DNA of 64,000 bases from Streptomyces sp. L2 (GTDB taxonomy: Bacteria; Actinomycetota; Actinomycetes; Streptomycetales; Streptomycetaceae). A model generated the notes under the pieces. It was not told the DNA's origin and made no database searches. It worked only from the letters and a program-made list of their open reading frames with translations. Numbering within the stretch: position 1 is the stretch's first letter; every line of letters starts with the position of its first letter. The position numbers and the translations under genes were made by a program. The stretch spans positions 124,001 to 188,000 of the forward strand of contig NZ_QBDT01000002.1 in the NCBI RefSeq assembly GCF_004124325.1, in the 5' to 3' direction. Shown in pieces: positions 1 to 64,000 of the stretch.

Positions 1-1256
1 TCGTCCAGCAAGGCGCTCATCCTCGCGAGGCCGGCCTCCCGGCTGAGATGGGCATCGATGTACGCCAGGCCGCGCGCTCCCAGCCGATCAGCGGCGGCGG
101 GGTCGTGGGACAGCTCACGGACCGCGTTCAGCAGGGCTGCCGCGCTCTCCGGCGGGACCACGATTCCCGCTGCCGACCGGCTGACCTCCCGCGCCGCTCC
201 GCCGCCCACCGACACCGACGCCACGACGGGCCGTCCTGCGGCGAAGTACGAGGTGAGCTTGGACGGCACACTCATGTCGAGTACCGAGGCCCGCTGCGTC
301 ACAGCCAGTACATCCGCCGCGGCGAGCACTTCGGGAAACTCGGCGTCTGCGGCCGGCGGGAGGAACTGCAGATTGGGCAATCCCGCGCCCAGTGCCTGCA
401 GGGCGCTTCGCTGGCTGCCCTCTCCCATCAGCACCACCTGTACCTCGGGTGCCTGCCGGGCCGCCTCCACCAGTACGTCCAGGCCCTGCTTGAGGCCCAT
501 GTTCCCCGCGTGCAGGAGGATCGTACGGTCCTTCCGCCAGCCGAGCCGGGCACGCGTCTCGGAGCGTGGCCTGGTGGGCCGGGGGATGTGCGACCAATTG
601 GGGACCAGCCGGATGGTGTGACGTGGCACACCCATCGCCGTCACCGGAGCGATGAAGGACTCGTGGATGACACCCACGAGCGCGGCCCGTCCCAGCACCT
701 GTGCCTCGACGGCCCGGGCCGTTCTCGACACCCGGCCGCCCCCGCGGATGCCGCTCTGCGCGGCCGCCGCCCCCATCAGGTCCTGCACCACGGGCACGAA
801 CGGCCGGCTCCATCGGCGGGCGGCACGAGCCCCGAGGATCCCACCCGCGAGGCTTGGCATCTGGGCGAGAACCACATCGGGCCGGGGCATACGAGGCGGT
901 GCCGCCAGCCCGTGCGCGAGGATCGACGCCTCGTACAAGACGCGGCGCGCGGCGGTCTGCCGTGACGGGACGGTGTGCCGGCGACGATGCACCAGGGTGC
1001 CGTTGTGCTCCTCAACGGTCCGCCACTTCCCTCGGTACGCCGGCTCCGTCCGCCAGGCCGGGTAGTGCGGCATCCCCGCCCATACATGGACTTCGGCGCC
1101 GTCGGCCCCAGCGAAGTGCTCGGCGGCCTGGGTCGCATACGGGCCGATCCCGGCACGCTCGGGCGCGTAGTTCGTGGACACCAGCAGCACCCGCGGCGGC
1201 TGCCTCAACCCCTTGGGCGGTCCTGGCTTGTTCGATAAGTCAGAGTGCTCCGACAT
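1..1256 (-). CDS. GT4-family glycosyltransferase, WcaI-like, 3' end cut by window
   Basis: The frame is open from the ATG at 1256 to the left edge, so about 418 residues are visible and the C-terminus is missing. The N-terminus holds the GT-B opening VLLVSTNYAPERAGIGPYA (residues 23-41), typical of WcaI-like family 4 transferases. The donor-binding half shows LLHAGNMGLKQGLD, then VLMGEGSQ and SVPSKLTSYFAAGRPVVAS, the usual nucleotide-sugar site. No signal peptide or membrane segment is obvious, so it probably acts at the inner face of the membrane. It is divergent from the cytidylyltransferase gene that starts 163 bp away. Together with the CDP-alcohol transferase this suggests synthesis of a cell-surface glycan or glycopolymer. 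Donor and acceptor cannot be told from sequence. Confidence 0.85.
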   Translation of the reverse strand, partial: MSEHSDLSNKPGPPKGLRQPPRVLLVSTNYAPERAGIGPYATQAAEHFAGADGAEVHVWAGMPHYPAWRTEPAYRGKWRTVEEHNGTLVHRRRHTVPSRQTAARRVLYEASILAHGLAAPPRMPRPDVVLAQMPSLAGGILGARAARRWSRPFVPVVQDLMGAAAAQSGIRGGGRVSRTARAVEAQVLGRAALVGVIHESFIAPVTAMGVPRHTIRLVPNWSHIPRPTRPRSETRARLGWRKDRTILLHAGNMGLKQGLDVLVEAARQAPEVQVVLMGEGSQRSALQALGAGLPNLQFLPPAADAEFPEVLAAADVLAVTQRASVLDMSVPSKLTSYFAAGRPVVASVSVGGGAAREVSRSAAGIVVPPESAAALLNAVRELSHDPAAADRLGARGLAYIDAHLSREAGLARMSALLD

Positions 1257-1418
1257 GACACTTTCCCATCTCCCCCAGGCATGGATCCTATGTGCGCCTC
1301 CGTGCCTCCCCTGGCCATCAATCTGCGTGGGAGCAACGTCACACTGCCCTGGACAGACTGGGTCCCACATGGTCCGATGCGCTGAAAACAGCATGTCGAA
1401 CAAGGGTTTTTGTTACCT

Positions 1419-1871
1419 ATGCCGCAGATCGTGGGCTACGCGCCGGGGGTCTACGACCTCTTCCACGTCGGTCACCTCAACATCCTCAGACACGCCCGCA
1501 GCCAGTGCGACTACCTGGTGGCCGGCGTCGTCTCCGACGAGATGGCGGAACTGGCCAAGGGCCGTACACCGCTGGTCCCGCTGGTAGAACGTCTGGAGAT
1601 CGTACGCAGCGTCCGCTTCGTCAATGCGGCGTTCGTGGAGACCGTGCCGGACAAGCTCCAGACGTGGAAGCAGGTCCGTTTCGACGTGATCTTCAAGGGC
1701 GACGACTGGCGCGGCACGCCCAAGGGCGACCGGCTTGAACATGACTTCGCGACCGTCGGCGTCGAGGTCGTCTATTTCCCCTACACCGTTCACACGTCCA
1801 GCACCCAGTTACGCCGGGCGCTCGACGCGCTCACCGCACAGCGGCCAGTTCCCGGTACCACTTCACCATGA
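1419..1871 (+). CDS. Cytidylyltransferase of the TagD/RfaE-C type
   Basis: 150 residues, the usual size for glycerol-3-phosphate cytidylyltransferase-like enzymes. The catalytic signature GVYDLFHVGHLNILRHA (residues 8-24) contains the HxGH motif, and SSTQLRRAL near the C-terminus matches the ISSTxLR-type motif. The family makes CDP- or ADP-activated alcohols or sugars from CTP or ATP. The neighbouring CDP-alcohol transferase suggests the product is CDP-linked. The ATG at 1419 is chosen with AAGGG 12 bp upstream; a TTG at 1410 is possible but lies only 3 bp from that site. One in-frame TTA codon lies at 1809-1811. The last 41 bp overlap the 3' end of the opposite-strand gene. Confidence 0.85.
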   Translation: MPQIVGYAPGVYDLFHVGHLNILRHARSQCDYLVAGVVSDEMAELAKGRTPLVPLVERLEIVRSVRFVNAAFVETVPDKLQTWKQVRFDVIFKGDDWRGTPKGDRLEHDFATVGVEVVYFPYTVHTSSTQLRRALDALTAQRPVPGTTSP

Positions 1872-2559
1872 AGGCGGCCAGAAAGACCGTGTGGACGGCG
1901 AACAGCGCGGCGTACCCGGCGAGGAAGGCTCGCTGGTTGCCCAGGAGCATGAAGACGGTGCAGAACACCCCGTAGTCCACTGGCAGGAGCGCCAGTGCGC
2001 GCAGAGGGGAGGGCCCGGCAAGCGGAGCGTCAGTGTTCCCCGCGGCGGCCTTCGGCTTGAGGTGGTCGGTGAGCAGCCCGCCGAAAAAGATCAGCATGGC
2101 CACGGACTGGAAGGCCAGAGGCAGCAGCAGCCAGCCGCGGCCGGGCAGATCGAAGAACCGGTAGAACGACACGAGCACCGCGGCGTGCAGACCGGTGATC
2201 TTCGCGCAGTCCACAACATGGTCCAGCCACTCCCCAGCCGCACTGCTCTCGCCGCGCAGCCGCGCGAGCTGGCCATCCGCCGAGTCGAAGGCGAAGCCGA
2301 TCGCGAGCGCCGCGTACACGGCGCATGCCAGGCGCCACGACGGCCGCGCACACGCGATCGAGGCTACGGCCGAGAAGGTGAATAGGCCACTTATTCCTGT
2401 GACTTGGTTGGGTGTCAGCCCCATCCGGTAAGCGACTGCTGCCAGAACCCTGCCCAGCGGGCGGTTGATGCAACGTGAGTAAAACGAGACGCCCTTCGCT
2501 GTCTTCTGCGCATTGCGTAACGTGCGAAGCGCCGTACCTAATGCCATGTCTTGAGCCAT
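1831..2559 (-). CDS. CDP-alcohol phosphatidyltransferase family membrane enzyme
   Basis: 242 residues from the ATG at 2559. It contains the complete family signature: DSADGQLAR, then eight residues, then GEWLDHVVD, fitting D-x2-D-G-x2-A-R-x8-G-x3-D-x3-D. The four aspartates bind the metal ions. Several hydrophobic spans follow, as expected for an integral membrane enzyme that moves a phospho-group from a CDP-alcohol to another alcohol with release of CMP. The gene is tail-to-tail with the cytidylyltransferase and overlaps it by 41 bp. A functional pair (activation, then transfer) is likely, but whether the product is a phospholipid, an inositol-type compound or a polymer unit is unknown. The frame extends upstream to 2730, but that part crosses a strong hairpin and looks non-coding. 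Confidence 0.85.
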   Translation of the reverse strand: MAQDMALGTALRTLRNAQKTAKGVSFYSRCINRPLGRVLAAVAYRMGLTPNQVTGISGLFTFSAVASIACARPSWRLACAVYAALAIGFAFDSADGQLARLRGESSAAGEWLDHVVDCAKITGLHAAVLVSFYRFFDLPGRGWLLLPLAFQSVAMLIFFGGLLTDHLKPKAAAGNTDAPLAGPSPLRALALLPVDYGVFCTVFMLLGNQRAFLAGYAALFAVHTVFLAAFMVKWYRELAAVR

Positions 2560-2679
2560 TGCCCGCCCCCAGATATCCGGACTCACCGGAACGCCAGAAT
2601 CCGTACGTCGGTCATGATGGCATCCCCCGCTCATCGGGCAATGCGCTGGGCTGGCATCCGGCACCCCCCGAGCGGCGTG

Positions 2680-2722
2680 GTTGCGGTCTCCCGGTCTGCT
2701 CAGCAGACCGGGAGACCGCAAC
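2680..2722. terminator. Perfect 21-bp hairpin with 1-nt spacer
   Basis: Arms 2680-2700 and 2702-2722 are exact reverse complements separated by one C. It lies 108 bp past the stop of the secreted-protein gene that ends at 2831 and upstream of the CDP-alcohol transferase, so it probably terminates the former. A partial third copy of the arm (TTTGCGGTCTCCC) follows near 2738-2750. There is no poly-T run, as is common in Streptomyces terminators. An operator role is the alternative. Confidence 0.65.
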
Positions 2723-2830
2723 CGTCGCACAGCTCGTTTGCGGTCTCCCAGATCATGAACGTCCGCCGGCGTACGTCCCCGGCCCCGCAGTCCGCGCCGG
2801 CCCCGTTACCCCTGGCCGGCCATCAGTCGC

Positions 2831-3775
2831 TCAGTCTCGCTTGGCGGGGACAGCGTCCTGGGGCTTTGCCTGCATTCCGCTGAGCAGTTTGAAGAGTTGG
2901 GCAGCCCGACCAGTGGGACGGTTGTCGACACAGGAACCCTTTGGAGCAGTGTAGGTCTGCGCGACAAAGGCACTTGCCTCGGTGAATGACGGCTCGTCCA
3001 CCACAACATTTTTCACGTATTTACTGGTGCCAACAGCTTTCAACGTCCCCTTGACCCGATGCCCCATACCCACATACCCCAAAGTAAGGACGTCACCTGC
3101 GGGCGCGTTCGCATCAATAGTGGTGCTGCTTTCAACGCTGTCATCCCATGTCCTGCTATAGGTGCGGCTCGCCGAATCCTCGAACGCTTGCTCCGAGGTC
3201 TGACTACCAGAGCTATTGCCGGAAATCTTACCGCTGAGCCTGACCGCGGTTGCGCTCTGATCCCTATCGCTCGAGGTAGCATCATTGAAGTTCGGGGTAT
3301 ATGTTTCGTTAGTCTTTGTAACGGTCTCCGTACCTTCGGCAGTTCCGGCAAGCGAGACCTCCGAGGATCCCTCAACCGACCCCGTCCTGGATGCCCGACC
3401 GGCGATATTCCCCCCGATATTGTCGGTGATTGTCGGCTGGTAGGTGATGGTCCGAGACACGCTGATGTCGTGGTCTGTGCAGTTCAGATAAGAGTCGCCT
3501 ACCGATACAAAGCCACCTCGATATTCCTGCACACCATCCACAACGAACCTGCACCCCTTTCCTTGGCTGCAGAGGTTCGTCACCTCTTTGACCGACGGAA
3601 GAGGCTTGTTGCCGTCAAAAGCTTGTGCCTTCGGCATGGGAGCGCCGTGGCCGTCCGCAGCACTGGCAGGAACCGCAGCCAGGGAAACGACGGTCATGGA
3701 AACCAGCGGAACCAGAAGCGCGTAGAAAGCATGAGCCCCTGAAGAAACGCACCGCGACCGTAGTGTGCCGTTCAA
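2831..3775 (-). CDS. Secreted four-cysteine protein, paralogue A
   Basis: 314 residues from a TTG start at 3775. The start is supported by AAGGAG 7 bp upstream and by the same arrangement in the paralogue at 40152. An N-terminal signal peptide (hydrophobic YALLVPLVSMTVVSLAAVPASA) is followed by a Cys-containing module (LCSQGKGCRFVVDGVQEYRG, then LNCTDHD). A long Ser/Thr/Gly-rich alternating-polarity region follows (residues about 115-215), then SSTTIDANAPAGDVLTLGY. That alternating region and the following element resemble aerolysin/ETX-MTX2 pore-forming proteins, but this is inference. Four cysteines (two near the start, LNC, GSCVDN) are conserved with the paralogue. The upstream region carries the shared element at 4036-4126. 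Function not known. Confidence 0.8.
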   Translation of the reverse strand: MNGTLRSRCVSSGAHAFYALLVPLVSMTVVSLAAVPASAADGHGAPMPKAQAFDGNKPLPSVKEVTNLCSQGKGCRFVVDGVQEYRGGFVSVGDSYLNCTDHDISVSRTITYQPTITDNIGGNIAGRASRTGSVEGSSEVSLAGTAEGTETVTKTNETYTPNFNDATSSDRDQSATAVRLSGKISGNSSGSQTSEQAFEDSASRTYSRTWDDSVESSTTIDANAPAGDVLTLGYVGMGHRVKGTLKAVGTSKYVKNVVVDEPSFTEASAFVAQTYTAPKGSCVDNRPTGRAAQLFKLLSGMQAKPQDAVPAKRD

Positions 3776-4035
3776 AGCCGTTCTCCTTGCCATTCGCCAT
3801 TGATTGATCTCTTTGTCCTCATGACTGGCTCACGTTCAACGCAAGCACGAAGTCATTTCCTTCCAACGGGAAGCACACATGAATAGGTCGAGGCGCACCG
3901 TAGTCAGCGCGCCGGCACCGGGGACCAAAAGTGTTACCAAAAGAAATATGCCGCTGTCAGCAACTGAGCCATTCGAAGAGTTCCTCTCGTGCGCAGCTCA
4001 CCGCCGGGCAAGGAGTGCCCAATACCATTTATAAC

Positions 4036-4126
4036 GCCTTGAACCGGCATATAGATGAGGGTGAGGCCAATACGAGGCTGACGTACTACTCATCCGATTG
4101 GACGCGTTACTCATCCGGTTGGCGGA
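4036..4126 (-). promoter_or_regulatory. Conserved upstream element, copy 1
   Basis: Read on the minus strand, this 91-bp stretch is almost identical to 38518-38608, upstream of another secreted-protein gene. It contains two tandem 21-bp units beginning CCAAYCGGATGAGTA, then a variable spacer, then an identical 24-bp block containing CTATATGCCGGTTCAAGG. The 21-bp spacing (two helical turns) fits a dimeric regulator. It lies about 260-350 bp upstream of the TTG start of paralogue A, in the same relative orientation as copy 2. A hairpin (arms 4115-4124 and 4133-4142) overlaps its upstream end. Confidence 0.6.
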
Positions 4127-4184
4127 GCATCACGCCAACCGGTGCCGACATGCGATCGTGACCGCCCCGGCATGGGAACAAACG

Positions 4185-4227
4185 TCTCCGCCGCAGCCAG
4201 TTGCTGGTCAACTGGCTGCGGCGGAGA
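4185..4227 (-). terminator. Terminator after the chaplin-like gene
   Basis: Perfect 19-bp arms (4185-4203 and 4209-4227) with a 5-nt loop, about 100 bp beyond the chaplin-like stop. On the minus strand it is followed by a T-rich stretch (ACGTTTGTT), as expected for an intrinsic terminator. Confidence 0.7.
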
Positions 4228-4328
4228 AGGGTTTGGTGCAGTGGCCCTGCGGTTATCTGATACTTCCGTCTTCCACCACCACACCTTTCACAACCCGGCT
4301 GACCTGTCAGCCGCCGCTTACAAGAATC

Positions 4329-4712
4329 CTAAAGCCCGGGAACTCCGGGGACCTCCGGGAGCAGCGGGGGAACAACCGGCGGAGCAACCGGCGGAACGAC
4401 CGGAGGAACGACCGGAGGAACCGCCGGAGGAACTTCAGGAGCCGCCGGTGCCGCCGGCATGGGGGCCGGAGGCAGGGACGGCACGGACGCACAGGCGCTC
4501 ACGCCACTGGACGCCAGGCCAAGGATGTTGAGGGTGTTGCCGCATACATTGATCGGAATGCTCACCGGCACATGAATCAGGTTGTTCGACAGGATCGAGG
4601 CGTTCCCGCCCGGCGTGTCGGCGGCTTGGGCTGTCGCAGCTCCCAGTGCACCGCTCAGGACCAGCGAAGTAGTGGCAGCCCCTAACACAGCCGCCTTCAT
4701 CATCTTGCGCAC
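4329..4712 (-). CDS. Chaplin-family secreted protein with Pro-rich tail
   Basis: 127 residues from a GTG at 4712, preceded by GGGAG at about 8 bp. A signal peptide (AAVLGAATTSLVLSGALGAATAQA) is followed by one chaplin domain: SNNLIHVPVSIPINVCGNTLNILG with a second Cys downstream (VSACAS), the disulphide pair of short chaplins. Chaplins coat aerial hyphae and spores with amyloid-like rodlets. Unlike classical short chaplins, it continues into about 50 residues of PPVV/PPAV repeats ending PLLPEVPGVPGL. There is no LAxTG sorting motif, so covalent wall anchoring is not predicted. The leader holds GCGTCCAACCAGAT near 4728-4741, resembling the core of the regulatory element downstream. Confidence 0.85.
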   Translation of the reverse strand: MRKMMKAAVLGAATTSLVLSGALGAATAQAADTPGGNASILSNNLIHVPVSIPINVCGNTLNILGLASSGVSACASVPSLPPAPMPAAPAAPEVPPAVPPVVPPVVPPVAPPVVPPLLPEVPGVPGL

Positions 4713-5342
4713 GTTTACATCTCCCAGATCTGGTTGGACGCTTCGTTGCAGGCTGCGTGTCAGCACCGCTCAAGTCAGAGCAACCGTCTTGTGCACGGTC
4801 GGGATCTCGGCAGCCTGCAGTGAAAGAGTCGCCCGCAGTCTGATTATGACGTCGGCGATAATCTTCATTGACGCTCTTTCACAGTGGGAACGCCGCATCG
4901 GATGAAGCAGAACCGAGCCACGGAGGGGCCGACCACCCGTTTGGCGCAAACTCGGTATCCCCTGGGCAGGCCCCGTAGTTGTCCTGCCCAGAGAGTCCCT
5001 TCGGTCTTCACAACAGATATGGAGCGCTGAATGGTGGGTCTCCTGCCATGGCGCGGCAGGAGACCCACCATCACACGCTGTCGAATACCTGCTCGGGGCC
5101 CATGACCTGCGGGTTCACAATTTCACATACTCTGCTCACCTGCTCACTCGCACCGCAGCCCACTCTTCAAGGTCAGCGTTTACTTCAATAACGGCGACAT
5201 CTTCTGCTGCATATGGAACATGTTTCGCCTGACGTGTAGTCTCCCCCGCAGACCGGCATTTTCTTGAGCGCAAGGCGCTTCGAGTGCCCAAGTTTCCAGG
5301 CGATGCCTGACACCAAAAGCCCCCTGTTAGAGAGGACAATGC
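4713..5342. other. Gene-free stretch with two inverted repeats
   Basis: I see no convincing gene. It holds a perfect 16-bp hairpin (5032-5047 and 5055-5070, 7-nt loop), a good terminator for either strand, and a 9-bp inverted repeat (CTGGGCAGG at 4962, CCTGCCCAG at 4983). The right part must contain the promoter of the parA-like gene. A single GTCCCTTCGGTC motif near 4994 resembles the iterons found at 7.4-8.0 kb. Confidence 0.5.
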
Positions 5343-6428
5343 ATGGACGTCATCGAAATTGATGGACTGTCGAGTCGCCTCAACGTCATCAAATCTTTTT
5401 CAGACATGTCTGACCCAGAGGATATCGACGCGCTCGTCAGCCAACTGCGCCCCCGGCTTCGGAACGTCATCGGGACGACCATCGGCAAGGGCGGTGAGGG
5501 CAAGACGACCCTCACCGCCAATATGGCCTACGTTCTGGCCGCGGCAGAAAGGGAAAGAGCCAGCCAAGGGAAGCCAAGTAAGCCGATCCTGTACATCGAG
5601 CTCGACAGCAATGGCAACGGCAGGCTGAACCTCGGTATCAGAGGGGGCGAATTCGACGACGAGGGACTGGGGTTCTTTGAAGCTCTGACAGAGGACAAGG
5701 CGCTCAAGATCATCCAAGGTGCCCGTCCTTGCCTCGACATGGTCGTCTCCGGGAGGCACAACGGCGACATCCCCTCCTCCCTGACCAAGCTCTCCGACAA
5801 GCACGGAATCGCGTCCTACCTCTTGCTCGCAGTCCTGCTGGCTCAGATCTCCCATCAGTACCGCTGGATCCTGCTCGACTTCTCTCCAGGCGACAAGATG
5901 ATCCAACGGCTCGGGCTGGCGGCCTGTACACACCTGGTCGCACCGATGAAGGGATCTGACAACGCCGTGATCGAGGGCCTTGGCACCCTGGCCACCCTTG
6001 TCCGCCAGATTCGGCGCCTCAACCATGAGGTGGCGATCGCGTCCCTGGTCTTCCTCGGCTACCGAAGGGTCAACGACGAACCCACACGCCAGCTGACCAA
6101 CCTACGCAAGAAGCTGGGCATTCTGCTCGACCGCGCGCACATCAGGCCAGAAGTTGTAGTGGACGCCTTCGTCCGTGATGGCGCGACAACAGCGAATCTG
6201 TCCCGGAACTACGGCATGCCAGCGGGGGAGTTCGCCCTCGCCGCGACGGGACGGCTCATCGATTCCGACAGCGGGGAGCCTGTGGATCGCCCGCGCGACG
6301 AGAACGGCCGCCTCGCCGATCCACAACGTGCACTCGACCTCGCACGCGACTACGTCGATGTCACCGCCCAAGTGATCCAGCTCATCCGGCAACGCAACCA
6401 CGAGCTGCAGGGAGACGACGCAGCATGA
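5343..6428 (+). CDS. ParA/MinD-type partition ATPase
   Basis: 361 residues. It contains the deviant Walker A motif IGKGGEGKTTLTANMAY (about residues 47-63), then ILYIELDSNGNG, and the switch region WILLDFSPG, where most ParA proteins have D-x-P-P. ParA ATPases move plasmid or chromosome copies by ATP-dependent dimerisation on DNA together with a centromere-binding partner. AGAGAGGACA precedes the ATG. The gene overlaps the next one by 4 bp (ATGA), marking a two-gene partition operon. It sits just upstream of an iteron array and replication genes, which supports plasmid partition rather than a chromosomal role. Confidence 0.85.
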   Translation: MDVIEIDGLSSRLNVIKSFSDMSDPEDIDALVSQLRPRLRNVIGTTIGKGGEGKTTLTANMAYVLAAAERERASQGKPSKPILYIELDSNGNGRLNLGIRGGEFDDEGLGFFEALTEDKALKIIQGARPCLDMVVSGRHNGDIPSSLTKLSDKHGIASYLLLAVLLAQISHQYRWILLDFSPGDKMIQRLGLAACTHLVAPMKGSDNAVIEGLGTLATLVRQIRRLNHEVAIASLVFLGYRRVNDEPTRQLTNLRKKLGILLDRAHIRPEVVVDAFVRDGATTANLSRNYGMPAGEFALAATGRLIDSDSGEPVDRPRDENGRLADPQRALDLARDYVDVTAQVIQLIRQRNHELQGDDAA

Positions 6429-7336
6429 CTCCTGCTCACGCAGAAGGCCCACAGCGGAAGACCCCTCCGAAGGCGAAGGCCGTTCCCCGGGCTTCCACCC
6501 AACGCTTGCTGATGCCGACGGTCGACCTCGAAGGGCTCGGCGGTGCCGGCAACTGTGATGAACTTCCCCCGCTGGACCTTGCCCGATTCACCTCTCCAGG
6601 GCCCGGGAAGGTCCCAGCTCTGGGGACCGGCACCGAAAACACTCAGGAGACCCAGCCCTGGAGAGAATCCTCGGCCCCTGCTGCTGTCCCCGCACGCCGG
6701 CCCAGACGGCACTCTCTCCATGCGTTCGCTCCGAGCCACAGCAGCTCTCGTCGGCAAGAACGCTTGAAAGAACTCCTCATCAAGACACCGTGCTACGCCG
6801 CGCTTCTCGAGTCGTACGCCGTAGCCCAATCGGGCAAGGAGGCGTACCAGAACCGCAACATCCAGCTCTACGGACTCACCGCCCAGGAGCTCGCCGACCG
6901 GATCACCATCGACAAGGCCGTCATGACCGGGATGAATCTGCCGACGCCTCGTTTCACTCCAGCGCACTACATCGACGCTGTGCTTGAGCGGGCTCTGGGC
7001 TCCCTCGATCCTCAAGGAGCCGACTCCCAAGCCCTGGAGGCGGACAGAGACACCGTCTGGGATCTCGCGCAAGACGGCCTGTGCTACCGCGACTACATCT
7101 CGACAGAGCCCACCGTCGCCGGGCTGAAGAAGCCACGGTCTCAGTCCCCCCTGCGAGTCAGGGTCAATCAGCGAGTCAGCCGCATGATGGACATCCTTAA
7201 GACGATGCCCGACTTGAAGACCCAGCCCTTCGAAATCATCAGCGCGTGCATGGCGAAGTACCTGGAAGCACTCAGGAACGAACAGCCGACGTTCGAGGAG
7301 CTGTGGAACCGCAACTTGGAGACCAGCTACCAGTAA
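6425..7336 (+). CDS. Putative ParB-like partner, unrecognised family
   Basis: 303 residues, translationally coupled to the ParA gene by an ATGA overlap. I do not recognise a ParB N-domain. The first 100 residues are Pro/Ser/Arg-rich and probably disordered. The C-terminal half is helical and charged (QERLKELLIKTPCYAALLESYAV, LRVRVNQRVSRMMDILKTMPD). Position and size suggest the DNA-binding or adaptor component of the partition system, but this is inference from context. An operon-specific regulator is the main alternative. Only iterons lie between its stop and the PrimPol gene. Confidence 0.6.
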   Translation: MTPAHAEGPQRKTPPKAKAVPRASTQRLLMPTVDLEGLGGAGNCDELPPLDLARFTSPGPGKVPALGTGTENTQETQPWRESSAPAAVPARRPRRHSLHAFAPSHSSSRRQERLKELLIKTPCYAALLESYAVAQSGKEAYQNRNIQLYGLTAQELADRITIDKAVMTGMNLPTPRFTPAHYIDAVLERALGSLDPQGADSQALEADRDTVWDLAQDGLCYRDYISTEPTVAGLKKPRSQSPLRVRVNQRVSRMMDILKTMPDLKTQPFEIISACMAKYLEALRNEQPTFEELWNRNLETSYQ

Positions 7337-7384
7337 GCGGTCGTGTGGGCAAGAAGCTGAGCGGGGCGACGCCCCCCCCCCGTC

Positions 7385-7975
7385 AGGGACCGAAGGGACT
7401 CTTCTTGCCAATTATGACGTAGATACAGCATGGGTACGTATACGCGGGCGCGTACATCTGACCTGAAGTACAGCTCATAATTAGCGATGTGAGTCCCTAC
7501 AGTCCCTCTCAGAGCAGCGCTGACCGCTCTGACCTGCAACGATCCTCAGGGACTGAAGTGCAGGGACCGACGCCTCGATAAGTCCCTCGTGCCTGCGGGG
7601 GGGCCGCCCCTCAGCGCGAGACGTGGCCGCGCGCGCCCTCCGCAGGCTCCAGGCCGACAGGCTTCCCGTCCCTGAGTCCCTCTCCGTCCCTGTCGGAAGG
7701 GACCGACGAGGATCCTCCGGACAGCCGCAGGGTTGGAGAGTTGAGTCCCTTGAGTCGCTCCCAAATTGGTACAAATAGTGGTCATCCGGAAGACAGGCGC
7801 TGCGCTTGAGGGATCGAAGGGACTCAAGGGACTAGCGAAGCTGATAGAAACGGACACGCGGACGAGCTACCACACTCCTGCCTCACGCGGCCCTACACTC
7901 TCTTCGAAAATACAGTCCCTTCGGTCCCTGAGATAGCATCATTCATCCTTGTGGCCTGGTGCTTTCCCCAGGGAC
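7385..7975. repeat. Iteron array 1 (GTCCCT family), probable replication origin
   Basis: By eye I count 17 copies of GTCCCT or its complement AGGGAC between 7385 and 7975, often paired 9 bp apart (for example 7493 and 7502, 7818 and 7827, 7915 and 7924). AT-richer patches (CAATTATGACG near 7410, CATAATTAGCG near 7476, AAATTGGTACAAATAG near 7763) lie between groups. The array fills the gap between the partition operon and a PrimPol gene, the usual place for an iteron-controlled origin. The last strong unit, AGTCCCTTCGGTCCCTGA at 7914-7931, has a one-base-shifted counterpart before the second PrimPol gene. No protein-coding gene is supported here. Confidence 0.75.
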
Positions 7976-8004
7976 CGAACCGACGACCAGACAAGGACGA
8001 CCCA

Positions 8005-9093
8005 GTGGCGCGTCTCGGTGAGACACGTTCGCCTGCCCGCCGGGCCAGGCCTACGACACCGCACGCCGTGGCCCACTGGTGTGCGGCCCAGGGCTGGCCG
8101 GTCCATCCTTTGGCGCCGGGCCGCAAAACGCCGGCGGCCAACTGCGCGGCCTGTAAAGGAAGGCAACACGACCCGAAGACGTGTCCGTGTCCGCAGGAGG
8201 GGCGACCGTGCCACGGTTTCCACGCCGCTACGACCGATCCGCGGTACATCGACCGCTGGTGGACGCAGACCCCAGCGTCGGGCGTAGGAGTGGCTTGCGG
8301 TCCGGCTGGTCTTGTCGTCATCGACATCGATGCCCATGCGGCGCCCGTCCCGGACCGCGGCAGGTTGCTCCCGGGCATTCCCATTCCTGACGCTGTCAAC
8401 CTGACCGGCCTGGCTTCAGGTTTCGACACACTTGCTCTGCTTGCGGCTCTGCGAGGCCAGCCCGACCCCGCGAGCGACAACAGCACCTTGCGCGTGCGCA
8501 CGCCTTCGGGAGGGCTGCACATCTGGTACCGGAACCCCGACCAGGCTGTCCGGTTCCGCTGTTCCACTGGTTCCAGCCCGAAGGTCGCCCTGGCCTGGCA
8601 GGTCGACGTGCGAGCCACGGGCGGTTACATCATCGCGCCGACTACGCGCACGGCCCACGGTACATATCAGGCCGAAGGCCCCAGTCGGGCACCTGCTCCG
8701 CTCCCCGACTGGCTGCGGACAGAACTCATCCGCACCGGTCACGTCATAACTCCCAAGCCGCGCCCGCAGACCGGCGCGTCCGGTTGTGTCCCTCGGCGCT
8801 CCCGCCGCAAGCCTGACGCCGCTCAGCGGGCCCTCGCAGCGCTGGTGGCCGAGGTGACCCAGTGTGAGAGGGTCCCTGAAGGCGCTGGTTTCACAGAGAA
8901 GCTGAACCGAGCCGCATATACCGCAGGAGGACTTGTGGCTGCTGGCCACCTCGACGAGGCCGTGGTGCGCGACCTCCTGCTCGAGTCCGCCAACCGAGCA
9001 CGCCCCTGGCAGACGGCCCGCAACGAGAAGATCATGGAAGACGGCCTTGCCGCCGGGGCCGCCCGCCCGTTCCACCTCGAAGGACGTTCATGA
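8005..9093 (+). CDS. Bifunctional primase-polymerase (PrimPol/AEP), module 1
   Basis: 362 residues from a GTG at 8005 with AAGGA about 8 bp upstream. An earlier GTG at 7951 would put iteron 7970 inside the gene and lacks a good ribosome site. Archaeo-eukaryotic primase features are visible: VACGPAGLVVIDIDAH with the catalytic DxD (about residues 95-115) and TPSGGLHIWYR with the conserved sGGxH. A Cys/His-containing stretch (NCAACKG ... CPCPQEGRPCHGFH) near residues 48-75 may bind zinc. PrimPols prime and extend DNA at plasmid and phage origins. It overlaps the helicase gene by ATGA. Its close paralogue starts at 24185. Confidence 0.85.
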   Translation: MARLGETRSPARRARPTTPHAVAHWCAAQGWPVHPLAPGRKTPAANCAACKGRQHDPKTCPCPQEGRPCHGFHAATTDPRYIDRWWTQTPASGVGVACGPAGLVVIDIDAHAAPVPDRGRLLPGIPIPDAVNLTGLASGFDTLALLAALRGQPDPASDNSTLRVRTPSGGLHIWYRNPDQAVRFRCSTGSSPKVALAWQVDVRATGGYIIAPTTRTAHGTYQAEGPSRAPAPLPDWLRTELIRTGHVITPKPRPQTGASGCVPRRSRRKPDAAQRALAALVAEVTQCERVPEGAGFTEKLNRAAYTAGGLVAAGHLDEAVVRDLLLESANRARPWQTARNEKIMEDGLAAGAARPFHLEGRS

Positions 9094-10619
9094 GCAGCGC
9101 CGAGAGCACACCGCGCTTCGACGCACATGCTGCCGCTCAGCAGATGCTCGACTTCCAGGCTGCCGAGCGATCCGCCGCCTTGTTGCCCGCCCAGAGCTCA
9201 TCGAGTGCGCCTCACGCCAGCTGGCAGCCGGACGGCCAACTGCCACCGTCCCTGACCGACCGAGGAAATGCCCGACTGTTCATCAGGCTGTACCGAGACC
9301 AGTTCCGCCACGTTGAAGGTCTCGGCTGGTTCGCCTGGGACGGCTACCGCTGGAAACGCGCGGGAGGGGAGAAGGCGGCGCTCTGGGCAGCCGGCGAGAT
9401 GGCTGAAGGCATGCCGGAGAGCGACCCGCAGGGGCTGTTCACCGATCGAGAGCTGTTGCACCACAAGAAGCGCACCCTGTCCACCACCGGGATGAAGGCG
9501 CTGCTGGTGCAGGCCAAGGCGTCTCCGGACCTCTCAGTGGACCCCGACACGCTCGACGGCGACCCCTATGCCCTCTGCACCCCCGCCGGCGTCGTCAATC
9601 TCCATACGGGCCTGCTGCGCAAGCCCGACCCTACGTGCGATTTCCACTCGCGTGCCACCAGTGTCGCTCCCGAGAAGATGGAGACTCCCCGCTGGCACCG
9701 CTTCCTGGCCGACACGTTCGGCCAGGAAGCGGAGGGGCAGGAGATGATCGACTTCCTGCACCTGCTCCTGGGGTACTCCGTCACGGGCGACGTGGGAGCC
9801 CAAGTCCTTCCGTTTCTCCATGGCCAGGGCAAGAACGGCAAATCCGTCCTGCTCGACACGATGATCCAGATCCTTGGGGACTACGCGGACGCCGCTCCAC
9901 CGGGATTCCTCATGGACCGGGGTGCCTTCTCCGAACACTCCACTGAACTCACCGAACTGCACGGCCGCCGACTGATCGTATGCAGTGAACTCAAGCCCAA
10001 CGACAAGTTCGACGAGGCTCGAGTCCGCCTCCTGACCGGCGGAGACAAGATCAAGGCCCGCCGCATGCGGCAGGACTACTTCTCCTTCACCCCCACCCAT
10101 CACCTCTGGCTGCTGGGCAACCACCGGCCCGAGGTGTCCACGGGAGGCTTCGCATTCTGGCGCCGTATCCGGCTCCTGCCTTTCGAGCGTGTCGTTCCGG
10201 ACGAGCGCAAGATCGACAACCTTGCCTTCGAACTCGTCCGAGACGAGGGCCCGGGCATCTTGCAGTGGCTGATCGAAGGCGCCCGTCGCTACCTCACCAC
10301 GCGTGACCCCTTGGAAGGCCCCGACAGGGTCCGCATCGCCACCACCGCCTATGCCAACACTGAGGACCACATCGGCCGGTTCCTCGCCGAATGCTGTACC
10401 CGCGATGCCGAGACCCAGCCCGACCTTCGTGTCGAACAAGGTCTCCTCTACACGGCCTACAGCTCCTGGTGCAGTGCCGGCGAAGGCATCCGCCCTGCCA
10501 GCCCGCGTGCCTTCGCCACGCGCGTCCGGCAGGAAGTCGGTCTCACCTCACCCACAGACATGATCAAGTCCAACGGCCGAAAGTACTACCCCAACATCGG
10601 GCTGGTCGTGAACGAATGA
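9090..10619 (+). CDS. D5/P4-family replicative helicase (phage/plasmid primase type), module 1
   Basis: 509 residues. The SF3-type core has Walker A HGQGKNGKSVLLD (about residues 250), Walker B RLIVCSELKP, the segment LLTGGDKIKARRMRQD, and a sensor-like stretch LWLLGNHRPEVSTGGFAFWRR. This is the P4-alpha/D5 C-terminal helicase found fused or adjacent to primases in plasmids and phages. Here the primase is a separate upstream gene joined by an ATGA overlap. It likely unwinds the iteron origin. Nearly every motif is matched by the helicase at 25297, so the two modules share ancestry. Confidence 0.85.
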   Translation: MSSAESTPRFDAHAAAQQMLDFQAAERSAALLPAQSSSSAPHASWQPDGQLPPSLTDRGNARLFIRLYRDQFRHVEGLGWFAWDGYRWKRAGGEKAALWAAGEMAEGMPESDPQGLFTDRELLHHKKRTLSTTGMKALLVQAKASPDLSVDPDTLDGDPYALCTPAGVVNLHTGLLRKPDPTCDFHSRATSVAPEKMETPRWHRFLADTFGQEAEGQEMIDFLHLLLGYSVTGDVGAQVLPFLHGQGKNGKSVLLDTMIQILGDYADAAPPGFLMDRGAFSEHSTELTELHGRRLIVCSELKPNDKFDEARVRLLTGGDKIKARRMRQDYFSFTPTHHLWLLGNHRPEVSTGGFAFWRRIRLLPFERVVPDERKIDNLAFELVRDEGPGILQWLIEGARRYLTTRDPLEGPDRVRIATTAYANTEDHIGRFLAECCTRDAETQPDLRVEQGLLYTAYSSWCSAGEGIRPASPRAFATRVRQEVGLTSPTDMIKSNGRKYYPNIGLVVNE

Positions 10620-10815
10620 CTACATACCACCCAGTATGGCGGACACCGCACCACACGACCTGCACCTGCGCCGAAGGCACCTCTAGGATGAATACCCGGC
10701 CCCCGCTTGCGGCGGCCCTGACATCGCCGTCGGACATCAGCTGGTGTGCTGGCGCCACCGTGTGCACACGCCCCGTCCGGCACTGCTATAAACCAACCAA
10801 GGAGGGGCTGCAGCC

Positions 10816-11199
10816 ATGAGCTCGCTGTTGACGGAGGGCGATCTCACCCACGAGGCACACGTGGTCTGGCTGGAGAACCCCGAGCACCTGGACTACGTCC
10901 GGCAGGCTCTCGACAAGACCAAGCGGCGCAATACGAGACCGCCCTACGAGCGCGATGGGCGCATGGTCGGCTATGTCCAACTCGACGATCAGGCCGAACC
11001 CGACCCCGACAGCGGCTTGTACAAGCGCCGCGTCTTCTTCCTCCTGCCGCACGACCGTGACAGCCTGCCCGACGGCCTGTACCGGGAAGGCGCACCAGGA
11101 GAGGCCGTCGACCCGCGAACCATTGTGCCGGGGAAACCGGGAGCGAAGACGCCTCGATCTCAGAGCGGACCCGCGGCCATAGCGTCGGCCACGTCCTGA
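10816..11199 (+). CDS. Small conserved protein of the replication module, copy 1
   Basis: 127 residues, preceded by AAGGAGG. I do not recognise a family. Its paralogue at 26817 shares WLE(N/D)xxxLDYVRQ(A/S)LD, YxRDGRMVGYxQL, KRRVFFLLPHDRDSLPDGLY and GAPGEAVDPRT. The charged, compact sequence without membrane segments suggests a cytoplasmic accessory or control protein for replication. Here it is separated from the helicase gene by 196 bp, whereas in module 2 the same pair overlaps by ATGA, so this copy may have acquired its own promoter. Confidence 0.75.
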   Translation: MSSLLTEGDLTHEAHVVWLENPEHLDYVRQALDKTKRRNTRPPYERDGRMVGYVQLDDQAEPDPDSGLYKRRVFFLLPHDRDSLPDGLYREGAPGEAVDPRTIVPGKPGAKTPRSQSGPAAIASATS

Positions 11200-11620
11200 C
11201 ATGGCGGCGTCGGCCCGGGGCTCGATTGCCGACCGTTGCCCACCAGCCCGATCCGCAGGCTAGGGGGCACAGCCGTACTGGTTGTGACCTCCGGCCGTGA
11301 CCCTCTGGCTGCGAACCGGCCGGGTCCGCAGGTCGACAAGCTCTCGATCGCCGTGAGCGAGGAACTCAATGCGCCCCCCATGCACGCGGAGCGTACCTCG
11401 TATTTCTGATCGTGCTTCACTGCGCTCTGCTGTGCGCCGTGTTGTCTGCGGGACCATCTCTTGATGTTCCAGGCCCTGAGCCAGGCGCGGAGAAGGAATG
11501 CGCATTCCAGAAATCCAGGTCAGGCCTCGGTGCCTTTCCCCGGGGTGGCGCGTGATAAAGTGACGCAGCTTGGATACATGGTGGCGGACGACTTCTAGAG
11601 AGTCTGCCGACCGTATCCTT
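11200..11620. other. Gene-free stretch before the tRNA
   Basis: I see no supportable coding sequence, hairpin or repeat. It must hold the promoter of the tRNA-Leu gene. Confidence 0.4.
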
Positions 11621-11702
11621 GGGAGTGTGGCGGAACTGGCAGACGCGCCGGATTCAAACTCCGGTGTCTTATGACGTGAGGGTTCGAGTCCCTCCACTCC
11701 TA
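11621..11702 (+). tRNA. tRNA-Leu (anticodon CAA)
   Basis: Acceptor GGGAGTG pairs with CACTCCT (G1-U72 wobble). The D-arm is GCGGAACTGGCAGACGC. The anticodon arm is CCGGA-TTCAAAC-TCCGG, giving anticodon CAA. A long variable arm (GTC-TTAT-GAC) is typical of tRNA-Leu, and the T-arm is GAGGG-TTCGAGT-CCCTC. The CCA end is not encoded. tRNA genes are common attachment sites for actinomycete integrative elements, but I found no integrase or repeated tRNA 3' end in the window. Confidence 0.9.
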
Positions 11703-12309
11703 CTCCAGGGGAATCGCTGAGCAACTGCTAGCGAGGTTTCTCATACACGGCTGAACCCCTGTCTGTCTGCCACGCCCACCGCCAAGGGTTTCCGGGGATA
11801 TATTCAGCAGGGGTACGGGACGACGACGGCGGTGCCGGCCGCGCCTCCTGCGATCACGGCGCCGATGAGCCCCGCTCAGAGTGGCTCGTGGGCCGTGCGG
11901 TCCCGTGCGAGCTGCGCCATTCCGCCCCCGCGAACAGGCGCGGCCCGACGCTGTGAACATCCTGTCAGCGCTCTGTGCGTGCCTCCCCGATAGAGGGCCA
12001 ACTCTTTTTTGAGGGACATAGTTCAGCCAGTACTGGGCACGCTCACCACAGCCCCCAGCGCCGGGGGTAAGAATTGTTCAAGAATGAAGGTCTCCCTAGG
12101 GTCGCCGACCGTCGCGGTCGGCTTGTCTGATTTTGATGGAAGGGGATCGGTTGTGCCAGACAGCATCAACGCACGAATCGCCCCGCGGATGAGATGTACC
12201 CGATACGGTGAACTTGACGCGTAACCTCGTGGGTCATGCCCCTTAAGCAGGCAGCCGGGCGGTAAGTTGATGTCTGCCCAATTTTCCATGCCGACTTGAG
12301 GGGGATGCC
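11703..12309. other. Gene-free stretch after the tRNA
   Basis: No gene with convincing codon structure is visible on either strand. A short membrane-like reading frame fragment occurs near 11820-11870 on the minus strand but has no start. The right end carries the GAGGGGGA ribosome site of the next gene. Confidence 0.35.
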
Positions 12310-12648
12310 TTGGATAGCAGATTGCATCGGGGGCCCGACCGGCGGCCAGGTCTCACAGCAGGGGAAATCGCCCAGATGTCAGGTGCGGTCACGCGACCTA
12401 CTGTCGCTTCGGTGGCAGCGACCGCCGGAGTGCCGGGGCACGCAATCCGCAGGGGGATCTCCCAGGAGAACGGTCGACGGATGGCGGCCGCCATGTCTGT
12501 CGGACTGTTGACCGAACGGTCCGCGCGGTTCATCGCGGACGATCCGCAAGCGGTCATCAGGGCGGCACAGGAACTTCAGAGTCTGGTATGGGAAATCATG
12601 CGCGCCAGGCTTGAGGAAGGGATTCACGATAGAACAGCCATTGCGTAG
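12310..12648 (+). CDS. Small hypothetical protein, possibly DNA-binding
   Basis: 112 residues from a TTG at 12310 preceded by GAGGGGG at 5 bp. An in-frame ATG 66 bp further on is the alternative. The segment TAGEIAQMSGAVTRPTVASVAATAG (residues 16-40) looks like a helix-turn-helix, followed by an acidic helical C-terminus. I do not recognise the family. It is followed by a terminator, then by the two-gene ATPase module in the same direction, so it could regulate that module. Confidence 0.5.
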   Translation: MDSRLHRGPDRRPGLTAGEIAQMSGAVTRPTVASVAATAGVPGHAIRRGISQENGRRMAAAMSVGLLTERSARFIADDPQAVIRAAQELQSLVWEIMRARLEEGIHDRTAIA

Positions 12649-12657
12649 TTGAGGAGT

Positions 12658-12704
12658 ACACCGGCCCGCCGCACCTCCGCCAAAAGAAGCAGCCGGGCCG
12701 GTGT
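12658..12704 (+). terminator. Hairpin after the small regulator-like gene
   Basis: Arms 12658-12668 (ACACCGGCCCG) and 12694-12704 are exact complements, 11 bp, with a 25-nt loop. It begins 9 bp after the stop of the small gene, so it most likely terminates that transcript. Confidence 0.5.
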
Positions 12705-12788
12705 CAACAGATAGTTCGTCCATCGCGCCCATGTTCGAACATTGGTCGCAAAGGAGACGAACGCACTGCTAGGAGAAAGAGAATACCC

Positions 12789-13244
12789 ATGTCTGCGGCA
12801 ACTCGGGGGAGCCGACACCCAGGTCTCCTTAGGGTGCTCTCCACCGCATCTCCGCCCGACGACAACACGACCCCACCTGGCCTGATGGCAGTTCCCGGTA
12901 CGTATGGCTGGTGGTATGCCCTGTCGACGGACCGTCAGGACGGTGGCATCTGGAATGGACGCGAAGATCAGGCAGGACAAGTCCTGGCCTGGTGCCCAGA
13001 GGTACTCGCCCGGCTCTCGGAACTCAGTGCCGACGGCGTGTGCCACGAGCAGCACTACGTGGTGCGCGTGAACCAGCAGTTGGCACTGCTCTCCGACAGA
13101 GATCTTCCGGAGGGCAAAGGTTGGGAACAATTCACAGCGATTGATCTCTGGGAGTCCCTCGCGTTCAAGGATCTTCTGGCTGAGATCGTCCATGTCCAGG
13201 CGCAGCAGCTCCCCCGGATCGTTTTCAGGGAGGGAGGGCAGTGA
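12789..13244 (+). CDS. Free-standing copy of the N-terminal domain of the next gene
   Basis: 151 residues. From about residue 38 it aligns by eye with residues about 68-175 of the following protein: GWWYALSTDRQDGGIWN against GWYYEAGEDGGTVWKTN, LAWCPEVLARLSEL against LDWAPYVSERLVLI, and LPRIV against LPRTPVV. It has no ATPase motif. It overlaps the downstream gene by GTGA, so the two are co-translated. This looks like a domain duplication giving a separate small subunit, probably an accessory or regulatory partner of the ATPase. No family name can be given with confidence. Confidence 0.7.
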   Translation: MSAATRGSRHPGLLRVLSTASPPDDNTTPPGLMAVPGTYGWWYALSTDRQDGGIWNGREDQAGQVLAWCPEVLARLSELSADGVCHEQHYVVRVNQQLALLSDRDLPEGKGWEQFTAIDLWESLAFKDLLAEIVHVQAQQLPRIVFREGGQ

Positions 13245-15259
13245 CAACCGGACTTCATCTCGGCGGCAACGTGTCCGTAGCGCCGTATGCCGGACATGTG
13301 CCGGACATCGCGGAAGGAGATCACGCATCCCGGAATCTGGGATACCTCCACAAGCAGCCCTGCGAATCCCGTAACCGGGGCGGCCGCTCCGTGCCACAAG
13401 TACCGATGGAGGACGTGGCCGCCCCACCAGGCCGGCCAGTCATCGGCTCCGCGGGCTGGTACTACGAAGCGGGTGAAGACGGCGGCACGGTCTGGAAGAC
13501 CAACCGTGGCAAGGAAGGCGGCTGGGACGTCGTCCTGGACTGGGCTCCCTATGTCTCCGAGCGTCTGGTCCTCATCGGCGAGGACGGGAAGTCCGCGGGC
13601 CGGTACTACACGATCACCATCGGCGCGGACACCCTTACCAAAAGCCTGTCGGATCTGCGAACCGCCGACGGCTGGAACGATTTCAGCGATGACAGCGGCG
13701 CCGCATCGCGAGCGATCCGCGAAGTCCTCATCAACATCATCACCGATCAGGGCAAGCGCCTGCCCCGTACACCCGTGGTGGCTCACACCGGCTGGCATCG
13801 CCTGCCCGACGTAGGTCTGACGTACGTGCACGCGGACGGCCGTAGCTACCCGAGTGGTCGCTCGGTTCGCGTCATCGGAGCGCCCGAAACAGTGCGGCAC
13901 GCGGCCGCCCCGCTTGAGCGTGCCGCCACGGAGACAGAATGCCGACGGGCGGTCGCCGACATCGCCGCTCATGGCTGGGCTTCCCTGATGACACTGGCAG
14001 TCGGCGCGCGGTCCCTGGCCTACTCGCTGCGCCCTGTTTCGGCGGCGTTCGTTCTCGACGCGGCCCCCAACTCGGGCAAGACCTCGGCCGCCAACACCGC
14101 TCGCAGTCTTCTTCTCACGGCCCGGCCCCACGCCTGGCCGCCTGTTCCGACCAAGGGCATGAGCAGCACCGCCACGGACATCGAATGCGCGCTCGACTTC
14201 GAGGGCGACATGCCGACGCTGCTCGACGACATCCCCCTGACCAGGGCCTCATCTGCTTCGCAGGTGCGGGAGATGGAGAAGAAGCTAGAACTCGTCATCC
14301 GCGCAGCGGGGAACGCGACGGAAATCAAGGGGCGGCGGAACCGCGACTTGACGGCCAAGCCCGCGAACCGCGTCCGGTCCATCCCCGTCATCGCGGCCCA
14401 GATGCTGCCGGCCACCATGCAGGAATCCCTGTATCGGCGTTCGGTTGTCATCTACCTCTCGCGGGACGGCGGCGAGGTCGACTGGCGCTGGTACAAAGCC
14501 GGGGGAGGGGAGAGCCTCACGGTTCCTCTTCGCACCCTCGGTGACAAGATCATCGCATATCTGCACGGCCTGCCCGATGCTGATGTCCATCTCGGAGATC
14601 TTGAGAAGAGAGCCTTCGAACAGCTCAGCGCTCATGTGGAGGCAGTGCTGCCGGAGCCGGGTGACACGATGGACGGTGTCATCACCGCCGCTGCCGCCAT
14701 GCTCTCGGGCCTCGGCCTCGTCGCGGCTGTCACGGGCATGGAAATGTCCGATCTGCTGGATGTCGTGGCGGCCCCGCTCGCCGGCTCCCTCGCACGGCAG
14801 GCCGCCTGCATGGAAGCGCAGAGTACTGCTCAGGACGGTGTAGCCACCGCCGTGGGAGAAGTCCTGCGCAAAGCCTTCGCTCGTGGACGCCTGCACATCC
14901 GCGATGACAAGGGCGTCGTGCGTCCCGCCGTCGACGGACAGGTGGAGCAGGACCAGGGTCTGACGCAGAGGCGGAACGGCAGCGGATGGGAAGGCAAGGG
15001 GCCCGCGGCATACTGGCTGCCCCACCGTGGCCCGGCGCTGGGGATCACCACCAAGAATCTCAACATGCTGCTCAAGGCAAGCGGAGACTCCCGGGTGAAC
15101 TGCTACGTCGACCGTGCCCTGCCCGATGCCCTCCTCCAAGCTGACGCGATTCTGCGAAACAGCAGTCAGAAAGATCGGGTCGCCTCGCACCGGGTGCGTG
15201 TGGGTGCGGAGAACCTGCGCCTCCTCCTGCTGAGACCAGACCTGATTTGGGACTTCTGA
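13241..15259 (+). CDS. DUF927-like AAA ATPase, replication-associated
   Basis: 672 residues from a GTG inside the GTGA overlap. The N-terminal domain (about 68-175) is shared with the upstream gene. The ATPase core shows Walker A FVLDAAPNSGKTSAANT (about residue 270), a Walker B-like MPTLLDDIPL, and EIKGRRNRDLTAKPANRVRSI. The pattern resembles DUF927-type ATPases found beside primases on plasmids and genomic islands. The C-terminal 150 residues are less conserved and may bind DNA. It follows the first replication module, and a strong terminator lies downstream. A role in replication or maintenance is inferred from family and context. Confidence 0.7.
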   Translation: MTTGLHLGGNVSVAPYAGHVPDIAEGDHASRNLGYLHKQPCESRNRGGRSVPQVPMEDVAAPPGRPVIGSAGWYYEAGEDGGTVWKTNRGKEGGWDVVLDWAPYVSERLVLIGEDGKSAGRYYTITIGADTLTKSLSDLRTADGWNDFSDDSGAASRAIREVLINIITDQGKRLPRTPVVAHTGWHRLPDVGLTYVHADGRSYPSGRSVRVIGAPETVRHAAAPLERAATETECRRAVADIAAHGWASLMTLAVGARSLAYSLRPVSAAFVLDAAPNSGKTSAANTARSLLLTARPHAWPPVPTKGMSSTATDIECALDFEGDMPTLLDDIPLTRASSASQVREMEKKLELVIRAAGNATEIKGRRNRDLTAKPANRVRSIPVIAAQMLPATMQESLYRRSVVIYLSRDGGEVDWRWYKAGGGESLTVPLRTLGDKIIAYLHGLPDADVHLGDLEKRAFEQLSAHVEAVLPEPGDTMDGVITAAAAMLSGLGLVAAVTGMEMSDLLDVVAAPLAGSLARQAACMEAQSTAQDGVATAVGEVLRKAFARGRLHIRDDKGVVRPAVDGQVEQDQGLTQRRNGSGWEGKGPAAYWLPHRGPALGITTKNLNMLLKASGDSRVNCYVDRALPDALLQADAILRNSSQKDRVASHRVRVGAENLRLLLLRPDLIWDF

Positions 15260-15366
15260 AAGGCTGCAGCCCGTCCCACGCACCGGTGGTCACGATGCAC
15301 GTCTGGAGATGCCCCGGCAGCCGGACGCCGGTAGCATGTAAAAGCTCCTACCGCCGTAAGGGATAG

Positions 15367-15408
15367 ACGAGGTCCTCCTTCCCCGCATTCAGGGAAGGGG
15401 GACCTCGT
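15367..15408. terminator. Bidirectional terminator between convergent genes
   Basis: Arms 15367-15383 and 15392-15408 pair over 17 bp with one G-T wobble and an 8-nt loop. It lies between the ATPase gene ending at 15259 and the convergent small membrane-protein gene, so it can serve both. Confidence 0.75.
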
Positions 15409-15423
15409 TCGCGTTCCGGGAGG

Positions 15424-15756
15424 TCACAAGCGCCTCAGCCGGGCCATGGCGTACGAGACACCGAGGACGATGTCCACGAGTACCCAGATCACGATGATCA
15501 CGCCCACGCCGATCGCCGTGCCCAAGTTTTGCGCCGCATTGCAGTCGTGCGGGTTGAGTACGCCGCACTTCAAGGGGGTTCGCGCACCTGAGCGAGCGCC
15601 TCCAACCACCCATACCAAGAAGACCACCTGTAAGGTCACAAAAGACAACTTGAACCAACGGCGGGGCCACTTGGACCGGCCCCGGACGTTTTGGTCAGGT
15701 GCGGAAGGTGGCGGGGCATCGTTGGAGTCCCGCCGATGTCGGCCCTGGGTATTCAC
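15424..15756 (-). CDS. Small two-span membrane protein
   Basis: 110 residues. A polar Arg-rich N-terminus is followed by one membrane segment (WFKLSFVTLQVVFLVWVVGG, about residues 35-54), a short external loop with two Cys (LKCGVLNPHDCNAAQN), and a second segment (AIGVGVIIVIWVLVDIVLGVSY). Similar small proteins are common on actinomycete phages and mobile elements, where superinfection immunity has been suggested. That link is from memory and is weak. It is convergent with the ATPase gene. Confidence 0.65.
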   Translation of the reverse strand: MNTQGRHRRDSNDAPPPSAPDQNVRGRSKWPRRWFKLSFVTLQVVFLVWVVGGARSGARTPLKCGVLNPHDCNAAQNLGTAIGVGVIIVIWVLVDIVLGVSYAMARLRRL

Positions 15757-16121
15757 TCAAACTCCCTTGTCTGTTTCCCGAGCTGGTCAACATTCGTGAA
15801 CTGGCCGGCCCATGTTGGTCTTGCTCTCCAGGGGGATCCCAGCAGGGCAACCGTCGAGCCCGTGGAGAGACCCGTCAACCCTTTGAGCAGGCGACCTGGT
15901 CACTGACGTGCAAGCTTTTCACCGCTCCCGGTCGAAGCGATATGGGATCTGATATTACGACTTCCCTTTTAGGCTGACGTGCTATGACCGCTGCGCGCGG
16001 CATGTCGACCTGCAGTCCAGGACGTCACCCATTTGGACCACCCGATTCGTCATACAAGACGAATTCGTGCCTCTGTACGGGTGAGAGCACTGCGAAGGGT
16101 GCGCCGCGTGGGAGGTACGTC
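15757..16121. other. Intergenic region with promoter of the glycoside hydrolase gene
   Basis: No gene is supported. Divergent promoters for the small membrane protein and the glycoside hydrolase must lie here. The last 12 bp carry the GGGAGG ribosome site used by the GTG at 16122. Confidence 0.4.
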
Positions 16122-17513
16122 GTGAGAAGAAGACGCGACATCATCTTGATATTGATTTCCGTCATCGCCAGTCTGGGGAGTTCCCTCTTCTTCTCCGGTA
16201 CTGGGACTGGGGCTGCCGCTGAACCACGACGCCATGCGCCGAGTGCCGCCGCTCACACGTGGATCTACCCCAACAATAAGGTTCCCATTTCGTCGACAAT
16301 CTACGGAGTGAATAACGATTGTCGGCAAATTTCGAGAGCTGATTTTCCGGCATTCAATGCCAAGCTGCACGGCCTCGGATATCGTTTGCTGCGATTCCCT
16401 GGCGGCTGGGAATCAGAGAACTTTAACTGGGCAAACGATACAGCCCCCGGATACAGCAATCTCTCTTGCGCGACTACAGCGCAGGCGAAGGGGGCCGTGG
16501 CCGCCAAGGCATTTGTGGTCAAAACCGAACCTTACATCAGCGACCCGAGTCCGGCTCATCTCAGCAGCCTGAAGAGCGAAGCTGTCGAATTGGTGCGGAA
16601 GCATGGAAATGCGGTACAGCATTGGCTGATCGGCAACGAGTGGTGGCTGCAGTCAGGTGGCGGAGTTGGGCGGCCCAAAAAGCTCCGCAGGTATGCGACT
16701 GTGGCGCGAGCTATTGCACAGGGAATGAAACAAGCCAACCCGCGTATCAATGTGTATGTGACCGGTGACTGGACGCGGCCTTGGGAGTTCACCTGGATCA
16801 GAAGAGAATTCGAATCCGCAGGAGCATGGCGCTACGTGGATGGGGTGGACCTGCACATCTATGCGGGAGACGATGGCTCCATCCATGACTACCGGAACAT
16901 CCAAAGAAATCTGGGGGCAATCAAGTCGCGAACTGGTAAGTCGAAGATCTTCGCCTCCGAGTGGGCCGCGTCAAAAGCGTATTCTGTGGGTCGCAAGAGG
17001 GCTTTACGTTCGGTGAACAACATGGTCATCCTTATGCACAGGATGATCCGTGCCGGGGTGACATCGATGGCGTATTGGCCGCCCACGGATGTTGCGCCGG
17101 GCATCGGCCTCTTCGAGAAGAAGGGTGGAGTGTACGCGGATCTGCCCCATGGCCAGGCATTCCGATGGATGGCTCGCGAAATGCGGGGTTACGCGATCGC
17201 GACCACAGCGACAGATGGCCTGGAAACGACGGCGTCGAACAATGTCGCCGGCAAGACCATGACCGTGCTGATCCCGTCGAAGCAGTTGTTCAACCGAAAA
17301 ATCGTTGTCCATTTTGTGCGAACGAAAATTACCGGCGTTGTTTCGGCGCAAGCCATGTGGATGGCGGATCCCGACGCCATTGGTCAAGCGGCGCATATCG
17401 CTCCACTGCGTGTCGGTGCGCTGAACGAAACGGTCACTGTTACTGCGAACCCCGGAACGGTTGGACGGGGGAGCAGCTACGAACTCATCAAGCTCGTCGT
17501 GAGATATCAGTGA
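16122..17513 (+). CDS. Secreted clan GH-A-type glycoside hydrolase
   Basis: 463 residues from a GTG at 16122 with GGGAGG 6 bp upstream; a longer frame reaches 15984 without a good ribosome site. A twin-Arg-like charged start (MRRRRD) is followed by a hydrophobic segment and AAA cleavage region, so the protein is exported. Two acidic motifs suit a retaining enzyme of clan A: the acid/base in WLIGNEWW and the nucleophile in IFASEWAAS. LRFPGGWESENFNWAND is like GH51/GH79-type arabinofuranosidases and glucuronidases. The exact family and substrate cannot be set. The coding sequence is visibly richer in A/T than its neighbours, which suggests transfer. No wall anchor is seen. Confidence 0.7.
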   Translation: MRRRRDIILILISVIASLGSSLFFSGTGTGAAAEPRRHAPSAAAHTWIYPNNKVPISSTIYGVNNDCRQISRADFPAFNAKLHGLGYRLLRFPGGWESENFNWANDTAPGYSNLSCATTAQAKGAVAAKAFVVKTEPYISDPSPAHLSSLKSEAVELVRKHGNAVQHWLIGNEWWLQSGGGVGRPKKLRRYATVARAIAQGMKQANPRINVYVTGDWTRPWEFTWIRREFESAGAWRYVDGVDLHIYAGDDGSIHDYRNIQRNLGAIKSRTGKSKIFASEWAASKAYSVGRKRALRSVNNMVILMHRMIRAGVTSMAYWPPTDVAPGIGLFEKKGGVYADLPHGQAFRWMAREMRGYAIATTATDGLETTASNNVAGKTMTVLIPSKQLFNRKIVVHFVRTKITGVVSAQAMWMADPDAIGQAAHIAPLRVGALNETVTVTANPGTVGRGSSYELIKLVVRYQ

Positions 17514-17924
17514 TCCATGCCCAAGTATCTATTCTTCAGGTGACGGCGTTCCCAGGTGGAGAGACGGCCAGCAGCATCAATTGCAAGCGGTGAACATCCA
17601 CGGATCACGGCTTCTCCTCCTTGCTCCGTCAGAGTTAAGTATGGGTTCATGAGGATCACCGCGCACGGCCAGTGTTCAGTTCCTCTCCGCATGCGCTTGT
17701 CTGTTCGGCGCGGCTGGGTCGGCGCGCCTCCCACGACCCTTCTCCACGATTCACCACACTGACGCCGTCATACCCAACGACAGCGCATGAGGCGAGGACG
17801 GAAGGCGATGGGGGAGACGCGCCCCACCCCATGGCCGCGCTGAGACAACCGGAGCGCCGAGGCTGCTTTCCCGGTCGGATGTAAGGAGGGACTGTGAAAG
17901 AGGGTTCGGCCGCGGGTTCACTTC
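17514..17924. other. Gap between convergent genes
   Basis: No gene is supported and no strong perfect hairpin was found. Both flanking genes end here. Confidence 0.35.
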
Positions 17925-18740
17925 CTATGCGTGCCAGTCGTGGTCATCCTGCAGATTGGCCAGGGAGTGCGTTTGCCCGTAGCGGTGCACGCTCTGATAG
18001 TCGCCGGGGGTCCGGCTGGCCAGATCCTGCGCAAGGCTGTGCGCGAGATCGTCGGGGCCAGTCAGTGGCCCGACTGCCTCGGTGTAGGCCAGCAGGTGCT
18101 GGAGGGCATGCAATTCGCTGTTCCTGATGGGAAGGAAGAGGATTCGGTCATCTCCGGAACGCAACGCCTTTGTGACACGCTCGCGGTAGGCAGTGCCCTG
18201 CGCCTCCACGAAGCGGTATTCGTAGCTGACGTGGGCAAGCGGGCTATGGCTGGGTCCCGGCGCGTATTTGCCGAAGTCGGCCGTCAGTTCCTGCAGCTGA
18301 TCGCACGCGGCACGGTAGAAGGGGCGTTCGTCGCTGCCTGCGGTGTCAGGGTCGACGCGAAGCTCGGAGACGAAGGCGGCTACGCGCTCGGGTGAGGGCA
18401 GCAGGCCGGCGCGCAGCCAGCGCGTCTGCTCGACGGGGGGCGTGGTACTGGCGGCGTCCCGGATGGTCCGGCAACACCACCCTGACGTCCCGAGCCAGTG
18501 AAGGAAAGATTCCGCAGACTCGTCGAGACTCAGCGGGAATGCCCTGTTGAAGTGAATGCTTCCCTCGACGTCGACGTCGTTGATCTCGTCCTCGTCATAA
18601 GCGGCATAGGCGTAGAGGGAACTGACGGGCAGCCCGTCAGCGAGAAGCCGTTCCGCTACGGCAGCCATGTAGTGGCCAACCCTTGTCTCCAGCTTGTTCT
18701 TGAGGTCTCTCGGTCCCGAGTTCTTAGCGGCCTCAATCAC
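17925..18740 (-). CDS. Hypothetical cytoplasmic protein, DUF6292-like N-terminus
   Basis: 271 residues from a GTG at 18740 with AGGAGG 5 bp upstream. The open frame goes further upstream but loses protein-like character. The first 110 residues (RVGHYMAAVAERLLADGLPV, then a Trp-rich LHWLGTSGWCCRTI) resemble the DUF6292 proteins common in actinomycetes. I name this family tentatively. The rest is acidic and helical with no recognised motif, signal peptide or membrane segment. It stands alone and convergent with the glycoside hydrolase gene. Confidence 0.6.
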   Translation of the reverse strand: MIEAAKNSGPRDLKNKLETRVGHYMAAVAERLLADGLPVSSLYAYAAYDEDEINDVDVEGSIHFNRAFPLSLDESAESFLHWLGTSGWCCRTIRDAASTTPPVEQTRWLRAGLLPSPERVAAFVSELRVDPDTAGSDERPFYRAACDQLQELTADFGKYAPGPSHSPLAHVSYEYRFVEAQGTAYRERVTKALRSGDDRILFLPIRNSELHALQHLLAYTEAVGPLTGPDDLAHSLAQDLASRTPGDYQSVHRYGQTHSLANLQDDHDWHA

Positions 18741-19842
18741 GGAGCCCTCCTGTGATGCATCCGGTCGATCGATGAACAGGTAGTCCGAGCGAGGCGTTGC
18801 CTCTGCGGGTAGTCGGTCTTTCGAGGGGCTGGTGGCTGGGGCCGTGCTCTGGCGTCTGTGAGGGAGCCGGCCGCAGATCGGGCAGGGGCGCACAGCACAG
18901 CAGTGGGGACGACTGCCGCAGGCTGCGCGAAATCGAGCGGATGGCCGGAGCGGGTTGCCGCCCGGGTGGAGTGCCAGCACCGGTCGGCTATGGCTGCATG
19001 GACTCCGGGAGAGCGGCCGAGGTCAGCAGGTGACGGGATCTGAGCATGCCTGTTGGCTCTCGGGTCGCTCACCTTGGCCGGACTCACCTTGGCAGCGAGG
19101 TCTTCGCCAGTCGAGCGGCCGGCGGTGGGCCGGCCTGTTTGACCTTGGAAGACTGCGCAGATTCCGGACTCGGGTAACAGCCGGCGCTCCCGCACCGCTC
19201 GCGTCAGCCGCGGCGTGAGACGCGCCGGGTCTACTCCCGGGGCCCGGCGTACTTCGGTCGCTGAGTCGCCTTCCGCTGCGTGAGCCGGCTTCGCGGAGCA
19301 CATCGAGGGGCCGCGCGCCCAAGTCACCAGGAGAGGCTCAACAGTATGGGCGGCCGTGGTGCAGACGGCGCTGCCGCGGCCGGGGCAAGCGACTGCCATC
19401 AGATGCGGTTCTTCCCACAGCCGGCGCGACGAGACACCACTGGGATAACCGTGCCAGTGTGAAACAAGATCGCGCATACCAAGTCTGTTGTATAATGCAC
19501 ACAGCCGGGCTCGCTTCGGGGGGATCGCCTCAAGTCCCTCATGAACAGAGCAACGCGTGACCGGCGCCACGGTTACGAGCCCATATTTTTGACTCTTCGT
19601 CAATTCGGCCTACGATTCCACATCTCTGATGTGATCGAAGGGTTATCTGCACGACCATGCCTTCGGCTCATGTCCGTGTTCCGGGCCGTATCCGGTCGTC
19701 GCAGTCGAATGACGTCGCTCTGCGAGATAGGGGAAGTGCCCTGCCGTCGCGGCCAGGACGAGCAGCAGGTGCTGCTGGCCGACCGCGACACGCGTCTCTT
19801 CCCTCCACTCTCATCGTGGGTGGACTTCTGACCGGGACAAGG
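18741..19842. other. 1.1-kb stretch without a supportable gene
   Basis: Open frames exist on both strands, but none has a plausible start with a ribosome site and protein-like composition. It may be decayed coding sequence. An AT-richer patch near 19487-19500 (TGTTGTATAATGCAC) looks promoter-like (TATAAT). Confidence 0.35.
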
Positions 19843-21126
19843 TCACCCGGCCGTCTTGACCGCGTTGCGGCGACGGCGAACGAAGCCCATACCGACAGCA
19901 CTCACCGCCCCAGCTGTGACCGCGCCGACGGACGGGTCGATCAACGGGATGGGAATCACCCTGGTGGACGCCGCCGTGGTGTTGTTCTGGGGCAGCGGGT
20001 CGGGATCGTTGCCCCAGACGGTCACGATGTTGTCGAGCCTGACTCCACCGGGCCTGGGGGCGGTGCCGGTCACCGTGATGGTGGTGCTGTCACCAACAGC
20101 CAGCTTCCCGCCGGTGCAGGAGAGTTGTCTGTTGAGGATCTGGCATCCCGGACTTGAGGTGACGGGGTTTTGCAGTCCCCTGGGAAGCGTGTCCCTGACG
20201 GTCCAACCTGACGACGTGGATGGGCCGTTGTTCGTCACGGTGATGGTGTAGGTGACTGCCCCGCCAGCGTTTACCTCAGTCTGGTGGGTCTTGGTCACCT
20301 TCAAGTCCGCATGGGCCAGGAAGCACGCGGTCGCGTCAACGGCGCTGCCGGCAGCCGCATTCTGGGACGACAGCAGAGTGAAGGTCGGGGCGGAACTTCC
20401 CGGGCTCTTCACGGCGATTCGATACAGCTTGCCACCGTTGTCGAAGAATCCCAGATCGTTGTTTCCGTAGGTGAAGGCGCCGCCGACGCCTTTGCCTGCG
20501 GACATCGGCACCGGGCTGAAGAAGTCAGCTACCTTGCCCGTGGCAGCGTTGATGCGCTGAATTTTGCCCTTCGCCGTCGCGGTCCAGAAGTATCCTGAGG
20601 AATAGGTGATGTCGCCGGCACCCTTGCCCAACGGGGAACTCAGCGGAATCTTCGAGACGACCTTCCGCTTGCTCACATCGATCTTGTATAACGGAGTGTC
20701 GTTCCCGGCGACGTAGTAGTAGCCCTTGGAATCGAACCCACCGATGTAGTAGTTGGGCTTGTGGGGGAGGCCTGCGACCGCGCCGAGGTCCGTGACTGAA
20801 CCAGTCTCGTTGATCCGCAATAGGTGGTCGGTGTCGCGGTTCATCACGAAGACATACCGAGTCTTGGGATCTACACCGCTCGCGTTGTAGCCGGGGCCGG
20901 TGGGCCCCAGCTTGGAGAAGGTGATGACGCCCTGCCCCTCCGTCCCCTGGTAGAGCCTGACCGCTGTGGTGGATCCTGCCGGCTGAAAGATCTGCCCCTT
21001 GCACGCGAAACCGTCCGGAGCAGCCGCCATGGCGTGGGGGGCGACCGCCAGGCCCAGCGCGCCTTCGACTACGCCGCCGACCGTGAGCGCGATTGTCAGC
21101 AGCCGCCTGGAGAGATTCCTGTTCAT
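19843..21126 (-). CDS. Secreted surface protein: propeller-like domain plus DUF11
   Basis: 427 residues. After a signal peptide (LLTIALTVGGVVEGALGLAVAPHAMAAA), residues about 40-270 form a repetitive beta-rich region (YVFVMNRDTDHLLRIN, LYKIDVSKRKVV, IQRINAATGKV) resembling the DUF6923 propeller fold. A DUF11-type domain follows (DLKVTKTHQTEVNAGGAVTY ... TVTGTAPRPGG). The C-terminus has a hydrophobic segment and an Arg-rich tail (GFVRRRRNAVKTAG). No LPxTG-like motif precedes it, so it is probably membrane-tethered rather than sortase-linked. It is likely a cell-surface or adhesion-type protein. Confidence 0.75.
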   Translation of the reverse strand: MNRNLSRRLLTIALTVGGVVEGALGLAVAPHAMAAAPDGFACKGQIFQPAGSTTAVRLYQGTEGQGVITFSKLGPTGPGYNASGVDPKTRYVFVMNRDTDHLLRINETGSVTDLGAVAGLPHKPNYYIGGFDSKGYYYVAGNDTPLYKIDVSKRKVVSKIPLSSPLGKGAGDITYSSGYFWTATAKGKIQRINAATGKVADFFSPVPMSAGKGVGGAFTYGNNDLGFFDNGGKLYRIAVKSPGSSAPTFTLLSSQNAAAGSAVDATACFLAHADLKVTKTHQTEVNAGGAVTYTITVTNNGPSTSSGWTVRDTLPRGLQNPVTSSPGCQILNRQLSCTGGKLAVGDSTTITVTGTAPRPGGVRLDNIVTVWGNDPDPLPQNNTTAASTRVIPIPLIDPSVGAVTAGAVSAVGMGFVRRRRNAVKTAG

Positions 21127-21359
21127 CTGTCTTGCTCACCTGTCCGTTCGGTAGGGATACGTGCAGTAATGAGCACCGTGGCCCTTTAGCGTGACGAGCG
21201 GGTGATCTGAACAGGTGACCTCTAGTGAGGATGGGCACTCAATTACGCTGCCGACGCTGCCCAGTGACTGGTGAGCGTGGTCGGCGGTCCACCAGAGTGA
21301 CCATTCGGTGCTGGGCAGAGGGCTCTTCTGGTCTGCCGCCAGCAGAGTCTGATGGCACG

Positions 21360-21839
21360 TCAACCAGACTCGGCATGGGTGGTGATGGTGCACCACACCC
21401 AGCCGGCGTCGTTCACCCCCCAGGCATCCGCGACCATGTCGACGAGCAGGAGGCCGCGTCCGTTCTCATCGAGAAGGCCTGGTGAGCGCGGCGTCAGCGC
21501 GCTCACCGGCCCGCCCCACGCCTGGATCTCCACCATCCCGGAGGCACGGGACAAGCAAACGCCGATCCTTTGACCAGAGCCATGCCAGATGGCGTTGGTG
21601 ACGAGTTCACTGAGGAGTAAAAGGGCGGGATCAACATATCGGTGGAGCCCCCACGCGCGGAGTTTCACATCGCAGATACGCCGCACCTCACTGACCTGGA
21701 CGAGATCCCTGGCCGCAGGAGTCGCCCCCGGCGCCACCGGGGTGCGCGGAAAGCTGAAGGCGACACGCGAGGCCACCGTCTGGTCCGTTGCGGGAAGGGA
21801 TACCTGTTGGGTTTCTCCAGTCGACAGGGACGGCGTCAT
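21360..21839 (-). CDS. SpoIIAB-like ATP-binding protein (HATPase, anti-sigma type)
   Basis: 159 residues, ATG at 21839 with AGGAGG 7 bp upstream. The Bergerat-fold motifs are present: LLLLSELVTNAIWHGSG (N box) and GLLDENGRGLLLVDMVADAWG (G1-type box). Streptomyces has many such short kinases or anti-sigma proteins, usually orphan and implicated in development and stress partner-switching. No cognate anti-anti-sigma gene is adjacent. Confidence 0.85.
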   Translation of the reverse strand: MTPSLSTGETQQVSLPATDQTVASRVAFSFPRTPVAPGATPAARDLVQVSEVRRICDVKLRAWGLHRYVDPALLLLSELVTNAIWHGSGQRIGVCLSRASGMVEIQAWGGPVSALTPRSPGLLDENGRGLLLVDMVADAWGVNDAGWVWCTITTHAESG

Positions 21840-22132
21840 TTGTGGCCTCCTGTGTCGGCATCAGGGATCCACCGCGGGACCCAGGTCGGCGAGACGGGCG
21901 TTCGGCGGAACGGTGCTTTCTGCCAGGAGGCACAGGTCCAGTAACGGATGCCCATGGACGGCGGACGGAGAGCGATCCGCGCTTCACGATGAAGCGCTCC
22001 GATGGGGCGCCCACGTGATGAGCACTGCTCAGCGCGCCGCAGTTGAAGGTGGATGCCGAACATGAGAGCTCCCACGAACAGGACGAAGAGGATTACCCAA
22101 CATACGTGGCCCCTATAGGAGAACAGGGGCAA
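21836..22132 (-). CDS. Possible small membrane-anchored protein, uncertain
   Basis: Up to 98 residues from a TTG at 22132, ending in an ATGA overlap with the ATP-binding protein gene; that overlap is the best evidence. An N-terminal hydrophobic span (CWVILFVLFVGALMFGI) is followed by a basic tail ending RWIPDADTGGHK. The true start could be the internal ATG giving only 39 residues. Codon third positions are moderately GC-rich. I do not recognise it. Confidence 0.3.
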   Translation of the reverse strand: MPLFSYRGHVCWVILFVLFVGALMFGIHLQLRRAEQCSSRGRPIGALHREARIALRPPSMGIRYWTCASWQKAPFRRTPVSPTWVPRWIPDADTGGHK

Positions 22133-22558
22133 TGTGCAAACAACTTCAACGTGTCAGGCGTCACTCCGCCAGTTCCCCCGAACTCATGTTCTTCAGCAAT
22201 GGGCCAAAGGAGCTGACGTGTCATTCGTGGTGGCGTCTCATTGGGTGGCTGGGCGAGAGCCGAGAAAATGCGACGTCAGGTGAGGTGGGCTTTGCGAACC
22301 GATCTTGAATAGGAGAAGCGGCCGTACGCTCCTATGATCCGGAAAGCGTGAAGGATCCCGGTGACACGGCCCTGCTCAATGCTGACAGGCGAGCCGCCGA
22401 CGGGAGATGCGGATCCACTGCAATTCCTGCGATGTCAGTCGGCGGAGCCTTTCCCGGCAGGTGTGGCCTGAAGGGGGCACCGCCGACCTCATCTCGTACC
22501 CCGCCCCACTGACTGTCCGATGGACATCGTCCCGGCGGAGCATGCGTATCAGCGAGAG
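22133..22558. other. Intergenic stretch, no gene seen
   Basis: No supportable gene or strong repeat. Confidence 0.3.
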
Positions 22559-23095
22559 TCAGGAGCAGAGTCCGTTGACGCCGCCGGGTACCGGGCGGCC
22601 CGCATCCGCGAGTACGCCGTCCGGTACGCCATTGCGCAGCCACTGCAGGGTGGTAGGAGTAAGCATTCCATCGGCGTGCAGCAGGGGAACGTTCTGTTGC
22701 AGCATCAGGGTCACCATGGCTTCGGTCTTGAGGGGCAGGCCAAGATAGGCACGGGCCTGCCGACGGCAGGTGACCTCCTGGGCCATGCCGCCTGCCGTCG
22801 CCCTCCATGAGCGGATCGTGGGGCGCCGGATGCCCCAGACCCATCCCTCAGCGTAGAAGAGCCCGGCAGGCAGGGCTCTGGCCGACGTCGAGTCGATCCC
22901 AGCGCAGTCATGGCGATCATCCGTTCCTGTCCGTGCCGAAGCAGGGGTGAAGAATCGTCCGCGGTCCAGGAATAACTCCGCCGTGCATGAATACCGGGAA
23001 TCCGATGGGCGGGGGAGCTGCGCATGCGCCTGGGTCTCGCGATGGAGAAATTCAACGAGCCATTGCTCAGGCTCGCTCAGCTCCAAGGAAGTCAC
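22559..23095 (-). CDS. Hypothetical protein
   Basis: 178 residues from a GTG at 23095 with AAGGAG 8 bp upstream; an ATG at 23101 lies too close to that site. The sequence contains RYSCTAELFLDRG and GLFYAEGWVWGIRRPTIRSWRATAGG, a pattern I associate loosely with small conserved proteins of unknown function in actinomycete accessory regions. No signal peptide, membrane span or catalytic motif can be named. Confidence 0.45.
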   Translation of the reverse strand: MTSLELSEPEQWLVEFLHRETQAHAQLPRPSDSRYSCTAELFLDRGRFFTPASARTGTDDRHDCAGIDSTSARALPAGLFYAEGWVWGIRRPTIRSWRATAGGMAQEVTCRRQARAYLGLPLKTEAMVTLMLQQNVPLLHADGMLTPTTLQWLRNGVPDGVLADAGRPVPGGVNGLCS

Positions 23096-23746
23096 GCACA
23101 TATCTCCTTCTGTGATGGACATGGCTTTATGCCCGGTCTGGAGCCGGGGCGGACGCAAGCCCGGCCGGCACGGGCTGTCCTTCTGCTCCGGGGCGGATCG
23201 CGGACCTCGGCCCGCCTGGTGTTCCTTGCCAAGTGTCGCATTGCCCTGGTGCGGCGGAGGGCAGACGATTCCTGCGGCCTGGGACACCACGCGAACGGGT
23301 AGACCTTGCCTCCGGGTCCATCGATATCGGCCGCCTCCGTTGTCCCGCGCCCTTCACGGAAACGGCGTGGAAGGGTGCGAATGGCGTAGGCCGAAAAGCT
23401 GACCGGTAGCGCGCGTGTCGTCACAGAGGCTTGAGTCAACTGCGCGTACTCGGGCTGATGTTGGGGTACGCGCGCGAGACAGCAGGCGTGCGGCCGACGG
23501 CGTTCGGGGGAGTCGATCCTTGCCCCAGGTCGTGATCGTTGAGATTGTGTCGGAGGCCCTGACCAGTGGAGCAGTGTCCTGAGCAGAGGTCGCCCGCAGT
23601 CGTCTTCGCAGAGCCCCGAGGTGCTCCTCCTGCCCCGCCGGAGACGGGTGCCATCCGCCAGGGCAGGTACGGGTGTTCGCCCTTCGCCCTAGAGGGTGGT
23701 CTTCGTCCTCCGCGTAGTTACGTGATTCATGGGCCGGAAGTCTTCG

Positions 23747-24172
23747 GTCGCTGTCGTAGCGAGGCACGGCACCCGGCAGCGACCGAAGACCGGGGACCGG
23801 GCGATGTGTTCGGTCACTGGTCCTGCGAGGGAGAAACCGCAGGTCATCGGGGGAGGGGGTCTTCTGTCAGCGACTGAAGCGACTGGAGTTTCAGTATATG
23901 AAGACATTCCTGCTGTGCGCGCGTGTTCATATATAGGGAGCTTCAGTCGCTTCAGTCGCTGTTTGGCCTGCGGTACGTGCTCTGACCTCGGCATTCCTTG
24001 TGACGCCGGAGGTAGTTGCCGAAGGGCTCTTGGTCGCTGTCGTCGCTTTCAGTAGCTGAGAGTTGACTGTTGATCAGATTATCAGTGGGGATGCGGCCCT
24101 TGTGTCTGTCCCGCGCCACTTCACCCCGGTTTCGCTAATCTGCGTCCGTCGTTGAGTCGCTTCGGTCGCTGA
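23747..24172. repeat. Iteron array 2 (GTCGCT family), probable second origin
   Basis: By eye I find ten copies of GTCGCT or AGCGAC, mostly paired 9 bp apart (23946 and 23955, 24033 and 24042, 24156 and 24165). The final pair, AGTCGCTTCGGTCGCTGA at 24155-24172, is the array 1 unit with C changed to G in each hexamer. The array stops 12 bp before the second PrimPol gene. An AT-rich core (CAGTATATGAAG, TTCATATATAGG) lies at about 23891-23937 between inverted iteron pairs. Nothing in 23096-23746 looks like a gene. Confidence 0.75.
23868..23961. repeat. Inverted iteron pairs flanking an AT-rich core
   Basis: CAGCGACTGAAGCGACTG (23868-23885) is the exact reverse complement of 23944-23961. The 58 bp between contain CAGTATATGAA and TTCATATATAG. 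This symmetric arrangement suits an initiator-bound origin with a melting region at its centre. Confidence 0.65.
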
Positions 24173-24184
24173 TAGAGGGATTAC

Positions 24185-25300
24185 ATGCCTGCTGAGCTGC
24201 CTTTTCCTCCGAGCGACTCAAGTCAGGAGCCGGCCCGGCCGATAGGCGCCGCCCGACATCCGCTGACGATCGCTCGATGGTGTGCCCATCAAGGCTGGCC
24301 CGTTCACCCCCTTGCATCCGGTCGCAAGACACCGGCCGCCAACTGCGTTGCCTGCCGCCGGTCGGGCCACACGGCGGCCGAGTGCGCCTGCCTGGCCGCA
24401 GGCCTTTGGTGTCACGGTTTCCACGCCGCCACCCTCGATCTCAGGCGCATCGACAACTGGTGGGGCACCCATCCCGAGTTTGGTGTCGGAGTGGCCTGCG
24501 GACCGGCCCGCCTCGTGGTCATCGACGTGGACGCCCATCGCGCGCAACCGCCCGCGCGCGACAGGCTGCTCCCCGGAATCCGCATCGGCGGCCACGTCAA
24601 CCTCACCGGCCTGCGCGACGGCTTCCACACGCTGGCCGTCCTCGCCGCCCTGCGGAACCAGCCCAGTCCGGCCGATGACGTCGGGACGCTGCGCGTGCGC
24701 ACCCCTTCCGGCGGTCTCCACATCTGGTATCGCGTCACCGACACACGCCGCTGGCTGTGCTCCGTGGGATCTAGCACCGGGCGTGCCCTCGCCTGGCAGG
24801 TCGACGTCCGCGCCCACGGGGGCTACATCATCGCTCCCGGCACCAGCACGCGCACAGGCGTCTACACCCCCCTGGACGGCGCCGCCGAGCCAGCTCCTCT
24901 GCCGGCCTGGCTCTCGCAGGAACTTGAGCGCACCGGCCATGTGGGTGCCGTCCGCCAGCCTACTTCCCGGCAGGTGCCACCACGTGCCCGGCAGGCGGTG
25001 CTCGCGGCCGGCGGAGGGCACCGGCACCTCCGGGGACTTCTGGGGTCGGTACTCGACGATGTCGCCGTCTGCGGCCGGGTCAGCGAGGGCGCGGGCTTCT
25101 CCAGCAGACTCAACCGCGCCGCCTACACCATCGGCGGATTGGTAGCCGGCGGGAGCCTGTCCTGGAACGAGGCGGAACAAGTCCTGCGTGACGTGGCGGC
25201 CGCTGCCCGCCCCGGCCAGGAACGGCGCGTGGAAGGAATCATCCGTCACGGCCTGTCCGCCGGAGCCCGGCGCCCTCTCTACCTCGGGAGGCGTTCGTGA
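24185..25300 (+). CDS. Bifunctional primase-polymerase (PrimPol/AEP), module 2
   Basis: 371 residues, ATG preceded by GAGGGA. It is a paralogue of the PrimPol at 8005 along its whole length: HQGWPVHPLASGRKTPAANC near the start, VGVACGPARLVVIDVDAHRA with the catalytic DxD, and TPSGGLHIWYRV. The Cys/His cluster (CVACRRSGH ... CACLAAGLWCHGFH) is also conserved, suggesting a zinc-binding element. It overlaps the helicase gene by GTGA. Its iterons differ from those of module 1, so the N-terminal or C-terminal variable parts may carry origin specificity. Confidence 0.85.
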   Translation: MPAELPFPPSDSSQEPARPIGAARHPLTIARWCAHQGWPVHPLASGRKTPAANCVACRRSGHTAAECACLAAGLWCHGFHAATLDLRRIDNWWGTHPEFGVGVACGPARLVVIDVDAHRAQPPARDRLLPGIRIGGHVNLTGLRDGFHTLAVLAALRNQPSPADDVGTLRVRTPSGGLHIWYRVTDTRRWLCSVGSSTGRALAWQVDVRAHGGYIIAPGTSTRTGVYTPLDGAAEPAPLPAWLSQELERTGHVGAVRQPTSRQVPPRARQAVLAAGGGHRHLRGLLGSVLDDVAVCGRVSEGAGFSSRLNRAAYTIGGLVAGGSLSWNEAEQVLRDVAAAARPGQERRVEGIIRHGLSAGARRPLYLGRRS

Positions 25301-26820
25301 CGGTCCCTGGCAAAGACAACGCCCTGTTCGGATTTGATCCGCAGGCGGTCGCTGCTCAGATCCTCGCTCAAAAACCCGGCTCTCTCGCCACCTTGCCGGT
25401 CGTTGAGCACGACCCTGCCGACGACAAGGCCAACGGGACAGGCAATGGCCTGCTGCCCGACACCCTCACCGATCGCGGCATGGCCAAGCTGTTCGTCAAA
25501 CTCTATGCCAGCGACTACCAGCACGTGCCAGGACTGGGCTGGTACCGGTGGGACGGGACCCGCTGGCAGACGGACGAGGACGACACCGTCCTGTGGGCCG
25601 CCGGAGACCTCGCGGAGAACATCGCTGTCACCGATCCCCGGGGTCTGCACACTACGCAGGCGCTGCAACAGCATCGTCGCCGCGCACTGTCCACCTCTGG
25701 CATCAACGCGATGCTCACCCAGGCGAAATCCGCCCCGGGCATGGTGCTGAACGCCGCCCTTCTGGACGCCGACCCCTACGCCCTGTGCACGCCCGACGGA
25801 ATTGTCGATCTGCGAACCGGCGGCCTGAAGAGACCTGATCCGAACAAGGACTTTCACTCCCGGTCCACGGCCGTAGGCCCCCAGCAGGCGCCCACCCCAC
25901 GCTGGCAGCGCTTCCTCGCCGACACGTTCGGCGACGACAGTGAGGGCCAGGAGATGGTTCGATTCCTCCAGCTGCTCCTCGGCTATTCCGTCACCGGCGA
26001 TGTCGGCGGTCAGGTCATGCCCTTCCTGTTCGGCGCGGGCAAGAATGGCAAGTCTGTCCTGCTCGACGTACTGATGAAACTGCTCGGGGACTACGCGGAC
26101 GCGGCTCCTCCCGGGTTTCTCATGGCCCGCCCGTACGAAGGGCACCCCACCGACCTCGCGGAGCTGCACGGGCGACGCGTCATTGTCTGCTCCGAGGTGA
26201 AGCCCGGCGACAAGTTCGACGAAGCACGCGTCAAACTCCTTACCGGCGGAGACCGGATCAAGGCCCGCCGTATGCGCCAGGACTTCTTCAGCTTCGAACC
26301 GACCCACAAACTCTGGCTGTTGGGCAACCATAGACCTGAAGTCGGCACGGGCGGCTTCGCGTTCTGGCGCCGCATGCGACTGATCCCTTTCGAGCGTGTT
26401 GTCTCCGATGACCGGAAAATCGATAATCTGGCCGACATCTTGGTCACTGAGGAAGGACCGGGCATCCTCGGCTGGCTTATCGAGGGTGCGCGCCGTTACC
26501 TTGGCGGCGACAGAGACCTGACCGGACCCGAACGAGTCCGCATCGCGACCACGGCGTACGCCGAGACCGAAGACCACACAGGCAGGTTCTTCGACGAGTG
26601 CTGTGCCCTGGGGTCCGACCATCGGGCCGAACAAGCCAGTCTGTATGCGGCTTACCGGACGTGGTGCGACCATGAAGGAGCCACAGCCATTTCATCGCGG
26701 GCTTTCGCTCAACGAGCCCGTGAACTGGCGGGACTTGCCTCACCCAAGGAGATGATCCTGTCCAACTCGCGCAAGTACTACCCGGGCATCGGATTACTCG
26801 CCGATGAGGTGAAGGCATGA
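25297..26820 (+). CDS. D5/P4-family replicative helicase, module 2
   Basis: 507 residues from a GTG within the overlap. Motifs are as in module 1: Walker A FGAGKNGKSVLLD, Walker B RVIVCSEVKPGDKFDEARVKL, LLTGGDRIKARRMRQD and LWLLGNHRPEVGTGGFAFWRR. The N-terminal 150 residues carry the conserved LTDRGxAxLFxxLY and GLGWYRWDG segments of the D5_N/primase C-terminal type. A TTA codon occurs near the 3' end (GIGLL). Expected role: origin unwinding with the neighbouring PrimPol. Confidence 0.85.
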   Translation: MTVPGKDNALFGFDPQAVAAQILAQKPGSLATLPVVEHDPADDKANGTGNGLLPDTLTDRGMAKLFVKLYASDYQHVPGLGWYRWDGTRWQTDEDDTVLWAAGDLAENIAVTDPRGLHTTQALQQHRRRALSTSGINAMLTQAKSAPGMVLNAALLDADPYALCTPDGIVDLRTGGLKRPDPNKDFHSRSTAVGPQQAPTPRWQRFLADTFGDDSEGQEMVRFLQLLLGYSVTGDVGGQVMPFLFGAGKNGKSVLLDVLMKLLGDYADAAPPGFLMARPYEGHPTDLAELHGRRVIVCSEVKPGDKFDEARVKLLTGGDRIKARRMRQDFFSFEPTHKLWLLGNHRPEVGTGGFAFWRRMRLIPFERVVSDDRKIDNLADILVTEEGPGILGWLIEGARRYLGGDRDLTGPERVRIATTAYAETEDHTGRFFDECCALGSDHRAEQASLYAAYRTWCDHEGATAISSRAFAQRARELAGLASPKEMILSNSRKYYPGIGLLADEVKA

Positions 26821-27218
26821 GTTCACTGATCACCGAGGACGAGATCAGCTACGAGACGGAGCTCGTCTGGCTCGAAGACGTCAACTGCCTCGACTACGTC
26901 CGGCAAAGTCTCGACAGACTACCCAGCCGCCGGGGCAAGCCTGCCTATTACCGGGACGGCCGCATGGTGGGCTATGCCCAACTCGGGCCGAGGGCGAGAC
27001 CCTCACGTTCCTCCGGGACGTTCCGCCGTCGCGTGTTCTGGTTGCTTCCCCATGACCGCGACAGCGTTCCCGACGGTCTGTACGCCAGTGGCGCTCCTGC
27101 CGAAGCCATTGATCCGCGGACCCTCGCTCCCGGGGACAAGGGCCGCAAGACGGAGCGCTCCGAAGGGGGCCCGCCCTCGCCCGCAGTGCAGGAACTGGGC
27201 ATAGAACTCTCCTGGTGA
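26817..27218 (+). CDS. Small conserved protein of the replication module, copy 2
   Basis: 133 residues, ATGA overlap with the helicase gene, so it belongs to a three-gene replication operon. It is clearly paralogous to the protein at 10816 (LDYVRQSLD, YYRDGRMVGYAQL, RRRVFWLLPHDRDSVPDGLY, PRTLAPG). The C-terminal 25 residues differ. There is no recognised family. Tight coupling to the helicase suggests a copy-control or helicase-loading role, by inference. Confidence 0.75.
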   Translation: MSSLITEDEISYETELVWLEDVNCLDYVRQSLDRLPSRRGKPAYYRDGRMVGYAQLGPRARPSRSSGTFRRRVFWLLPHDRDSVPDGLYASGAPAEAIDPRTLAPGDKGRKTERSEGGPPSPAVQELGIELSW

Positions 27219-27291
27219 CCTCGCACGCAACAGAGAATGCCCTGGCCAGAGAGACGGCCCCCCGCCTTCTTCCCCGGAAGATCACGGCGGG

Positions 27292-27705
27292 TCAACCGGC
27301 CATCTGGCATATCGGGGGAATCTCGAGCATTCCCACGCTGGTGGGGCCGGCGGTGTAGTAAGCCCTCATGACGCCGGCGCGGGCGAGTTTGACGACACAG
27401 CCGGGGCAGGGCCGCGCGAGCATGGGCACAAACGCCGCGTTGACCCGCGCCACGAACACCATGCTCACGGGAGCACCGCGGGCGCGGCGGAGCGCGGCAT
27501 CCTCCGCATGGAAGGTGCTGTTCCGGTGGTCGATGAGAGGTGAATTGCGGTATTTGTTGGGACTCGCGGCGACGACACGGCTGCCTGCGGCCAGCACGGC
27601 CCCCATCTTGTGACGGCATTGCGACTTCGTAGCCTGCCGGATCGCCAAATGGATCAAATTCATTTCTGCTCTTGCGGCCGGATGGGCAACTGAGACAAAC
27701 GACAC
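27292..27705 (-). CDS. Cytidine/deoxycytidylate deaminase-like zinc enzyme
   Basis: Up to 137 residues. It has the zinc-deaminase signature: HAEDAALRRA (HAE motif with the proton-shuttling Glu) and RPCPGCVVKLARAG (PCxxC). The front part, AIRQATKSQCRHKMGAVLAAGSRVVAASPNKY, is the substrate-fold strand region of the family. The substrate could be a free cytidine nucleotide or a cytosine-containing metabolite; sequence does not decide. The GTG at 27705 abuts its GGAGAG, so the ATG at 27663 may be the true start. It follows a sigma-factor gene by 17 bp on the same strand. Confidence 0.75.
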   Translation of the reverse strand: MSFVSVAHPAARAEMNLIHLAIRQATKSQCRHKMGAVLAAGSRVVAASPNKYRNSPLIDHRNSTFHAEDAALRRARGAPVSMVFVARVNAAFVPMLARPCPGCVVKLARAGVMRAYYTAGPTSVGMLEIPPICQMAG

Positions 27706-27722
27706 CTCTCCATCGCATGAAG

Positions 27723-28514
27723 TCAGGCTGGAAGGAGTTGATTGAGCTCGCCGATCTCCCGATGGAGAACCGTGCAGATGTCACAGTCCCTGAGATGCAG
27801 CCTCATCTCTTCTGAGCCGCATGTTCCCAGGCGCCCACGAGAGTAGGCGGCGAGGCGGTTCACATAGTACGAACAGTGAGCGGAGTGGCTCTTCCGGTTC
27901 AGATGTACGGCCAGATATGCCTGTCGCAGGCCCTCTTTGGCCCGGTATGACAACGCCGCCACACTGTTCGGGCTGATGCCCATCTCATCGGCGATGGTGG
28001 CCGGTTGCTGCGAATGAACGATCGTACATGACAAGATCGTTCGCCATCTGTCGGACAAGGAAGCCAGTGCTTCCCATGCCAATCCATACTCGTAGTTCCT
28101 GAGCGCTTCGGTTCCCGCAGGAGCCGCGTATTCCGCTTCGTAGACGCTCACATCCGGTACCGGGACCTGGCGTCCCGTGTTCCTCGCTGATTCTGTCACG
28201 AGGTTGCGCAGGACCCTGAGCAGATAGCTGCGAAAGGAGGAAGAAGGCCCGCCTCCTGATTTGAGTGCCTGCAGTACACGGACGAAAGCCTCAGCGACGA
28301 AGTCCTGGGCGGTGTAGGTGTCGTTCGCGTGCATGGAGGCCAGTCGGACGGCGGCTCCACGATGGCGATTGAAGAGTTCCGCGAAAGCTTCGGTGTCGCC
28401 GTTTCTCACTAATTGAGTCAATTCCTGATCGCTGAGCTCTGTCGTCGCGTGATCGGTATTTTGCCGATCTGGCCGGCCGACGAGTGTTGGGTGATGTCCG
28501 GTCGATGAAGACAA
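27723..28514 (-). CDS. ECF-type sigma factor with C-terminal zinc-finger domain
   Basis: 263 residues from a TTG at 28514 with AGGAG 5 bp upstream; a GTG at 28556 is possible. Sigma region 2 is seen in LVRNGDTEAFAELFNRHRGAAVRLA and AQDFVAEAFVRVLQAL, and region 4 in WEALASLSDRWRTILSCTIVHSQQPATIADEMGISPNSVAALSYRAKEGLRQAYL. The C-terminus, SHSAHCSYYVNRLAAYSRGRLG ... EEMRLHLRDCDIC, matches the HxxxCxxC zinc-binding anti-sigma fold. Sigma and zinc-finger modules are therefore fused, suggesting self-regulation, perhaps redox or ligand responsive. The downstream deaminase may be a target or co-operonic gene. Confidence 0.85.
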   Translation of the reverse strand: MSSSTGHHPTLVGRPDRQNTDHATTELSDQELTQLVRNGDTEAFAELFNRHRGAAVRLASMHANDTYTAQDFVAEAFVRVLQALKSGGGPSSSFRSYLLRVLRNLVTESARNTGRQVPVPDVSVYEAEYAAPAGTEALRNYEYGLAWEALASLSDRWRTILSCTIVHSQQPATIADEMGISPNSVAALSYRAKEGLRQAYLAVHLNRKSHSAHCSYYVNRLAAYSRGRLGTCGSEEMRLHLRDCDICTVLHREIGELNQLLPA

Positions 28515-29110
28515 GACGGCTCCTGGATGAGGGTTGATCGCGTGCGCCTCAGGCACTTGCGTGATGCAAGCAGCGGCAATACCGGCAGGAGGCGCCGGGC
28601 CTGTCCCAGAGACACTGGATGCCTGCGGGAATCACCGCGTTCATCTTCTTTCAGCGCATCGTTGAGGCACCGGGGGCGGACGCGAGCAGACTGGCTCCCG
28701 AAAAGGACCCATAGAGGGGTGGGCAAGGAGATGGGCAGCTCCATTGCCTGCAGAAGCTCCGTGCAGACCTGGAAGTGGGGGACACGTCGATCCAGGGCAT
28801 CAGCGTAGGGCTCCAATGAACGTGCGAAGGACTGCGACCCATTTATAAAGCCTCCAGCTCTTCCTGGAGCTAATCCACACCCCGCATTCGGTGGAAGCTT
28901 GATCTTTCGGGGGGATGGAAGATCGCATCAGACGATGAACACGGTGGATACAGGTAACCCGGTCAGTGCCCGGACGTCGTCCGGGCATGAAAGCGGCACG
29001 CTTTCCAGCATTCATTTGAGACGGTTTTCATGCCACTGGACATCCATCGAATGGCCGGATATCCTGTGCTCAGTCGTGCTCGTTAGGAGATTGTGGCTCT
29101 GAGGAGGCGT
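28515..29110. other. Intergenic region, no firm gene
   Basis: A minus-strand frame at 28418-28816 has fair codon bias but overlaps the sigma gene and has no ribosome site. The region probably holds the sigma-factor promoter. Confidence 0.35.
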
Positions 29111-29401
29111 CTAACCAGTCATGTGGACCCGCAGTGTGAAGGGTCCAAAGAACAGGATCGGTCCACTCTCGTCGTGGACCATGGTGATCCGCCCGAAGAT
29201 GATGCAATCCAGTCTGAGCCGATCATAGGGAAACAAGATTTCAAGTACTGTTCGGATCTGCTTGCGGATCTGTTCGAAGTGCTCGATCGTGTGGAACGTG
29301 AATACTTGCGGGCTGTCCAGCTCGATGACGAGGCGGCGTCGAGTAGCGACACGCTTCTTCAATCCGGTGGATCTGGTTCGCCTCCTTGAGTTATGATGCA
29401 A
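29111..29401 (-). CDS. Small hypothetical protein
   Basis: Up to 96 residues from the ATG at 29401. Codon third positions are clearly more GC-rich on this strand than in the opposite frame covering the same DNA, so this strand is preferred. The core, RLVIELDSPQVFTFHTIEHF, is amphipathic and followed by RLRLDCIIFGRITMVHDESG. AAGGAGG occurs inside the first codons, so the start could be a downstream TTG at 29362. The family is not recognised. Confidence 0.45.
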   Translation of the reverse strand: MHHNSRRRTRSTGLKKRVATRRRLVIELDSPQVFTFHTIEHFEQIRKQIRTVLEILFPYDRLRLDCIIFGRITMVHDESGPILFFGPFTLRVHMTG

Positions 29402-29606
29402 AGGACGCAGAAAACCGGAACTTCACCGGTGTATGTCGCATCGCTGCGGCGTTCAGTCATTCGGGTCTTGGGGTCTCGAGAACGTTCGCGGATCGTGTTT
29501 TGCCGTGTTTGAACTGCTGTAACAGGTTTTCCTGACCCGGCACATGGAGAGGAGCTGTGTCAGGAAATCGGAGCGACGCCTTGTAAGCTCGGCAGGGCGG
29601 TGTTCC

Positions 29607-29651
29607 AAAGTTGGTGGCCCGGAGACTTATAGTCTCCGGGCCACCAACTTT
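29607..29651. terminator. Perfect 21-bp hairpin with 3-nt loop
   Basis: Arms 29607-29627 and 29631-29651 are exact complements, beginning AAAGTTGGTGG and ending CCACCAACTTT, so each strand ends in a T run. It suits a bidirectional intrinsic terminator for the SsgA-like gene, whose stop is at 29898. Confidence 0.7.
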
Positions 29652-29746
29652 ATGGCGACTATGGCATGCGCCTGCCGGCGCCGCGCTTTCTCTCACCTGC
29701 ACCGATGGTCCGTGTCGTATGACATGAAGCGCCTCGCTCAAGCAAT

Positions 29747-29785
29747 GGGAACAGCGGAACAACGGGAACAGCCAAGCTCAGGCCA
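29747..29785 (+). repeat. 39-bp repeat with GGAACA iterons, copy 1
   Basis: The first 25 bp (three GGAACA-type units: GGGAACAGC, GGAACAAC, GGGAACAG) are identical to the reverse complement of 30594-30618. Similarity continues for 14 bp with three mismatches. It lies downstream of the SsgA-like gene. Confidence 0.65.
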
Positions 29786-29897
29786 TAAGAGAGAATGCCG
29801 TCTTCTACTCCGTCAGCCGCCGCGCAAGGGGAACGGCGGCCCAGGAGCTGGTCGCGGAGCCGGGATGCCGCCGACGTGGGCGACTCCCTTGAACGTC

Positions 29898-30410
29898 TCA
29901 GACGCCGTCCAGTAGGGCGGCGAGACTCGCCTCGAGGGCCGGGCCCAGGTTCTCTCTGCCGCGGTCGACCAGTGCGCACGAGCGGGAGAGGAAGCGATCG
30001 AGCACGGGAGTGTCGAACTTGGCCGCCGCCTTGCCCTCCGGGGTGCGGAATTCGATCACCGTATAGGCGTGTCCACTAGGCCAGATGCGGACGTCTCCGA
30101 TGCCGCTGGGCCGACGAAGACCGCTGGCCAGCAGTTCACGGGCGAAGGACCAGGTCATGTCCTGGCCGTCGAGGGAGACCACTGCGGGGAAGTCGATGTG
30201 CACCGCCAGCGGGTCGGTGCGACTGTAGCGCAGGGTCACTGGGATCGAGATCTGCTGGTTGACTGTAGCTGCCAGCCGCGCACGGGCGGCCAGGCTGATC
30301 GTGACGCCCGTAGCCGGCCGACCGCGCACCTCCGGGCCCGAGCCGAGGCCGAGACGGGTCTCCTTCGTGGCTCGGCGAGGCAGCCATTCCTTGCGCATGA
30401 ATCTGAACAT
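29898..30410 (-). CDS. SsgA-like (SALP) sporulation and cell-division protein
   Basis: Up to 170 residues. The SALP core is clear: VNQQISIPVTLRYSRTDPLAV, then FPAVVSLDGQDMTWSFARELL and GIGDVRIWPSGHAYTVIEFRTPEGKAAAKF. SALPs control septum site selection and peptidoglycan remodelling in sporulating actinomycetes. The usual family length is about 130-150, so the first 30 residues may not be translated; a GTG within the frame (VRGRPATG) is an alternative start. The gene is bracketed by inverted copies of a 39-bp repeat. Confidence 0.85.
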   Translation of the reverse strand: MFRFMRKEWLPRRATKETRLGLGSGPEVRGRPATGVTISLAARARLAATVNQQISIPVTLRYSRTDPLAVHIDFPAVVSLDGQDMTWSFARELLASGLRRPSGIGDVRIWPSGHAYTVIEFRTPEGKAAAKFDTPVLDRFLSRSCALVDRGRENLGPALEASLAALLDGV

Positions 30411-30579
30411 GTATGAATCTGGGCTTCGTACTGGGCGTGTTCCGTTACCCGTGGAGTCACCGCCGCGGCCGGCGAGGCGCCGCCGCCGCGGTCTGGCGTC
30501 CCGAGGCCTCAGGGCCTCTGTCGGGTGCCGTTCCCCTTCGGCGCCACGCGTGGATGGGCGGGGTGGTCAGAAACGTGGG

Positions 30580-30618
30580 TGGCCTGACCTCGCCTGTTCC
30601 CGTTGTTCCGCTGTTCCC
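30580..30618 (-). repeat. 39-bp repeat with GGAACA iterons, copy 2 (inverted)
   Basis: Reverse-complement copy of 29747-29785, exact over 25 bp. It lies upstream of the SsgA-like gene and downstream of the DUF2637-like gene, so the pair brackets the SsgA-like gene at a distance of about 800 bp. Confidence 0.65.
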
Positions 30619-30666
30619 CTTCCTCGGCCGGGGATCCTGCGCACGGTGCGGCGTCGGTGACCTCTT

Positions 30667-31398
30667 CTATGCCTGTCTCGACCGTTTCGCGCTGTGCATG
30701 GCGTGCTGAGGCCGGTAGCGATATGAGAACTGGGTGACGAGTTCCTGAAAGCAGGCCAGAGCGGTGATGGGGGGAATCCCGGACACGGCCATCATCAGGA
30801 GGGATTTTGACGAGTTGCCGACGCACAGTGCGACGGCGCCGACGGACGCGGTCACAAGAACGGTCCAGGACCATCGGGCGGTTCGATGCTGGAGAGAAGC
30901 ACGCATGATGGACATGCCTGCCGCGAGCCACGGCCCGTACAGCATCCAGGGCCACCATCGGGCCACCGTCGCCGGCATGAACAAGGAGGCGACGGTGCGA
31001 AGTTGTTCGTATGAGTAGGAGATGGACCAGCCCAGCATGCTCGCGGTGCACGCGATGATGACGGCGATCAGGAGGGCCGTCGGCCTGACGCGCCGTTTGC
31101 TCGCATGGCCCCGGTACCGCGGCATGGGCTGCCGTTGATCGGCAGGAGGCACGGGGGCTCCCCGGCCGGCCGGAGGAGGGTAGGCGGAATGCATGCCGGA
31201 TTCCATGTTCAGAATCTGAGCCAATTCCACATCGGGGTCCCAGACGCCTCCGGTCATTGGCGTTTCGATGCCCTGCCAGCAGTGATGCGGCTGGTGTGCG
31301 TTGCATTCGGCGCAGTGATGGCTTCGCGGCCCGTCGTATCTGATGCTTTGAGTGAATTGCGTGTCATATGGATTGAGCCTGCTCTGCATCTCATCCAT
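30667..31398 (-). CDS. DUF2637-like (SpdB-type) membrane protein
   Basis: 243 residues from an ATG at 31398 with GGGAG 9 bp upstream. The N-terminal 120 residues are soluble and contain His/Cys (SHHCAECNAHQPHHCW), possibly metal-binding. Four hydrophobic segments follow (TALLIAVIIACTASMLGW, ATVARWWPWMLYGPWLAAGM, WTVLVTASVGAVALCVG, LLMMAVSGIPPITALACF), matching the DUF2637/SpdB layout found on actinomycete plasmids and mobile elements. A role in spread or transfer regulation is inferred from the family. It overlaps the upstream gene by 8 bp. Confidence 0.7.
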   Translation of the reverse strand: MDEMQSRLNPYDTQFTQSIRYDGPRSHHCAECNAHQPHHCWQGIETPMTGGVWDPDVELAQILNMESGMHSAYPPPAGRGAPVPPADQRQPMPRYRGHASKRRVRPTALLIAVIIACTASMLGWSISYSYEQLRTVASLFMPATVARWWPWMLYGPWLAAGMSIMRASLQHRTARWSWTVLVTASVGAVALCVGNSSKSLLMMAVSGIPPITALACFQELVTQFSYRYRPQHAMHSAKRSRQA

Positions 31399-31672
31399 GC
31401 GCGGTGTCTCCCGTTTGGTCGGGGGATCGGAGCGTCGCATGTGCGCTGTCGGCCTCGGCCTCGGCTTGGCGGAGCTCATCGAGTACGTCCTCGAGAAGCT
31501 CGGCGCAATACTGAATCCGCGCTCGGTCCCCGGCGAGGTTCAACCAGGTCACCCCCTTCCCAGAAACATTCGCCGCGTCCTGTGTGAGTCGCCACCATTC
31601 TTGCGCAGCGGATTCGTTCCCATCCGAGGCGAACGCATGTTTCTCGGTCGTAACCGATTTATTCGAAGCCAC
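31391..31672 (-). CDS. Small acidic hypothetical protein
   Basis: 93 residues from a GTG at 31672 with TTAGG upstream. The sequence is acidic with a C-terminal helix (LLEDVLDELRQAEAEADSAHATL) likely to form a coiled coil. It overlaps the DUF2637-like gene by 8 bp, so they are co-translated. No family is recognised; it may be a partner of the membrane protein. Confidence 0.55.
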   Translation of the reverse strand: MASNKSVTTEKHAFASDGNESAAQEWWRLTQDAANVSGKGVTWLNLAGDRARIQYCAELLEDVLDELRQAEAEADSAHATLRSPDQTGDTAHG

Positions 31673-31837
31673 GGTCACCTAACGAGCGTCACGCACAGTA
31701 AGACATCCAGCTTTCGAGGGAATGCTGCGGTGTTATTACCGGGTCGAAGCATCGGCACGGTGCGTCCTTGGTCAATTCGGCCGAGGCCGCCACAGACCTG
31801 CGGTATTCGCTGTGGTCAGGCCGATCGTGGCGATCAG

Positions 31838-32419
31838 TCAGAGAACCCGGCGCGGCCGGTGCCGGCGTACCCGTAGGCGCACTTCCGCGTCAATGCGCCG
31901 GGCGGTCGCGCTCCGGGCCTCCTGGAGAGTACGGGTGCTGAAGTGTGCCAGCACTTCTGCCGGTGAGGCTCCCGGCGCAAGGATCACATGCACCCGGAGC
32001 CGTAGCCGGTCCGGGGTGCCCAGCAGATGCACCTGTGCCTGCACGACCCCTGGCAGGCTCCGGGTCCGCCGCTCCACGGTTTCGGCCAGAGCGGAGCCGG
32101 AAAGGGTGACACCGTCGCGGACGAGGGGCAGGACATTCACCCGGTTCCCGCGGAGCTGGTACGCAGACCATCCCAGGCACAGAAGGAGGGCGGCACCCAG
32201 GGCGGTGACCGCCGCCGGCGTCGACCAGTCGGCGTGGTGCCACGGAGCCGGTCCGGCGTGGTTCACCCATGCGGACGCGTCGGCGAACGTCGGCCACCGG
32301 AACGGAACCGGGTTCCTGCCGAGGATGCCGGCGGCCGTGAAGACGGTGCCCGTGACCGCCAACAGCAGTCCCACGCAGGCGAGGGCAAATCTGTTGACGC
32401 TGCCACGTAGCCGGTTCAT
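31838..32419 (-). CDS. AmaP-type Asp23 membrane anchor protein
   Basis: 193 residues from the ATG at 32419 (ATGA overlap with the upstream gene). Two membrane segments (FALACVGLLLAVTGTVFTAAG; VTALGAALLLCLGWSAYQL) precede a soluble C-terminal domain with DGVTLSGSALAETVERRTRSLPGV and LRVHVILAPGASPAEVL, the AmaP layout. AmaP tethers Asp23/Gls24 proteins at the membrane in Gram-positive bacteria. It is the last gene of a four-gene minus-strand envelope-stress operon. Confidence 0.75.
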   Translation of the reverse strand: MNRLRGSVNRFALACVGLLLAVTGTVFTAAGILGRNPVPFRWPTFADASAWVNHAGPAPWHHADWSTPAAVTALGAALLLCLGWSAYQLRGNRVNVLPLVRDGVTLSGSALAETVERRTRSLPGVVQAQVHLLGTPDRLRLRVHVILAPGASPAEVLAHFSTRTLQEARSATARRIDAEVRLRVRRHRPRRVL

Positions 32420-33399
32420 GGTGATTCGTCCCCCGTCGTGTCGCCATGCGGCGCGAGGTCCTGGCGTTCGGTGGCCCATCCCGGTGCGGGACGCAGGTGG
32501 ACCCGGACACGGAGCGCACGCCCCAGCGCGCAGTCGGCGAGAGCCCGGTGAATCGCCGTCGTCACCGTCTCACGCACCGCATCGCGGTTACCGAACTGCA
32601 GCGTTGCCCGAATTCGCGCCCGGCGGCGTCTGATGCGCACGCGCACCTGGGAGACACCGGATACGTCCGACACGGCGTCCCTCACCAGTGATTCGGCCGT
32701 CGCCCGGCTGAGAATCGCGCGCATTCCCCGGTCGGGAGTCCTCAGCGTGAGCGAACGGCGCCGGCCGGGCAGAACCGCGAGTGCCAGCAGCCCCAGACCC
32801 AGCAGCGCTGCGAGCGAACCCAATGCCAGCGCGCAGTCGCCGGAGCGGTGGGCGGATAACCACGTGAGCGGTCGTGACCACAAGGAGGTGTGTGCGCACC
32901 CCACAAGGCGCACGCACACCGTCTCGTACAGCGCCGCCGCGCAGATTGCGGTGCTGACGAGCGCCGTGAGCACGGAAGGCAGGCGGCGCTCCGACCACAA
33001 GCGTTTCGCCTCCCAGTCGGTCGTGTGCTGGAGGGCCGCGAGAGCCGGTGTGGTCAGTGCGTCCGGACCGGGCTCGGGATACGCCACCAGGCCGCGCACC
33101 CGGATGCGCACACGGGAGACTGTAAGACCGGTGAGCATGGCCGTACGTTCCGCCGTGTCCCGGCACAGCCGCTCACCGGACTCCTGAAGCCCGGCTCGGT
33201 AGGGCAGGGAGAGCGCGACTGCCAGTGTGGCCCGGCCGTTGTCCGTCGCGACCTTCACGCTGAGGTCCGTGACGTCCCCCGGAGCAAGAGCGTCTGCCGC
33301 CGCGCGGGCGGCGATGCGGCGCACCACCCGATCGGCGATCACGAGCCGGCCGCGCTCGGCCGGCCCGACCATGCGCCCTGCGGACGCCGCCGTGTTCAC
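32416..33399 (-). CDS. Asp23-like/DUF6286-type membrane protein
   Basis: 327 residues from a GTG at 33399 in a GTGA overlap. Residues about 15-110 are Asp23-like (GRLVIADRVVRRIAARAA, DLSVKVATDNGRATLAVAL). Two membrane spans follow (VLTALVSTAICAAALYETV; ALALGSLAALLGLGLLALAVL), then a second alpha/beta domain (SLVRDAVSDVSGVSQVRVRIRRRRARIRATLQFG). This combination is usual next to AmaP in Streptomyces. It likely forms part of an envelope-stress complex. Confidence 0.7.
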   Translation of the reverse strand: MNTAASAGRMVGPAERGRLVIADRVVRRIAARAAADALAPGDVTDLSVKVATDNGRATLAVALSLPYRAGLQESGERLCRDTAERTAMLTGLTVSRVRIRVRGLVAYPEPGPDALTTPALAALQHTTDWEAKRLWSERRLPSVLTALVSTAICAAALYETVCVRLVGCAHTSLWSRPLTWLSAHRSGDCALALGSLAALLGLGLLALAVLPGRRRSLTLRTPDRGMRAILSRATAESLVRDAVSDVSGVSQVRVRIRRRRARIRATLQFGNRDAVRETVTTAIHRALADCALGRALRVRVHLRPAPGWATERQDLAPHGDTTGDESP

Positions 33400-33629
33400 G
33401 GCAGTCTTTCGGAAGACGAGTCGTCCCGGGGCTCATCGCGCCGACTGCCGCGGGGTGGGAGGAACTCGGGCAGGCCCGCTCCACTGTCGGCCATACGGCC
33501 CGCGGTCCAGCCAACTGCCCCCAGGGCGCCCACCAGCAGGAATGCCGTGAAGCCGCCGAACCAGCCCGCATAACCCAGGGACATGCCCACCAGCACACCC
33601 GTTTCGGCTCTGCTCACCACTTTCCCCAC
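33396..33629 (-). CDS. Small DUF2273-like membrane protein
   Basis: 77 residues with one long hydrophobic region (GVLVGMSLGYAGWFGGFTAFLLVGALGAVGWTAGRM) and a charged C-terminal tail. Small DUF2273 proteins accompany Asp23 and AmaP genes in many Gram-positive bacteria. The start is uncertain among several GTG codons (33629, 33620, 33617). It overlaps the next gene by GTGA. Confidence 0.65.
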   Translation of the reverse strand: MGKVVSRAETGVLVGMSLGYAGWFGGFTAFLLVGALGAVGWTAGRMADSGAGLPEFLPPRGSRRDEPRDDSSSERLP

Positions 33630-33715
33630 TTCTTTCGGTCTCTGCGCTCAACGGCTGGATCCGCCGCGCCACCCGCCCGGTCTGCCTTGATCGGGGTGCC
33701 GCGACGGCGGTACAC

Positions 33716-34210
33716 CTACTCAACCCGCGAGTCCGAGGAGGCGCCCGCGTCGTCATCCGGCAGGCGTACGTCGTCGATGTTCACGTTCACCTCGACGACT
33801 TCGAGTCCGGTGATCCGCTCCACGGCGGAAATGACGTTCTCCCGCACCGCGCGGGCGATCTCGGGAATGGGCAGCCCGTACTCGACGACCAGATCGAGGT
33901 CGACCGCTGCCTGCCGCTCACCCACCTCGACCTTTACCCCGCGTCCCACATTGGGCCGCCCCCCGGGGACCCGGTCGCGCACCGCCCCGATGGTGCGGGA
34001 GAGGCTGCCGCCCATGTCGTGGACACCGGTGATCTCCCTCGCCGCCATGCCGGCGATCTTGACCACGACGACATCGGCGATGGTTGTCCTGCCCCGCGCT
34101 TCGCCGGTCTCCACCGCGACGCGAGATTCCCCGGCCACGGTGGTGACGTCAGGGGCCGCTACCCGGTCGCCGCCGGTTGCCGTACCCGGGTTCGGCTCCT
34201 GTGTCGTCAT
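33716..34210 (-). CDS. Asp23/Gls24 family envelope stress protein
   Basis: 164 residues from the ATG at 34210 with AGGAGG 7 bp upstream. The Asp23 fold is plain: GRTTIADVVVVKIAGMAAREITGVHDM, then VKVEVGERQAAVDLDLVVEYG and IPEIARAVRENVISAVERITGLEVVEVNVNIDDV. The N-terminal 45 residues are low complexity. Asp23 proteins are abundant cytoplasmic proteins concentrated at the membrane under alkaline or cell-wall stress. It heads the minus-strand operon and is divergent from the ECF sigma gene. Confidence 0.9.
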   Translation of the reverse strand: MTTQEPNPGTATGGDRVAAPDVTTVAGESRVAVETGEARGRTTIADVVVVKIAGMAAREITGVHDMGGSLSRTIGAVRDRVPGGRPNVGRGVKVEVGERQAAVDLDLVVEYGLPIPEIARAVRENVISAVERITGLEVVEVNVNIDDVRLPDDDAGASSDSRVE

Positions 34211-34402
34211 CTGCGGTCCTCCTAGATCAACAGGTGTCATGCGTAGCCACTTATTTCGACACGTTTTCAGATGATTTATTACGTGATACCAAGATTTTTC
34301 CCTCTTCGTCGATAGCGTTCCGCTGGCGTGCACACGCGGACCTCCGCCGCGCCGGACGAAAGACCGGTGGCTGGGCCGGGGGTGAAGGAGAGGAAACCGT
34401 CG
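34211..34402. promoter_or_regulatory. Divergent promoter region of the envelope-stress locus
   Basis: These 192 bp separate the Asp23 operon from the ECF sigma operon and are AT-richer on the Asp23 side (TTTCAGATGATTTATTACGTG). Promoters for both must lie here. Self-activation by the ECF sigma factor is likely but no motif is certain. Confidence 0.5.
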
Positions 34403-34987
34403 ATGCCAGAGCAGCGGGACAGATCCCCGGACACCGCAGAGGACGAATGGCGCGAGGACTCCCTGCTGGCGGTCAGGGCGGGAGAGGGGGACGAGGACGC
34501 GTTCGAAGCGCTGGTACGCCGCCACGGACCCATGTTGTTACAGATGGCCACACGATTACTCGGTGACAGGACTGAGGCGGAGGACGCCGTCCAGGAGGCG
34601 TTCGTCAGCGCATGGCGGAAATTACCGGAGTTTCGCGGAGAATCATCATTCGGCACCTGGATGTACCGGATCGTCACCAACAGGTGCATGAACGTATTGC
34701 GCGCGCGACGCGCGGTCACGACGCTGGACGCGGTACCCGAACCGCCGGCTCCAGACCACCAGGTCTCCCCGACCCGTGCGGTGGAGGCCCAGGCGGCCGT
34801 CGAGGCCCTGTCGCAGGCCATGAGCGTGCTCTCGCCCGAGCAGCGGGTGTGCTGGGTGCACAGAGAGCTGAACGGGTTGTCGTACGAGGCGATCGCGGAG
34901 ATCGTTGGAATCAGTCAGGAGGCGGTCCGTGGACGCGTCTTCCGTGCACGACGCCAACTGACGGAGGCGATGGTCGCATGGCGATGA
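34403..34987 (+). CDS. ECF RNA polymerase sigma factor with three TTA codons
   Basis: 194 residues from the ATG at 34403 with AAGGAGAGG 9 bp upstream. Region 2 is seen in VRAGEGDEDAFEALVRRHGPML and AEDAVQEAFVSAWRKLPEFRGESSFGTWMYRIVTNRCMN. Region 4 is seen in LSPEQRVCWVHRELNGLSYEAIAEIVGISQEAVRGRVFRARRQL. In-frame TTA codons lie at 34538, 34556 and 34622. In Streptomyces TTA needs the bldA tRNA, so translation should be developmentally limited. The stop overlaps the next gene, whose product looks like a matching anti-sigma factor. Confidence 0.9.
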   Translation: MPEQRDRSPDTAEDEWREDSLLAVRAGEGDEDAFEALVRRHGPMLLQMATRLLGDRTEAEDAVQEAFVSAWRKLPEFRGESSFGTWMYRIVTNRCMNVLRARRAVTTLDAVPEPPAPDHQVSPTRAVEAQAAVEALSQAMSVLSPEQRVCWVHRELNGLSYEAIAEIVGISQEAVRGRVFRARRQLTEAMVAWR

Positions 34988-35613
34988 ACGTGGAGCCGAA
35001 CCATGGTTCGGCCGAGGGGACGGATGACAGTGAGCGCTCCGACGACGAGCGCCTGGCCTGCGGCCGGGAGCTGGCCGACGTATGGCGCCAGTGGGAAGAG
35101 GGGCCGGACGACGACCCGCACGCCCGGACGTGCCCGCACTGCTTGGCCGCGCTGCACGAACTCGACCAGCTGAAGGATGCCGTGCGCCAGACGCGACTGG
35201 AGGAACCGGAAGCTGACGCGGGACCGCTCGTCGAGCGGGTGATGGAGGTCGTACGCCTCGAACTGCGCCCCGGGAGAACGCTTCCGCTGGGTACCCCAGC
35301 GGAGGACCACTGGATCGTAGAAGCCGCAGCGGCCAAGGTGTTCCGCGGCGCGGTCGACGCCCTGCCGGGCGTTCGCGCGGGCAGCTGCCGCGTCGTCCCG
35401 GCTGGTCAGGGCGCGGCCTCCCAGCGCACGCGCGGGCCCGTGACCGTGAACATCGAGATCGTGGTCGGAGTGACCGCAGATCTCCAGCGGGCCGCGGACC
35501 AAGTGCGGGAGACGGTGCTCAACGCCGCGGAAAGAGCGCTGGGCATGGAAGTCGGTTCGGTGGATGTCGCGGTCGCGGACGTCTACGACGACGCGGTTGG
35601 AGGATCGAGGTGA
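34978..35613 (+). CDS. Zinc-finger anti-sigma-like protein fused to an Asp23 domain
   Basis: 211 residues from the ATG at 34978 (GGAGG 10 bp upstream); the ATG at 34984, overlapping the sigma stop as ATGA, is an alternative. The N-terminal part holds HARTCPHCLAALHELDQL (HxxxCxxC), typical of zinc anti-sigma domains. The C-terminal part, FRGAVDALPGVRAGSC ... GPVTVNIEIVVGV ... VRETVLNAAERALGMEVGSVDVAV, is Asp23-like. Coupled to an ECF sigma gene, it probably binds that sigma factor and links it to Asp23 assemblies at the membrane. This role is inferred. Confidence 0.75.
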   Translation: MAMNVEPNHGSAEGTDDSERSDDERLACGRELADVWRQWEEGPDDDPHARTCPHCLAALHELDQLKDAVRQTRLEEPEADAGPLVERVMEVVRLELRPGRTLPLGTPAEDHWIVEAAAAKVFRGAVDALPGVRAGSCRVVPAGQGAASQRTRGPVTVNIEIVVGVTADLQRAADQVRETVLNAAERALGMEVGSVDVAVADVYDDAVGGSR

Positions 35614-35993
35614 CGGCGCAGCGGAATCCGACGGAGCTGACGGAACGGATCGCGCAAGCCGTCCTCGGCGTCCCCGGTGTCGCGTTCCTGCGGCCCGGCC
35701 TTGCCGGGCTGCTGCGTGCCTCTGCCTCGGTCATGGCCCGGGTGGGCGACCGGTCGAACGCAGGCGAACAGTGGGAGAGGGAACGCACGAGATCCGCCGT
35801 GCGCGTCCGGCGCGGCGCGGGCCAAAGGACCACGGCGGTTGAGGTGAGCATCGTCCTCTCGCGTGGTCACCGCGCCCTGGACGTGGCACGAGCGGTACAC
35901 GCCGCTGTCGAGCGGGCTGCGGCCGGTCCGTCCGGAAGCGATGGTGCGGACCTCGGCGTCACGGTCACCGTCACCGTCACAGGTCTGGTCTGA
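35610..35993 (+). CDS. Asp23-like small protein
   Basis: 127 residues from a GTG in a GTGA overlap. ELTERIAQAVLGVPGVAFLRPG, then RTTAVEVSIVLSRGHRALDVARAVHAAVERA, is a reduced Asp23-like alpha/beta unit. The C-terminus ends in alternating VTVTVTVTGLV. It is the third gene of the sigma operon and likely part of the same envelope-stress assembly. Confidence 0.7.
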   Translation: MTAQRNPTELTERIAQAVLGVPGVAFLRPGLAGLLRASASVMARVGDRSNAGEQWERERTRSAVRVRRGAGQRTTAVEVSIVLSRGHRALDVARAVHAAVERAAAGPSGSDGADLGVTVTVTVTGLV

Positions 35994-36448
35994 CGGCCGT
36001 TCGGTCCAGGGTCGGCGTCCGTCTCCAGGGCATGCCCGGTGGCAGGAACGTCAAGCCCCGACTTCAACCGGTTCGGCCGTTAGGAGGACCGGCCGCCACA
36101 AGCCCTGGTGTGTCCGGATGAGGTCATCCGGACAGTCTGTAGCGTGGATATCCGCCTGCCTCGAATCGTGTATCCAGACACTTGTCGGGCGGCGCAACCT
36201 TCTGCTGCGGGTGGTGGATTATCACGGAGCAAGTACGTGGGCTATTCCTGACCGCGAGAATGAATGGCGATGCGGCGTTGATGTGCCGGGGACAATGTGC
36301 CCTGGTATGACCGCCGGACACGTCGCCCGTCGGTAGGGCGATGAACACTCAGCACCTTCATGGTCGCGCCAGGCACTTCAGCCGAGCCAGAGGGCTGAAA
36401 GGCTCCGGATCCGCCAGGCAGCTTTCCCTTTGCCGAAAGGTACCCGAC
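35994..36448. other. Intergenic region
   Basis: No gene is supported. The end of the sigma operon and the promoter for the two secreted-protein genes lie here. Confidence 0.35.
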
Positions 36449-36754
36449 GTGAAAATCAAATCCCTTGGCGCGGCGGCCGCGATGGCTGCCGCCGCCCTGT
36501 TGCCCAGTACCGCGGCGGCCACCACGGGCGGCTTCTACTGGAGCCCGGACGGCAATGGCGTCCAGTCAGCCTCGCTGGAGAACCCGCAGTCCGGCCACTG
36601 CTACACCCTGGACGGCAAGGAGCCCCCCTTCTCCGCGATCAACGTCACCAACAGCACGATGGATTACTACCGTTCACCGAACTGCAACGGGTATTCCGGA
36701 TCGCTGACCCCGAACATGTCCGGCGACGTCACCCGATATGTGAAGTTCAAGTGA
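36449..36754 (+). CDS. Small secreted two-cysteine protein
   Basis: 101 residues from a GTG at 36449 with GAAAGG 8 bp upstream. A signal peptide (SLGAAAAMAAAALLPSTAAA) is followed by a compact domain with two Cys (GHCYTLDG; SPNCNGYSG) and many aromatic and Asn residues, probably one disulphide. Beta/gamma-crystallin-like or inhibitor folds are possible but not established. The stop shares one base with the ATG of the next gene (TGATG), so the two are co-translated. Confidence 0.7.
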   Translation: MKIKSLGAAAAMAAAALLPSTAAATTGGFYWSPDGNGVQSASLENPQSGHCYTLDGKEPPFSAINVTNSTMDYYRSPNCNGYSGSLTPNMSGDVTRYVKFK

Positions 36755-37611
36755 TGACCCCAGCCCTTCACCGTCCCTTCGGCATGCTCGCCGCGACACT
36801 CTGCCTGGCTGGGGTCGCGGCCGCGGGCTGTTCCGCCCAGCAGCAAGCACGCCAGCACACCGCGGCAGGAGCCGAAAACCGGGCCGGCGCTCCCGCGTCC
36901 GGAGAGAAGGCCGGCTCCGGCCCCCATGCCCGCAAAGGAACCCCTCAGCTCGGCATCGATCCCGCCCAGTTGAGCCGTGCGACACGCGGCAAGAGCATCA
37001 TGGTCGTCGGCGACTCCTGGGCCGAACATCTCGCCCAGGGCATGAGCGTCGTCGTGGCACGGCACACCACGGTGGTCAACGCGGGACTGGCCGGGTGTGG
37101 CATCCGCCTCCCCGCGGGACGCAAGGTGCACGCCGAATGTCTCGCGTGGCCGGAGAAGTGGCCGTCGTATCTGGCGGCTTTCCGACCCGACGCGACCATC
37201 CTCATGGTGGGCTACCGGGACGTCGAGCCCCAGCGGATGAAGAAGCGGGAAGAGCCCGGTAGCCTCGCCTCGGGGACGCATCGCGCAGCTTTCGCCGCCC
37301 ACCTCAAGCACGCGGTCGACCTCCTCACCAGTACCGGCAAGCCGGTGTATCTGATGACCTCGCCCAGGGTCTCCAAGCCTTCGCTGCGGAACTCCGCGCT
37401 CGCCATGAACCAGGTGCTGCGAGACATCGACCGGAAACGGTCGAAGGTCGGTCTCCTCGACGTCGCGGGGCAGCTGTGCCATCACAACACGTGCCCCAAG
37501 CGTATCGACGGCATCTCGGTGTATGACCGGAAGGGGCAGCTGACCCCCAAAGCGCGTGATCGGATCGCAACCTGGTCACTCAATGCGGTCTTCGGCCGGG
37601 ATGAGGACTGA
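36754..37611 (+). CDS. SGNH/GDSL-type hydrolase lipoprotein
   Basis: 285 residues. The N-terminus is a lipoprotein signal (LCLAGVAAAGCSAQQ, lipobox Cys about residue 24). The catalytic domain starts with IMVVGDSWAEHLAQGM, the GDS block with nucleophilic Ser. It continues through NAGLAGCGIRLPAG and ILMVGYRDVEP (block III position, with Gly-Tyr in place of the usual GxND). VYDRKGQLTPKARDR near the end lacks a clear DxxH, so activity should be tested. SGNH lipoproteins often act as esterases or acetyl-transfer partners on surface glycans. Confidence 0.75.
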   Translation: MTPALHRPFGMLAATLCLAGVAAAGCSAQQQARQHTAAGAENRAGAPASGEKAGSGPHARKGTPQLGIDPAQLSRATRGKSIMVVGDSWAEHLAQGMSVVVARHTTVVNAGLAGCGIRLPAGRKVHAECLAWPEKWPSYLAAFRPDATILMVGYRDVEPQRMKKREEPGSLASGTHRAAFAAHLKHAVDLLTSTGKPVYLMTSPRVSKPSLRNSALAMNQVLRDIDRKRSKVGLLDVAGQLCHHNTCPKRIDGISVYDRKGQLTPKARDRIATWSLNAVFGRDED

Positions 37612-37678
37612 GCGGGGCGACGCGAGTTTTTCCTCGAACCTGAGGGAGTAAGCAGAAAACGCGAGGAACAGAGCAGGA

Positions 37679-37734
37679 CAGGGCCTCCTGGCGCCCCGGG
37701 GTGTCGGAGCCGGACAGCCGCCCAGGAGGCCCTG
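37679..37734 (+). terminator. Terminator after the SGNH lipoprotein gene
   Basis: Arms 37679-37691 (CAGGGCCTCCTGG) and 37722-37734 pair perfectly over 13 bp around a 30-nt loop. It starts 68 bp after the stop. Confidence 0.55.
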
Positions 37735-37981
37735 CAAGGATCCTTTGTACGTACTCACAACCCCCGGAGTCCAATTCGTTGGTACCGGCGTGTGAGTTCT
37801 TCGTGCATATGTTGGAATTCCGCTTGCTGCAAAATTCTCCGAGTCGCCCGATCGCGCAGTGGAGCAGCCAAGCGCCGCCGGTCCGCCGACGGCTCGCGAC
37901 CCGGCCCGGGAGCTGATGAGGGCGTGCCGAATACCCGCGGCTGACCGTGCGGTTTGACCTACCTCGGGAAGCGCCTGCGCC

Positions 37982-38254
37982 TCACCAGCCGCTGGGCTGC
38001 AGGGCCAGCGGCGAGGCCGGCACGGGCGCACCGACGCGTGTCCCGTAGCCGAACAGCTGCCGGGGCATCGCCGGCAGGAGGCCCCACCCCGCATTCTGCG
38101 GCGGGAGTTCAGCCGTCGTGCTGTCCCGGAAGGTGGGGATGTTCCAGTGGTCGTCCGGCCCTCGCTCGCCCGGGACGGTACGGAAGTTCGCACGCCAATG
38201 CGCGTACAGGGCGTCGTAGATGGGAGTGGCTGCATCCGGCATGGGATTGCTCAT
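37982..38254 (-). CDS. Conserved-looking small hypothetical protein
   Basis: 90 residues from the ATG at 38254; the frame continues upstream but loses codon bias there. Codon third positions are strongly GC-rich. The sequence (IYDALYAHWRANFRTVPGERGPDD ... QLFGYGTRVGAPVPASP) has no signal peptide or known motif. It lies divergently from the secreted-protein genes beginning at 38789. Confidence 0.5.
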   Translation of the reverse strand: MSNPMPDAATPIYDALYAHWRANFRTVPGERGPDDHWNIPTFRDSTTAELPPQNAGWGLLPAMPRQLFGYGTRVGAPVPASPLALQPSGW

Positions 38255-38517
38255 GGTTGAGTCAACGGAGGAGGGCACGATGGCGATGCCTGCCGTCCGG
38301 GTGGTTTCCAGGGCGCCCTGCTGACCGAGTTCGATTCCTTGTGGCCCCGGCACCGGCAAGCACAGGTGCACCAGGCGTGGTTGACGGGACTGAGCAGCAA
38401 GTACCGTGCAACCCGGACCGGCTGGGCTGATCCGTATTCCGCGAGGGCTATCCCTGCGATGTCCACTGGAATTACGGCTTTTCATGTGGGCGGCGTTGCG
38501 ATGACGTGCAGGCTGGG

Positions 38518-38608
38518 TCCGCCAACTGGATGAGTGACGCGTCCAATCGGATGAGTAGTACGTCAGTCTCCTGTCGGACGCGCTCTCATCTATATGCCGG
38601 TTCAAGGC
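38518..38608 (+). promoter_or_regulatory. Conserved upstream element, copy 2
   Basis: Almost identical to 4036-4126 read on the minus strand: two 21-bp tandem units starting CCAAYYGGATGAGT, a variable spacer, and an identical 24-bp block around CTATATGCCGGTTCAAGG. It ends 180 bp before the ATG at 38789. The element is far more conserved than the genes it precedes, which argues for function (activator site or promoter) rather than recent duplication alone. Confidence 0.65.
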
Positions 38609-38788
38609 ACTAAATGGCCTTGTCGAGGTCTCCGTCTTGCTGTCTGACTTGGCGGTGCCATGCCTACGAGAGAGGATCGTTCGAACCGGCGGGGAATTCT
38701 CACCAGCAGGCTTTCCGTGGCTTTACGGTTATTTTCCGTCATCGGACGGGTGTGCCCGTGCGGATTAAATATTTATAGGAAGACAATC

Positions 38789-40117
38789 ATGAAATTTTCG
38801 TCTTGGTTGCGGGGCGGGACCTGTATGGGTGCGGCGCTGGCTCTCGCGCTCCCATGCGCAACGCTTCCTGCCTCGGCCCAGTCATCGGTGCCTGTGCCCG
38901 TGCCCAATGGTGATTTTTCCTCCCCCCATGTCATCGGAACTAACTGGAACTTCGTCACTCCGAGCCATTGGGGTGGGAATGGTGCCACTGTCTCGGCCGA
39001 CGCGGCGAAGCACCCCCAAAAGCTCCAGGCTGCGAACCTCAATTATGGCGGCGGACCTGCCAAGTTGTATGTGAACTTCTGGGGAGTTCATGCGGGTGAC
39101 CAGGTGACCATTGCATTCGACGACAGTCCGAGCACATACACGGGTTGTGCGCTCTCGCAGGTGCAGAACGGCCAGAAGTTTGCCATCGACGATGGCAAGA
39201 AGAGCCAGGAATTTTCCACGAAGGGTGCCACTGCTGTGGGTACCCCGAACTGGGAATTGGGTAAGACATACACCTTCACCGCTCCCAAGGACAACACGCA
39301 GGTAACCTTCTCTTCCCAGATGCCGCAGGGGAGCGGAATGTGCGGACCGCTGCTGACGAACGTGCGTGTGACCAGGAACCCTCTTCCCCCGGACGTGAAG
39401 ATTTCCAAGGTCGCGCTCCCAGCTCCCGAGGCATACAACGAGAATGAACCGCTCTCGGTTCAATCGGCCGTCGATTATTGCAATGGCGGCGACACACAGT
39501 GTTCTTTCGCCATGGATCAGGATGCCTCGTACCCCTACTACGACAAGGCTCGCATGGTCGGGGAAGTGCACCTCAACTGCGGGCGGAACGCATTCGAGGA
39601 CGAACGCGACGTCGATTACACAGAGAAGCCGTTCGACAGCATCTCGCAGTACTACGCGAAGAACAATCTGGCGATGATTCCTCCGGATGACATTTCGCAA
39701 GGAAAGCCGAGGCTGGCCGGCCAGGTCGGACGGGGATTCGAGACTGCCACGGATTCGCCGTGGACCTGGACCAGGGACGTGAAGAGGTACGTAGCGCCCA
39801 CCATTCAGCCCGGCGAAGCCAGCTGGATCGAACTCGAACCTGCCCGGCAGCGAGTCGTGGGATTCTTCACCAGCCCTCGCAACGCCTACAGGTTGTTCGC
39901 GACGTTCGACGCTCCCTCCGCCACGCTGCCCGACCGCTGGTATCAGCGTACGGGTCCCATGACGGATGCTGAATTTGCCAAGTGTAGTTCAGACCGGAAG
40001 ACGGCCATCACGCCAGAAACCCGGAGTGCTCTGGTGACCGCGCCGCCTCAGTCGGGAATGAAGGCGACCCGAAGTGTCCTGCTGAAGCCGAAGGGCAACG
40101 GGTCACCGGCGGCGTAA
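38789..40117 (+). CDS. Large secreted protein: jelly-roll-like domain plus Cys module
   Basis: 442 residues from the ATG at 38789 with AGGAAG 6 bp upstream. After a signal peptide (GAALALALPCATLPASA), residues about 35-205 (VPNGDFSSPHVIGTNW ... TPSHWGGNGATVS ... MCGPLLTNVRV) look like a DUF642 or carbohydrate-binding jelly roll. The second part (SVQSAVDYCNGGDTQCSFAM ... VGEVHLNCGRNAFEDERDV) aligns by eye with the Cys module of paralogues A and B (LC-x-GKGCRF, VG-xx-LNC). It precedes paralogue B by 34 bp in the same direction, so both likely act together outside the cell. Confidence 0.75.
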   Translation: MKFSSWLRGGTCMGAALALALPCATLPASAQSSVPVPVPNGDFSSPHVIGTNWNFVTPSHWGGNGATVSADAAKHPQKLQAANLNYGGGPAKLYVNFWGVHAGDQVTIAFDDSPSTYTGCALSQVQNGQKFAIDDGKKSQEFSTKGATAVGTPNWELGKTYTFTAPKDNTQVTFSSQMPQGSGMCGPLLTNVRVTRNPLPPDVKISKVALPAPEAYNENEPLSVQSAVDYCNGGDTQCSFAMDQDASYPYYDKARMVGEVHLNCGRNAFEDERDVDYTEKPFDSISQYYAKNNLAMIPPDDISQGKPRLAGQVGRGFETATDSPWTWTRDVKRYVAPTIQPGEASWIELEPARQRVVGFFTSPRNAYRLFATFDAPSATLPDRWYQRTGPMTDAEFAKCSSDRKTAITPETRSALVTAPPQSGMKATRSVLLKPKGNGSPAA

Positions 40118-40151
40118 GAATCAATTGATGGTGAAGGCAAGGAGAATGGGT

Positions 40152-41156
40152 TTGAAAGGCACACTTCGGTCGCGGGCCGCTTCACCGACTCGGGTCCGTG
40201 CTCTATACGCGCTCCTGGTCCCGTTGGTCTCCGTAAGCATGCTTTCTGTCGCTGCGGCTCCTTCCACTGCTGCGGATCAGGGCGACCGTTCCATGCCCAA
40301 GGCGAAAGCCTTTGATGGAGACAAGCCGCTGTCGTCGGTTGAACAGGTGACGGACCTTTGCCACCAAGGCAAGGGCTGTAAGTTCGTGGTGGATGGCGTG
40401 CAGGAATACCGGGGCGGTGTTATTTCTGTGGGCAATGCCTTCCTGAACTGCACTGATCACGATATTTATGTTTCACGGTACGTCAGCCTTCGGCCGAGGG
40501 TCACGGACAACATCGGCGGGGAAATCTCCGGTAGGTCGACCAGTACGGGCAGGGTCCAAGGATCGTCACAGATTGAACTTTCCGGTACCGCGGAAGGCAC
40601 CGAGACGCTCACGAAAACCCATGAGGCATATATTCCCGACATGATGAAGGCGACCAGCAACATCACGGACGAGAGTCAGACCCAGGGCAGGCTCAGCGGC
40701 GACATCTCCGGCTCAAACACGGGGACTCAGTCGACTGATCAGACGTATGAGAAGTCAGGCGGGCGCGACTACAGCCGGACCTGGGACAACAGCGTCGAGA
40801 GCAGCACGACGATTGAGGCGACCGCTCCTGCGGGCGATGTCCTCACCTGGGGATACGTGGACATGGGCCACCGGGTCAAAGGCACCCTCAAGGCCATGGG
40901 CACGAGTAAGTACGTGAAGAACGTGGTGCTGGACGAGCCGTCGATCCTGGAATCAAGCTCCTTCGTGGCACAGACCTACACCGCTCCGAAGGGCGCCTGC
41001 CTGGACAACCGCCCCACCAATCAGCCGGAGCCTGACGAATTCGCGGCCCCCCTGCGCGGGGTGAAGCCAGAGATGCGCAGTGACTCCCGTTCCAAGCCAG
41101 GGCGTCCCCGTCCACGGCCTGTGAAGCCCACCATCAGCACGCCTACCGCAAGTTGA
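40152..41156 (+). CDS. Secreted four-cysteine protein, paralogue B
   Basis: 334 residues from a TTG at 40152 with AAGGAG 7 bp upstream, as in paralogue A at 3775. Shared segments include KGTLRSR, YALLVPLVSVSM, HQGKGCKFVVDGVQEYRGG, LNCTDHDIYVSR, VTDNIGG and GMGHRVKGTLKA-type stretches (here DMGHRVKGTLKAMG). The alternating Ser/Thr/Gly region (SGRSTSTGRVQGSSQIELSG) and SSTTIEATAPAGDVLTWGY recall aerolysin-type beta pore formers; this is a hypothesis. The C-terminal 45 residues are a Pro/Arg-rich extension absent from A. Confidence 0.8.
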   Translation: MKGTLRSRAASPTRVRALYALLVPLVSVSMLSVAAAPSTAADQGDRSMPKAKAFDGDKPLSSVEQVTDLCHQGKGCKFVVDGVQEYRGGVISVGNAFLNCTDHDIYVSRYVSLRPRVTDNIGGEISGRSTSTGRVQGSSQIELSGTAEGTETLTKTHEAYIPDMMKATSNITDESQTQGRLSGDISGSNTGTQSTDQTYEKSGGRDYSRTWDNSVESSTTIEATAPAGDVLTWGYVDMGHRVKGTLKAMGTSKYVKNVVLDEPSILESSSFVAQTYTAPKGACLDNRPTNQPEPDEFAAPLRGVKPEMRSDSRSKPGRPRPRPVKPTISTPTAS

Positions 41157-41188
41157 CCACGTCCCTCTGGAACATGTCGGGAGTCTTC

Positions 41189-41590
41189 ATGAATTTCGCT
41201 GCGCTCGCCCGCGGCCTGCTGGCCACTGCCGTCGGGCTGGCCGCCTTCACCGTTCCTGTCACGGCGACCGCGTACGCCGCTGATGACCCTTGTAATCCGG
41301 CCAAGGGCCAGTCCGCCCCTCCGGCGTGCGCCGCGGCCGCGAAGGGGCAGCAGGCCATCACGAACTGCCCGCCCACGTCTGCGAAGTGTATGCAGAGCTT
41401 GGCAGGTACGGGTGAGGAACCGTTGCAGCTCATCGCCCGAACGGGTACGGACCTCACGAACTTTGAGAACAAGACACGCGAGATCGACCCCAACACAGCA
41501 GCCGGCGACCTGTGCAGCATCGCAACTTCGATCACCTCTCAGAGCAAGCCGGGAGAGCACACCTTCCCGCCGAGTTGGTGGTATTGCTGA
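41189..41590 (+). CDS. Small secreted six-cysteine protein
   Basis: 133 residues, ATG at 41189 with GGGAG at 5 bp. A signal peptide (GLLATAVGLAAFTVPVTATAYA) is followed by a mature part of about 100 residues with six Cys (DDPC, PPAC, TNC, AKC, GDLC and the final WYC), suggesting three disulphides. The C-terminus ends PPSWWYC. There is no known family. It follows paralogue B by 32 bp and precedes a hairpin, so it is probably the last gene of a three-gene secreted operon. Confidence 0.7.
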   Translation: MNFAALARGLLATAVGLAAFTVPVTATAYAADDPCNPAKGQSAPPACAAAAKGQQAITNCPPTSAKCMQSLAGTGEEPLQLIARTGTDLTNFENKTREIDPNTAAGDLCSIATSITSQSKPGEHTFPPSWWYC

Positions 41591-41615
41591 TTAAAGAGGC
41601 AGGGAAGATGGGCCC

Positions 41616-41641
41616 ATAAGCAGGACACTGGCCCTGCTTAT
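41616..41641 (+). terminator. Terminator after the secreted-protein operon
   Basis: ATAAGCAGG (41616-41624) pairs with CCTGCTTAT (41633-41641) around an 8-nt loop, 26 bp after the last stop. Confidence 0.55.
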
Positions 41642-41725
41642 AGCTCCACATCGCACGGCTGGACAGAGCGTCACATGCGTTATCCGCAGGAGGAAATGGC
41701 GACTCGAACGGAGTAGCCGGACCGT

Positions 41726-41739
41726 CCAACCGGATGATT
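41726..41739 (+). promoter_or_regulatory. Half-copy of the conserved element upstream of the Gly-rich peptide gene
   Basis: CCAACCGGATGATT, preceded by CCGT, matches one 21-bp unit of the elements at 4036 and 38518. It lies 93 bp before the ATG at 41832. Its presence suggests the same regulator acts here, perhaps more weakly. Confidence 0.4.
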
Positions 41740-41831
41740 CATTTCGACTCTCGCTTCAAATACAGCGCCCCCCGGTCGCATATGTATCGTAAGACCGGGG
41801 GGCAAGCGTAACAACGAGATCAGAGGAAACC

Positions 41832-42161
41832 ATGGGAACTGAAATCCGTTTTGAAGAGCTGGACCTGCTCATGGGTGAGGTGCTGCCCGAACGCACGGTC
41901 ATGGGCAACGTGGTCGTTCCGTTAGGCTTCGGCGGCGCCCACGACGGCCACGCCGTTGCCGCCGACGGCGGCGCGAGCAGTGCCAGCGCTTCTGCCGCTG
42001 GTGGCGGTGGCGGTGGTCCGTTCGGCGGTGGCATCTTCGGTGGCATGTTCGGCGGCGGCAGCCACAGCGACACGGTTCAGTCGACCTGTCAGTCCATCGG
42101 CCAGGGCCAGAGCACTGTGCCCAGCCTCACCTGCATGCCGGCCACGATCCGCAGCTACTGA
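41832..42161 (+). CDS. Gly-rich precursor-like peptide (candidate RiPP)
   Basis: 109 residues with GAGGAAAC before the ATG. There is no signal peptide. The first 30 residues are acidic and leader-like (FEELDLLMGEVLPERTVMGN). A Gly/Ala/Ser stretch follows (GGGGGGPFGGGIFGGMFGGG, about residues 57-76). The last 32 residues form a distinct tail with two Cys (STCQSIGQGQ ... SLTCMPATIRSY). The layout (leader, Gly-rich linker, C-terminal core) and the next gene, a protease with a PqqD/RRE-like domain, suggest a ribosomal peptide that is cleaved or exported. No modifying enzyme besides the protease is visible. Confidence 0.7.
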   Translation: MGTEIRFEELDLLMGEVLPERTVMGNVVVPLGFGGAHDGHAVAADGGASSASASAAGGGGGGPFGGGIFGGMFGGGSHSDTVQSTCQSIGQGQSTVPSLTCMPATIRSY

Positions 42162-42195
42162 CGCTGAGCTCTTGATTCCTTCGCGTCGGAGAACA

Positions 42196-42229
42196 GCCGG
42201 GGGAGACCTGCATGTTCGTCTCTCCCGGC
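42196..42229 (+). terminator. Terminator after the Gly-rich peptide gene
   Basis: GCCGGGGGAGAC (42196-42207) pairs with GTCTCTCCCGGC (42218-42229) with one G-T wobble and a 10-nt loop, 35 bp after the stop. It may allow partial read-through into the protease gene. Confidence 0.6.
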
Positions 42230-42289
42230 TCTCCGCGGCCGCTTGAAAGCCCGTTCCGGGTCTGCGGGTCCCGGATGCGGGCCGCCGAT

Positions 42290-42316
42290 CGCCCCAGCGG
42301 CACAGCCGCTGGGGCG
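42290..42316. terminator. Second hairpin between peptide and protease genes
   Basis: CGCCCCAGCGGC (42290-42301) and GCCGCTGGGGCG (42305-42316) form a perfect 12-bp stem with a 3-nt loop. The rest of 42162-42667 shows no supportable gene and probably holds the protease promoter. Confidence 0.55.
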
Positions 42317-42667
42317 TGACGGTGGAAAGCGCGCCGCGTGGCAGACACCGCAGCAGATGGGATACCCCTCTCGGGCGTGTGATGCGCATCGGACCGCGTG
42401 TCGGGTCAGCCGTCCGTGCCCGGAGAAGCCCGCAGCGACTGGGCACCTTGACCGCCCAGCACCCTCTACGACCGTGAAGCCCTGCCTTTGCGGCGCTGCC
42501 GACGATGCGGTCGCGTGCGTCACACCGTCCTTCACGTGGCGCGCCTTCCCGGCCAGTACGCCGCCGCACCCGGCGCTCGAAGCGGCACAAGCTGTGAGAG
42601 AGGGCTGGAGCACTCGTCTACGGCAGGCCGGATGACGCCTCGTCTCCCCCTCACTCTGGAGAGCTCC

Positions 42668-44059
42668 ATGGGCCAACCGTCAGTGACACCCACCGGCACG
42701 GGCGCCCCCTCCGTATCAGCGCGGCCGTCCGGGAGCAGCGGCGATGCGCGCCCCACTTTGGCCGAGGGCACCGAACTGGTAGGCGAGTTCGAGGGCTCCG
42801 GCTACCGGGAGCCGCCCCAGTTGGTCGCCCGTTCTGATGGGCAACTCGTACGGCTTCCCGGGCTGTTGTACACCGTCGCCAAGTTGCTTGACCGTCACTC
42901 CGCCCCTGACGGCGAACGGCCCGGAGGCGGCGGTCCCACCGTGGCTCATATCGCCGCCGCGCTCAGCGAGGAAACCGGACGGCTGTACACCGCCGACCAT
43001 GTGACCTTTCTCGTTGACCAGAAACTGGCACCCCTCGGGATCACCACCTATTGCGACGGCTCACCGCCCCCGCCCGTCGCCAAGGCCGACCCGTTCCTCG
43101 CCTTCCGGTTCCGCATGGCGGTTCTCTCGGAGGAAGTGACGTGGTTCCTGGCCGGCCTGTTCGCGTGGCTGCATCGGCCGGTAGTGGCTCTCCTGGCCGT
43201 CCCGGCGTTCTTCGCCGGCGAAGTCTGGTTCTGGATGCAGGACACAGCGGGTGCGCTGCAGGCTGTCCTCTTCGCTCCGACCAGCTTTCTGCTGGTCGTC
43301 TTCCTCGCCGTTGTCTCCTGTGTCTTCCATGAGATGGGGCACGCCTCGGCGTGCCGGTACGGCGGGGTCCGACCGGGAAGCATGGGGTGCGGCGTTTACC
43401 TGGTGTGGCCGGCCTTCTACACCGACATCACCAACTCCTACCGGCTGGGACGCGGCGGTCGTCTGCGCGCCGACCTGGGCGGTGTCTACTTCAACGCGGT
43501 CTTTGCCAACCTTCTGGTCCTGGCGTATCTGACGACTGGCTTCTCACCGTTGCTGGTGGCGATCCTCTCGGTCAATCTCGAGATCTTCCAGCAGCTTTTG
43601 CCCACGCTCCGGTTCGACGGCTACTACATCATCGCTGATCTGGTGGGTATCCCGGACCTCTTCAAGTACATCGGTCCCATCATCCGGAGCGTGCTCTTCC
43701 GCAAGCCCCGGGACGAACGTCTGCAGGCCCTCAAGCGCTGGCCCCAGGCGGTCGTGACGGTGTGGGTGGTGTGCGTCGTTCCGGCGCTCGCCCTGCAACT
43801 GGGCTACGTGGTCATGCAACTGCCTCGGCTCATTCAGGTCGACTGGCAGCAGATCCAGGTCCTCGTCGTGAATGCCGCGGCTTCCGGTGACTATGTGATG
43901 GCAGGGGCCTCCGCAGTCCAGATCCTGTTGCTGATTCTGCCGGTCGCCGGGCTCACGGTCGTGGTGATGCAGTTGCTCAGGGGTGTCTTCCGCTTCGCCC
44001 GCCGGCGGCTGGGTTCCAGTGAGGCGATGGCCGGCAAGGTTGTCCCGGCGGAATCCTGA
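42668..44059 (+). CDS. M50 (site-2-type) membrane metalloprotease with PqqD/RRE-like domain
   Basis: 463 residues from the ATG at 42668 (GGAGAG 5 bp upstream). Residues about 35-125 (LVARSDGQLVRLPGLLYTVAKLLDRH ... VAHIAAALSEETGRLYTADHVTFLVDQKLAPLGI) follow the PqqD-type winged-helix pattern used to bind RiPP leaders. A membrane domain follows with VVSCVFHEMGHASACRYGG (HExxH zinc site) and, after more spans, LRFDGYYIIADLVGIPDL (the third ligand region). At least six hydrophobic segments are seen. Known relatives are called peptide zinc metalloproteases in bacteriocin-type clusters. The likely substrate is the adjacent Gly-rich peptide (inference). Confidence 0.8.
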   Translation: MGQPSVTPTGTGAPSVSARPSGSSGDARPTLAEGTELVGEFEGSGYREPPQLVARSDGQLVRLPGLLYTVAKLLDRHSAPDGERPGGGGPTVAHIAAALSEETGRLYTADHVTFLVDQKLAPLGITTYCDGSPPPPVAKADPFLAFRFRMAVLSEEVTWFLAGLFAWLHRPVVALLAVPAFFAGEVWFWMQDTAGALQAVLFAPTSFLLVVFLAVVSCVFHEMGHASACRYGGVRPGSMGCGVYLVWPAFYTDITNSYRLGRGGRLRADLGGVYFNAVFANLLVLAYLTTGFSPLLVAILSVNLEIFQQLLPTLRFDGYYIIADLVGIPDLFKYIGPIIRSVLFRKPRDERLQALKRWPQAVVTVWVVCVVPALALQLGYVVMQLPRLIQVDWQQIQVLVVNAAASGDYVMAGASAVQILLLILPVAGLTVVVMQLLRGVFRFARRRLGSSEAMAGKVVPAES

Positions 44060-44176
44060 ATATTCGTGTTATGTCATGATATGGACTGTTGTGACAACGG
44101 GAATACAGGGGCACCGGGCCCCGTAGGCAGAGGTCGCAGTTGGTGCGACCGGCGCAGGCGAAAGGCGAACTGAGCC

Positions 44177-44872
44177 ATGGGGGACACGCTTAAGAGAAGT
44201 GCTGTCATGCTTGGAGTGGCAGGGTTACTGGCGCCGCTCACACTCGCACTGGGCGCCGCGCCCGCGCAGGCCGCGAGCTGCACGACGAAGGCGGGGCCGT
44301 ACCAGAAGAAGGTGGAGAAGTTCCTCGGCCGCCCGGTCGACGGCCGGCAGTCCAGCACCGACTGCAAGGCCATCCGCGCCTTTCAGACCAAGCACGGCAT
44401 CACCCCGAACATCGGCTACGCGGGTCCGGTCACCTGGGGTGTGATGGACCTCATGAACAAGCAGAAGGCGGTCGGGAAGAACCCCAACAAGGCCGGCAAG
44501 TGCCCGGTGAACAAGGGCCGGATCGCCTGCGTGAACCTCACGCTCCAGCTCAGCTGGATCCAGGACGGCAAGAAGCTCGTCTACGGCCCGGTGCCGGTGC
44601 GCACCGGCCGCAACGGCTACGAGACCCGGACCGGCCTGAAGAAGATCTACTGGCGCCACATCGACCACGTCTCGACCCTCTACAACGTGCCCATGCCCTA
44701 CAGCCAGTTCTTCGACGGCGGTGAGGCGTTCCACTCGGTCGGCCTCAGCATGTGGAGCCCGCCGGGCTCCCGCGGCTGCGTCAACATGACCCGGACCACG
44801 GCCAAGAAGTACTGGTCGCTGCTGCACAACGGCGACGACGTCTACGTGTACGGCCGCAAGCCCGGCACCTGA
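44177..44872 (+). CDS. L,D-transpeptidase (YkuD) with N-terminal peptidoglycan-binding domain
   Basis: 231 residues. A signal peptide (GVAGLLAPLTLALGAAPAQAA) is followed by a PG_binding_1-like domain (VEKFLGRPVDGRQSSTDCKAIRAFQTKHGI) and a YkuD domain. The catalytic motif is SPPGSRGCVNM with active Cys, preceded by HSVGLSMW, where His is the partner. Such enzymes make 3-3 crosslinks or attach proteins to peptidoglycan outside the membrane. It is convergent with the monooxygenase gene (25-bp gap) and probably unrelated to that cluster. Confidence 0.85.
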   Translation: MGDTLKRSAVMLGVAGLLAPLTLALGAAPAQAASCTTKAGPYQKKVEKFLGRPVDGRQSSTDCKAIRAFQTKHGITPNIGYAGPVTWGVMDLMNKQKAVGKNPNKAGKCPVNKGRIACVNLTLQLSWIQDGKKLVYGPVPVRTGRNGYETRTGLKKIYWRHIDHVSTLYNVPMPYSQFFDGGEAFHSVGLSMWSPPGSRGCVNMTRTTAKKYWSLLHNGDDVYVYGRKPGT

Positions 44873-44897
44873 CACGCGGCCCCGGATCGGGCTTTCA

Positions 44898-46094
44898 TCA
44901 CGTGGGAGCGAAGGTCAGCAAGGACAGGTTCTGACGGTAGAGGACAGGCGCCGGAGTCCAGCGCAGATACGCCCCGCGCAGCATGCACGGCAGCGGACGT
45001 TCGTACTGCTCGATCACGCTCAGCCTGTGAGAGAGGCGCACCATGCGCCGTGCCCGGTCCCGGCGCAGGGACTCGTAGGTACGCAGGCCCTGTCGGGGGC
45101 AGGCCGATCCGGCGAGGCTGCGAGCCAGGACGACCGCGTCCTCCACCGCGGTGCCCGCCCCTTGACCGAGGCTGGTCAGCATGGGGTGAGCCGCGTCTCC
45201 GAGGAGCGTGACGGGACCTTCGCCCCAGCGTTCGAGAAAGGGCCGGTCCTGAGCCGGCACGCTGACGATCGCCTCCTCCGGCGTGATCCGGATCGCCTCC
45301 TGCACCTCGTCCGCCCAGCCGGTGAAGGCCCGGGCGACCTCGTCCTTCCCGCCGTTCCACCCGCGCGCGGCCGAGGGAGGCATGTTCTTCGTGCCCCACC
45401 AATAGGCTCTGCCATGCCCGATGTCGACGAGTCCGAAGCGTCGGCCGGAACCCCAGTAGTGGCGTACGCAGCCCGCGGTGAACCGGGGATGCGAGAAGGG
45501 TGTCGTCGCCAGCCAGCAGACATACCCGTGTTCGCGTGGCTCCTCGGGGCCGGTCAGTTGCCGGCGCACCACGGAGCGCAAGCCATCGGCGCCGATCAGC
45601 ACGTCGCCGTGTGCCTCGTAGCCGTCCGTGAACCGCACGCGGACGCCGTCAGCGGTGGGTCTGAAGTCGACCGCGGAGGCACCGAGCCGTACGGATCTGT
45701 CGCCGAGTTTCTCAAGGAGCGCCTGCTGCAGGTCGGCCCGGTGGATGTTGACGCTCGGGGCTCCGAGCCGTTCACCGATCTCCTTCAGAGGCAGCTTCCT
45801 GACCGGGCGTCCGCCGGCATCGAGGAAGTGGAAGGTCTCGATGGATCGACCGCGCCGTTCCAGTCCGAGGTCGATGCCGATGGAGCGCAGCGCGGTGAGC
45901 GCGTTGCTCATGAGCGACAGCCCTGTCCCGGCCGGCCAAAGGTCACCGGCGCGCTCGTACACCTCGGCATCGATTCCGGCCCGGCGCAGGGCGACGGCGG
46001 CGGTGAGGCCGCCGATGCCCGCACCGATGATGATCGCCTTGGGCGCGCGTCCCGACGCCGTTGTTCTCTTCCCGCCAGTCTGCGCCCTGTTCAC
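44898..46094 (-). CDS. FAD-dependent monooxygenase, PxaB/LgnC-like
   Basis: 398 residues from a GTG at 46094, overlapping the NRPS stop as GTGA, so the two are co-translated. The FAD fold is complete: AIIIGAGIGGLTAAVALRRAGIDAEVYER (GxGxxG), VLIGADGLRSVVRRQL (DG motif), and VTLLGDAAHPMLTSLGQGAGTAVEDAVVLARSL (GD motif). This is the group A hydroxylase type. In pyrrolizixenamide and legonmycin pathways such an enzyme performs a Baeyer-Villiger oxidation of the bicyclic dipeptide released by the NRPS, leading to ring contraction. The same gene order here supports that role. Confidence 0.85.
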   Translation of the reverse strand: MNRAQTGGKRTTASGRAPKAIIIGAGIGGLTAAVALRRAGIDAEVYERAGDLWPAGTGLSLMSNALTALRSIGIDLGLERRGRSIETFHFLDAGGRPVRKLPLKEIGERLGAPSVNIHRADLQQALLEKLGDRSVRLGASAVDFRPTADGVRVRFTDGYEAHGDVLIGADGLRSVVRRQLTGPEEPREHGYVCWLATTPFSHPRFTAGCVRHYWGSGRRFGLVDIGHGRAYWWGTKNMPPSAARGWNGGKDEVARAFTGWADEVQEAIRITPEEAIVSVPAQDRPFLERWGEGPVTLLGDAAHPMLTSLGQGAGTAVEDAVVLARSLAGSACPRQGLRTYESLRRDRARRMVRLSHRLSVIEQYERPLPCMLRGAYLRWTPAPVLYRQNLSLLTFAPT

Positions 46095-49000
46095 GCGGTC
46101 ACCTCGTCGATGCGTCGCGCCACGACCGAGACGTACGGTTCCGTCATGAGCCGGAGGTGGTCGCCGGGTACGTCGATCACGTCGACGCGGCCCCGAGTCC
46201 ACGCCGTCCAGCCGTTGGCCGGGTCGCGGTGCGCGCTGCCGACGGCTTGGTGAGCCGGCTCCAGGGCCTTGGGCAGCGGCCCGGTCGCGCGCAGCAGTGT
46301 GAGGTCCTGATCGCACACGTCCGGGCGGTAGTCGATCAACGCCTGCCAGTTGGCCCGGAACACCTGGAAGAGACGACGTACGCGACCGGGTGAGGCACCG
46401 CGAGGCAGGACGCCCGCTTCCAGCGCGCGCCGCAGAATGTGGTCGAAACGTTCCTGCTCGCTCAGCCCCGGCGGCAGCGCCTGTGCCGGGGTGTTGGCGC
46501 CGCCGTCCAGTGACAGCAGTTCCCACAGGAACCACTCGGCCAGTTGCTCCTCGGCCACGTCGTGGTACGTGCCCGGGGTGATCGAATCCAGTAGCACGAG
46601 GCGATCGACGACCTCGCCGGAGGCCTTCAGCTGCCGGGCCATCTCGAAGGCCACGAAACCGCCGAACGACCATCCACCCAGCCGGTACGGGCCGGAGGCC
46701 CGCACGTCACGGATGGCTTCCACATAGCTGCGCGCGAGGGCGGGGACGTCGCTCAGCGGCCGAGTTCCCGGTTCGGCCCCTGCCGCCTGCAGCGCGTAGA
46801 CCGGCTGTTCCCCCGGAAGCAGGCGCGCCAGCCGCTCGTAGCACAGCACGTTGCCGCCGATGGGATGGACCAGGAACAGGGGCGGCCGGGAGCCGGATGT
46901 CCGCATCGGCACCAGGGGGTCGAAGGTCGTCACCGCCTTCTTCTCGCGCAGCCGGCCGGCGAGTGCCGCGACCGTGGGTGTCTCGATGAAGGCGGACAGC
47001 GGGACACCGACCCGGTACCGCTTCTCGATCATCGTGACAAGACGCATGGCTGTCAGCGATGTCCCGCCGAGCTGGAAGAAGTTCTCGTGCACCCCGGGCG
47101 CCGGGATCTGGAGCAGGTCGGACAGCATCTCGGCCAGTCCGCTCTCGTACTCGTCACGCGGTGGCACATGCGCGGCGGCCGGCGCGGCCGGCGCCAGCGG
47201 CAGAGCGCGCAGTGCGGCATCGTCCCGCTTGCCACTCGGGGTCAGCGGCAGACTCGGCACCCAGGCGAACCGGGATGGGATCATGTACTCGGGCAGCGTG
47301 GCCCGCAGCCGCCGTACGATGTCGCCGAGATCGACCGAGGCTTCGCCACCCACCAGGAACGCGGCGAGAAAGGCCGGGGCGCCTTCCGGCCGGCGGGCTG
47401 TGACCGCGACCTCGCGCAGGGCGGACTGGTGCGCGGCCGCCTTCCTGATGGCCAGCTCCACCTCGCCGGGTTCGACGCGGAAGCCGCGGATCTTCACCTG
47501 GGTGTCCGTCCGTTCCAGGCACACGACGGCGCCGCCGGGCAGCACCCGGGCCAGGTCGCCGGTCCGGTAGAGCCGGGTGCCGCTGGGGTGAGTGACGAAG
47601 CGCTCCCGGGTCAGCCCGGGTTCTCCTTCGTAGCCCTCGGCGAGGCAGGCGCCACCGAGGTAGATCTCGCCCTTCGAGCCCTCGGGAACCGGACGCAGCC
47701 ACTCGTCCAGTACCCGCACCTCGACGCCGTCGATGGGGCGTCCGATCGGCGGGAGGTCCGGGAATCCGGCCGGGTCCCCCGTCAGCGGGAAACTGGTCAC
47801 CACATGGGTCTCCGTCGGCCCGTACTGGTTTTCCAGCAGGCAGCCGGGCAGCGCGGCGCACAGCCGGCGAATCTCGTGCGTCACCCGCAGTTGCTCGCCC
47901 GAGGAGATCAGTACGCGCAGCCGGCGCGGACGCAGGCCCAGCGCCGTGGCGGCCTCGGCGAATTGCTGCAGGGCGACAGCGGGGAGGAAGACCCGGTCCA
48001 CGCCCTCCCTGTCGAGTAGGCGCAGCAGCTCGGGCATGGTGCGGCGCTGTTCCTCGGAGACCAGGAGGAGGGTGCCGCCGCCGCAGAGGGTGGAGAAGAT
48101 CTCCTGGAACGAGACGTCGAAACCGAGTGGTGCGAACTGAAGCGTGGTGCCGCCAACGGCGCCGCTCGGTGTCCGGTTCTGCCATGCGACGAGGTTGGCC
48201 AGTGCGCGGTGCGGCATGGCCACGCCCTTCGGCCGGCCCGTGGAGCCGGAGGTGAAGAGCACGTAGGCGATGCTCTCCGGCGGGATGGGCGGCAGCGGGG
48301 GTTCACTCGCGTTCGTGCCGCACTTCGTGGGAGCGAGGAGCGACTCGGTGGACACCACGTCCGAGCCCTCGGGCACCAGGTGGGCGTGCTCCGCGTCCGC
48401 GACGACACGGAACGGCCTGGTCCGGGCGAGGATGCCGGCGATCCGGTCCTCCGGGTAGCTGACGTCCAGGGGAACGCAGGCGGCGCCCGCCTTGGCGATG
48501 CCCAGGACCACGGCGAGCATCCCGGGCGATCTGTCCATGGCGATCCCGATGCGGGCCCCGGGGGGCGCGCCCATGGAGAGCAGCCGCCGTGCCACCCGGT
48601 CGGCGGCCCGGTCCAGCTCCTCGTACGTCCAGCGGTCTTCGGCCATGGAGGCGGCGATCGCGCGGGGCGTATACAGGACCTGGCGCTCGAACCGGCGTAC
48701 GACGTCATCGGCTTCCTCCGCGAGGAAGCCGAAGCCCGGCTTCTCGTGCGGGTGGTCCACGATCCGCCGCAGGATCTCGGCGTAGCGGCGTCCGAACAGA
48801 TCGGCCTGGGACGAGGTGAATACGCGGCCATCGCCGTCGATGCGCAGCTCCAGGTGGCCGTCGCGGGGATCGGTGATGGCGTTCACCAGGAGCGGGAAGT
48901 TCGTCTGCTCCCAGATCTCGACCCCGTCCACACGCAGGCAAGCGGTACGCAGGAGCGCTCCGAGGACATGAAAGTTGACATAGTTGAACGCGGTCCGCAG

Positions 49001-52000
49001 TACGGCATCACCGTCCCGCTGGATCGCACTGAGCGGATAGCGCCGGTAGGGGTGGCTCTCGCGCTCGCCGCGCTCCACCTCACGTACGGTTTCGAGCCAG
49101 CTGCGCGCGCTGCCGCCCAGCCGCACCGGAATCGTGTTCAGGAACAGTCCTGCGGTCCGCTCCGAGCCGGCCTCGTCCGGGCGGCCATGAGTGACCAGTC
49201 CGGTGGTGACCTCGCCCGGCCCCTGAAGCAGCCTCAGGGTGAGACAGTGGGCCGCCAACAGCACGGACTTCACCGGCATTTCGTGGACGCGCGCGAAGCT
49301 GCGCACCGCCGCCGTGAGCCGTTCGGGCAGCGCGACGTGCCGTACGACAAGACCGGAGTCACCCGCGGCCTCGTGCGGCCGGAAGCCGTCCGGGCACGCG
49401 GACGACGACTCACGAAGCGCCTCGTCCCAGAACCGCCGGTTGTCCTCGGAAGCAAGAGCGCGTCGCTCGTCGCGCACATGGGCCGCGAACGAAGGGAGGG
49501 GCATGTCGGGCACAGGGGCGATGTCCTTACCGATGGCATGCAGATAGTCCTGGAGCAGCTCGCCGATCAGATTCGCCACGCTCCACCCGTCCAGCAGCGC
49601 GTGATGGAAGCTGAAGACCAGGTCCACGGCACCGGATGGCACGAGGTGCACGCGGAACAGGCACAGGGGTGGCCGGTCGAACACGTATGGGTGGTAGCGC
49701 CGGTGTTCGATGTGTGCCCGGACGTCGGCCTCGGCCTTCTCGGCGGACGCCGAGCGCAGATCGGTGATCTCCAGGCTGTCGCCGGCCTGAGCCGGTGGGT
49801 GTACGACCTGCAGTGCCTGGGAGAACCCGGACAGGCGGAATGAGGAGCGCAGGACCGGATGGCGGACGAGCAGCCGCTCGTGGCATCGCCGGAACGCGGC
49901 TTCGTCCCAGGGCAGCCGGAGGACGTAGCGGAACACGTCGTGGTAGACGGACGATCCCTCGAAGGCACGGCTGTGATACAGCATCCCGAGCTGCAGCCGG
50001 GTGGCCGGGTACGCGTCCTCGGCGTCCGCGAGCCCGGCCCGATCCGCCCTGTGCACAAGGTCGAAGGGCTTCAGCACGGCGTCCGCGCTCGCCTCGGCGG
50101 CGGCCGTGGACGCGTGTGCGGCCAGCCCGGCGACGGTCGGACGACGGAACATGTCGCTCAACGTGAAGCGGAGTCCGCGTTTTTCCGCCTCCGCGCGGAC
50201 CCTGAGCATCAGAATCGAATCCCCGCCGAGCGCATGGTAATTGTCGTGGATTCCCACAAAGTCCACGTCCAGCACCTCGCGCCAGACAGCGGCGAGCGTC
50301 GCCTCGGCCGCGTTCCGCGGCTCGTCACCCGGAGAACTGGCGCGACCCGGCGGAGAACTGGCGCGCGAGGGGGCGGGAAGAGCCCGCAGGTCGGCCTTGC
50401 CGTTCGGGGTCAGCGGAATCCGGTCGATACGCACGAAGCGCGCCGGGATCATGAACTCCGGCAGCATCATGCCGAGATGGGAGCGCAGTGACGCGGGGTC
50501 GATGTCCTCGCCGGCGACGTAGTAGCCGACGAGATACGCGCCGCGTGAGGGTGACGTGTGAGCGCTGACCGCCGCGCCGCGCACTCCGGGGAAGGCGGCC
50601 AGCCGGCTCTGCACCTCACCGAGTTCCACGCGGTTGCCGCGGATCTTCACCTGCTCGTCGATCCGGCCGAGGTACTCCAGTGTGCCGTCGGCCAGCCACC
50701 GCGCGAGGTCGCCCGTGCGGTACATGCGCTCCCCGGGAAAGAAGGGGTCCGCCACGAATGCCTCGCGGGTCAGTTCGGGACGTCCCAGGTAGCCGCGGGC
50801 GAGACCGGCACCGGCCACGCACAGTTCGCCGGGTGCGCCGACGGGCTGGGGAGCGTTGTGCCGGCCCAGCACATACAGCCGCGTGTTGTCGATCGGACGG
50901 CCGATGGGCACTCTCCGCGGGGCCTCGGCCGGTTCAGCGAAGCAGGGATTTCCGGCGTGGGGTGAGAGGTCGGCGTACGACACGTCGACCGTGGCCTCGG
51001 TCGGGCCGTAGAGATTGACCAGACGTGGCGCGGATGTCCCGGACCGGGCGAACACCCGGTGAAAGCGTGCGACGAGATCGGCTCCGAGGGCTTCGCCGCT
51101 GCAGAAGACGGTGCGCAGATGCCCGATACGCGCTGGCAAAGCGCGGTCGCTTTCCAGCAGTTCGAGGAAGGGGCCGAACATCGACGGCACGAAGTGCACC
51201 ACCGTGACGCGCTGTTCGGCGACGGCGCGCAGGATCTCCGGTGGCTCCTTCTCCGCGCCCACGGGGAGCAGAGCCACGCGTGCGCCTGCGATGCCCCACC
51301 AGAACAGCTCCCATACGGAGACGTCGAAGGAACTGGGGGTCTTGTGCAGCACCACGTCGTCCGCGCCCAGCGGAAAGCGTTTCTGCATCCAGGCCAGACG
51401 GTTGAGCACCGAGTGGTGCTCAACCATCACGCCCTTGGGCCGTCCGGTGGAACCGGAGGTGTAGATGACGTAGGCGAGGCTGCGGGGTCCCGCTGTCTGT
51501 GCGGGAGGGCCGACCGGGTCCTGCGGGAGCGCGTCCAGAATGATCTCGCACGCCCCGGCAGCCGCGGACGGCATTGCGGGTCCGGCCCCACCACGAGCGT
51601 CCCGGCCGCTGGTCAGGACAGCCCGGGCACCGCTGTCGTCCAGCAGGAATCGGATGCGGTCCGCGGGATAGGACGGGTCTACCGGTACATAGGCGCCACC
51701 GGCCTTCAGCACGCCGAGAAGTGCCGCCAGCAGCTCAGGGCCGCGTTCCACCAGCACGGCCACCCGGTCATCGGGGCGTACTCCTTCGGCCCGCAGCCGC
51801 CGGGCGACGTGGTTGGCGCGGGCGTCGAGGCCGGCGTATGTCACCGCCGGGTGTGAGTCGCCGGCGGCGACGGCGATGCGGTCGGGTGTACGGCCGGCCT
51901 GTTCCTCGAACAGGCTGTGCAGCGTCGTGTCACTCGGGTACGGGGCATCGGTCGCGTTCCGGGCCCGGACGAGGTCGTCGTGCTCCTCGGGGCTGATCAT

Positions 52001-53302
52001 CGGCAGGTTCGCCACCGGCTCCTCGGGCTGGTCCACCGCGTACCTGAGCAGCGTTTCGATGTGCCGTGCCGCCGCCTCGACGGGGAAGTCCTCGTCGAAG
52101 ACATCAAGCGCGTAGTCGAGGTCGATCCGTATGTCCCCGGCGTCTTCGAACTCGCGGACATGGACGGCCAGGGCGTCCTGGCCGTGGCCGTTCGGCAGGG
52201 GCAGCGTCTCGGTCGAAAGCCCGGTGGCGCTCTGGGGGGCGGGCAGGCGCAGATAGGAGAGGGTGACGTCGTAGAGGCGCCTGGGACCGGTGCCGTGCGA
52301 CGGCAGGGTGCGCAGCAGATCGCCGAGAGCCAGCCGCTCACGGCGCTTCATCATGAAGGCGGCCGCCTCCACCTGATCGGCCATGTCCTGCATGGATCTC
52401 TCGCCGTGTGCGGCCAGACGGAGCGGAAGCATGCTGGCGAAATTCCCGACGGTTCGCTTCTCCGCTCTGCCGTGGCGGTTGAGAAAAGGAACCCCGAGCC
52501 CCACCTCCTCACATCGGTGCACCCGGGACAGATACGTCGCGACTGCGGCCGTGAGGAAGGCGAAGACGGATGAACGCTTCCGTTCGCGGATTCGGTCGAT
52601 GAGTTTCCGCTCAAGGGTGAACGTGTGGCGTGCACTGCGTCGGTGACCATTCGAAGTGCTGCCCGGCGACCTCACGGGAAAGAGCGGGGGACTGAAGTCC
52701 GCGAAGATGTCCCGGCAGAAGTCCCGGTCTCGGCACCACTGCGGCGAACCCCGGTACCGCGCTTCCTCTTCGGCGAACGTGAGGTACGAGGGCGGGGCGG
52801 TTTTCAGGGCGGTTTCCGTCGGCACGGCGGGCGCGTAGTCCGAGATGATCTGCCGCGCGAACTGATCCAGACCCCAGCCATCGGCGATGATGTGATGCGC
52901 CATCAGGAAGAGGTAACCGACTGACTCGCTCTCACGAAGCAGTGCGATGTCGAACGGCTGTCCGCCGTCCAAAGGGAGGGGGCGGACAGCCGCACGCTTC
53001 ATCCAGTCCAGACAGGCGGCTCGTGCATCGTCTGCCAGGGAAAAATCGATGACCTGTATCTCGGGGACGTCGTCTCCGGCCCACTGGACGGGAATTCCGT
53101 CATGCTCTGCGAAGCGGAGTAGGAACGCATCATTACGTCGAACGGCTCGCCGGCAAGACTGCTCCAGGGCGTGAAAATCGATCTCGCCGGAAAGTCGTAA
53201 AGCGCCGCCGATATTGAATGCGGGTGTACCGGGGTGGCGCCAGCTTGCAGCCCATATGTCCCGCTGGTACGCCGTCAGTGAAACCGGCGATGCCGAACTC
53301 AT
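46091..53302 (-). CDS. Two-module NRPS C-A(Ser)-PCP-C-A-PCP-TE, PxaA/LgnB-like
   Basis: 2403 residues from the ATG at 53302 with GAAGGGA upstream. Order: starter-type condensation (HHIIADG at about 136-142), adenylation 1 (YVIYTSGSTGRPKGVM), carrier (YHALGGDSILML), condensation 2 (SFHHALLDGWS), adenylation 2 (YVLFTSGSTGRPKGVA), carrier (FFQLGGTSLTAM), thioesterase (LGGWSFGGFVAFEMAR). Aligning with GrsA gives code D-V-W-H-F-S-L-V-D for A1, very near serine codes, and D-V-Q-F-I-S-Q-V-V for A2, nearest to proline codes (less sure). An N-terminal C domain fits fatty-acyl loading. With the monooxygenase this matches acyl-Ser-Pro bicycle assembly (pyrrolizidine or brabantamide type). A TTA codon lies at residue 35. 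Confidence 0.9.
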   Translation of the reverse strand: MSSASPVSLTAYQRDIWAASWRHPGTPAFNIGGALRLSGEIDFHALEQSCRRAVRRNDAFLLRFAEHDGIPVQWAGDDVPEIQVIDFSLADDARAACLDWMKRAAVRPLPLDGGQPFDIALLRESESVGYLFLMAHHIIADGWGLDQFARQIISDYAPAVPTETALKTAPPSYLTFAEEEARYRGSPQWCRDRDFCRDIFADFSPPLFPVRSPGSTSNGHRRSARHTFTLERKLIDRIRERKRSSVFAFLTAAVATYLSRVHRCEEVGLGVPFLNRHGRAEKRTVGNFASMLPLRLAAHGERSMQDMADQVEAAAFMMKRRERLALGDLLRTLPSHGTGPRRLYDVTLSYLRLPAPQSATGLSTETLPLPNGHGQDALAVHVREFEDAGDIRIDLDYALDVFDEDFPVEAAARHIETLLRYAVDQPEEPVANLPMISPEEHDDLVRARNATDAPYPSDTTLHSLFEEQAGRTPDRIAVAAGDSHPAVTYAGLDARANHVARRLRAEGVRPDDRVAVLVERGPELLAALLGVLKAGGAYVPVDPSYPADRIRFLLDDSGARAVLTSGRDARGGAGPAMPSAAAGACEIILDALPQDPVGPPAQTAGPRSLAYVIYTSGSTGRPKGVMVEHHSVLNRLAWMQKRFPLGADDVVLHKTPSSFDVSVWELFWWGIAGARVALLPVGAEKEPPEILRAVAEQRVTVVHFVPSMFGPFLELLESDRALPARIGHLRTVFCSGEALGADLVARFHRVFARSGTSAPRLVNLYGPTEATVDVSYADLSPHAGNPCFAEPAEAPRRVPIGRPIDNTRLYVLGRHNAPQPVGAPGELCVAGAGLARGYLGRPELTREAFVADPFFPGERMYRTGDLARWLADGTLEYLGRIDEQVKIRGNRVELGEVQSRLAAFPGVRGAAVSAHTSPSRGAYLVGYYVAGEDIDPASLRSHLGMMLPEFMIPARFVRIDRIPLTPNGKADLRALPAPSRASSPPGRASSPGDEPRNAAEATLAAVWREVLDVDFVGIHDNYHALGGDSILMLRVRAEAEKRGLRFTLSDMFRRPTVAGLAAHASTAAAEASADAVLKPFDLVHRADRAGLADAEDAYPATRLQLGMLYHSRAFEGSSVYHDVFRYVLRLPWDEAAFRRCHERLLVRHPVLRSSFRLSGFSQALQVVHPPAQAGDSLEITDLRSASAEKAEADVRAHIEHRRYHPYVFDRPPLCLFRVHLVPSGAVDLVFSFHHALLDGWSVANLIGELLQDYLHAIGKDIAPVPDMPLPSFAAHVRDERRALASEDNRRFWDEALRESSSACPDGFRPHEAAGDSGLVVRHVALPERLTAAVRSFARVHEMPVKSVLLAAHCLTLRLLQGPGEVTTGLVTHGRPDEAGSERTAGLFLNTIPVRLGGSARSWLETVREVERGERESHPYRRYPLSAIQRDGDAVLRTAFNYVNFHVLGALLRTACLRVDGVEIWEQTNFPLLVNAITDPRDGHLELRIDGDGRVFTSSQADLFGRRYAEILRRIVDHPHEKPGFGFLAEEADDVVRRFERQVLYTPRAIAASMAEDRWTYEELDRAADRVARRLLSMGAPPGARIGIAMDRSPGMLAVVLGIAKAGAACVPLDVSYPEDRIAGILARTRPFRVVADAEHAHLVPEGSDVVSTESLLAPTKCGTNASEPPLPPIPPESIAYVLFTSGSTGRPKGVAMPHRALANLVAWQNRTPSGAVGGTTLQFAPLGFDVSFQEIFSTLCGGGTLLLVSEEQRRTMPELLRLLDREGVDRVFLPAVALQQFAEAATALGLRPRRLRVLISSGEQLRVTHEIRRLCAALPGCLLENQYGPTETHVVTSFPLTGDPAGFPDLPPIGRPIDGVEVRVLDEWLRPVPEGSKGEIYLGGACLAEGYEGEPGLTRERFVTHPSGTRLYRTGDLARVLPGGAVVCLERTDTQVKIRGFRVEPGEVELAIRKAAAHQSALREVAVTARRPEGAPAFLAAFLVGGEASVDLGDIVRRLRATLPEYMIPSRFAWVPSLPLTPSGKRDDAALRALPLAPAAPAAAHVPPRDEYESGLAEMLSDLLQIPAPGVHENFFQLGGTSLTAMRLVTMIEKRYRVGVPLSAFIETPTVAALAGRLREKKAVTTFDPLVPMRTSGSRPPLFLVHPIGGNVLCYERLARLLPGEQPVYALQAAGAEPGTRPLSDVPALARSYVEAIRDVRASGPYRLGGWSFGGFVAFEMARQLKASGEVVDRLVLLDSITPGTYHDVAEEQLAEWFLWELLSLDGGANTPAQALPPGLSEQERFDHILRRALEAGVLPRGASPGRVRRLFQVFRANWQALIDYRPDVCDQDLTLLRATGPLPKALEPAHQAVGSAHRDPANGWTAWTRGRVDVIDVPGDHLRLMTEPYVSVVARRIDEVTA

Positions 53303-54088
53303 GAGCGTCCCTTCAAAAGCAATCAGTGAATCGGAGTAATGTGTCGTGAAGGGAAACGAAACCATGCGGATAATGCCAGGGGCAAGCTGCCGCGACAATG
53401 GTGTGGTTGACCCGTCGGGTCTGGTTCGGTCACCGAACAATGACCGGTGGCGGGCACGTCGTTCGCCGCGGAGACGGACGTCACAGTGTGGACGGCAGCA
53501 CCTCGGCGCGCAACGGCGAGCAGCCGCCGCCGGTGCAGGTGACCAGGCGTTCTCGTACTACCCGGCCTAGACGGGAGCCGTTCGATGCGCGCGGCGGCAG
53601 CCGGCGGCTGAGCGTGGTGGTTCGGCGCGGAGAGCAGTGCGAAGGCGGCTCGGTAGCGAGAACAATGCGACACAAAATGCGGATCGCACTCTTAATCGCC
53701 ACCATATTGACGCTCGAAGGTGCCGCAGCGCTTCTCAACAACGGATTCAGAACGTGATCCTCAGAGTTCCGAACATCGACGTCCTGCCTCCCGGAACTCC
53801 AAAAAGCCGAACGTGACAATGACATCATCAGGATGCTGAAGGTGTTAAACGGGCAAGGGGGGTGTGTTTACGTATAGACGCGTCAATAGGCGCAAAGAAA
53901 AGACCTCACCCTGAATCGTTCGAAGACGCACACAGACTGGGGCGAGTGGCGCAACTGGGCCAGTGAGACCGCCACATATTAGAGTCCCGCATGCGATAAG
54001 GCCGGCCTGGAGCAGGAAGAGCGGCGAGCGCCGAAGCTCGCCCTGTACCTGGGCGACCGCGACGTCCCCGACCCGATGGGCAAGGCCG
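53303..54088. other. Intergenic region between regulator and NRPS
   Basis: About 790 bp with no convincing gene. The NRPS promoter and likely LAL-regulator binding sites lie here. A 30-codon frame starting near 53665 (MRHKMRIALLIATIL) is too short to support. Confidence 0.4.
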
Positions 54089-56953
54089 TCAGCCGTGAAC
54101 GCGACCGAGGGCGTCCTTGAGTCCTGCCCGGCCGGAGACTCCGAGTTTGCGGTACGCACTTGTCAGATGGCGCTCCACGGCACGCGAGGTGACGTGCAGC
54201 CGTGCCGCGATCTCCCGGTTCCGGGCGCCTGAGGCGGCCAGCCGAGCGACCCGGAGCTCGCCCGAGGTGAGAGCGGACCAGCGGTCGCTCCCCATGGCGC
54301 GGGGCCGGGCACCCGAGTTGGTCAGTTCGGCCAAGCCGCGCTCGGCCAACGTCACCGCTCCGCACTGATGCGCCACGTCCACCGCGCGACGCAAATGGGC
54401 CCGTCCCTGGCTCAGGTCCCCTGCGGCTATCTGCGCCGCCCCGTAATCGATCAGAGTACGGGCCAGTTCGAGCCGGGCGCCGGCTGCTTCCTGATGTGCG
54501 ACCGCGGCTGCCAGCGCGCGCCGGCCTGCCTCGCCACCGGTGACGACGCCCAGCGCCCACAACGCCTGGCCCACAGCCCGCGGCGTGCCCCAGCGTTCGG
54601 CGAGCCGCACTTCTTCATCAGCCAGGCGGTGGGCCGGCCCCGGCTCGCCGAGTGCGGCATGAAGGAGCGCGGCGTCGGACCGCCACGTCAGCAATGCCGG
54701 ATTCGCCAGCGACTGCGACTCCAGCCGGCGTCCGCACTCCAGAACGTGTGTCAGCGCACCCTGCGGGTCCCCGGACGCCGCCCTCAGCCGCCCTTCGGCC
54801 AGGCTCAGTACGGCACTTTCCCAGCCGTCCATGTCGCCGGCACCAGTGATCCCGGCCGTGGCACCTGCGAGGGCAGCCGCTTCCTCACGCCGGCCGCAGT
54901 CCAGTAAAACGGTGATCATGTGCGCGGCGGCACTCGCGCGGAAACAGCCGGCCGGCAGTTCGAAGAGTTCGTCCACCGCCGGAGCCACGGCTGCCAACGC
55001 CTCCGGTATCTGCCCACGGCGGTGGTGCACCATCGAACGTCCGAGCGCGGCCGCAGCCAGCAGGACGCGCGCACCGGTTCTGCCGGCGTCACTCGCGATC
55101 TCGTTGAAGATCCGCTCCGCCTCGGCCAGATCATCGGTGCAGACCAAGCCGAGTGCCACGAAGAACGCGAGCTCGGCACAGCCTTCGCGAACCAGCAGGC
55201 CGCTGCGGAAGGCCTGGATGGCCAACGTCCGGGTACGCGAGGCGGATTGCCCGGCCAGCGTCGCCTGCAGCGCCTGAACGCCCAGCCGCTGGGCCTCGTC
55301 GCCCGCCGTGCTCTGCGGCGCGGCCCGCACGAGGGGCTGTATCGAGGAATCTCCCGCATCGGGCAGCCGGTGCTGTGCTCCAGCGGCCCGGGCCAGCGTC
55401 CACTGGACATGGAGCAGTGCGTCGATCTCCTGGCCCGCGAGCGGACCGGTGCCTGTCTCCTCGGCGGCCGTGACCGTCGACCGCAGGCCGGCTCCGGTGT
55501 CCAGCAGCACGTCGACGGCCGCGCCGAGTCTCCCGCAAAGCAGGTGAGCGGTGGAGAGTAACGCCGCTTGCCGGGCCCGCCGGGCGGGGTTCGCGGCGGT
55601 GGCCAGCGCCTCACTGAGGTACCGGCAGGCGACGGCCGGATCGCGGTAGAGCAGCCCGCGGCCGAGTTCCGAAAGCAGCCGCTCGCGCTCCTCCTCGCAC
55701 ACAGGTTGGCGCAGCCCGCGACGCAGGTAGGCCACGGCATCCTCTGGGGCGGAGCGGCGGAGCGCGTCTGCCGCGGCGGCGCGTAGGGCGGGAATCACCC
55801 ACGACTCGGCCATCGGCTCCGAGACGAGCAGCAGATGCCCGGCCACCTGCTCGTTCGTGGCGCCCGCGGCATGGCTCGACCGGGCGGCACGGATCCGGAG
55901 CGCGGACCGCTCGGCCGGCTTGACCTCGTTCTCCAGCGCTTCCCGCAGTGCCGCGTCGCTGAAGACGATGCCGGGAGCGTCGGCCGATACCGCTCCGATG
56001 CGCTTGAGGTCCTGGAGAGCCACGGCGGCGGCTCGCTCGTCGAAGCCGGTCAGGGAGGCCACCAGGTTCGGATCGGCGCCTTCGCCGAGGACCGCTGCCA
56101 CCCGGGCGAACAGGACCGTCTCCGTCGGCTCCCGGTGAACCAGGGTATGTGTCATTCGCAGACGTGAGTGCCGCGCCAGTGCGGCGAGTCCATCCCGCGA
56201 CCAGGCTCCGGCAGTGGCCTGAGAGCCGCGCAGCGCATTCAGCAGGTCGCGCACCAGCCGCGGGTTGCCGCCAGTGACCGTCCGCAAGGTGTCGGAGAAG
56301 CCTGCGTCGGTCAGGCAAGCACCGGGGGGCCCTGGGTGAGGCAGTGCCCCGAAAGTGCGCCTGAGCAGCCGGTCTATGCCGTCCGCGGTGAGGGCAGGCA
56401 GCACCATGCGGTGGGATCGGGGGTGGTCCAGTACCAGGCCGCTGCCTAATCGGCCGCCAGGAGTGGGCGTGCCGGTCCCGGCCGCGGTTGAGGTGGCTAC
56501 GAGGAGAGTGGGCAAGCCGTCAAGCCGCCGTGTGGCATAGCCCAACCACTGGGCGGACTGTTCGTCGCACAGATCCAGGTCGTCTACGGCGAGGACCACC
56601 GCTTGGTCCTCTCCCAGTGCCCGGATCATCTGGCAGAGAGCTTCGAAGGGCTCGAACAGGGTGGAGGGCGGAGCCGCGGCGCGGCTTGGCGCGGGAACAT
56701 GGAGGGCCGCCGGAGTTCCCTGGAAGAGCTGGCGTATCGCGCCGAATGGTGAGTCTCGCTCGGCGGCGGAACAGCGGGCAGCCAGAACCCGCGTGCCGCG
56801 CAGGCGTTCCTGACTGGTCCATGCGCTGAGCAGGGCCGTCTTCCCTGAGCCGCAAGAATCCTCGATGACCACCACGCCACTTGTTCCCCCCTGCGCGTGG
56901 CGGGCCAGACGTTCCAGCTCAGCGAGCTGATCGGCGCGGTCGACCAGTTCCAC
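54089..56953 (-). CDS. LAL-type LuxR family transcriptional regulator
   Basis: 954 residues from a GTG at 56953 with AAGGAA 8 bp upstream. The N-terminal ATPase shows VVVIEDSCGSGKTALLSAW (Walker A, about residues 27-45) and VVLAVDDLDLCDEQSAQWL (Walker B). A long TPR-like helical middle follows. The C-terminal LuxR helix-turn-helix is LTSGELRVARLAASGARNREIAARLHVTSRAVERHLTSAYRKLGV. Length and layout are standard for LAL pathway activators. It is upstream of and co-directional with the NRPS, the likely target. A TTA codon (forward positions 56447-56449, residue about 169) suggests developmental control of expression. Confidence 0.9.
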   Translation of the reverse strand: MELVDRADQLAELERLARHAQGGTSGVVVIEDSCGSGKTALLSAWTSQERLRGTRVLAARCSAAERDSPFGAIRQLFQGTPAALHVPAPSRAAAPPSTLFEPFEALCQMIRALGEDQAVVLAVDDLDLCDEQSAQWLGYATRRLDGLPTLLVATSTAAGTGTPTPGGRLGSGLVLDHPRSHRMVLPALTADGIDRLLRRTFGALPHPGPPGACLTDAGFSDTLRTVTGGNPRLVRDLLNALRGSQATAGAWSRDGLAALARHSRLRMTHTLVHREPTETVLFARVAAVLGEGADPNLVASLTGFDERAAAVALQDLKRIGAVSADAPGIVFSDAALREALENEVKPAERSALRIRAARSSHAAGATNEQVAGHLLLVSEPMAESWVIPALRAAAADALRRSAPEDAVAYLRRGLRQPVCEEERERLLSELGRGLLYRDPAVACRYLSEALATAANPARRARQAALLSTAHLLCGRLGAAVDVLLDTGAGLRSTVTAAEETGTGPLAGQEIDALLHVQWTLARAAGAQHRLPDAGDSSIQPLVRAAPQSTAGDEAQRLGVQALQATLAGQSASRTRTLAIQAFRSGLLVREGCAELAFFVALGLVCTDDLAEAERIFNEIASDAGRTGARVLLAAAALGRSMVHHRRGQIPEALAAVAPAVDELFELPAGCFRASAAAHMITVLLDCGRREEAAALAGATAGITGAGDMDGWESAVLSLAEGRLRAASGDPQGALTHVLECGRRLESQSLANPALLTWRSDAALLHAALGEPGPAHRLADEEVRLAERWGTPRAVGQALWALGVVTGGEAGRRALAAAVAHQEAAGARLELARTLIDYGAAQIAAGDLSQGRAHLRRAVDVAHQCGAVTLAERGLAELTNSGARPRAMGSDRWSALTSGELRVARLAASGARNREIAARLHVTSRAVERHLTSAYRKLGVSGRAGLKDALGRVHG

Positions 56954-57053
56954 GAACGAAGTTCCTTCCCCGAGGGCCTGCGATGAGTTCCTCCTGGGAG
57001 ACGTGCGGACTCCGGGGCTGGTTCGCCCACGATGGGGCGCGGTTCGCCAAGGG

Positions 57054-57131
57054 TGGTGCCCGGGGCGGGACTCGAACCCGCACTTGTGCCGTTTTTAAGG
57101 CGGCTGCGTCTGCCAATTGCGCGACCCGGGC
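57054..57131 (-). tRNA. tRNA gene with apparent anticodon UAA and short variable loop
   Basis: Acceptor GCCCGGG pairs fully with CCCGGGC, discriminator A, and CCA is encoded. The D-arm GCGCAATTGGCAGACGC has canonical A14, GG and A21. The anticodon arm is GCCGC-CTTAAAA-ACGGC, so positions 34-36 read UAA, with a C-A mismatch closing the loop (or a 9-nt loop). The variable loop is only six bases, and the T-arm is GCGGG-TTCGAGT-CCCGC. A UAA anticodon would decode UUA (Leu), but the short variable loop is not that of tRNA-Leu. It is either an unusual tRNA or a degenerate one. It lies 101 bp upstream of the LAL gene on the same strand. Confidence 0.7.
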
Positions 57132-57423
57132 AGCGGCCCACGCGGCGTCGCATGACGACAGCCGGTGATGGACCGCTTCATGGGGTTGGACACGGCACGC
57201 GAATGGCTGTGACGCGTGAGGCCGGTCACACGACGCGCTGTACAGAGGCCGCGCGGTGCGGCAACCAGAATCACTTCACGTCGTTGTATGAACGAAGCCG
57301 CTGATCAACGAATCCCGTGCTGCGAAGGGAGATATCCGCGCCCTTCGTGTTCTGTCATGTCCTGCTTCTGTCATGCCTTCCTATGACCGGCTGTTAGCAC
57401 CAGCGGAAGATAGCAAATAGATC

Positions 57424-58347
57424 ATGGATACAATGAGTGAAGAAACTGAGCCCTATGACCTGATCGGCGTGGGGATCGATGCGTTCGGCGCGAGCCTTGC
57501 CGCTCTGGCCGAACCTGCGCCCGACCTCCGTGTTCTTTTCCTTGAGAGGCAGCCGCGCTTCCAGTGGGGGCCAGGGGTGCGCCTGGACTCTGGGCACCCC
57601 TGCATTTCTATGCTGGCGGACCTGGTAACCCTTGCAGACCCCACCAGCAGATGGTCGTTCCTCGCGTACCTGCACACACGCGAGCGCTTGTACCCTTTTC
57701 TGTCGCTGCGGCGTTTCCATATCTCCCGTATGGAATACGACCACTATTGCCGATGGGTCGTCAGATCCCTGCCCGCCTGCGCTTTTGGCCAGTCGGTCCG
57801 GTCGATCCACTGGAGCGAGGAGGATGGGCTCTTTCACGTCGAGCACACGGATCCAGACGGCCGAAGTGCCGTACGCCGAGCCGTCAACGTTGTGCTCGGT
57901 ACAGGGGGCGGGCTCCCGAAGCACGGGCCGGAGTGCATCCTTCCGCACTGTGCCGATGCGGTGGCCGGTGATGTCAGTGACCCGTTTCACGCAAGCGTGA
58001 CGGACCGATGCCTGCCGCTCTCGCGTCCCGATTTCCTCGACCCCATGGTGCCCTTCATCGAATGGGACGACCTGGGCCGTTTCCGAGTCGACTCCACCCT
58101 CCGTGCCGCCCTCGCACCCTGGATCCGCGGATCGTTGTTCGTACATACCGCAGCGCTGCACCTCGACGGTTCTGGCCGTCCCGACCTTGGCCAGGCGGCC
58201 CGGGGCGGCGCGACCATCATCAACACGTTGCTCGGTCGCGAGCACTACGACATGCCCGGCCCCGGGGCGCCCGTGCCTGTGACGACGGCCTTTCCTCAGG
58301 AGCTCGGAGGCGATAGGGGAAGGAGACCGGCCGCTGTGGTCGACTAA
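57424..58347 (+). CDS. Internally shortened lysine/ornithine N-hydroxylase homologue
   Basis: 307 residues against about 430 for the family. The N-terminus (YDLIGVGIDAFGASLAALAEPAPDLRVLFLERQPRFQWGPGVRL) and HPCISMLADLVTLADPTSRWSFLAYLHTRERLYPFLSLRRFHISRMEYDHYCRWV clearly follow IucD/SidA-type enzymes. The FAD loop GxGxGPFN has changed to GVGIDAFG. After VVLGTGGG the central NADPH-binding region (about 120-130 residues) is missing and the sequence resumes at LGRFRVDSTL ... FVHTAALHLDGSGRPDLG, the C-terminal FAD part. It is intact as a reading frame but probably lacks classical N-hydroxylase activity. Confidence 0.7.
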   Translation: MDTMSEETEPYDLIGVGIDAFGASLAALAEPAPDLRVLFLERQPRFQWGPGVRLDSGHPCISMLADLVTLADPTSRWSFLAYLHTRERLYPFLSLRRFHISRMEYDHYCRWVVRSLPACAFGQSVRSIHWSEEDGLFHVEHTDPDGRSAVRRAVNVVLGTGGGLPKHGPECILPHCADAVAGDVSDPFHASVTDRCLPLSRPDFLDPMVPFIEWDDLGRFRVDSTLRAALAPWIRGSLFVHTAALHLDGSGRPDLGQAARGGATIINTLLGREHYDMPGPGAPVPVTTAFPQELGGDRGRRPAAVVD

Positions 58348-58419
58348 TCCCGTCATACTCCGATTCGCCAGGCCTCTTTATGTCCACTGACGGTCAATCA
58401 GCGGTAGGGCAGAGGTGGC

Positions 58420-59502
58420 ATGAGACCGGGCAAGCGTGGCATCTTCGCGGTGGCCGTCGCCATGGTGAGCGCGGTCACCGTGGTAGCGGCATCGGGCACA
58501 GCCTTCACGACTCCCGGCCCCGTACCGGCACCGCCCCCCGCCGCCCCCACGTCCTCGATCGTCCCGCAAGCGAATCTGGAGGACGTCCGTAAGCGGCTCG
58601 ACAAGCTCTACCACGACGCCGCTGTCGCCACGGACGCCTACGACGCCGCTGAGGAGGCGTCCAAGACGCAGGGAGCGCGAATCGCCGAGCTGTCCGGGAG
58701 GATCGCCACGGCGCAGCGGAAGCTGGCCATCCTGAAGGACCGGGCCGGTGCGGCGGCCCGGTCCCAGTACCGCACCGGTGGTCTGCCGCCCACGGCCGAG
58801 CTGCTGCTCAGCGACGACCCGCAGCAGTTTCTGGACGGGGCCGGCCGGGTGCTGCAGGGCCAGCGGGCGACGCAGAACCTGCTCGGCGAAATGACCCGCA
58901 CAGAGAAGGACTTACGGCGATACGCCGCAGCTGCCTCCGCACAGTGGAAGCGGCTGGAGGCCGACCGCGTGGCCAAGGCTGCCGCCAAGAAGGCAGTCCA
59001 GCGGCAGATCGACGAGGCGAAAAGGCTCGAGTCCCGGCTGGAGAAGAGGGAGAAGGAGAGGCTCGCCAAGCTGGAGCAGGAGGCCGCCCTGCGCGCGCAG
59101 ACGATCTGGCTGGGCACCGGCATCCTCAAGAAGGTCCGCGGCAAGGCGTCCGCGCAGGGCGAGGAGGCGGTGCAGTACGCCACGGCGCAGCTCGGCAAGC
59201 CGTACGTGTGGGGCGCGGAGGGGCCGGCCTCCTTCGACTGCTCGGGCCTGACCTCCCAGGCGTGGTCGGCGGCCGGCCATCCCATTCCGCGCACCTCGCA
59301 GGAGCAGTGGAAGCAGCTCAAGCACGTCGACGTGAAGGACATGCGCCCCGGCGACCTCATCATCTACTTCGGCGACGCCAGTCACGTCGCGATGTACGTC
59401 GGCGACGGCGCGATCATCCACGCCCCGCGTCCCGGCCGGACGGTGACGGTCGCGGGGGCGGGCTCCATGCCGATCCTGGGGGTCGTCCGACCGGACGCCT
59501 GA
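58420..59502 (+). CDS. NlpC/P60 peptidoglycan hydrolase with coiled-coil N-terminus
   Basis: 360 residues. A signal peptide (FAVAVAMVSAVTVVAASGTAF) is followed by a Pro-rich linker and a long coiled coil (about residues 50-230: LEDVRKRLDKLYHDA ... RLESRLEKREKERLAKLEQE). A C-terminal NlpC/P60 domain follows: FDCSGLTSQAW (catalytic Cys), RPGDLIIYFGDASHVAMYVGDG (catalytic His) and IIHAPRPG. These RipA-like enzymes cleave peptide stems during septation and growth. A TTA codon occurs at 58912 (KDLRRY). Confidence 0.9.
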   Translation: MRPGKRGIFAVAVAMVSAVTVVAASGTAFTTPGPVPAPPPAAPTSSIVPQANLEDVRKRLDKLYHDAAVATDAYDAAEEASKTQGARIAELSGRIATAQRKLAILKDRAGAAARSQYRTGGLPPTAELLLSDDPQQFLDGAGRVLQGQRATQNLLGEMTRTEKDLRRYAAAASAQWKRLEADRVAKAAAKKAVQRQIDEAKRLESRLEKREKERLAKLEQEAALRAQTIWLGTGILKKVRGKASAQGEEAVQYATAQLGKPYVWGAEGPASFDCSGLTSQAWSAAGHPIPRTSQEQWKQLKHVDVKDMRPGDLIIYFGDASHVAMYVGDGAIIHAPRPGRTVTVAGAGSMPILGVVRPDA

Positions 59503-59885
59503 GACCGTTTTGGTGGCGTTGGGGCGAGGCCGCGGGCCCACGTGGCGATCGGTGCCACGACCGGGGCGCCGTTGATGTCATCTGATCGCGTAGCCGAGCA
59601 AGGACTCTGTGGTGTATCGCCCGCAGTCGGCGCGGCCGGATACGGAGTGGTCACCGTTTTCCGGGTTGTAGCAGCGGTAGAGCGGCACCGACCCTGGCCT
59701 CCGGCTCGTGCTGCGCCCACCAGATGACCGTCGGCAGGTGTCCAGGGGTCGTCAACAGAGCCCCACCGACCGGCACTTGTACCTCAACGATCATGATTTG
59801 GCAATTGGTGTGACTGAATGGTTATCTCTGTTCGTCCGCCGGGTGACGGCGGTACCCATCGACACGCGAAAGAGGAATCCACCTG
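59503..59885. other. Intergenic region with promoter of the NRPS-PKS genes
   Basis: Apart from a short gene remnant on the minus strand (59578-59688), no coding sequence is seen. An AT-richer segment at about 59790-59835 (ATGATTTGGCAATTGG) is a likely promoter zone for the carrier-protein gene, whose GAGGAA site is at about 59870. Confidence 0.45.
59578..59688 (-). pseudogene. Remnant of the C-terminus of a secreted repeat protein
   Basis: A 36-codon stretch reads [19 protein letters not shown], then [17 protein letters not shown] and a stop. This matches the LYRCxNxxxGDH...GYxxxxLLGY tail found on many Streptomyces exoproteins (DUF5648-like). No start or upstream coding frame is present, so it looks like the decayed end of a lost gene. 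Confidence 0.4.
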
Positions 59886-60179
59886 ATGGCTGAGAGCGGC
59901 TCCTTAGTCGCGGACGGCGCCGTGCCGTCCGAGCCGTCCGTGCGGGAGGAGATAGCCCGGATCATCGGGGAAGTCCTCCGGCTCGACGACGTCGCACCCG
60001 ATGACGATTTCTTCGCCCTGGGCGGGCACTCCCTGACAGCGTCGCAAGTCAGCTCTCGGATCCAGCGGTCCCTGGGCGTCGAAGTGCCCCTGTCCGTCTT
60101 CTTCGAGCAACCCACCGTCCTCGGGCTCACCACCTACGTCATGACCGACGGCAGCACCGCACCAGGGCCGGCGGCGTGA
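59886..60179 (+). CDS. Free-standing peptidyl carrier protein
   Basis: 97 residues, GAGGAA before the ATG. The carrier motif DDDFFALGGHSLTASQVSSRI contains the phosphopantetheine Ser. It overlaps the NRPS gene by GTGA. Because the downstream NRPS begins with a condensation domain, this carrier probably presents the starter unit loaded by an enzyme in trans. A TTA codon occurs at 59904, the seventh codon. Confidence 0.9.
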   Translation: MAESGSLVADGAVPSEPSVREEIARIIGEVLRLDDVAPDDDFFALGGHSLTASQVSSRIQRSLGVEVPLSVFFEQPTVLGLTTYVMTDGSTAPGPAA

Positions 60180-63100
60180 CGGCGGCGACCGGGACCAGCG
60201 CCCCGTCACCGCTCTCCTCCGCACAGGAACGCCTGTGGTTCCTCTGGCAGTTACGGCCGGACGGCGACGAATACAACGTGCCGGCGATCACACGCTTACA
60301 GGGCCCTCTGAACATGGCCGCGCTGCGTCACGCCATAGGGCGCCTCGCCGAACGGCACCAGGTGCTGCGCGCGGTGTTTCCCATGGTGGACGGTGCTCCC
60401 GGGATGTGCGTCACCGACCGCGCGGTCGAGACCGTCATGGTCGATCTGAGCACAACGCCGCAGGCTGAGCGGGAAGCGGAACTGCGCGCGCTGGTGTCCG
60501 CTGCCGCCCTCGCCCCGTTCGACCTGGTGAACGGACCCGTCTTCCGGTCCACGGTGATCCGCGTCGCTCCCGACGACCACGTCCTCGTGCTGGCGCTCCA
60601 TCACATCATCGTCGACGGCTGGTCGTTGGGCGTCATCGACCAGGAGCTGGCGGCCTTGTACAACGCCGCTCTCAAGGGCGAGGCCGAACCGCCGGTCGCG
60701 CCGGCCGTGCAGTACCAGGAGCACATACGGGCCGAGCGTGAGATGCTTGAGGGAACCAGGGGCCGCGACGCCCTGGAGTTCTGGCGCGGTCAGCTGGACG
60801 GTGCCCCGGCTCACTCCTCACTCGCCGGAGACCGGCCGTACCGGGCGGCCGACTACGCGGGCGGGATACGCGGCGCGGACCTCCCGGCGCCGCTGTGCTC
60901 AGGTGTCCAGGCCCTCGGCCGCAGCCACCGGGTGACACGGTTCCTCACTCTTCTGGCCGCGTACGCGGCGCTGCTGCACAGGATCACCGGTGACACCGAC
61001 ATCGTCATCGGCGTCCCCGTCAGCGGCCGCACCTCGCTGCAGGTCGAGCGGGTCGTCGGGCTCTTCGTCAACATGCTGCCGATACGGGTGCGCGTCGACG
61101 CGGCCACCACCTTCGCCGACCTGCTCGGCCGGGTGCGGGAAGCCTTCGTCGCCGCGCACGCCTACCAGGACCTGCCGTTCCAGCAGGTGGTGGAGGTGCT
61201 GCGGCCTCAGCGTGCGCAAGGGCGGCACCCCGTCTTCCAGAACGTCTTCGCCTACGAGGAGCCGGCCCCGCTCGGCTCCGGCCTCTCCGGGCTCACCGCG
61301 TCGAACGTCAGCCTGCCCATGGACACGGCGAAGTTCGAACTCACCCTGCACGTGGAGTGGTTCGGCGAGCACGCGCGCGCCGCGTTCGGCTACCAGAAGG
61401 CGGTGTTCGACGACGCGACAGCCTTGCGGCTCGCCGAGCGCTACCGCACGTTGCTGACCGATGCCGTCGCGGCGCCGGAGACCCCCGTCTCGCGGTTGCG
61501 CCTCCTCGGCCCGGACGAGGAACGCGCCCTGCTGGCGGACTGGCCCGCGGGCGGGCCCGGAACGACGGGGCGGGTGGACCGTGCCGTCGAACGCCAGGTC
61601 CTCACACGCCCCGACGCGCCGGCCGTGCGCGACTCCACGAGGGCGCTGAGTTACGGCGAACTCGACCGGGACGCGCGTCTGGTCGCCGGCGCGTTGCGAT
61701 CGCTGGGGACTCCGCGACAGGCCGTCGTGGCCACATGCCTGCCCCGCGGAGTGGAGCTGATCACCGCGCAGTTGGGGATCCTCAAGGCCCGGGACGCCTA
61801 TCTGCCGCTCGATCCCGCACACCCCGCGGGCCGGCTGGCCGCCATCGTGAACGAGGCCCGTCCCGCACTGGTGATCACCGACCGGGAGCACACCGCGGTG
61901 TTCGCCGACAGCGGTGTCACAGTACGCACGCTCGACGAGCTCCTGGCGGAGGACTGCGCCGGCGAACCGCCGGAGCCGGCAAACGACCCGACCGACCTGG
62001 CCTACGTGATTTACACATCAGGTTCCACGGGGCGCCCAAAGGGCGTAATGGTCGAGCACGGCTCGCTGTACGGAGAACTCGACTGGTATCGCACCGAGTT
62101 CGCTCTCGCCCCGGGCGACCGCACGGCCTTGGTGGCCGCGCCCGGCTTCGACGCCGCGGTGCTCGACACCTGGGCCGCTCTCACCGCCGGCGCCACCCTG
62201 GAGATCCCGCCGGCGTCGGCCCCGACGGACCCGGTGGAACTGCGGGACTGGCTGCTCGAACGCCGGATCACCGGCGCCGTCCTGCCCACCCCCCTGGTCA
62301 CCGAACTCGCCCGGCTCGACTGGCCGGCCGACACGCCGCTGCGGTATGTGATGGCCGGTGGCGACCGGCTCCCACCGATCACCGCACCCCTTCCGTTCCG
62401 CCTGGTGAACGGGTACGGCCCCACCGAATGCACCGTCTGCGCGACCGCGGGCACGGTGCCCACCGGGCCGCACGCCACGGAGCTGCCGCCGATCGGACGG
62501 CCGGTGAACGGCGTCACGGCCTACGTCCTCGACCCCGACATGAGGTTGAGCCCGGCGGGCGTGCCGGGGGAGCTGTACCTGGGCGGCCCGTGTGTGGCCC
62601 GAGGCTACCTCGGCCGGCCGGACCTGACCGCCGAGCGATTCGTGCCCGATCCCTACGGCCCCGAGCCGGGGGCACGCCTGTACCGCACCGGCGACCGCGT
62701 CCGCTGGCGTTCGGACGGCACACTGGACTTCCTCGGCCGCACCGACCGGCAGGTGAAGATCCGGGGATTCAGGATCGAGCCGGGAGAGATCGAGCAGGCC
62801 GTGCTCGATCTCCCGGGCATCGGCGAGGCCCTGGTCGAAGCGGTCGTAGCCGCGGGCGAACAGGAACTGGTCGCCTATGTCGTGCCGGCCGGGCCGGAAG
62901 CGTCCGGGCACCCGGCCGGCCCCCTCGACACGGCGGCGATGCGTGAGCTGCTCGGCCGGCGGCTGCCGGCCTACATGGTGCCGCGACAGTTCGTCGTGGT
63001 GGAGTCCTTCGCACGCACCGTGAACGGCAAGATCGACCGAGCGGCCCTGCCGGCAGTGGCGCCGTCACCAGTGGGGCGACCGCCCCGGACCCCCATGGAA

Positions 63101-63436
63101 CGCACGGTCGCCGAGGTATGGGCCGACGTGCTCGGGCACACCGCGATCGGTGTCGACGACAACTTCTTCGACGTCGGCGGACACTCCATGCGGCTCGTCG
63201 TCGTGCAACGGCGGCTCGCCGCACGACTGGAGCACGCCGTGCGGATCGTCGACCTCTACGAACACCCGACCGTGGCGTCACTCGCCCGGTACCTCGACGG
63301 CACGGCCGCCGGCGACAGTGCGGCCTCGGCTCAGACATCAGGGCCCCAAGCGGCGGGCCAGCAGCGAATACAAGGCACCACACGGCTCCGGGCGCTGCGC
63401 GCCAGGAACCGTCAGGCGGAGACGAAAACACGATGA
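60176..63436 (+). CDS. Single-module NRPS C-A-PCP
   Basis: 1086 residues from a GTG in a GTGA overlap. Condensation (about 12-430) has HHIIVDGWS. Adenylation (about 465-960) has YVIYTSGSTGRPKGVM, NGYGPTECTVC and YRTGDRVRWRSDGTLDFLGRTDRQVKIRGFRIEPGEIE. The carrier (about 975-1045) has DDNFFDVGGHSMRL. The GrsA-based code D-A-L-V-M-G-G-V-C suggests a hydrophobic amino acid but I cannot name it. No epimerase or thioesterase is present; the chain passes to the PKS encoded next (ATGA overlap). Two TTA codons occur early (60251 and 60296). Confidence 0.9.
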   Translation: MTAATGTSAPSPLSSAQERLWFLWQLRPDGDEYNVPAITRLQGPLNMAALRHAIGRLAERHQVLRAVFPMVDGAPGMCVTDRAVETVMVDLSTTPQAEREAELRALVSAAALAPFDLVNGPVFRSTVIRVAPDDHVLVLALHHIIVDGWSLGVIDQELAALYNAALKGEAEPPVAPAVQYQEHIRAEREMLEGTRGRDALEFWRGQLDGAPAHSSLAGDRPYRAADYAGGIRGADLPAPLCSGVQALGRSHRVTRFLTLLAAYAALLHRITGDTDIVIGVPVSGRTSLQVERVVGLFVNMLPIRVRVDAATTFADLLGRVREAFVAAHAYQDLPFQQVVEVLRPQRAQGRHPVFQNVFAYEEPAPLGSGLSGLTASNVSLPMDTAKFELTLHVEWFGEHARAAFGYQKAVFDDATALRLAERYRTLLTDAVAAPETPVSRLRLLGPDEERALLADWPAGGPGTTGRVDRAVERQVLTRPDAPAVRDSTRALSYGELDRDARLVAGALRSLGTPRQAVVATCLPRGVELITAQLGILKARDAYLPLDPAHPAGRLAAIVNEARPALVITDREHTAVFADSGVTVRTLDELLAEDCAGEPPEPANDPTDLAYVIYTSGSTGRPKGVMVEHGSLYGELDWYRTEFALAPGDRTALVAAPGFDAAVLDTWAALTAGATLEIPPASAPTDPVELRDWLLERRITGAVLPTPLVTELARLDWPADTPLRYVMAGGDRLPPITAPLPFRLVNGYGPTECTVCATAGTVPTGPHATELPPIGRPVNGVTAYVLDPDMRLSPAGVPGELYLGGPCVARGYLGRPDLTAERFVPDPYGPEPGARLYRTGDRVRWRSDGTLDFLGRTDRQVKIRGFRIEPGEIEQAVLDLPGIGEALVEAVVAAGEQELVAYVVPAGPEASGHPAGPLDTAAMRELLGRRLPAYMVPRQFVVVESFARTVNGKIDRAALPAVAPSPVGRPPRTPMERTVAEVWADVLGHTAIGVDDNFFDVGGHSMRLVVVQRRLAARLEHAVRIVDLYEHPTVASLARYLDGTAAGDSAASAQTSGPQAAGQQRIQGTTRLRALRARNRQAETKTR

Positions 63437-64000
63437 ACGACTTCCACGCAGACACCGACATCGCCGTGATCGGCATGGCGTGCCGGTTACCGGACGCCAA
63501 CACACCCGACGAGTTCTGGGCCAACCTGGTCGCCGGCGTCGACTCGGTCCGTCCCATCCCGGTCGAGGAGCGCCGGTCCTGGGGCGAGGACGAGACCACC
63601 GCGGCGGACCCCCGTTACGTACCGGCGCACGGCCTGGTCGACGGTGTGGGCGACTTCGACGCCGACTTCTTCGGCTACACGCCCAGGGACGCGGCCGTGC
63701 TCAACCCGCAGCACCAGATCTTCCTGGAGTGCGCCTGGGAGGCCATGGAACACGCCGGGTACCACCCCGCGGACGTTCCCGGCCCGGTAGGCATGTACGC
63801 GGGTGCCGGACGCAACGGCTACGGCAGGATCGTGCTCGAACGCCCGGACCTCCTGCCCGGTGTGGACGTCATGGCCGCGACGATCGCCAACGAGCCCGAG
63901 CACCTGTGCACCCAGGTCTCCTACCGGCTCGGGCTGACCGGCCCCAGCGTCACCGTGCAGACGGCCTGCTCGTCGTCGCTGGTCGCGATCCACGAGGCGG
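63433..64000 (+). CDS. Type I polyketide synthase, N-terminal KS, cut by window end
   Basis: The first 189 residues of a modular PKS. A short start (MNDFHADTDIAVIGMACRLP) leads directly into a ketosynthase, with GVGDFDADFFGYTPRDAAVLNPQHQIFLECAWEAMEHAG and the active-site motif VTVQTACSSSLVA. The remainder is outside the window. It overlaps the NRPS gene by ATGA, giving a carrier-NRPS-PKS order typical of hybrid peptide-polyketide assembly. Confidence 0.9.
   Translation, partial: MNDFHADTDIAVIGMACRLPDANTPDEFWANLVAGVDSVRPIPVEERRSWGEDETTAADPRYVPAHGLVDGVGDFDADFFGYTPRDAAVLNPQHQIFLECAWEAMEHAGYHPADVPGPVGMYAGAGRNGYGRIVLERPDLLPGVDVMAATIANEPEHLCTQVSYRLGLTGPSVTVQTACSSSLVAIHEA

Follow-up and report, generated by a model that had tools for sequence, protein, structure and literature searches.

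The stretch of DNA analysed here (the window) comprises 64,000 nucleotides from Streptomyces sp. L2, G000:C2:124001-188000, within an 8.07-Mb genome held in two contigs, of which C2 spans 295 kb. It encodes a short two-cysteine precursor peptide, hereafter type A, followed on the same strand by a membrane protease of the M50 (site-2) type with an RRE-like N-terminal domain (Table 1). Elsewhere in the window are a ParA-like gene and a Prim-Pol / D5 / DUF6009 module that is present twice (5343-6428, 7951-11199 and 24185-27218), and this combination of a ParA-like gene with two primase-D5 modules suggests that C2 is a plasmid-type replicon. Downstream of the pair, 46091-53365 and 57424-63436 carry NRPS genes with a lysine/ornithine monooxygenase, at a guess siderophore-like.

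Table 1. Features of the peptide-protease locus and of the related type-B gene.
Feature	Coordinates	Strand	Basis or remark
Perfect inverted repeat, 10-bp arms, 15-base loop	41768-41802	.	Just 5' of the peptide ribosome-binding site
Type-A precursor peptide, 109 aa	41832-42161	+	ATG start, ORF listing
Leader, residues 1-26, motif F-x-E-L ... G-E-V-L-P-E-R-T-V-M-G	41832-41909	+	Alignment of 7 sequences
Two-Cys C-terminal core (C86, C101)	42060-42158	+	Sequence
RRE-M50 (site-2-type) membrane protease, 463 aa	42668-44059	+	Start corrected
RRE-like domain, residues 29-131	42752-43060	+	Order strand-strand-strand-helix-helix-helix, predicted
HExxH zinc motif HEMGH, residues 221-225	43328-43342	+	Alignment
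FDG motif with third presumed zinc ligand D317	43613-43621	+	Alignment
Type-B peptide, 107 aa	G000:C2:207788-208111 (L184 1321-1644)	-	Outside the window

The type-A gene starts with ATG, a short distance downstream of AGAGGAA, and its product consists of an acidic leader (six acidic and two basic residues among the first 26), a Gly-rich linker and a C-terminal end that holds exactly two cysteines, the only ones in the peptide. Two cysteines, no more and no fewer, occur in 133 of 142 peptides (the window's included; 82/87 loci), and 126 of these 133 place 23-27 residues between them; the window core, with 14, is shorter than usual. No hydrophobic segment is present in the window peptide (best 19-residue Kyte-Doolittle mean 0.87), nor does any of the 142 reach the mean of 1.6 used for transmembrane segments (highest 1.51). 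Six relatives of the window peptide were retrieved from the protein database (seven rows including itself), and the peptides are under purifying selection, with median dN/dS of 0.26 in the leader, 0.54 in the linker and 0.44 in the core, as calculated from 249, 250 and 262, respectively, of 262 related and non-independent pairs; the leader is the most constrained part. Taken with the conserved pairing described below, these relatives and this selection indicate that the gene is real beyond chance. The initial annotation's description of a peptide with an acidic leader, Gly-rich linker and two-cysteine end is confirmed. The motif conservation and dN/dS values together form a pattern that would fit a ribosomal precursor with leader and core. 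Searches against Pfam and NCBIfam assigned the window peptide to no family, giving a chance match only, with the same outcome for the other peptides tested; as a single query against genome contigs, it returned 510 pattern matches and no relative. A chaplin-like core was also considered for the window peptide, and found no Pfam match.

The perfect inverted repeat upstream of the peptide, a possible operator or hairpin, is present in a single copy, in the window as in the whole genome. Perfect 9-bp inverted repeats of differing sequence lie within 110 bp upstream of 29 of 132 peptide genes (the window's included), a count made without a chance control. At the Actinomadura loci L103, L104, L107, L111, L120 and L130, a recurring inverted repeat with the arm GGAAGGGCT is placed 62-83 bp upstream of the peptide start; it differs from the window repeat, and its placement is similar. 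The pair had been thought to share a control element with three nearby exported proteins. None was found: the window repeat has no second copy, and the repeat families listed (20 of 32 direct, 25 of 49 inverted) include none that is shared by the sequences 5' of the peptide and the exported genes. A scan for promoters and terminators likewise gave nothing above shuffled sequences. The three exported proteins lack tblastn matches at 95 related loci (E 1e-3), which speaks against their genes as parts of the system; an earlier clustering of related loci had included only one of the three. Just 3' of the protease, at 44177-44872, lies a gene for an L,D-transpeptidase (YkuD) that is probably exported and has a weak match for peptidoglycan binding; this gene is unmatched at the 95 related loci.

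The protease was originally given a TTG start at 42488, to which the frame stays open: the starts of close relatives coincide with the ATG at 42668, and this codon is preceded by GGAGA. Five hydrophobic segments are recognizable in the protein, and the HExxH motif at residue 221 falls within one of them (193-227). The residues H221, E222 and H225, as well as F316, D317 and G318, are invariant in 55 aligned sequences (protease alignments comprised 15 and 55 of 120 listed homologues), such that the features defining M50/site-2 proteases, HExxH and a distal DG motif in a membrane protein, are all present. PF02163 scores below its cut-off (12.9 vs 27.2 bits), and two NCBIfam families of intramembrane metalloproteases match more strongly, although still below their own cut-offs. 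The database entries listed carry the names 'hypothetical' or 'uncharacterized', or a generic one ('peptide zinc metalloprotease').

RREs are defined by an order of secondary structure in which three strands precede three helices (PMC12710340), and the modelled N-terminal domain is predicted to follow it (E8-12, E23-26, E32-35, H37-50, H64-75, H81-95), with the same order in a model of the full-length protease. The domain model also structurally matches solved RREs (TbiB1, PDB 5v1v and 5v1u; 6jx3), lasso-peptide proteins with which it shares 11-16% sequence identity. The PqqD sequence profile (PF05402) matched one of 67 N-domain members, with an E of 0.13; this model is reported to retrieve RREs incompletely (PMC7470986). 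The N-domain alignment joined the window domain with 66 of 69 dereplicated N-domains, leaving out L073, L074 and L148 for their long insertions. A profile search of solved structures gave a designed protein and weak matches only, and a fold search with the full-length protein was uninformative, recovering membrane helices only, so that the missing site-2 structures among its results say nothing on the fold. The N-terminal domain appears RRE-like, with support from modelled structure and not from sequence profiles, and the failure to predict an RRE fold, which had been named in advance as grounds to abandon the proposed system, did not arise. In at least nine relatives (L036, L115, L117, L124, L128, L131, L136, L143 and L145), the C terminus of the protease forms a Pro/Ser-rich tail with a Cys pair at its end, a composition which suggests that the tail may face outward.

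Scanning with the protease alignment recovered 361 relatives, of which the best 80 were kept; these derive from Streptomyces, Actinomadura, Amycolatopsis, Saccharopolyspora, Actinomycetospora, Acidimicrobiia and a few others. At 73 of the 80 kept loci, the 3 kb upstream of the protease encode a motif-bearing peptide in the same orientation, and a precursor adjoins the protease at 78 when L084 (partly masked, with masked bases inside the peptide), L146 and L151 (divergent), and L149 and L150 (Cys-less) are included; the remaining two, L091 and L112, are cut at contig ends. Five of the 130 motif peptides at the kept loci lie outside this upstream zone, four of them still adjoining a protease and the fifth (L118) being an extra copy 4.9 kb upstream. 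Among 392 genomes of the genus, the type-A profile matches 15, one of which (G379) is false, as an antisense reading of an ABC ATPase gene. The 14 true matches are exactly the 14 genomes that encode a protease of at least 53% identity, and are kin rather than 14 independent events. One extra peptide copy without an adjacent protease occurs in G129, a genome encoding three close proteases; in that genome, equally scoring copies of A, B and protease lie near both chromosome ends (L038 and L039, roughly 137 kb and 8395 kb), an arrangement like that of terminal inverted repeats. The pairing of peptide with protease is conserved. The two genes recur together elsewhere, and the contrary case named in the initial annotation, a relative of the peptide in the absence of the protease, is not seen in the 392 genus genomes at the thresholds used.

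We found no third gene that accompanies the pair at a majority of loci in more than one genus: the most frequent gene cluster besides the pair is present at 36 of 88 loci, 30 of the 36 being in Actinomadura, and an ABC-ATPase cluster at 11 of 88. Similarly, no tailoring enzyme, exporter or immunity gene is common to the related loci. In the window itself, a Pfam scan of 45 of the predicted proteins detected no member of the radical SAM, YcaO, lanthionine-cyclase or ABC-transporter families, in agreement with the earlier view that no radical SAM enzyme, cyclase or ABC exporter lies nearby. It is conceivable that the pair constitutes a signalling or control module, in which the peptide would inhibit or sense for the protease, and the real substrate would be another membrane protein subject to regulated intramembrane proteolysis. 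Site-2 proteases commonly cut anti-sigma factors (PMC10202637), and an ECF sigma gene is located in the window at 34328-34987, though with a match at only 4 of 95 related loci. We regard this arrangement as very unlikely, given that the co-inherited partner is a short leader-bearing peptide and that many loci encode 2-6 copies of it, as would be expected of substrates more than of a single regulator. Nor do the related loci have a sigma or anti-sigma gene in common.

The inherited unit is usually larger than the single-peptide pair first described, which is real but incomplete: the usual system has two peptides, and represents one branch of a larger family. The second, homologous peptide (type B) has Y or F two residues before the first cysteine, and mostly P, G or A where the type-A leader, LPE[R/K], has the E found in 89 of 90 type-A sequences (hand-picked peptide alignments comprised 15 and 23 sequences). 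Both types are encoded at 55 of 80 loci, and type A alone at 19 of 80; another count of joint occurrence, based on different motifs, loci and filters, gave 41/82. The type-B profile matches the same 14 of 392 genus genomes, all of which carry both types. In the window strain, 39.7 kb of the same contig separate the type-B gene from the protease. No other protease is encoded near this type-B gene, and no type-B remnant was found within the window. Elsewhere, the type-B gene at L040 9652-9885 (G228) contains an in-frame TAG, and two genes judged chaplin-like by eye lie within about 5 kb of that locus.

The co-occurrence of A and B at 55 of 80 loci, and in all 14 genus genomes having the system, raises the possibility of a two-peptide bacteriocin whose components kill jointly after a single protease has matured and exported both, much as EpeP is thought to cut an antimicrobial peptide and also to export it (PMC10885120). 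Such a function nevertheless seems unlikely to us: no immunity gene is common to the related loci, the cores are recognisably conserved across genera, 19 of 80 loci encode type A only, and the sister families described below carry Cys-less cargo, in some cases long repeat proteins. Peptides A and B probably act together, and, in view of the absence of a common immunity gene and of the conserved cores, a surface-acting or signalling pair is a more likely product than a classical bacteriocin.

The same genome encodes a second RRE-M50 system (C1:4766898-4769435; L152 6790-9435), whose protease (C1:4767597) is about 40% identical to that of the window and carries a Pro/Ser/Thr-rich tail. This is accompanied by two tandem Cys-less peptides of about 72 aa with the leader AELLPGREALG, and then by a gene that appears by eye to encode an exported protein and whose cluster is present at 13 of 20 related loci. 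By tally of two lists, the Cys-less peptide occurs in 46 of 392 genus genomes, the same 46 that have a protease of 39-44% identity. Streptomyces avermitilis, a laboratory strain, carries the Cys-less peptide. The peptide has 549 database relatives; the 120 listed are 'hypothetical' or 'uncharacterized' where named, with a few called 'FXSXX-COOH protein'. More broadly, in a class-wide sample of 394 genomes, 58 encode the protease, and these represent 22 of 137 genera. From these 58 genomes, 20 loci were chosen for spread, one of them (L244) a close same-genus relative, and at 17 of the 20 an LP-x-[R/K] precursor is encoded directly upstream; two have no upstream DNA, and L243 showed no such precursor. 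The pattern was loosened stepwise, from a first version matching 6 loci to a looser one matching 17. As a control, the loosest pattern was found in the downstream flanks in 16 frames (40-350 aa) in 0.88 Mb of strand sequence, and because this corresponds to roughly 0.03 per 1.7 kb, precursors at 17 of 18 loci are not attributable to chance.

The leader E-x-LP-x-[R/K]-x-x-[L/M]-[S/G] is constant across these families and the cargo varies. In 139 peptides chosen by the leader motif, conservation outside the motif includes L at -5 in 137, and class-wide examples of the leader include GEELPDREQMS and ALPDKEVVS. The latter precedes AAPID-AVAANANV repeats, and the frames concerned span about 240 residues or more, with starts that are not fixed. 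Leaders of the form ALP[DAN]KEV with repeats of this type lie beside the protease at L225, L228, L230, L231, L234-L238 and L241. The long precursors occupy stop-to-stop frames of 243-539 residues, again with starts not fixed, and for those at L231, L238 and L241 neither Pfam nor NCBIfam gave a match above cut-off. On the protease tree, cargo types fall on clades with three changes, the smallest number possible; the tree contains 105 of the 106 rows tried (L142 is absent), and the method warns of long branches meeting between the two subfamilies.

These sister families bear on whether the pair is part of a conventional RiPP pathway, with a modifying enzyme and exporter encoded elsewhere and the protease removing the leader only as a last step. 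The precedent is the daptide RRE-site-2 fusion MpaP, which works together with tailoring enzymes and with whose cluster ABC transporters co-occur (PMC10036551), and the location of the type-B gene 40 kb away demonstrates that parts of the system can be unlinked. Against this, no tailoring enzyme or exporter is common to the related loci, and families with unrelated cargo have the same protease and leader type. RRE-dependent enzymes, moreover, usually cluster with their precursors, and on balance we find little to recommend a dispersed pathway of this kind.

The nearest known design is nonetheless the daptide RRE-site-2 protease. MpaP likewise has an RRE fused N-terminally to an intramembrane site-2 protease, and several short precursors are described per daptide locus (PMC10036551); the daptide_HExxH family (NCBIfam NF041824) is homologous in the protease domain, scoring 77.4 bits over residues 158-440 of the 523-aa frame. 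This score compares with a cut-off of 300 for NF041824, however, and no oxidative decarboxylase, aminotransferase or methyltransferase was found; no family of the DapB/C/D/M tailoring genes appeared among the 45 window proteins scanned, with none common to related loci. Daptide precursors are described as having ELExMEAP and a C-terminal Thr (PMC10036551), whereas the window leader differs, the window peptide ends in Tyr, and the seven aligned type-A peptides end in Tyr or His. Epipeptide loci similarly place an M50 membrane protease, EpeP/YydH, thought to cut and export, beside a small precursor (PMC10885120). They differ in that the window protease scores 46.8 bits against a cut-off of 225 (NF058609, YydH/LiaK) and has an RRE-like domain, and in the lack of a radical SAM enzyme among the 45 window proteins scanned. 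In the TMcin system (TmcA/TmcP), described in a preprint, a site-2-clan protease removes the leader and the precursor's two conserved cysteines form a disulfide (PMC13252029). According to the same source, the TMcin precursor has a transmembrane helix, which the window peptide lacks, the protease belongs to DUF3267, whose model (PF11667) is unmatched by the window protease, and the cluster has its own ABC transporter, an oxidoreductase (in staphylococci) and an escort protein (PMC13252029). By analogy, the window pair may work like the daptide, epipeptide or TMcin systems, each of which has at least one defining feature that was looked for here and not found. Lasso-peptide RREs (TbiB1, 5v1v/5v1u; 6jx3) form chains of 85-88 residues that are not fused to a site-2 protease. 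Their peptides also have a leader motif different from that of the window. In the open-access literature, searched by motif strings and topics, we found no paper on this peptide/protease family.

We therefore favor, with reasonable if incomplete confidence, the reading that the window peptide is a substrate of the neighboring protease, with the RRE docking the leader, the protease cutting it and the cargo being released. In such a scheme, the RRE would bind the leader on the inner side of the membrane, and the intramembrane active site would cut near [L/M]-[S/G], at the small residue closing the motif or immediately behind it, where conservation drops. The Gly-rich spacer and two-cysteine core would then be released on the outer side, where the two cysteines may form a disulfide. 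At most related loci, one protease would process the homologous A and B peptides. A protease that both recognizes and releases its peptide, as first proposed, fits the conserved pair, the modelled RRE, and the lack of a common modifying enzyme or exporter. The label 'RiPP' is unproven for this system, since no modification is indicated except cleavage and perhaps a disulfide.

A broader and more tentative proposal, which we consider rather doubtful at present, is that the RRE-site-2 protease represents a stand-alone actinobacterial machine for maturation and export, wherein one leader type (x-x-LP-x-[R/K]-x-x-[L/M/V/A]-[S/G/T], usually with E-x before) steers unrelated cargo, and the leader is cut and the cargo crosses the membrane without Sec, Tat or an ABC exporter. 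Its cargo would comprise two-cysteine peptide pairs, Cys-less 72-aa peptides, and Asn/Ala-rich repeat proteins of a few hundred residues. The daptide RRE-site-2 fusion is described as the last step of a multi-enzyme pathway (PMC10036551), whereas here the protease and its leader-bearing cargo are the whole conserved unit. If true, this would explain many unannotated genes and define a leader code, and would offer a minimal setting in which to study the guidance of an intramembrane protease by an RRE, and in which export by such a protease of its own product becomes directly testable. The pairing may thus serve as a general means of cutting and releasing small proteins.
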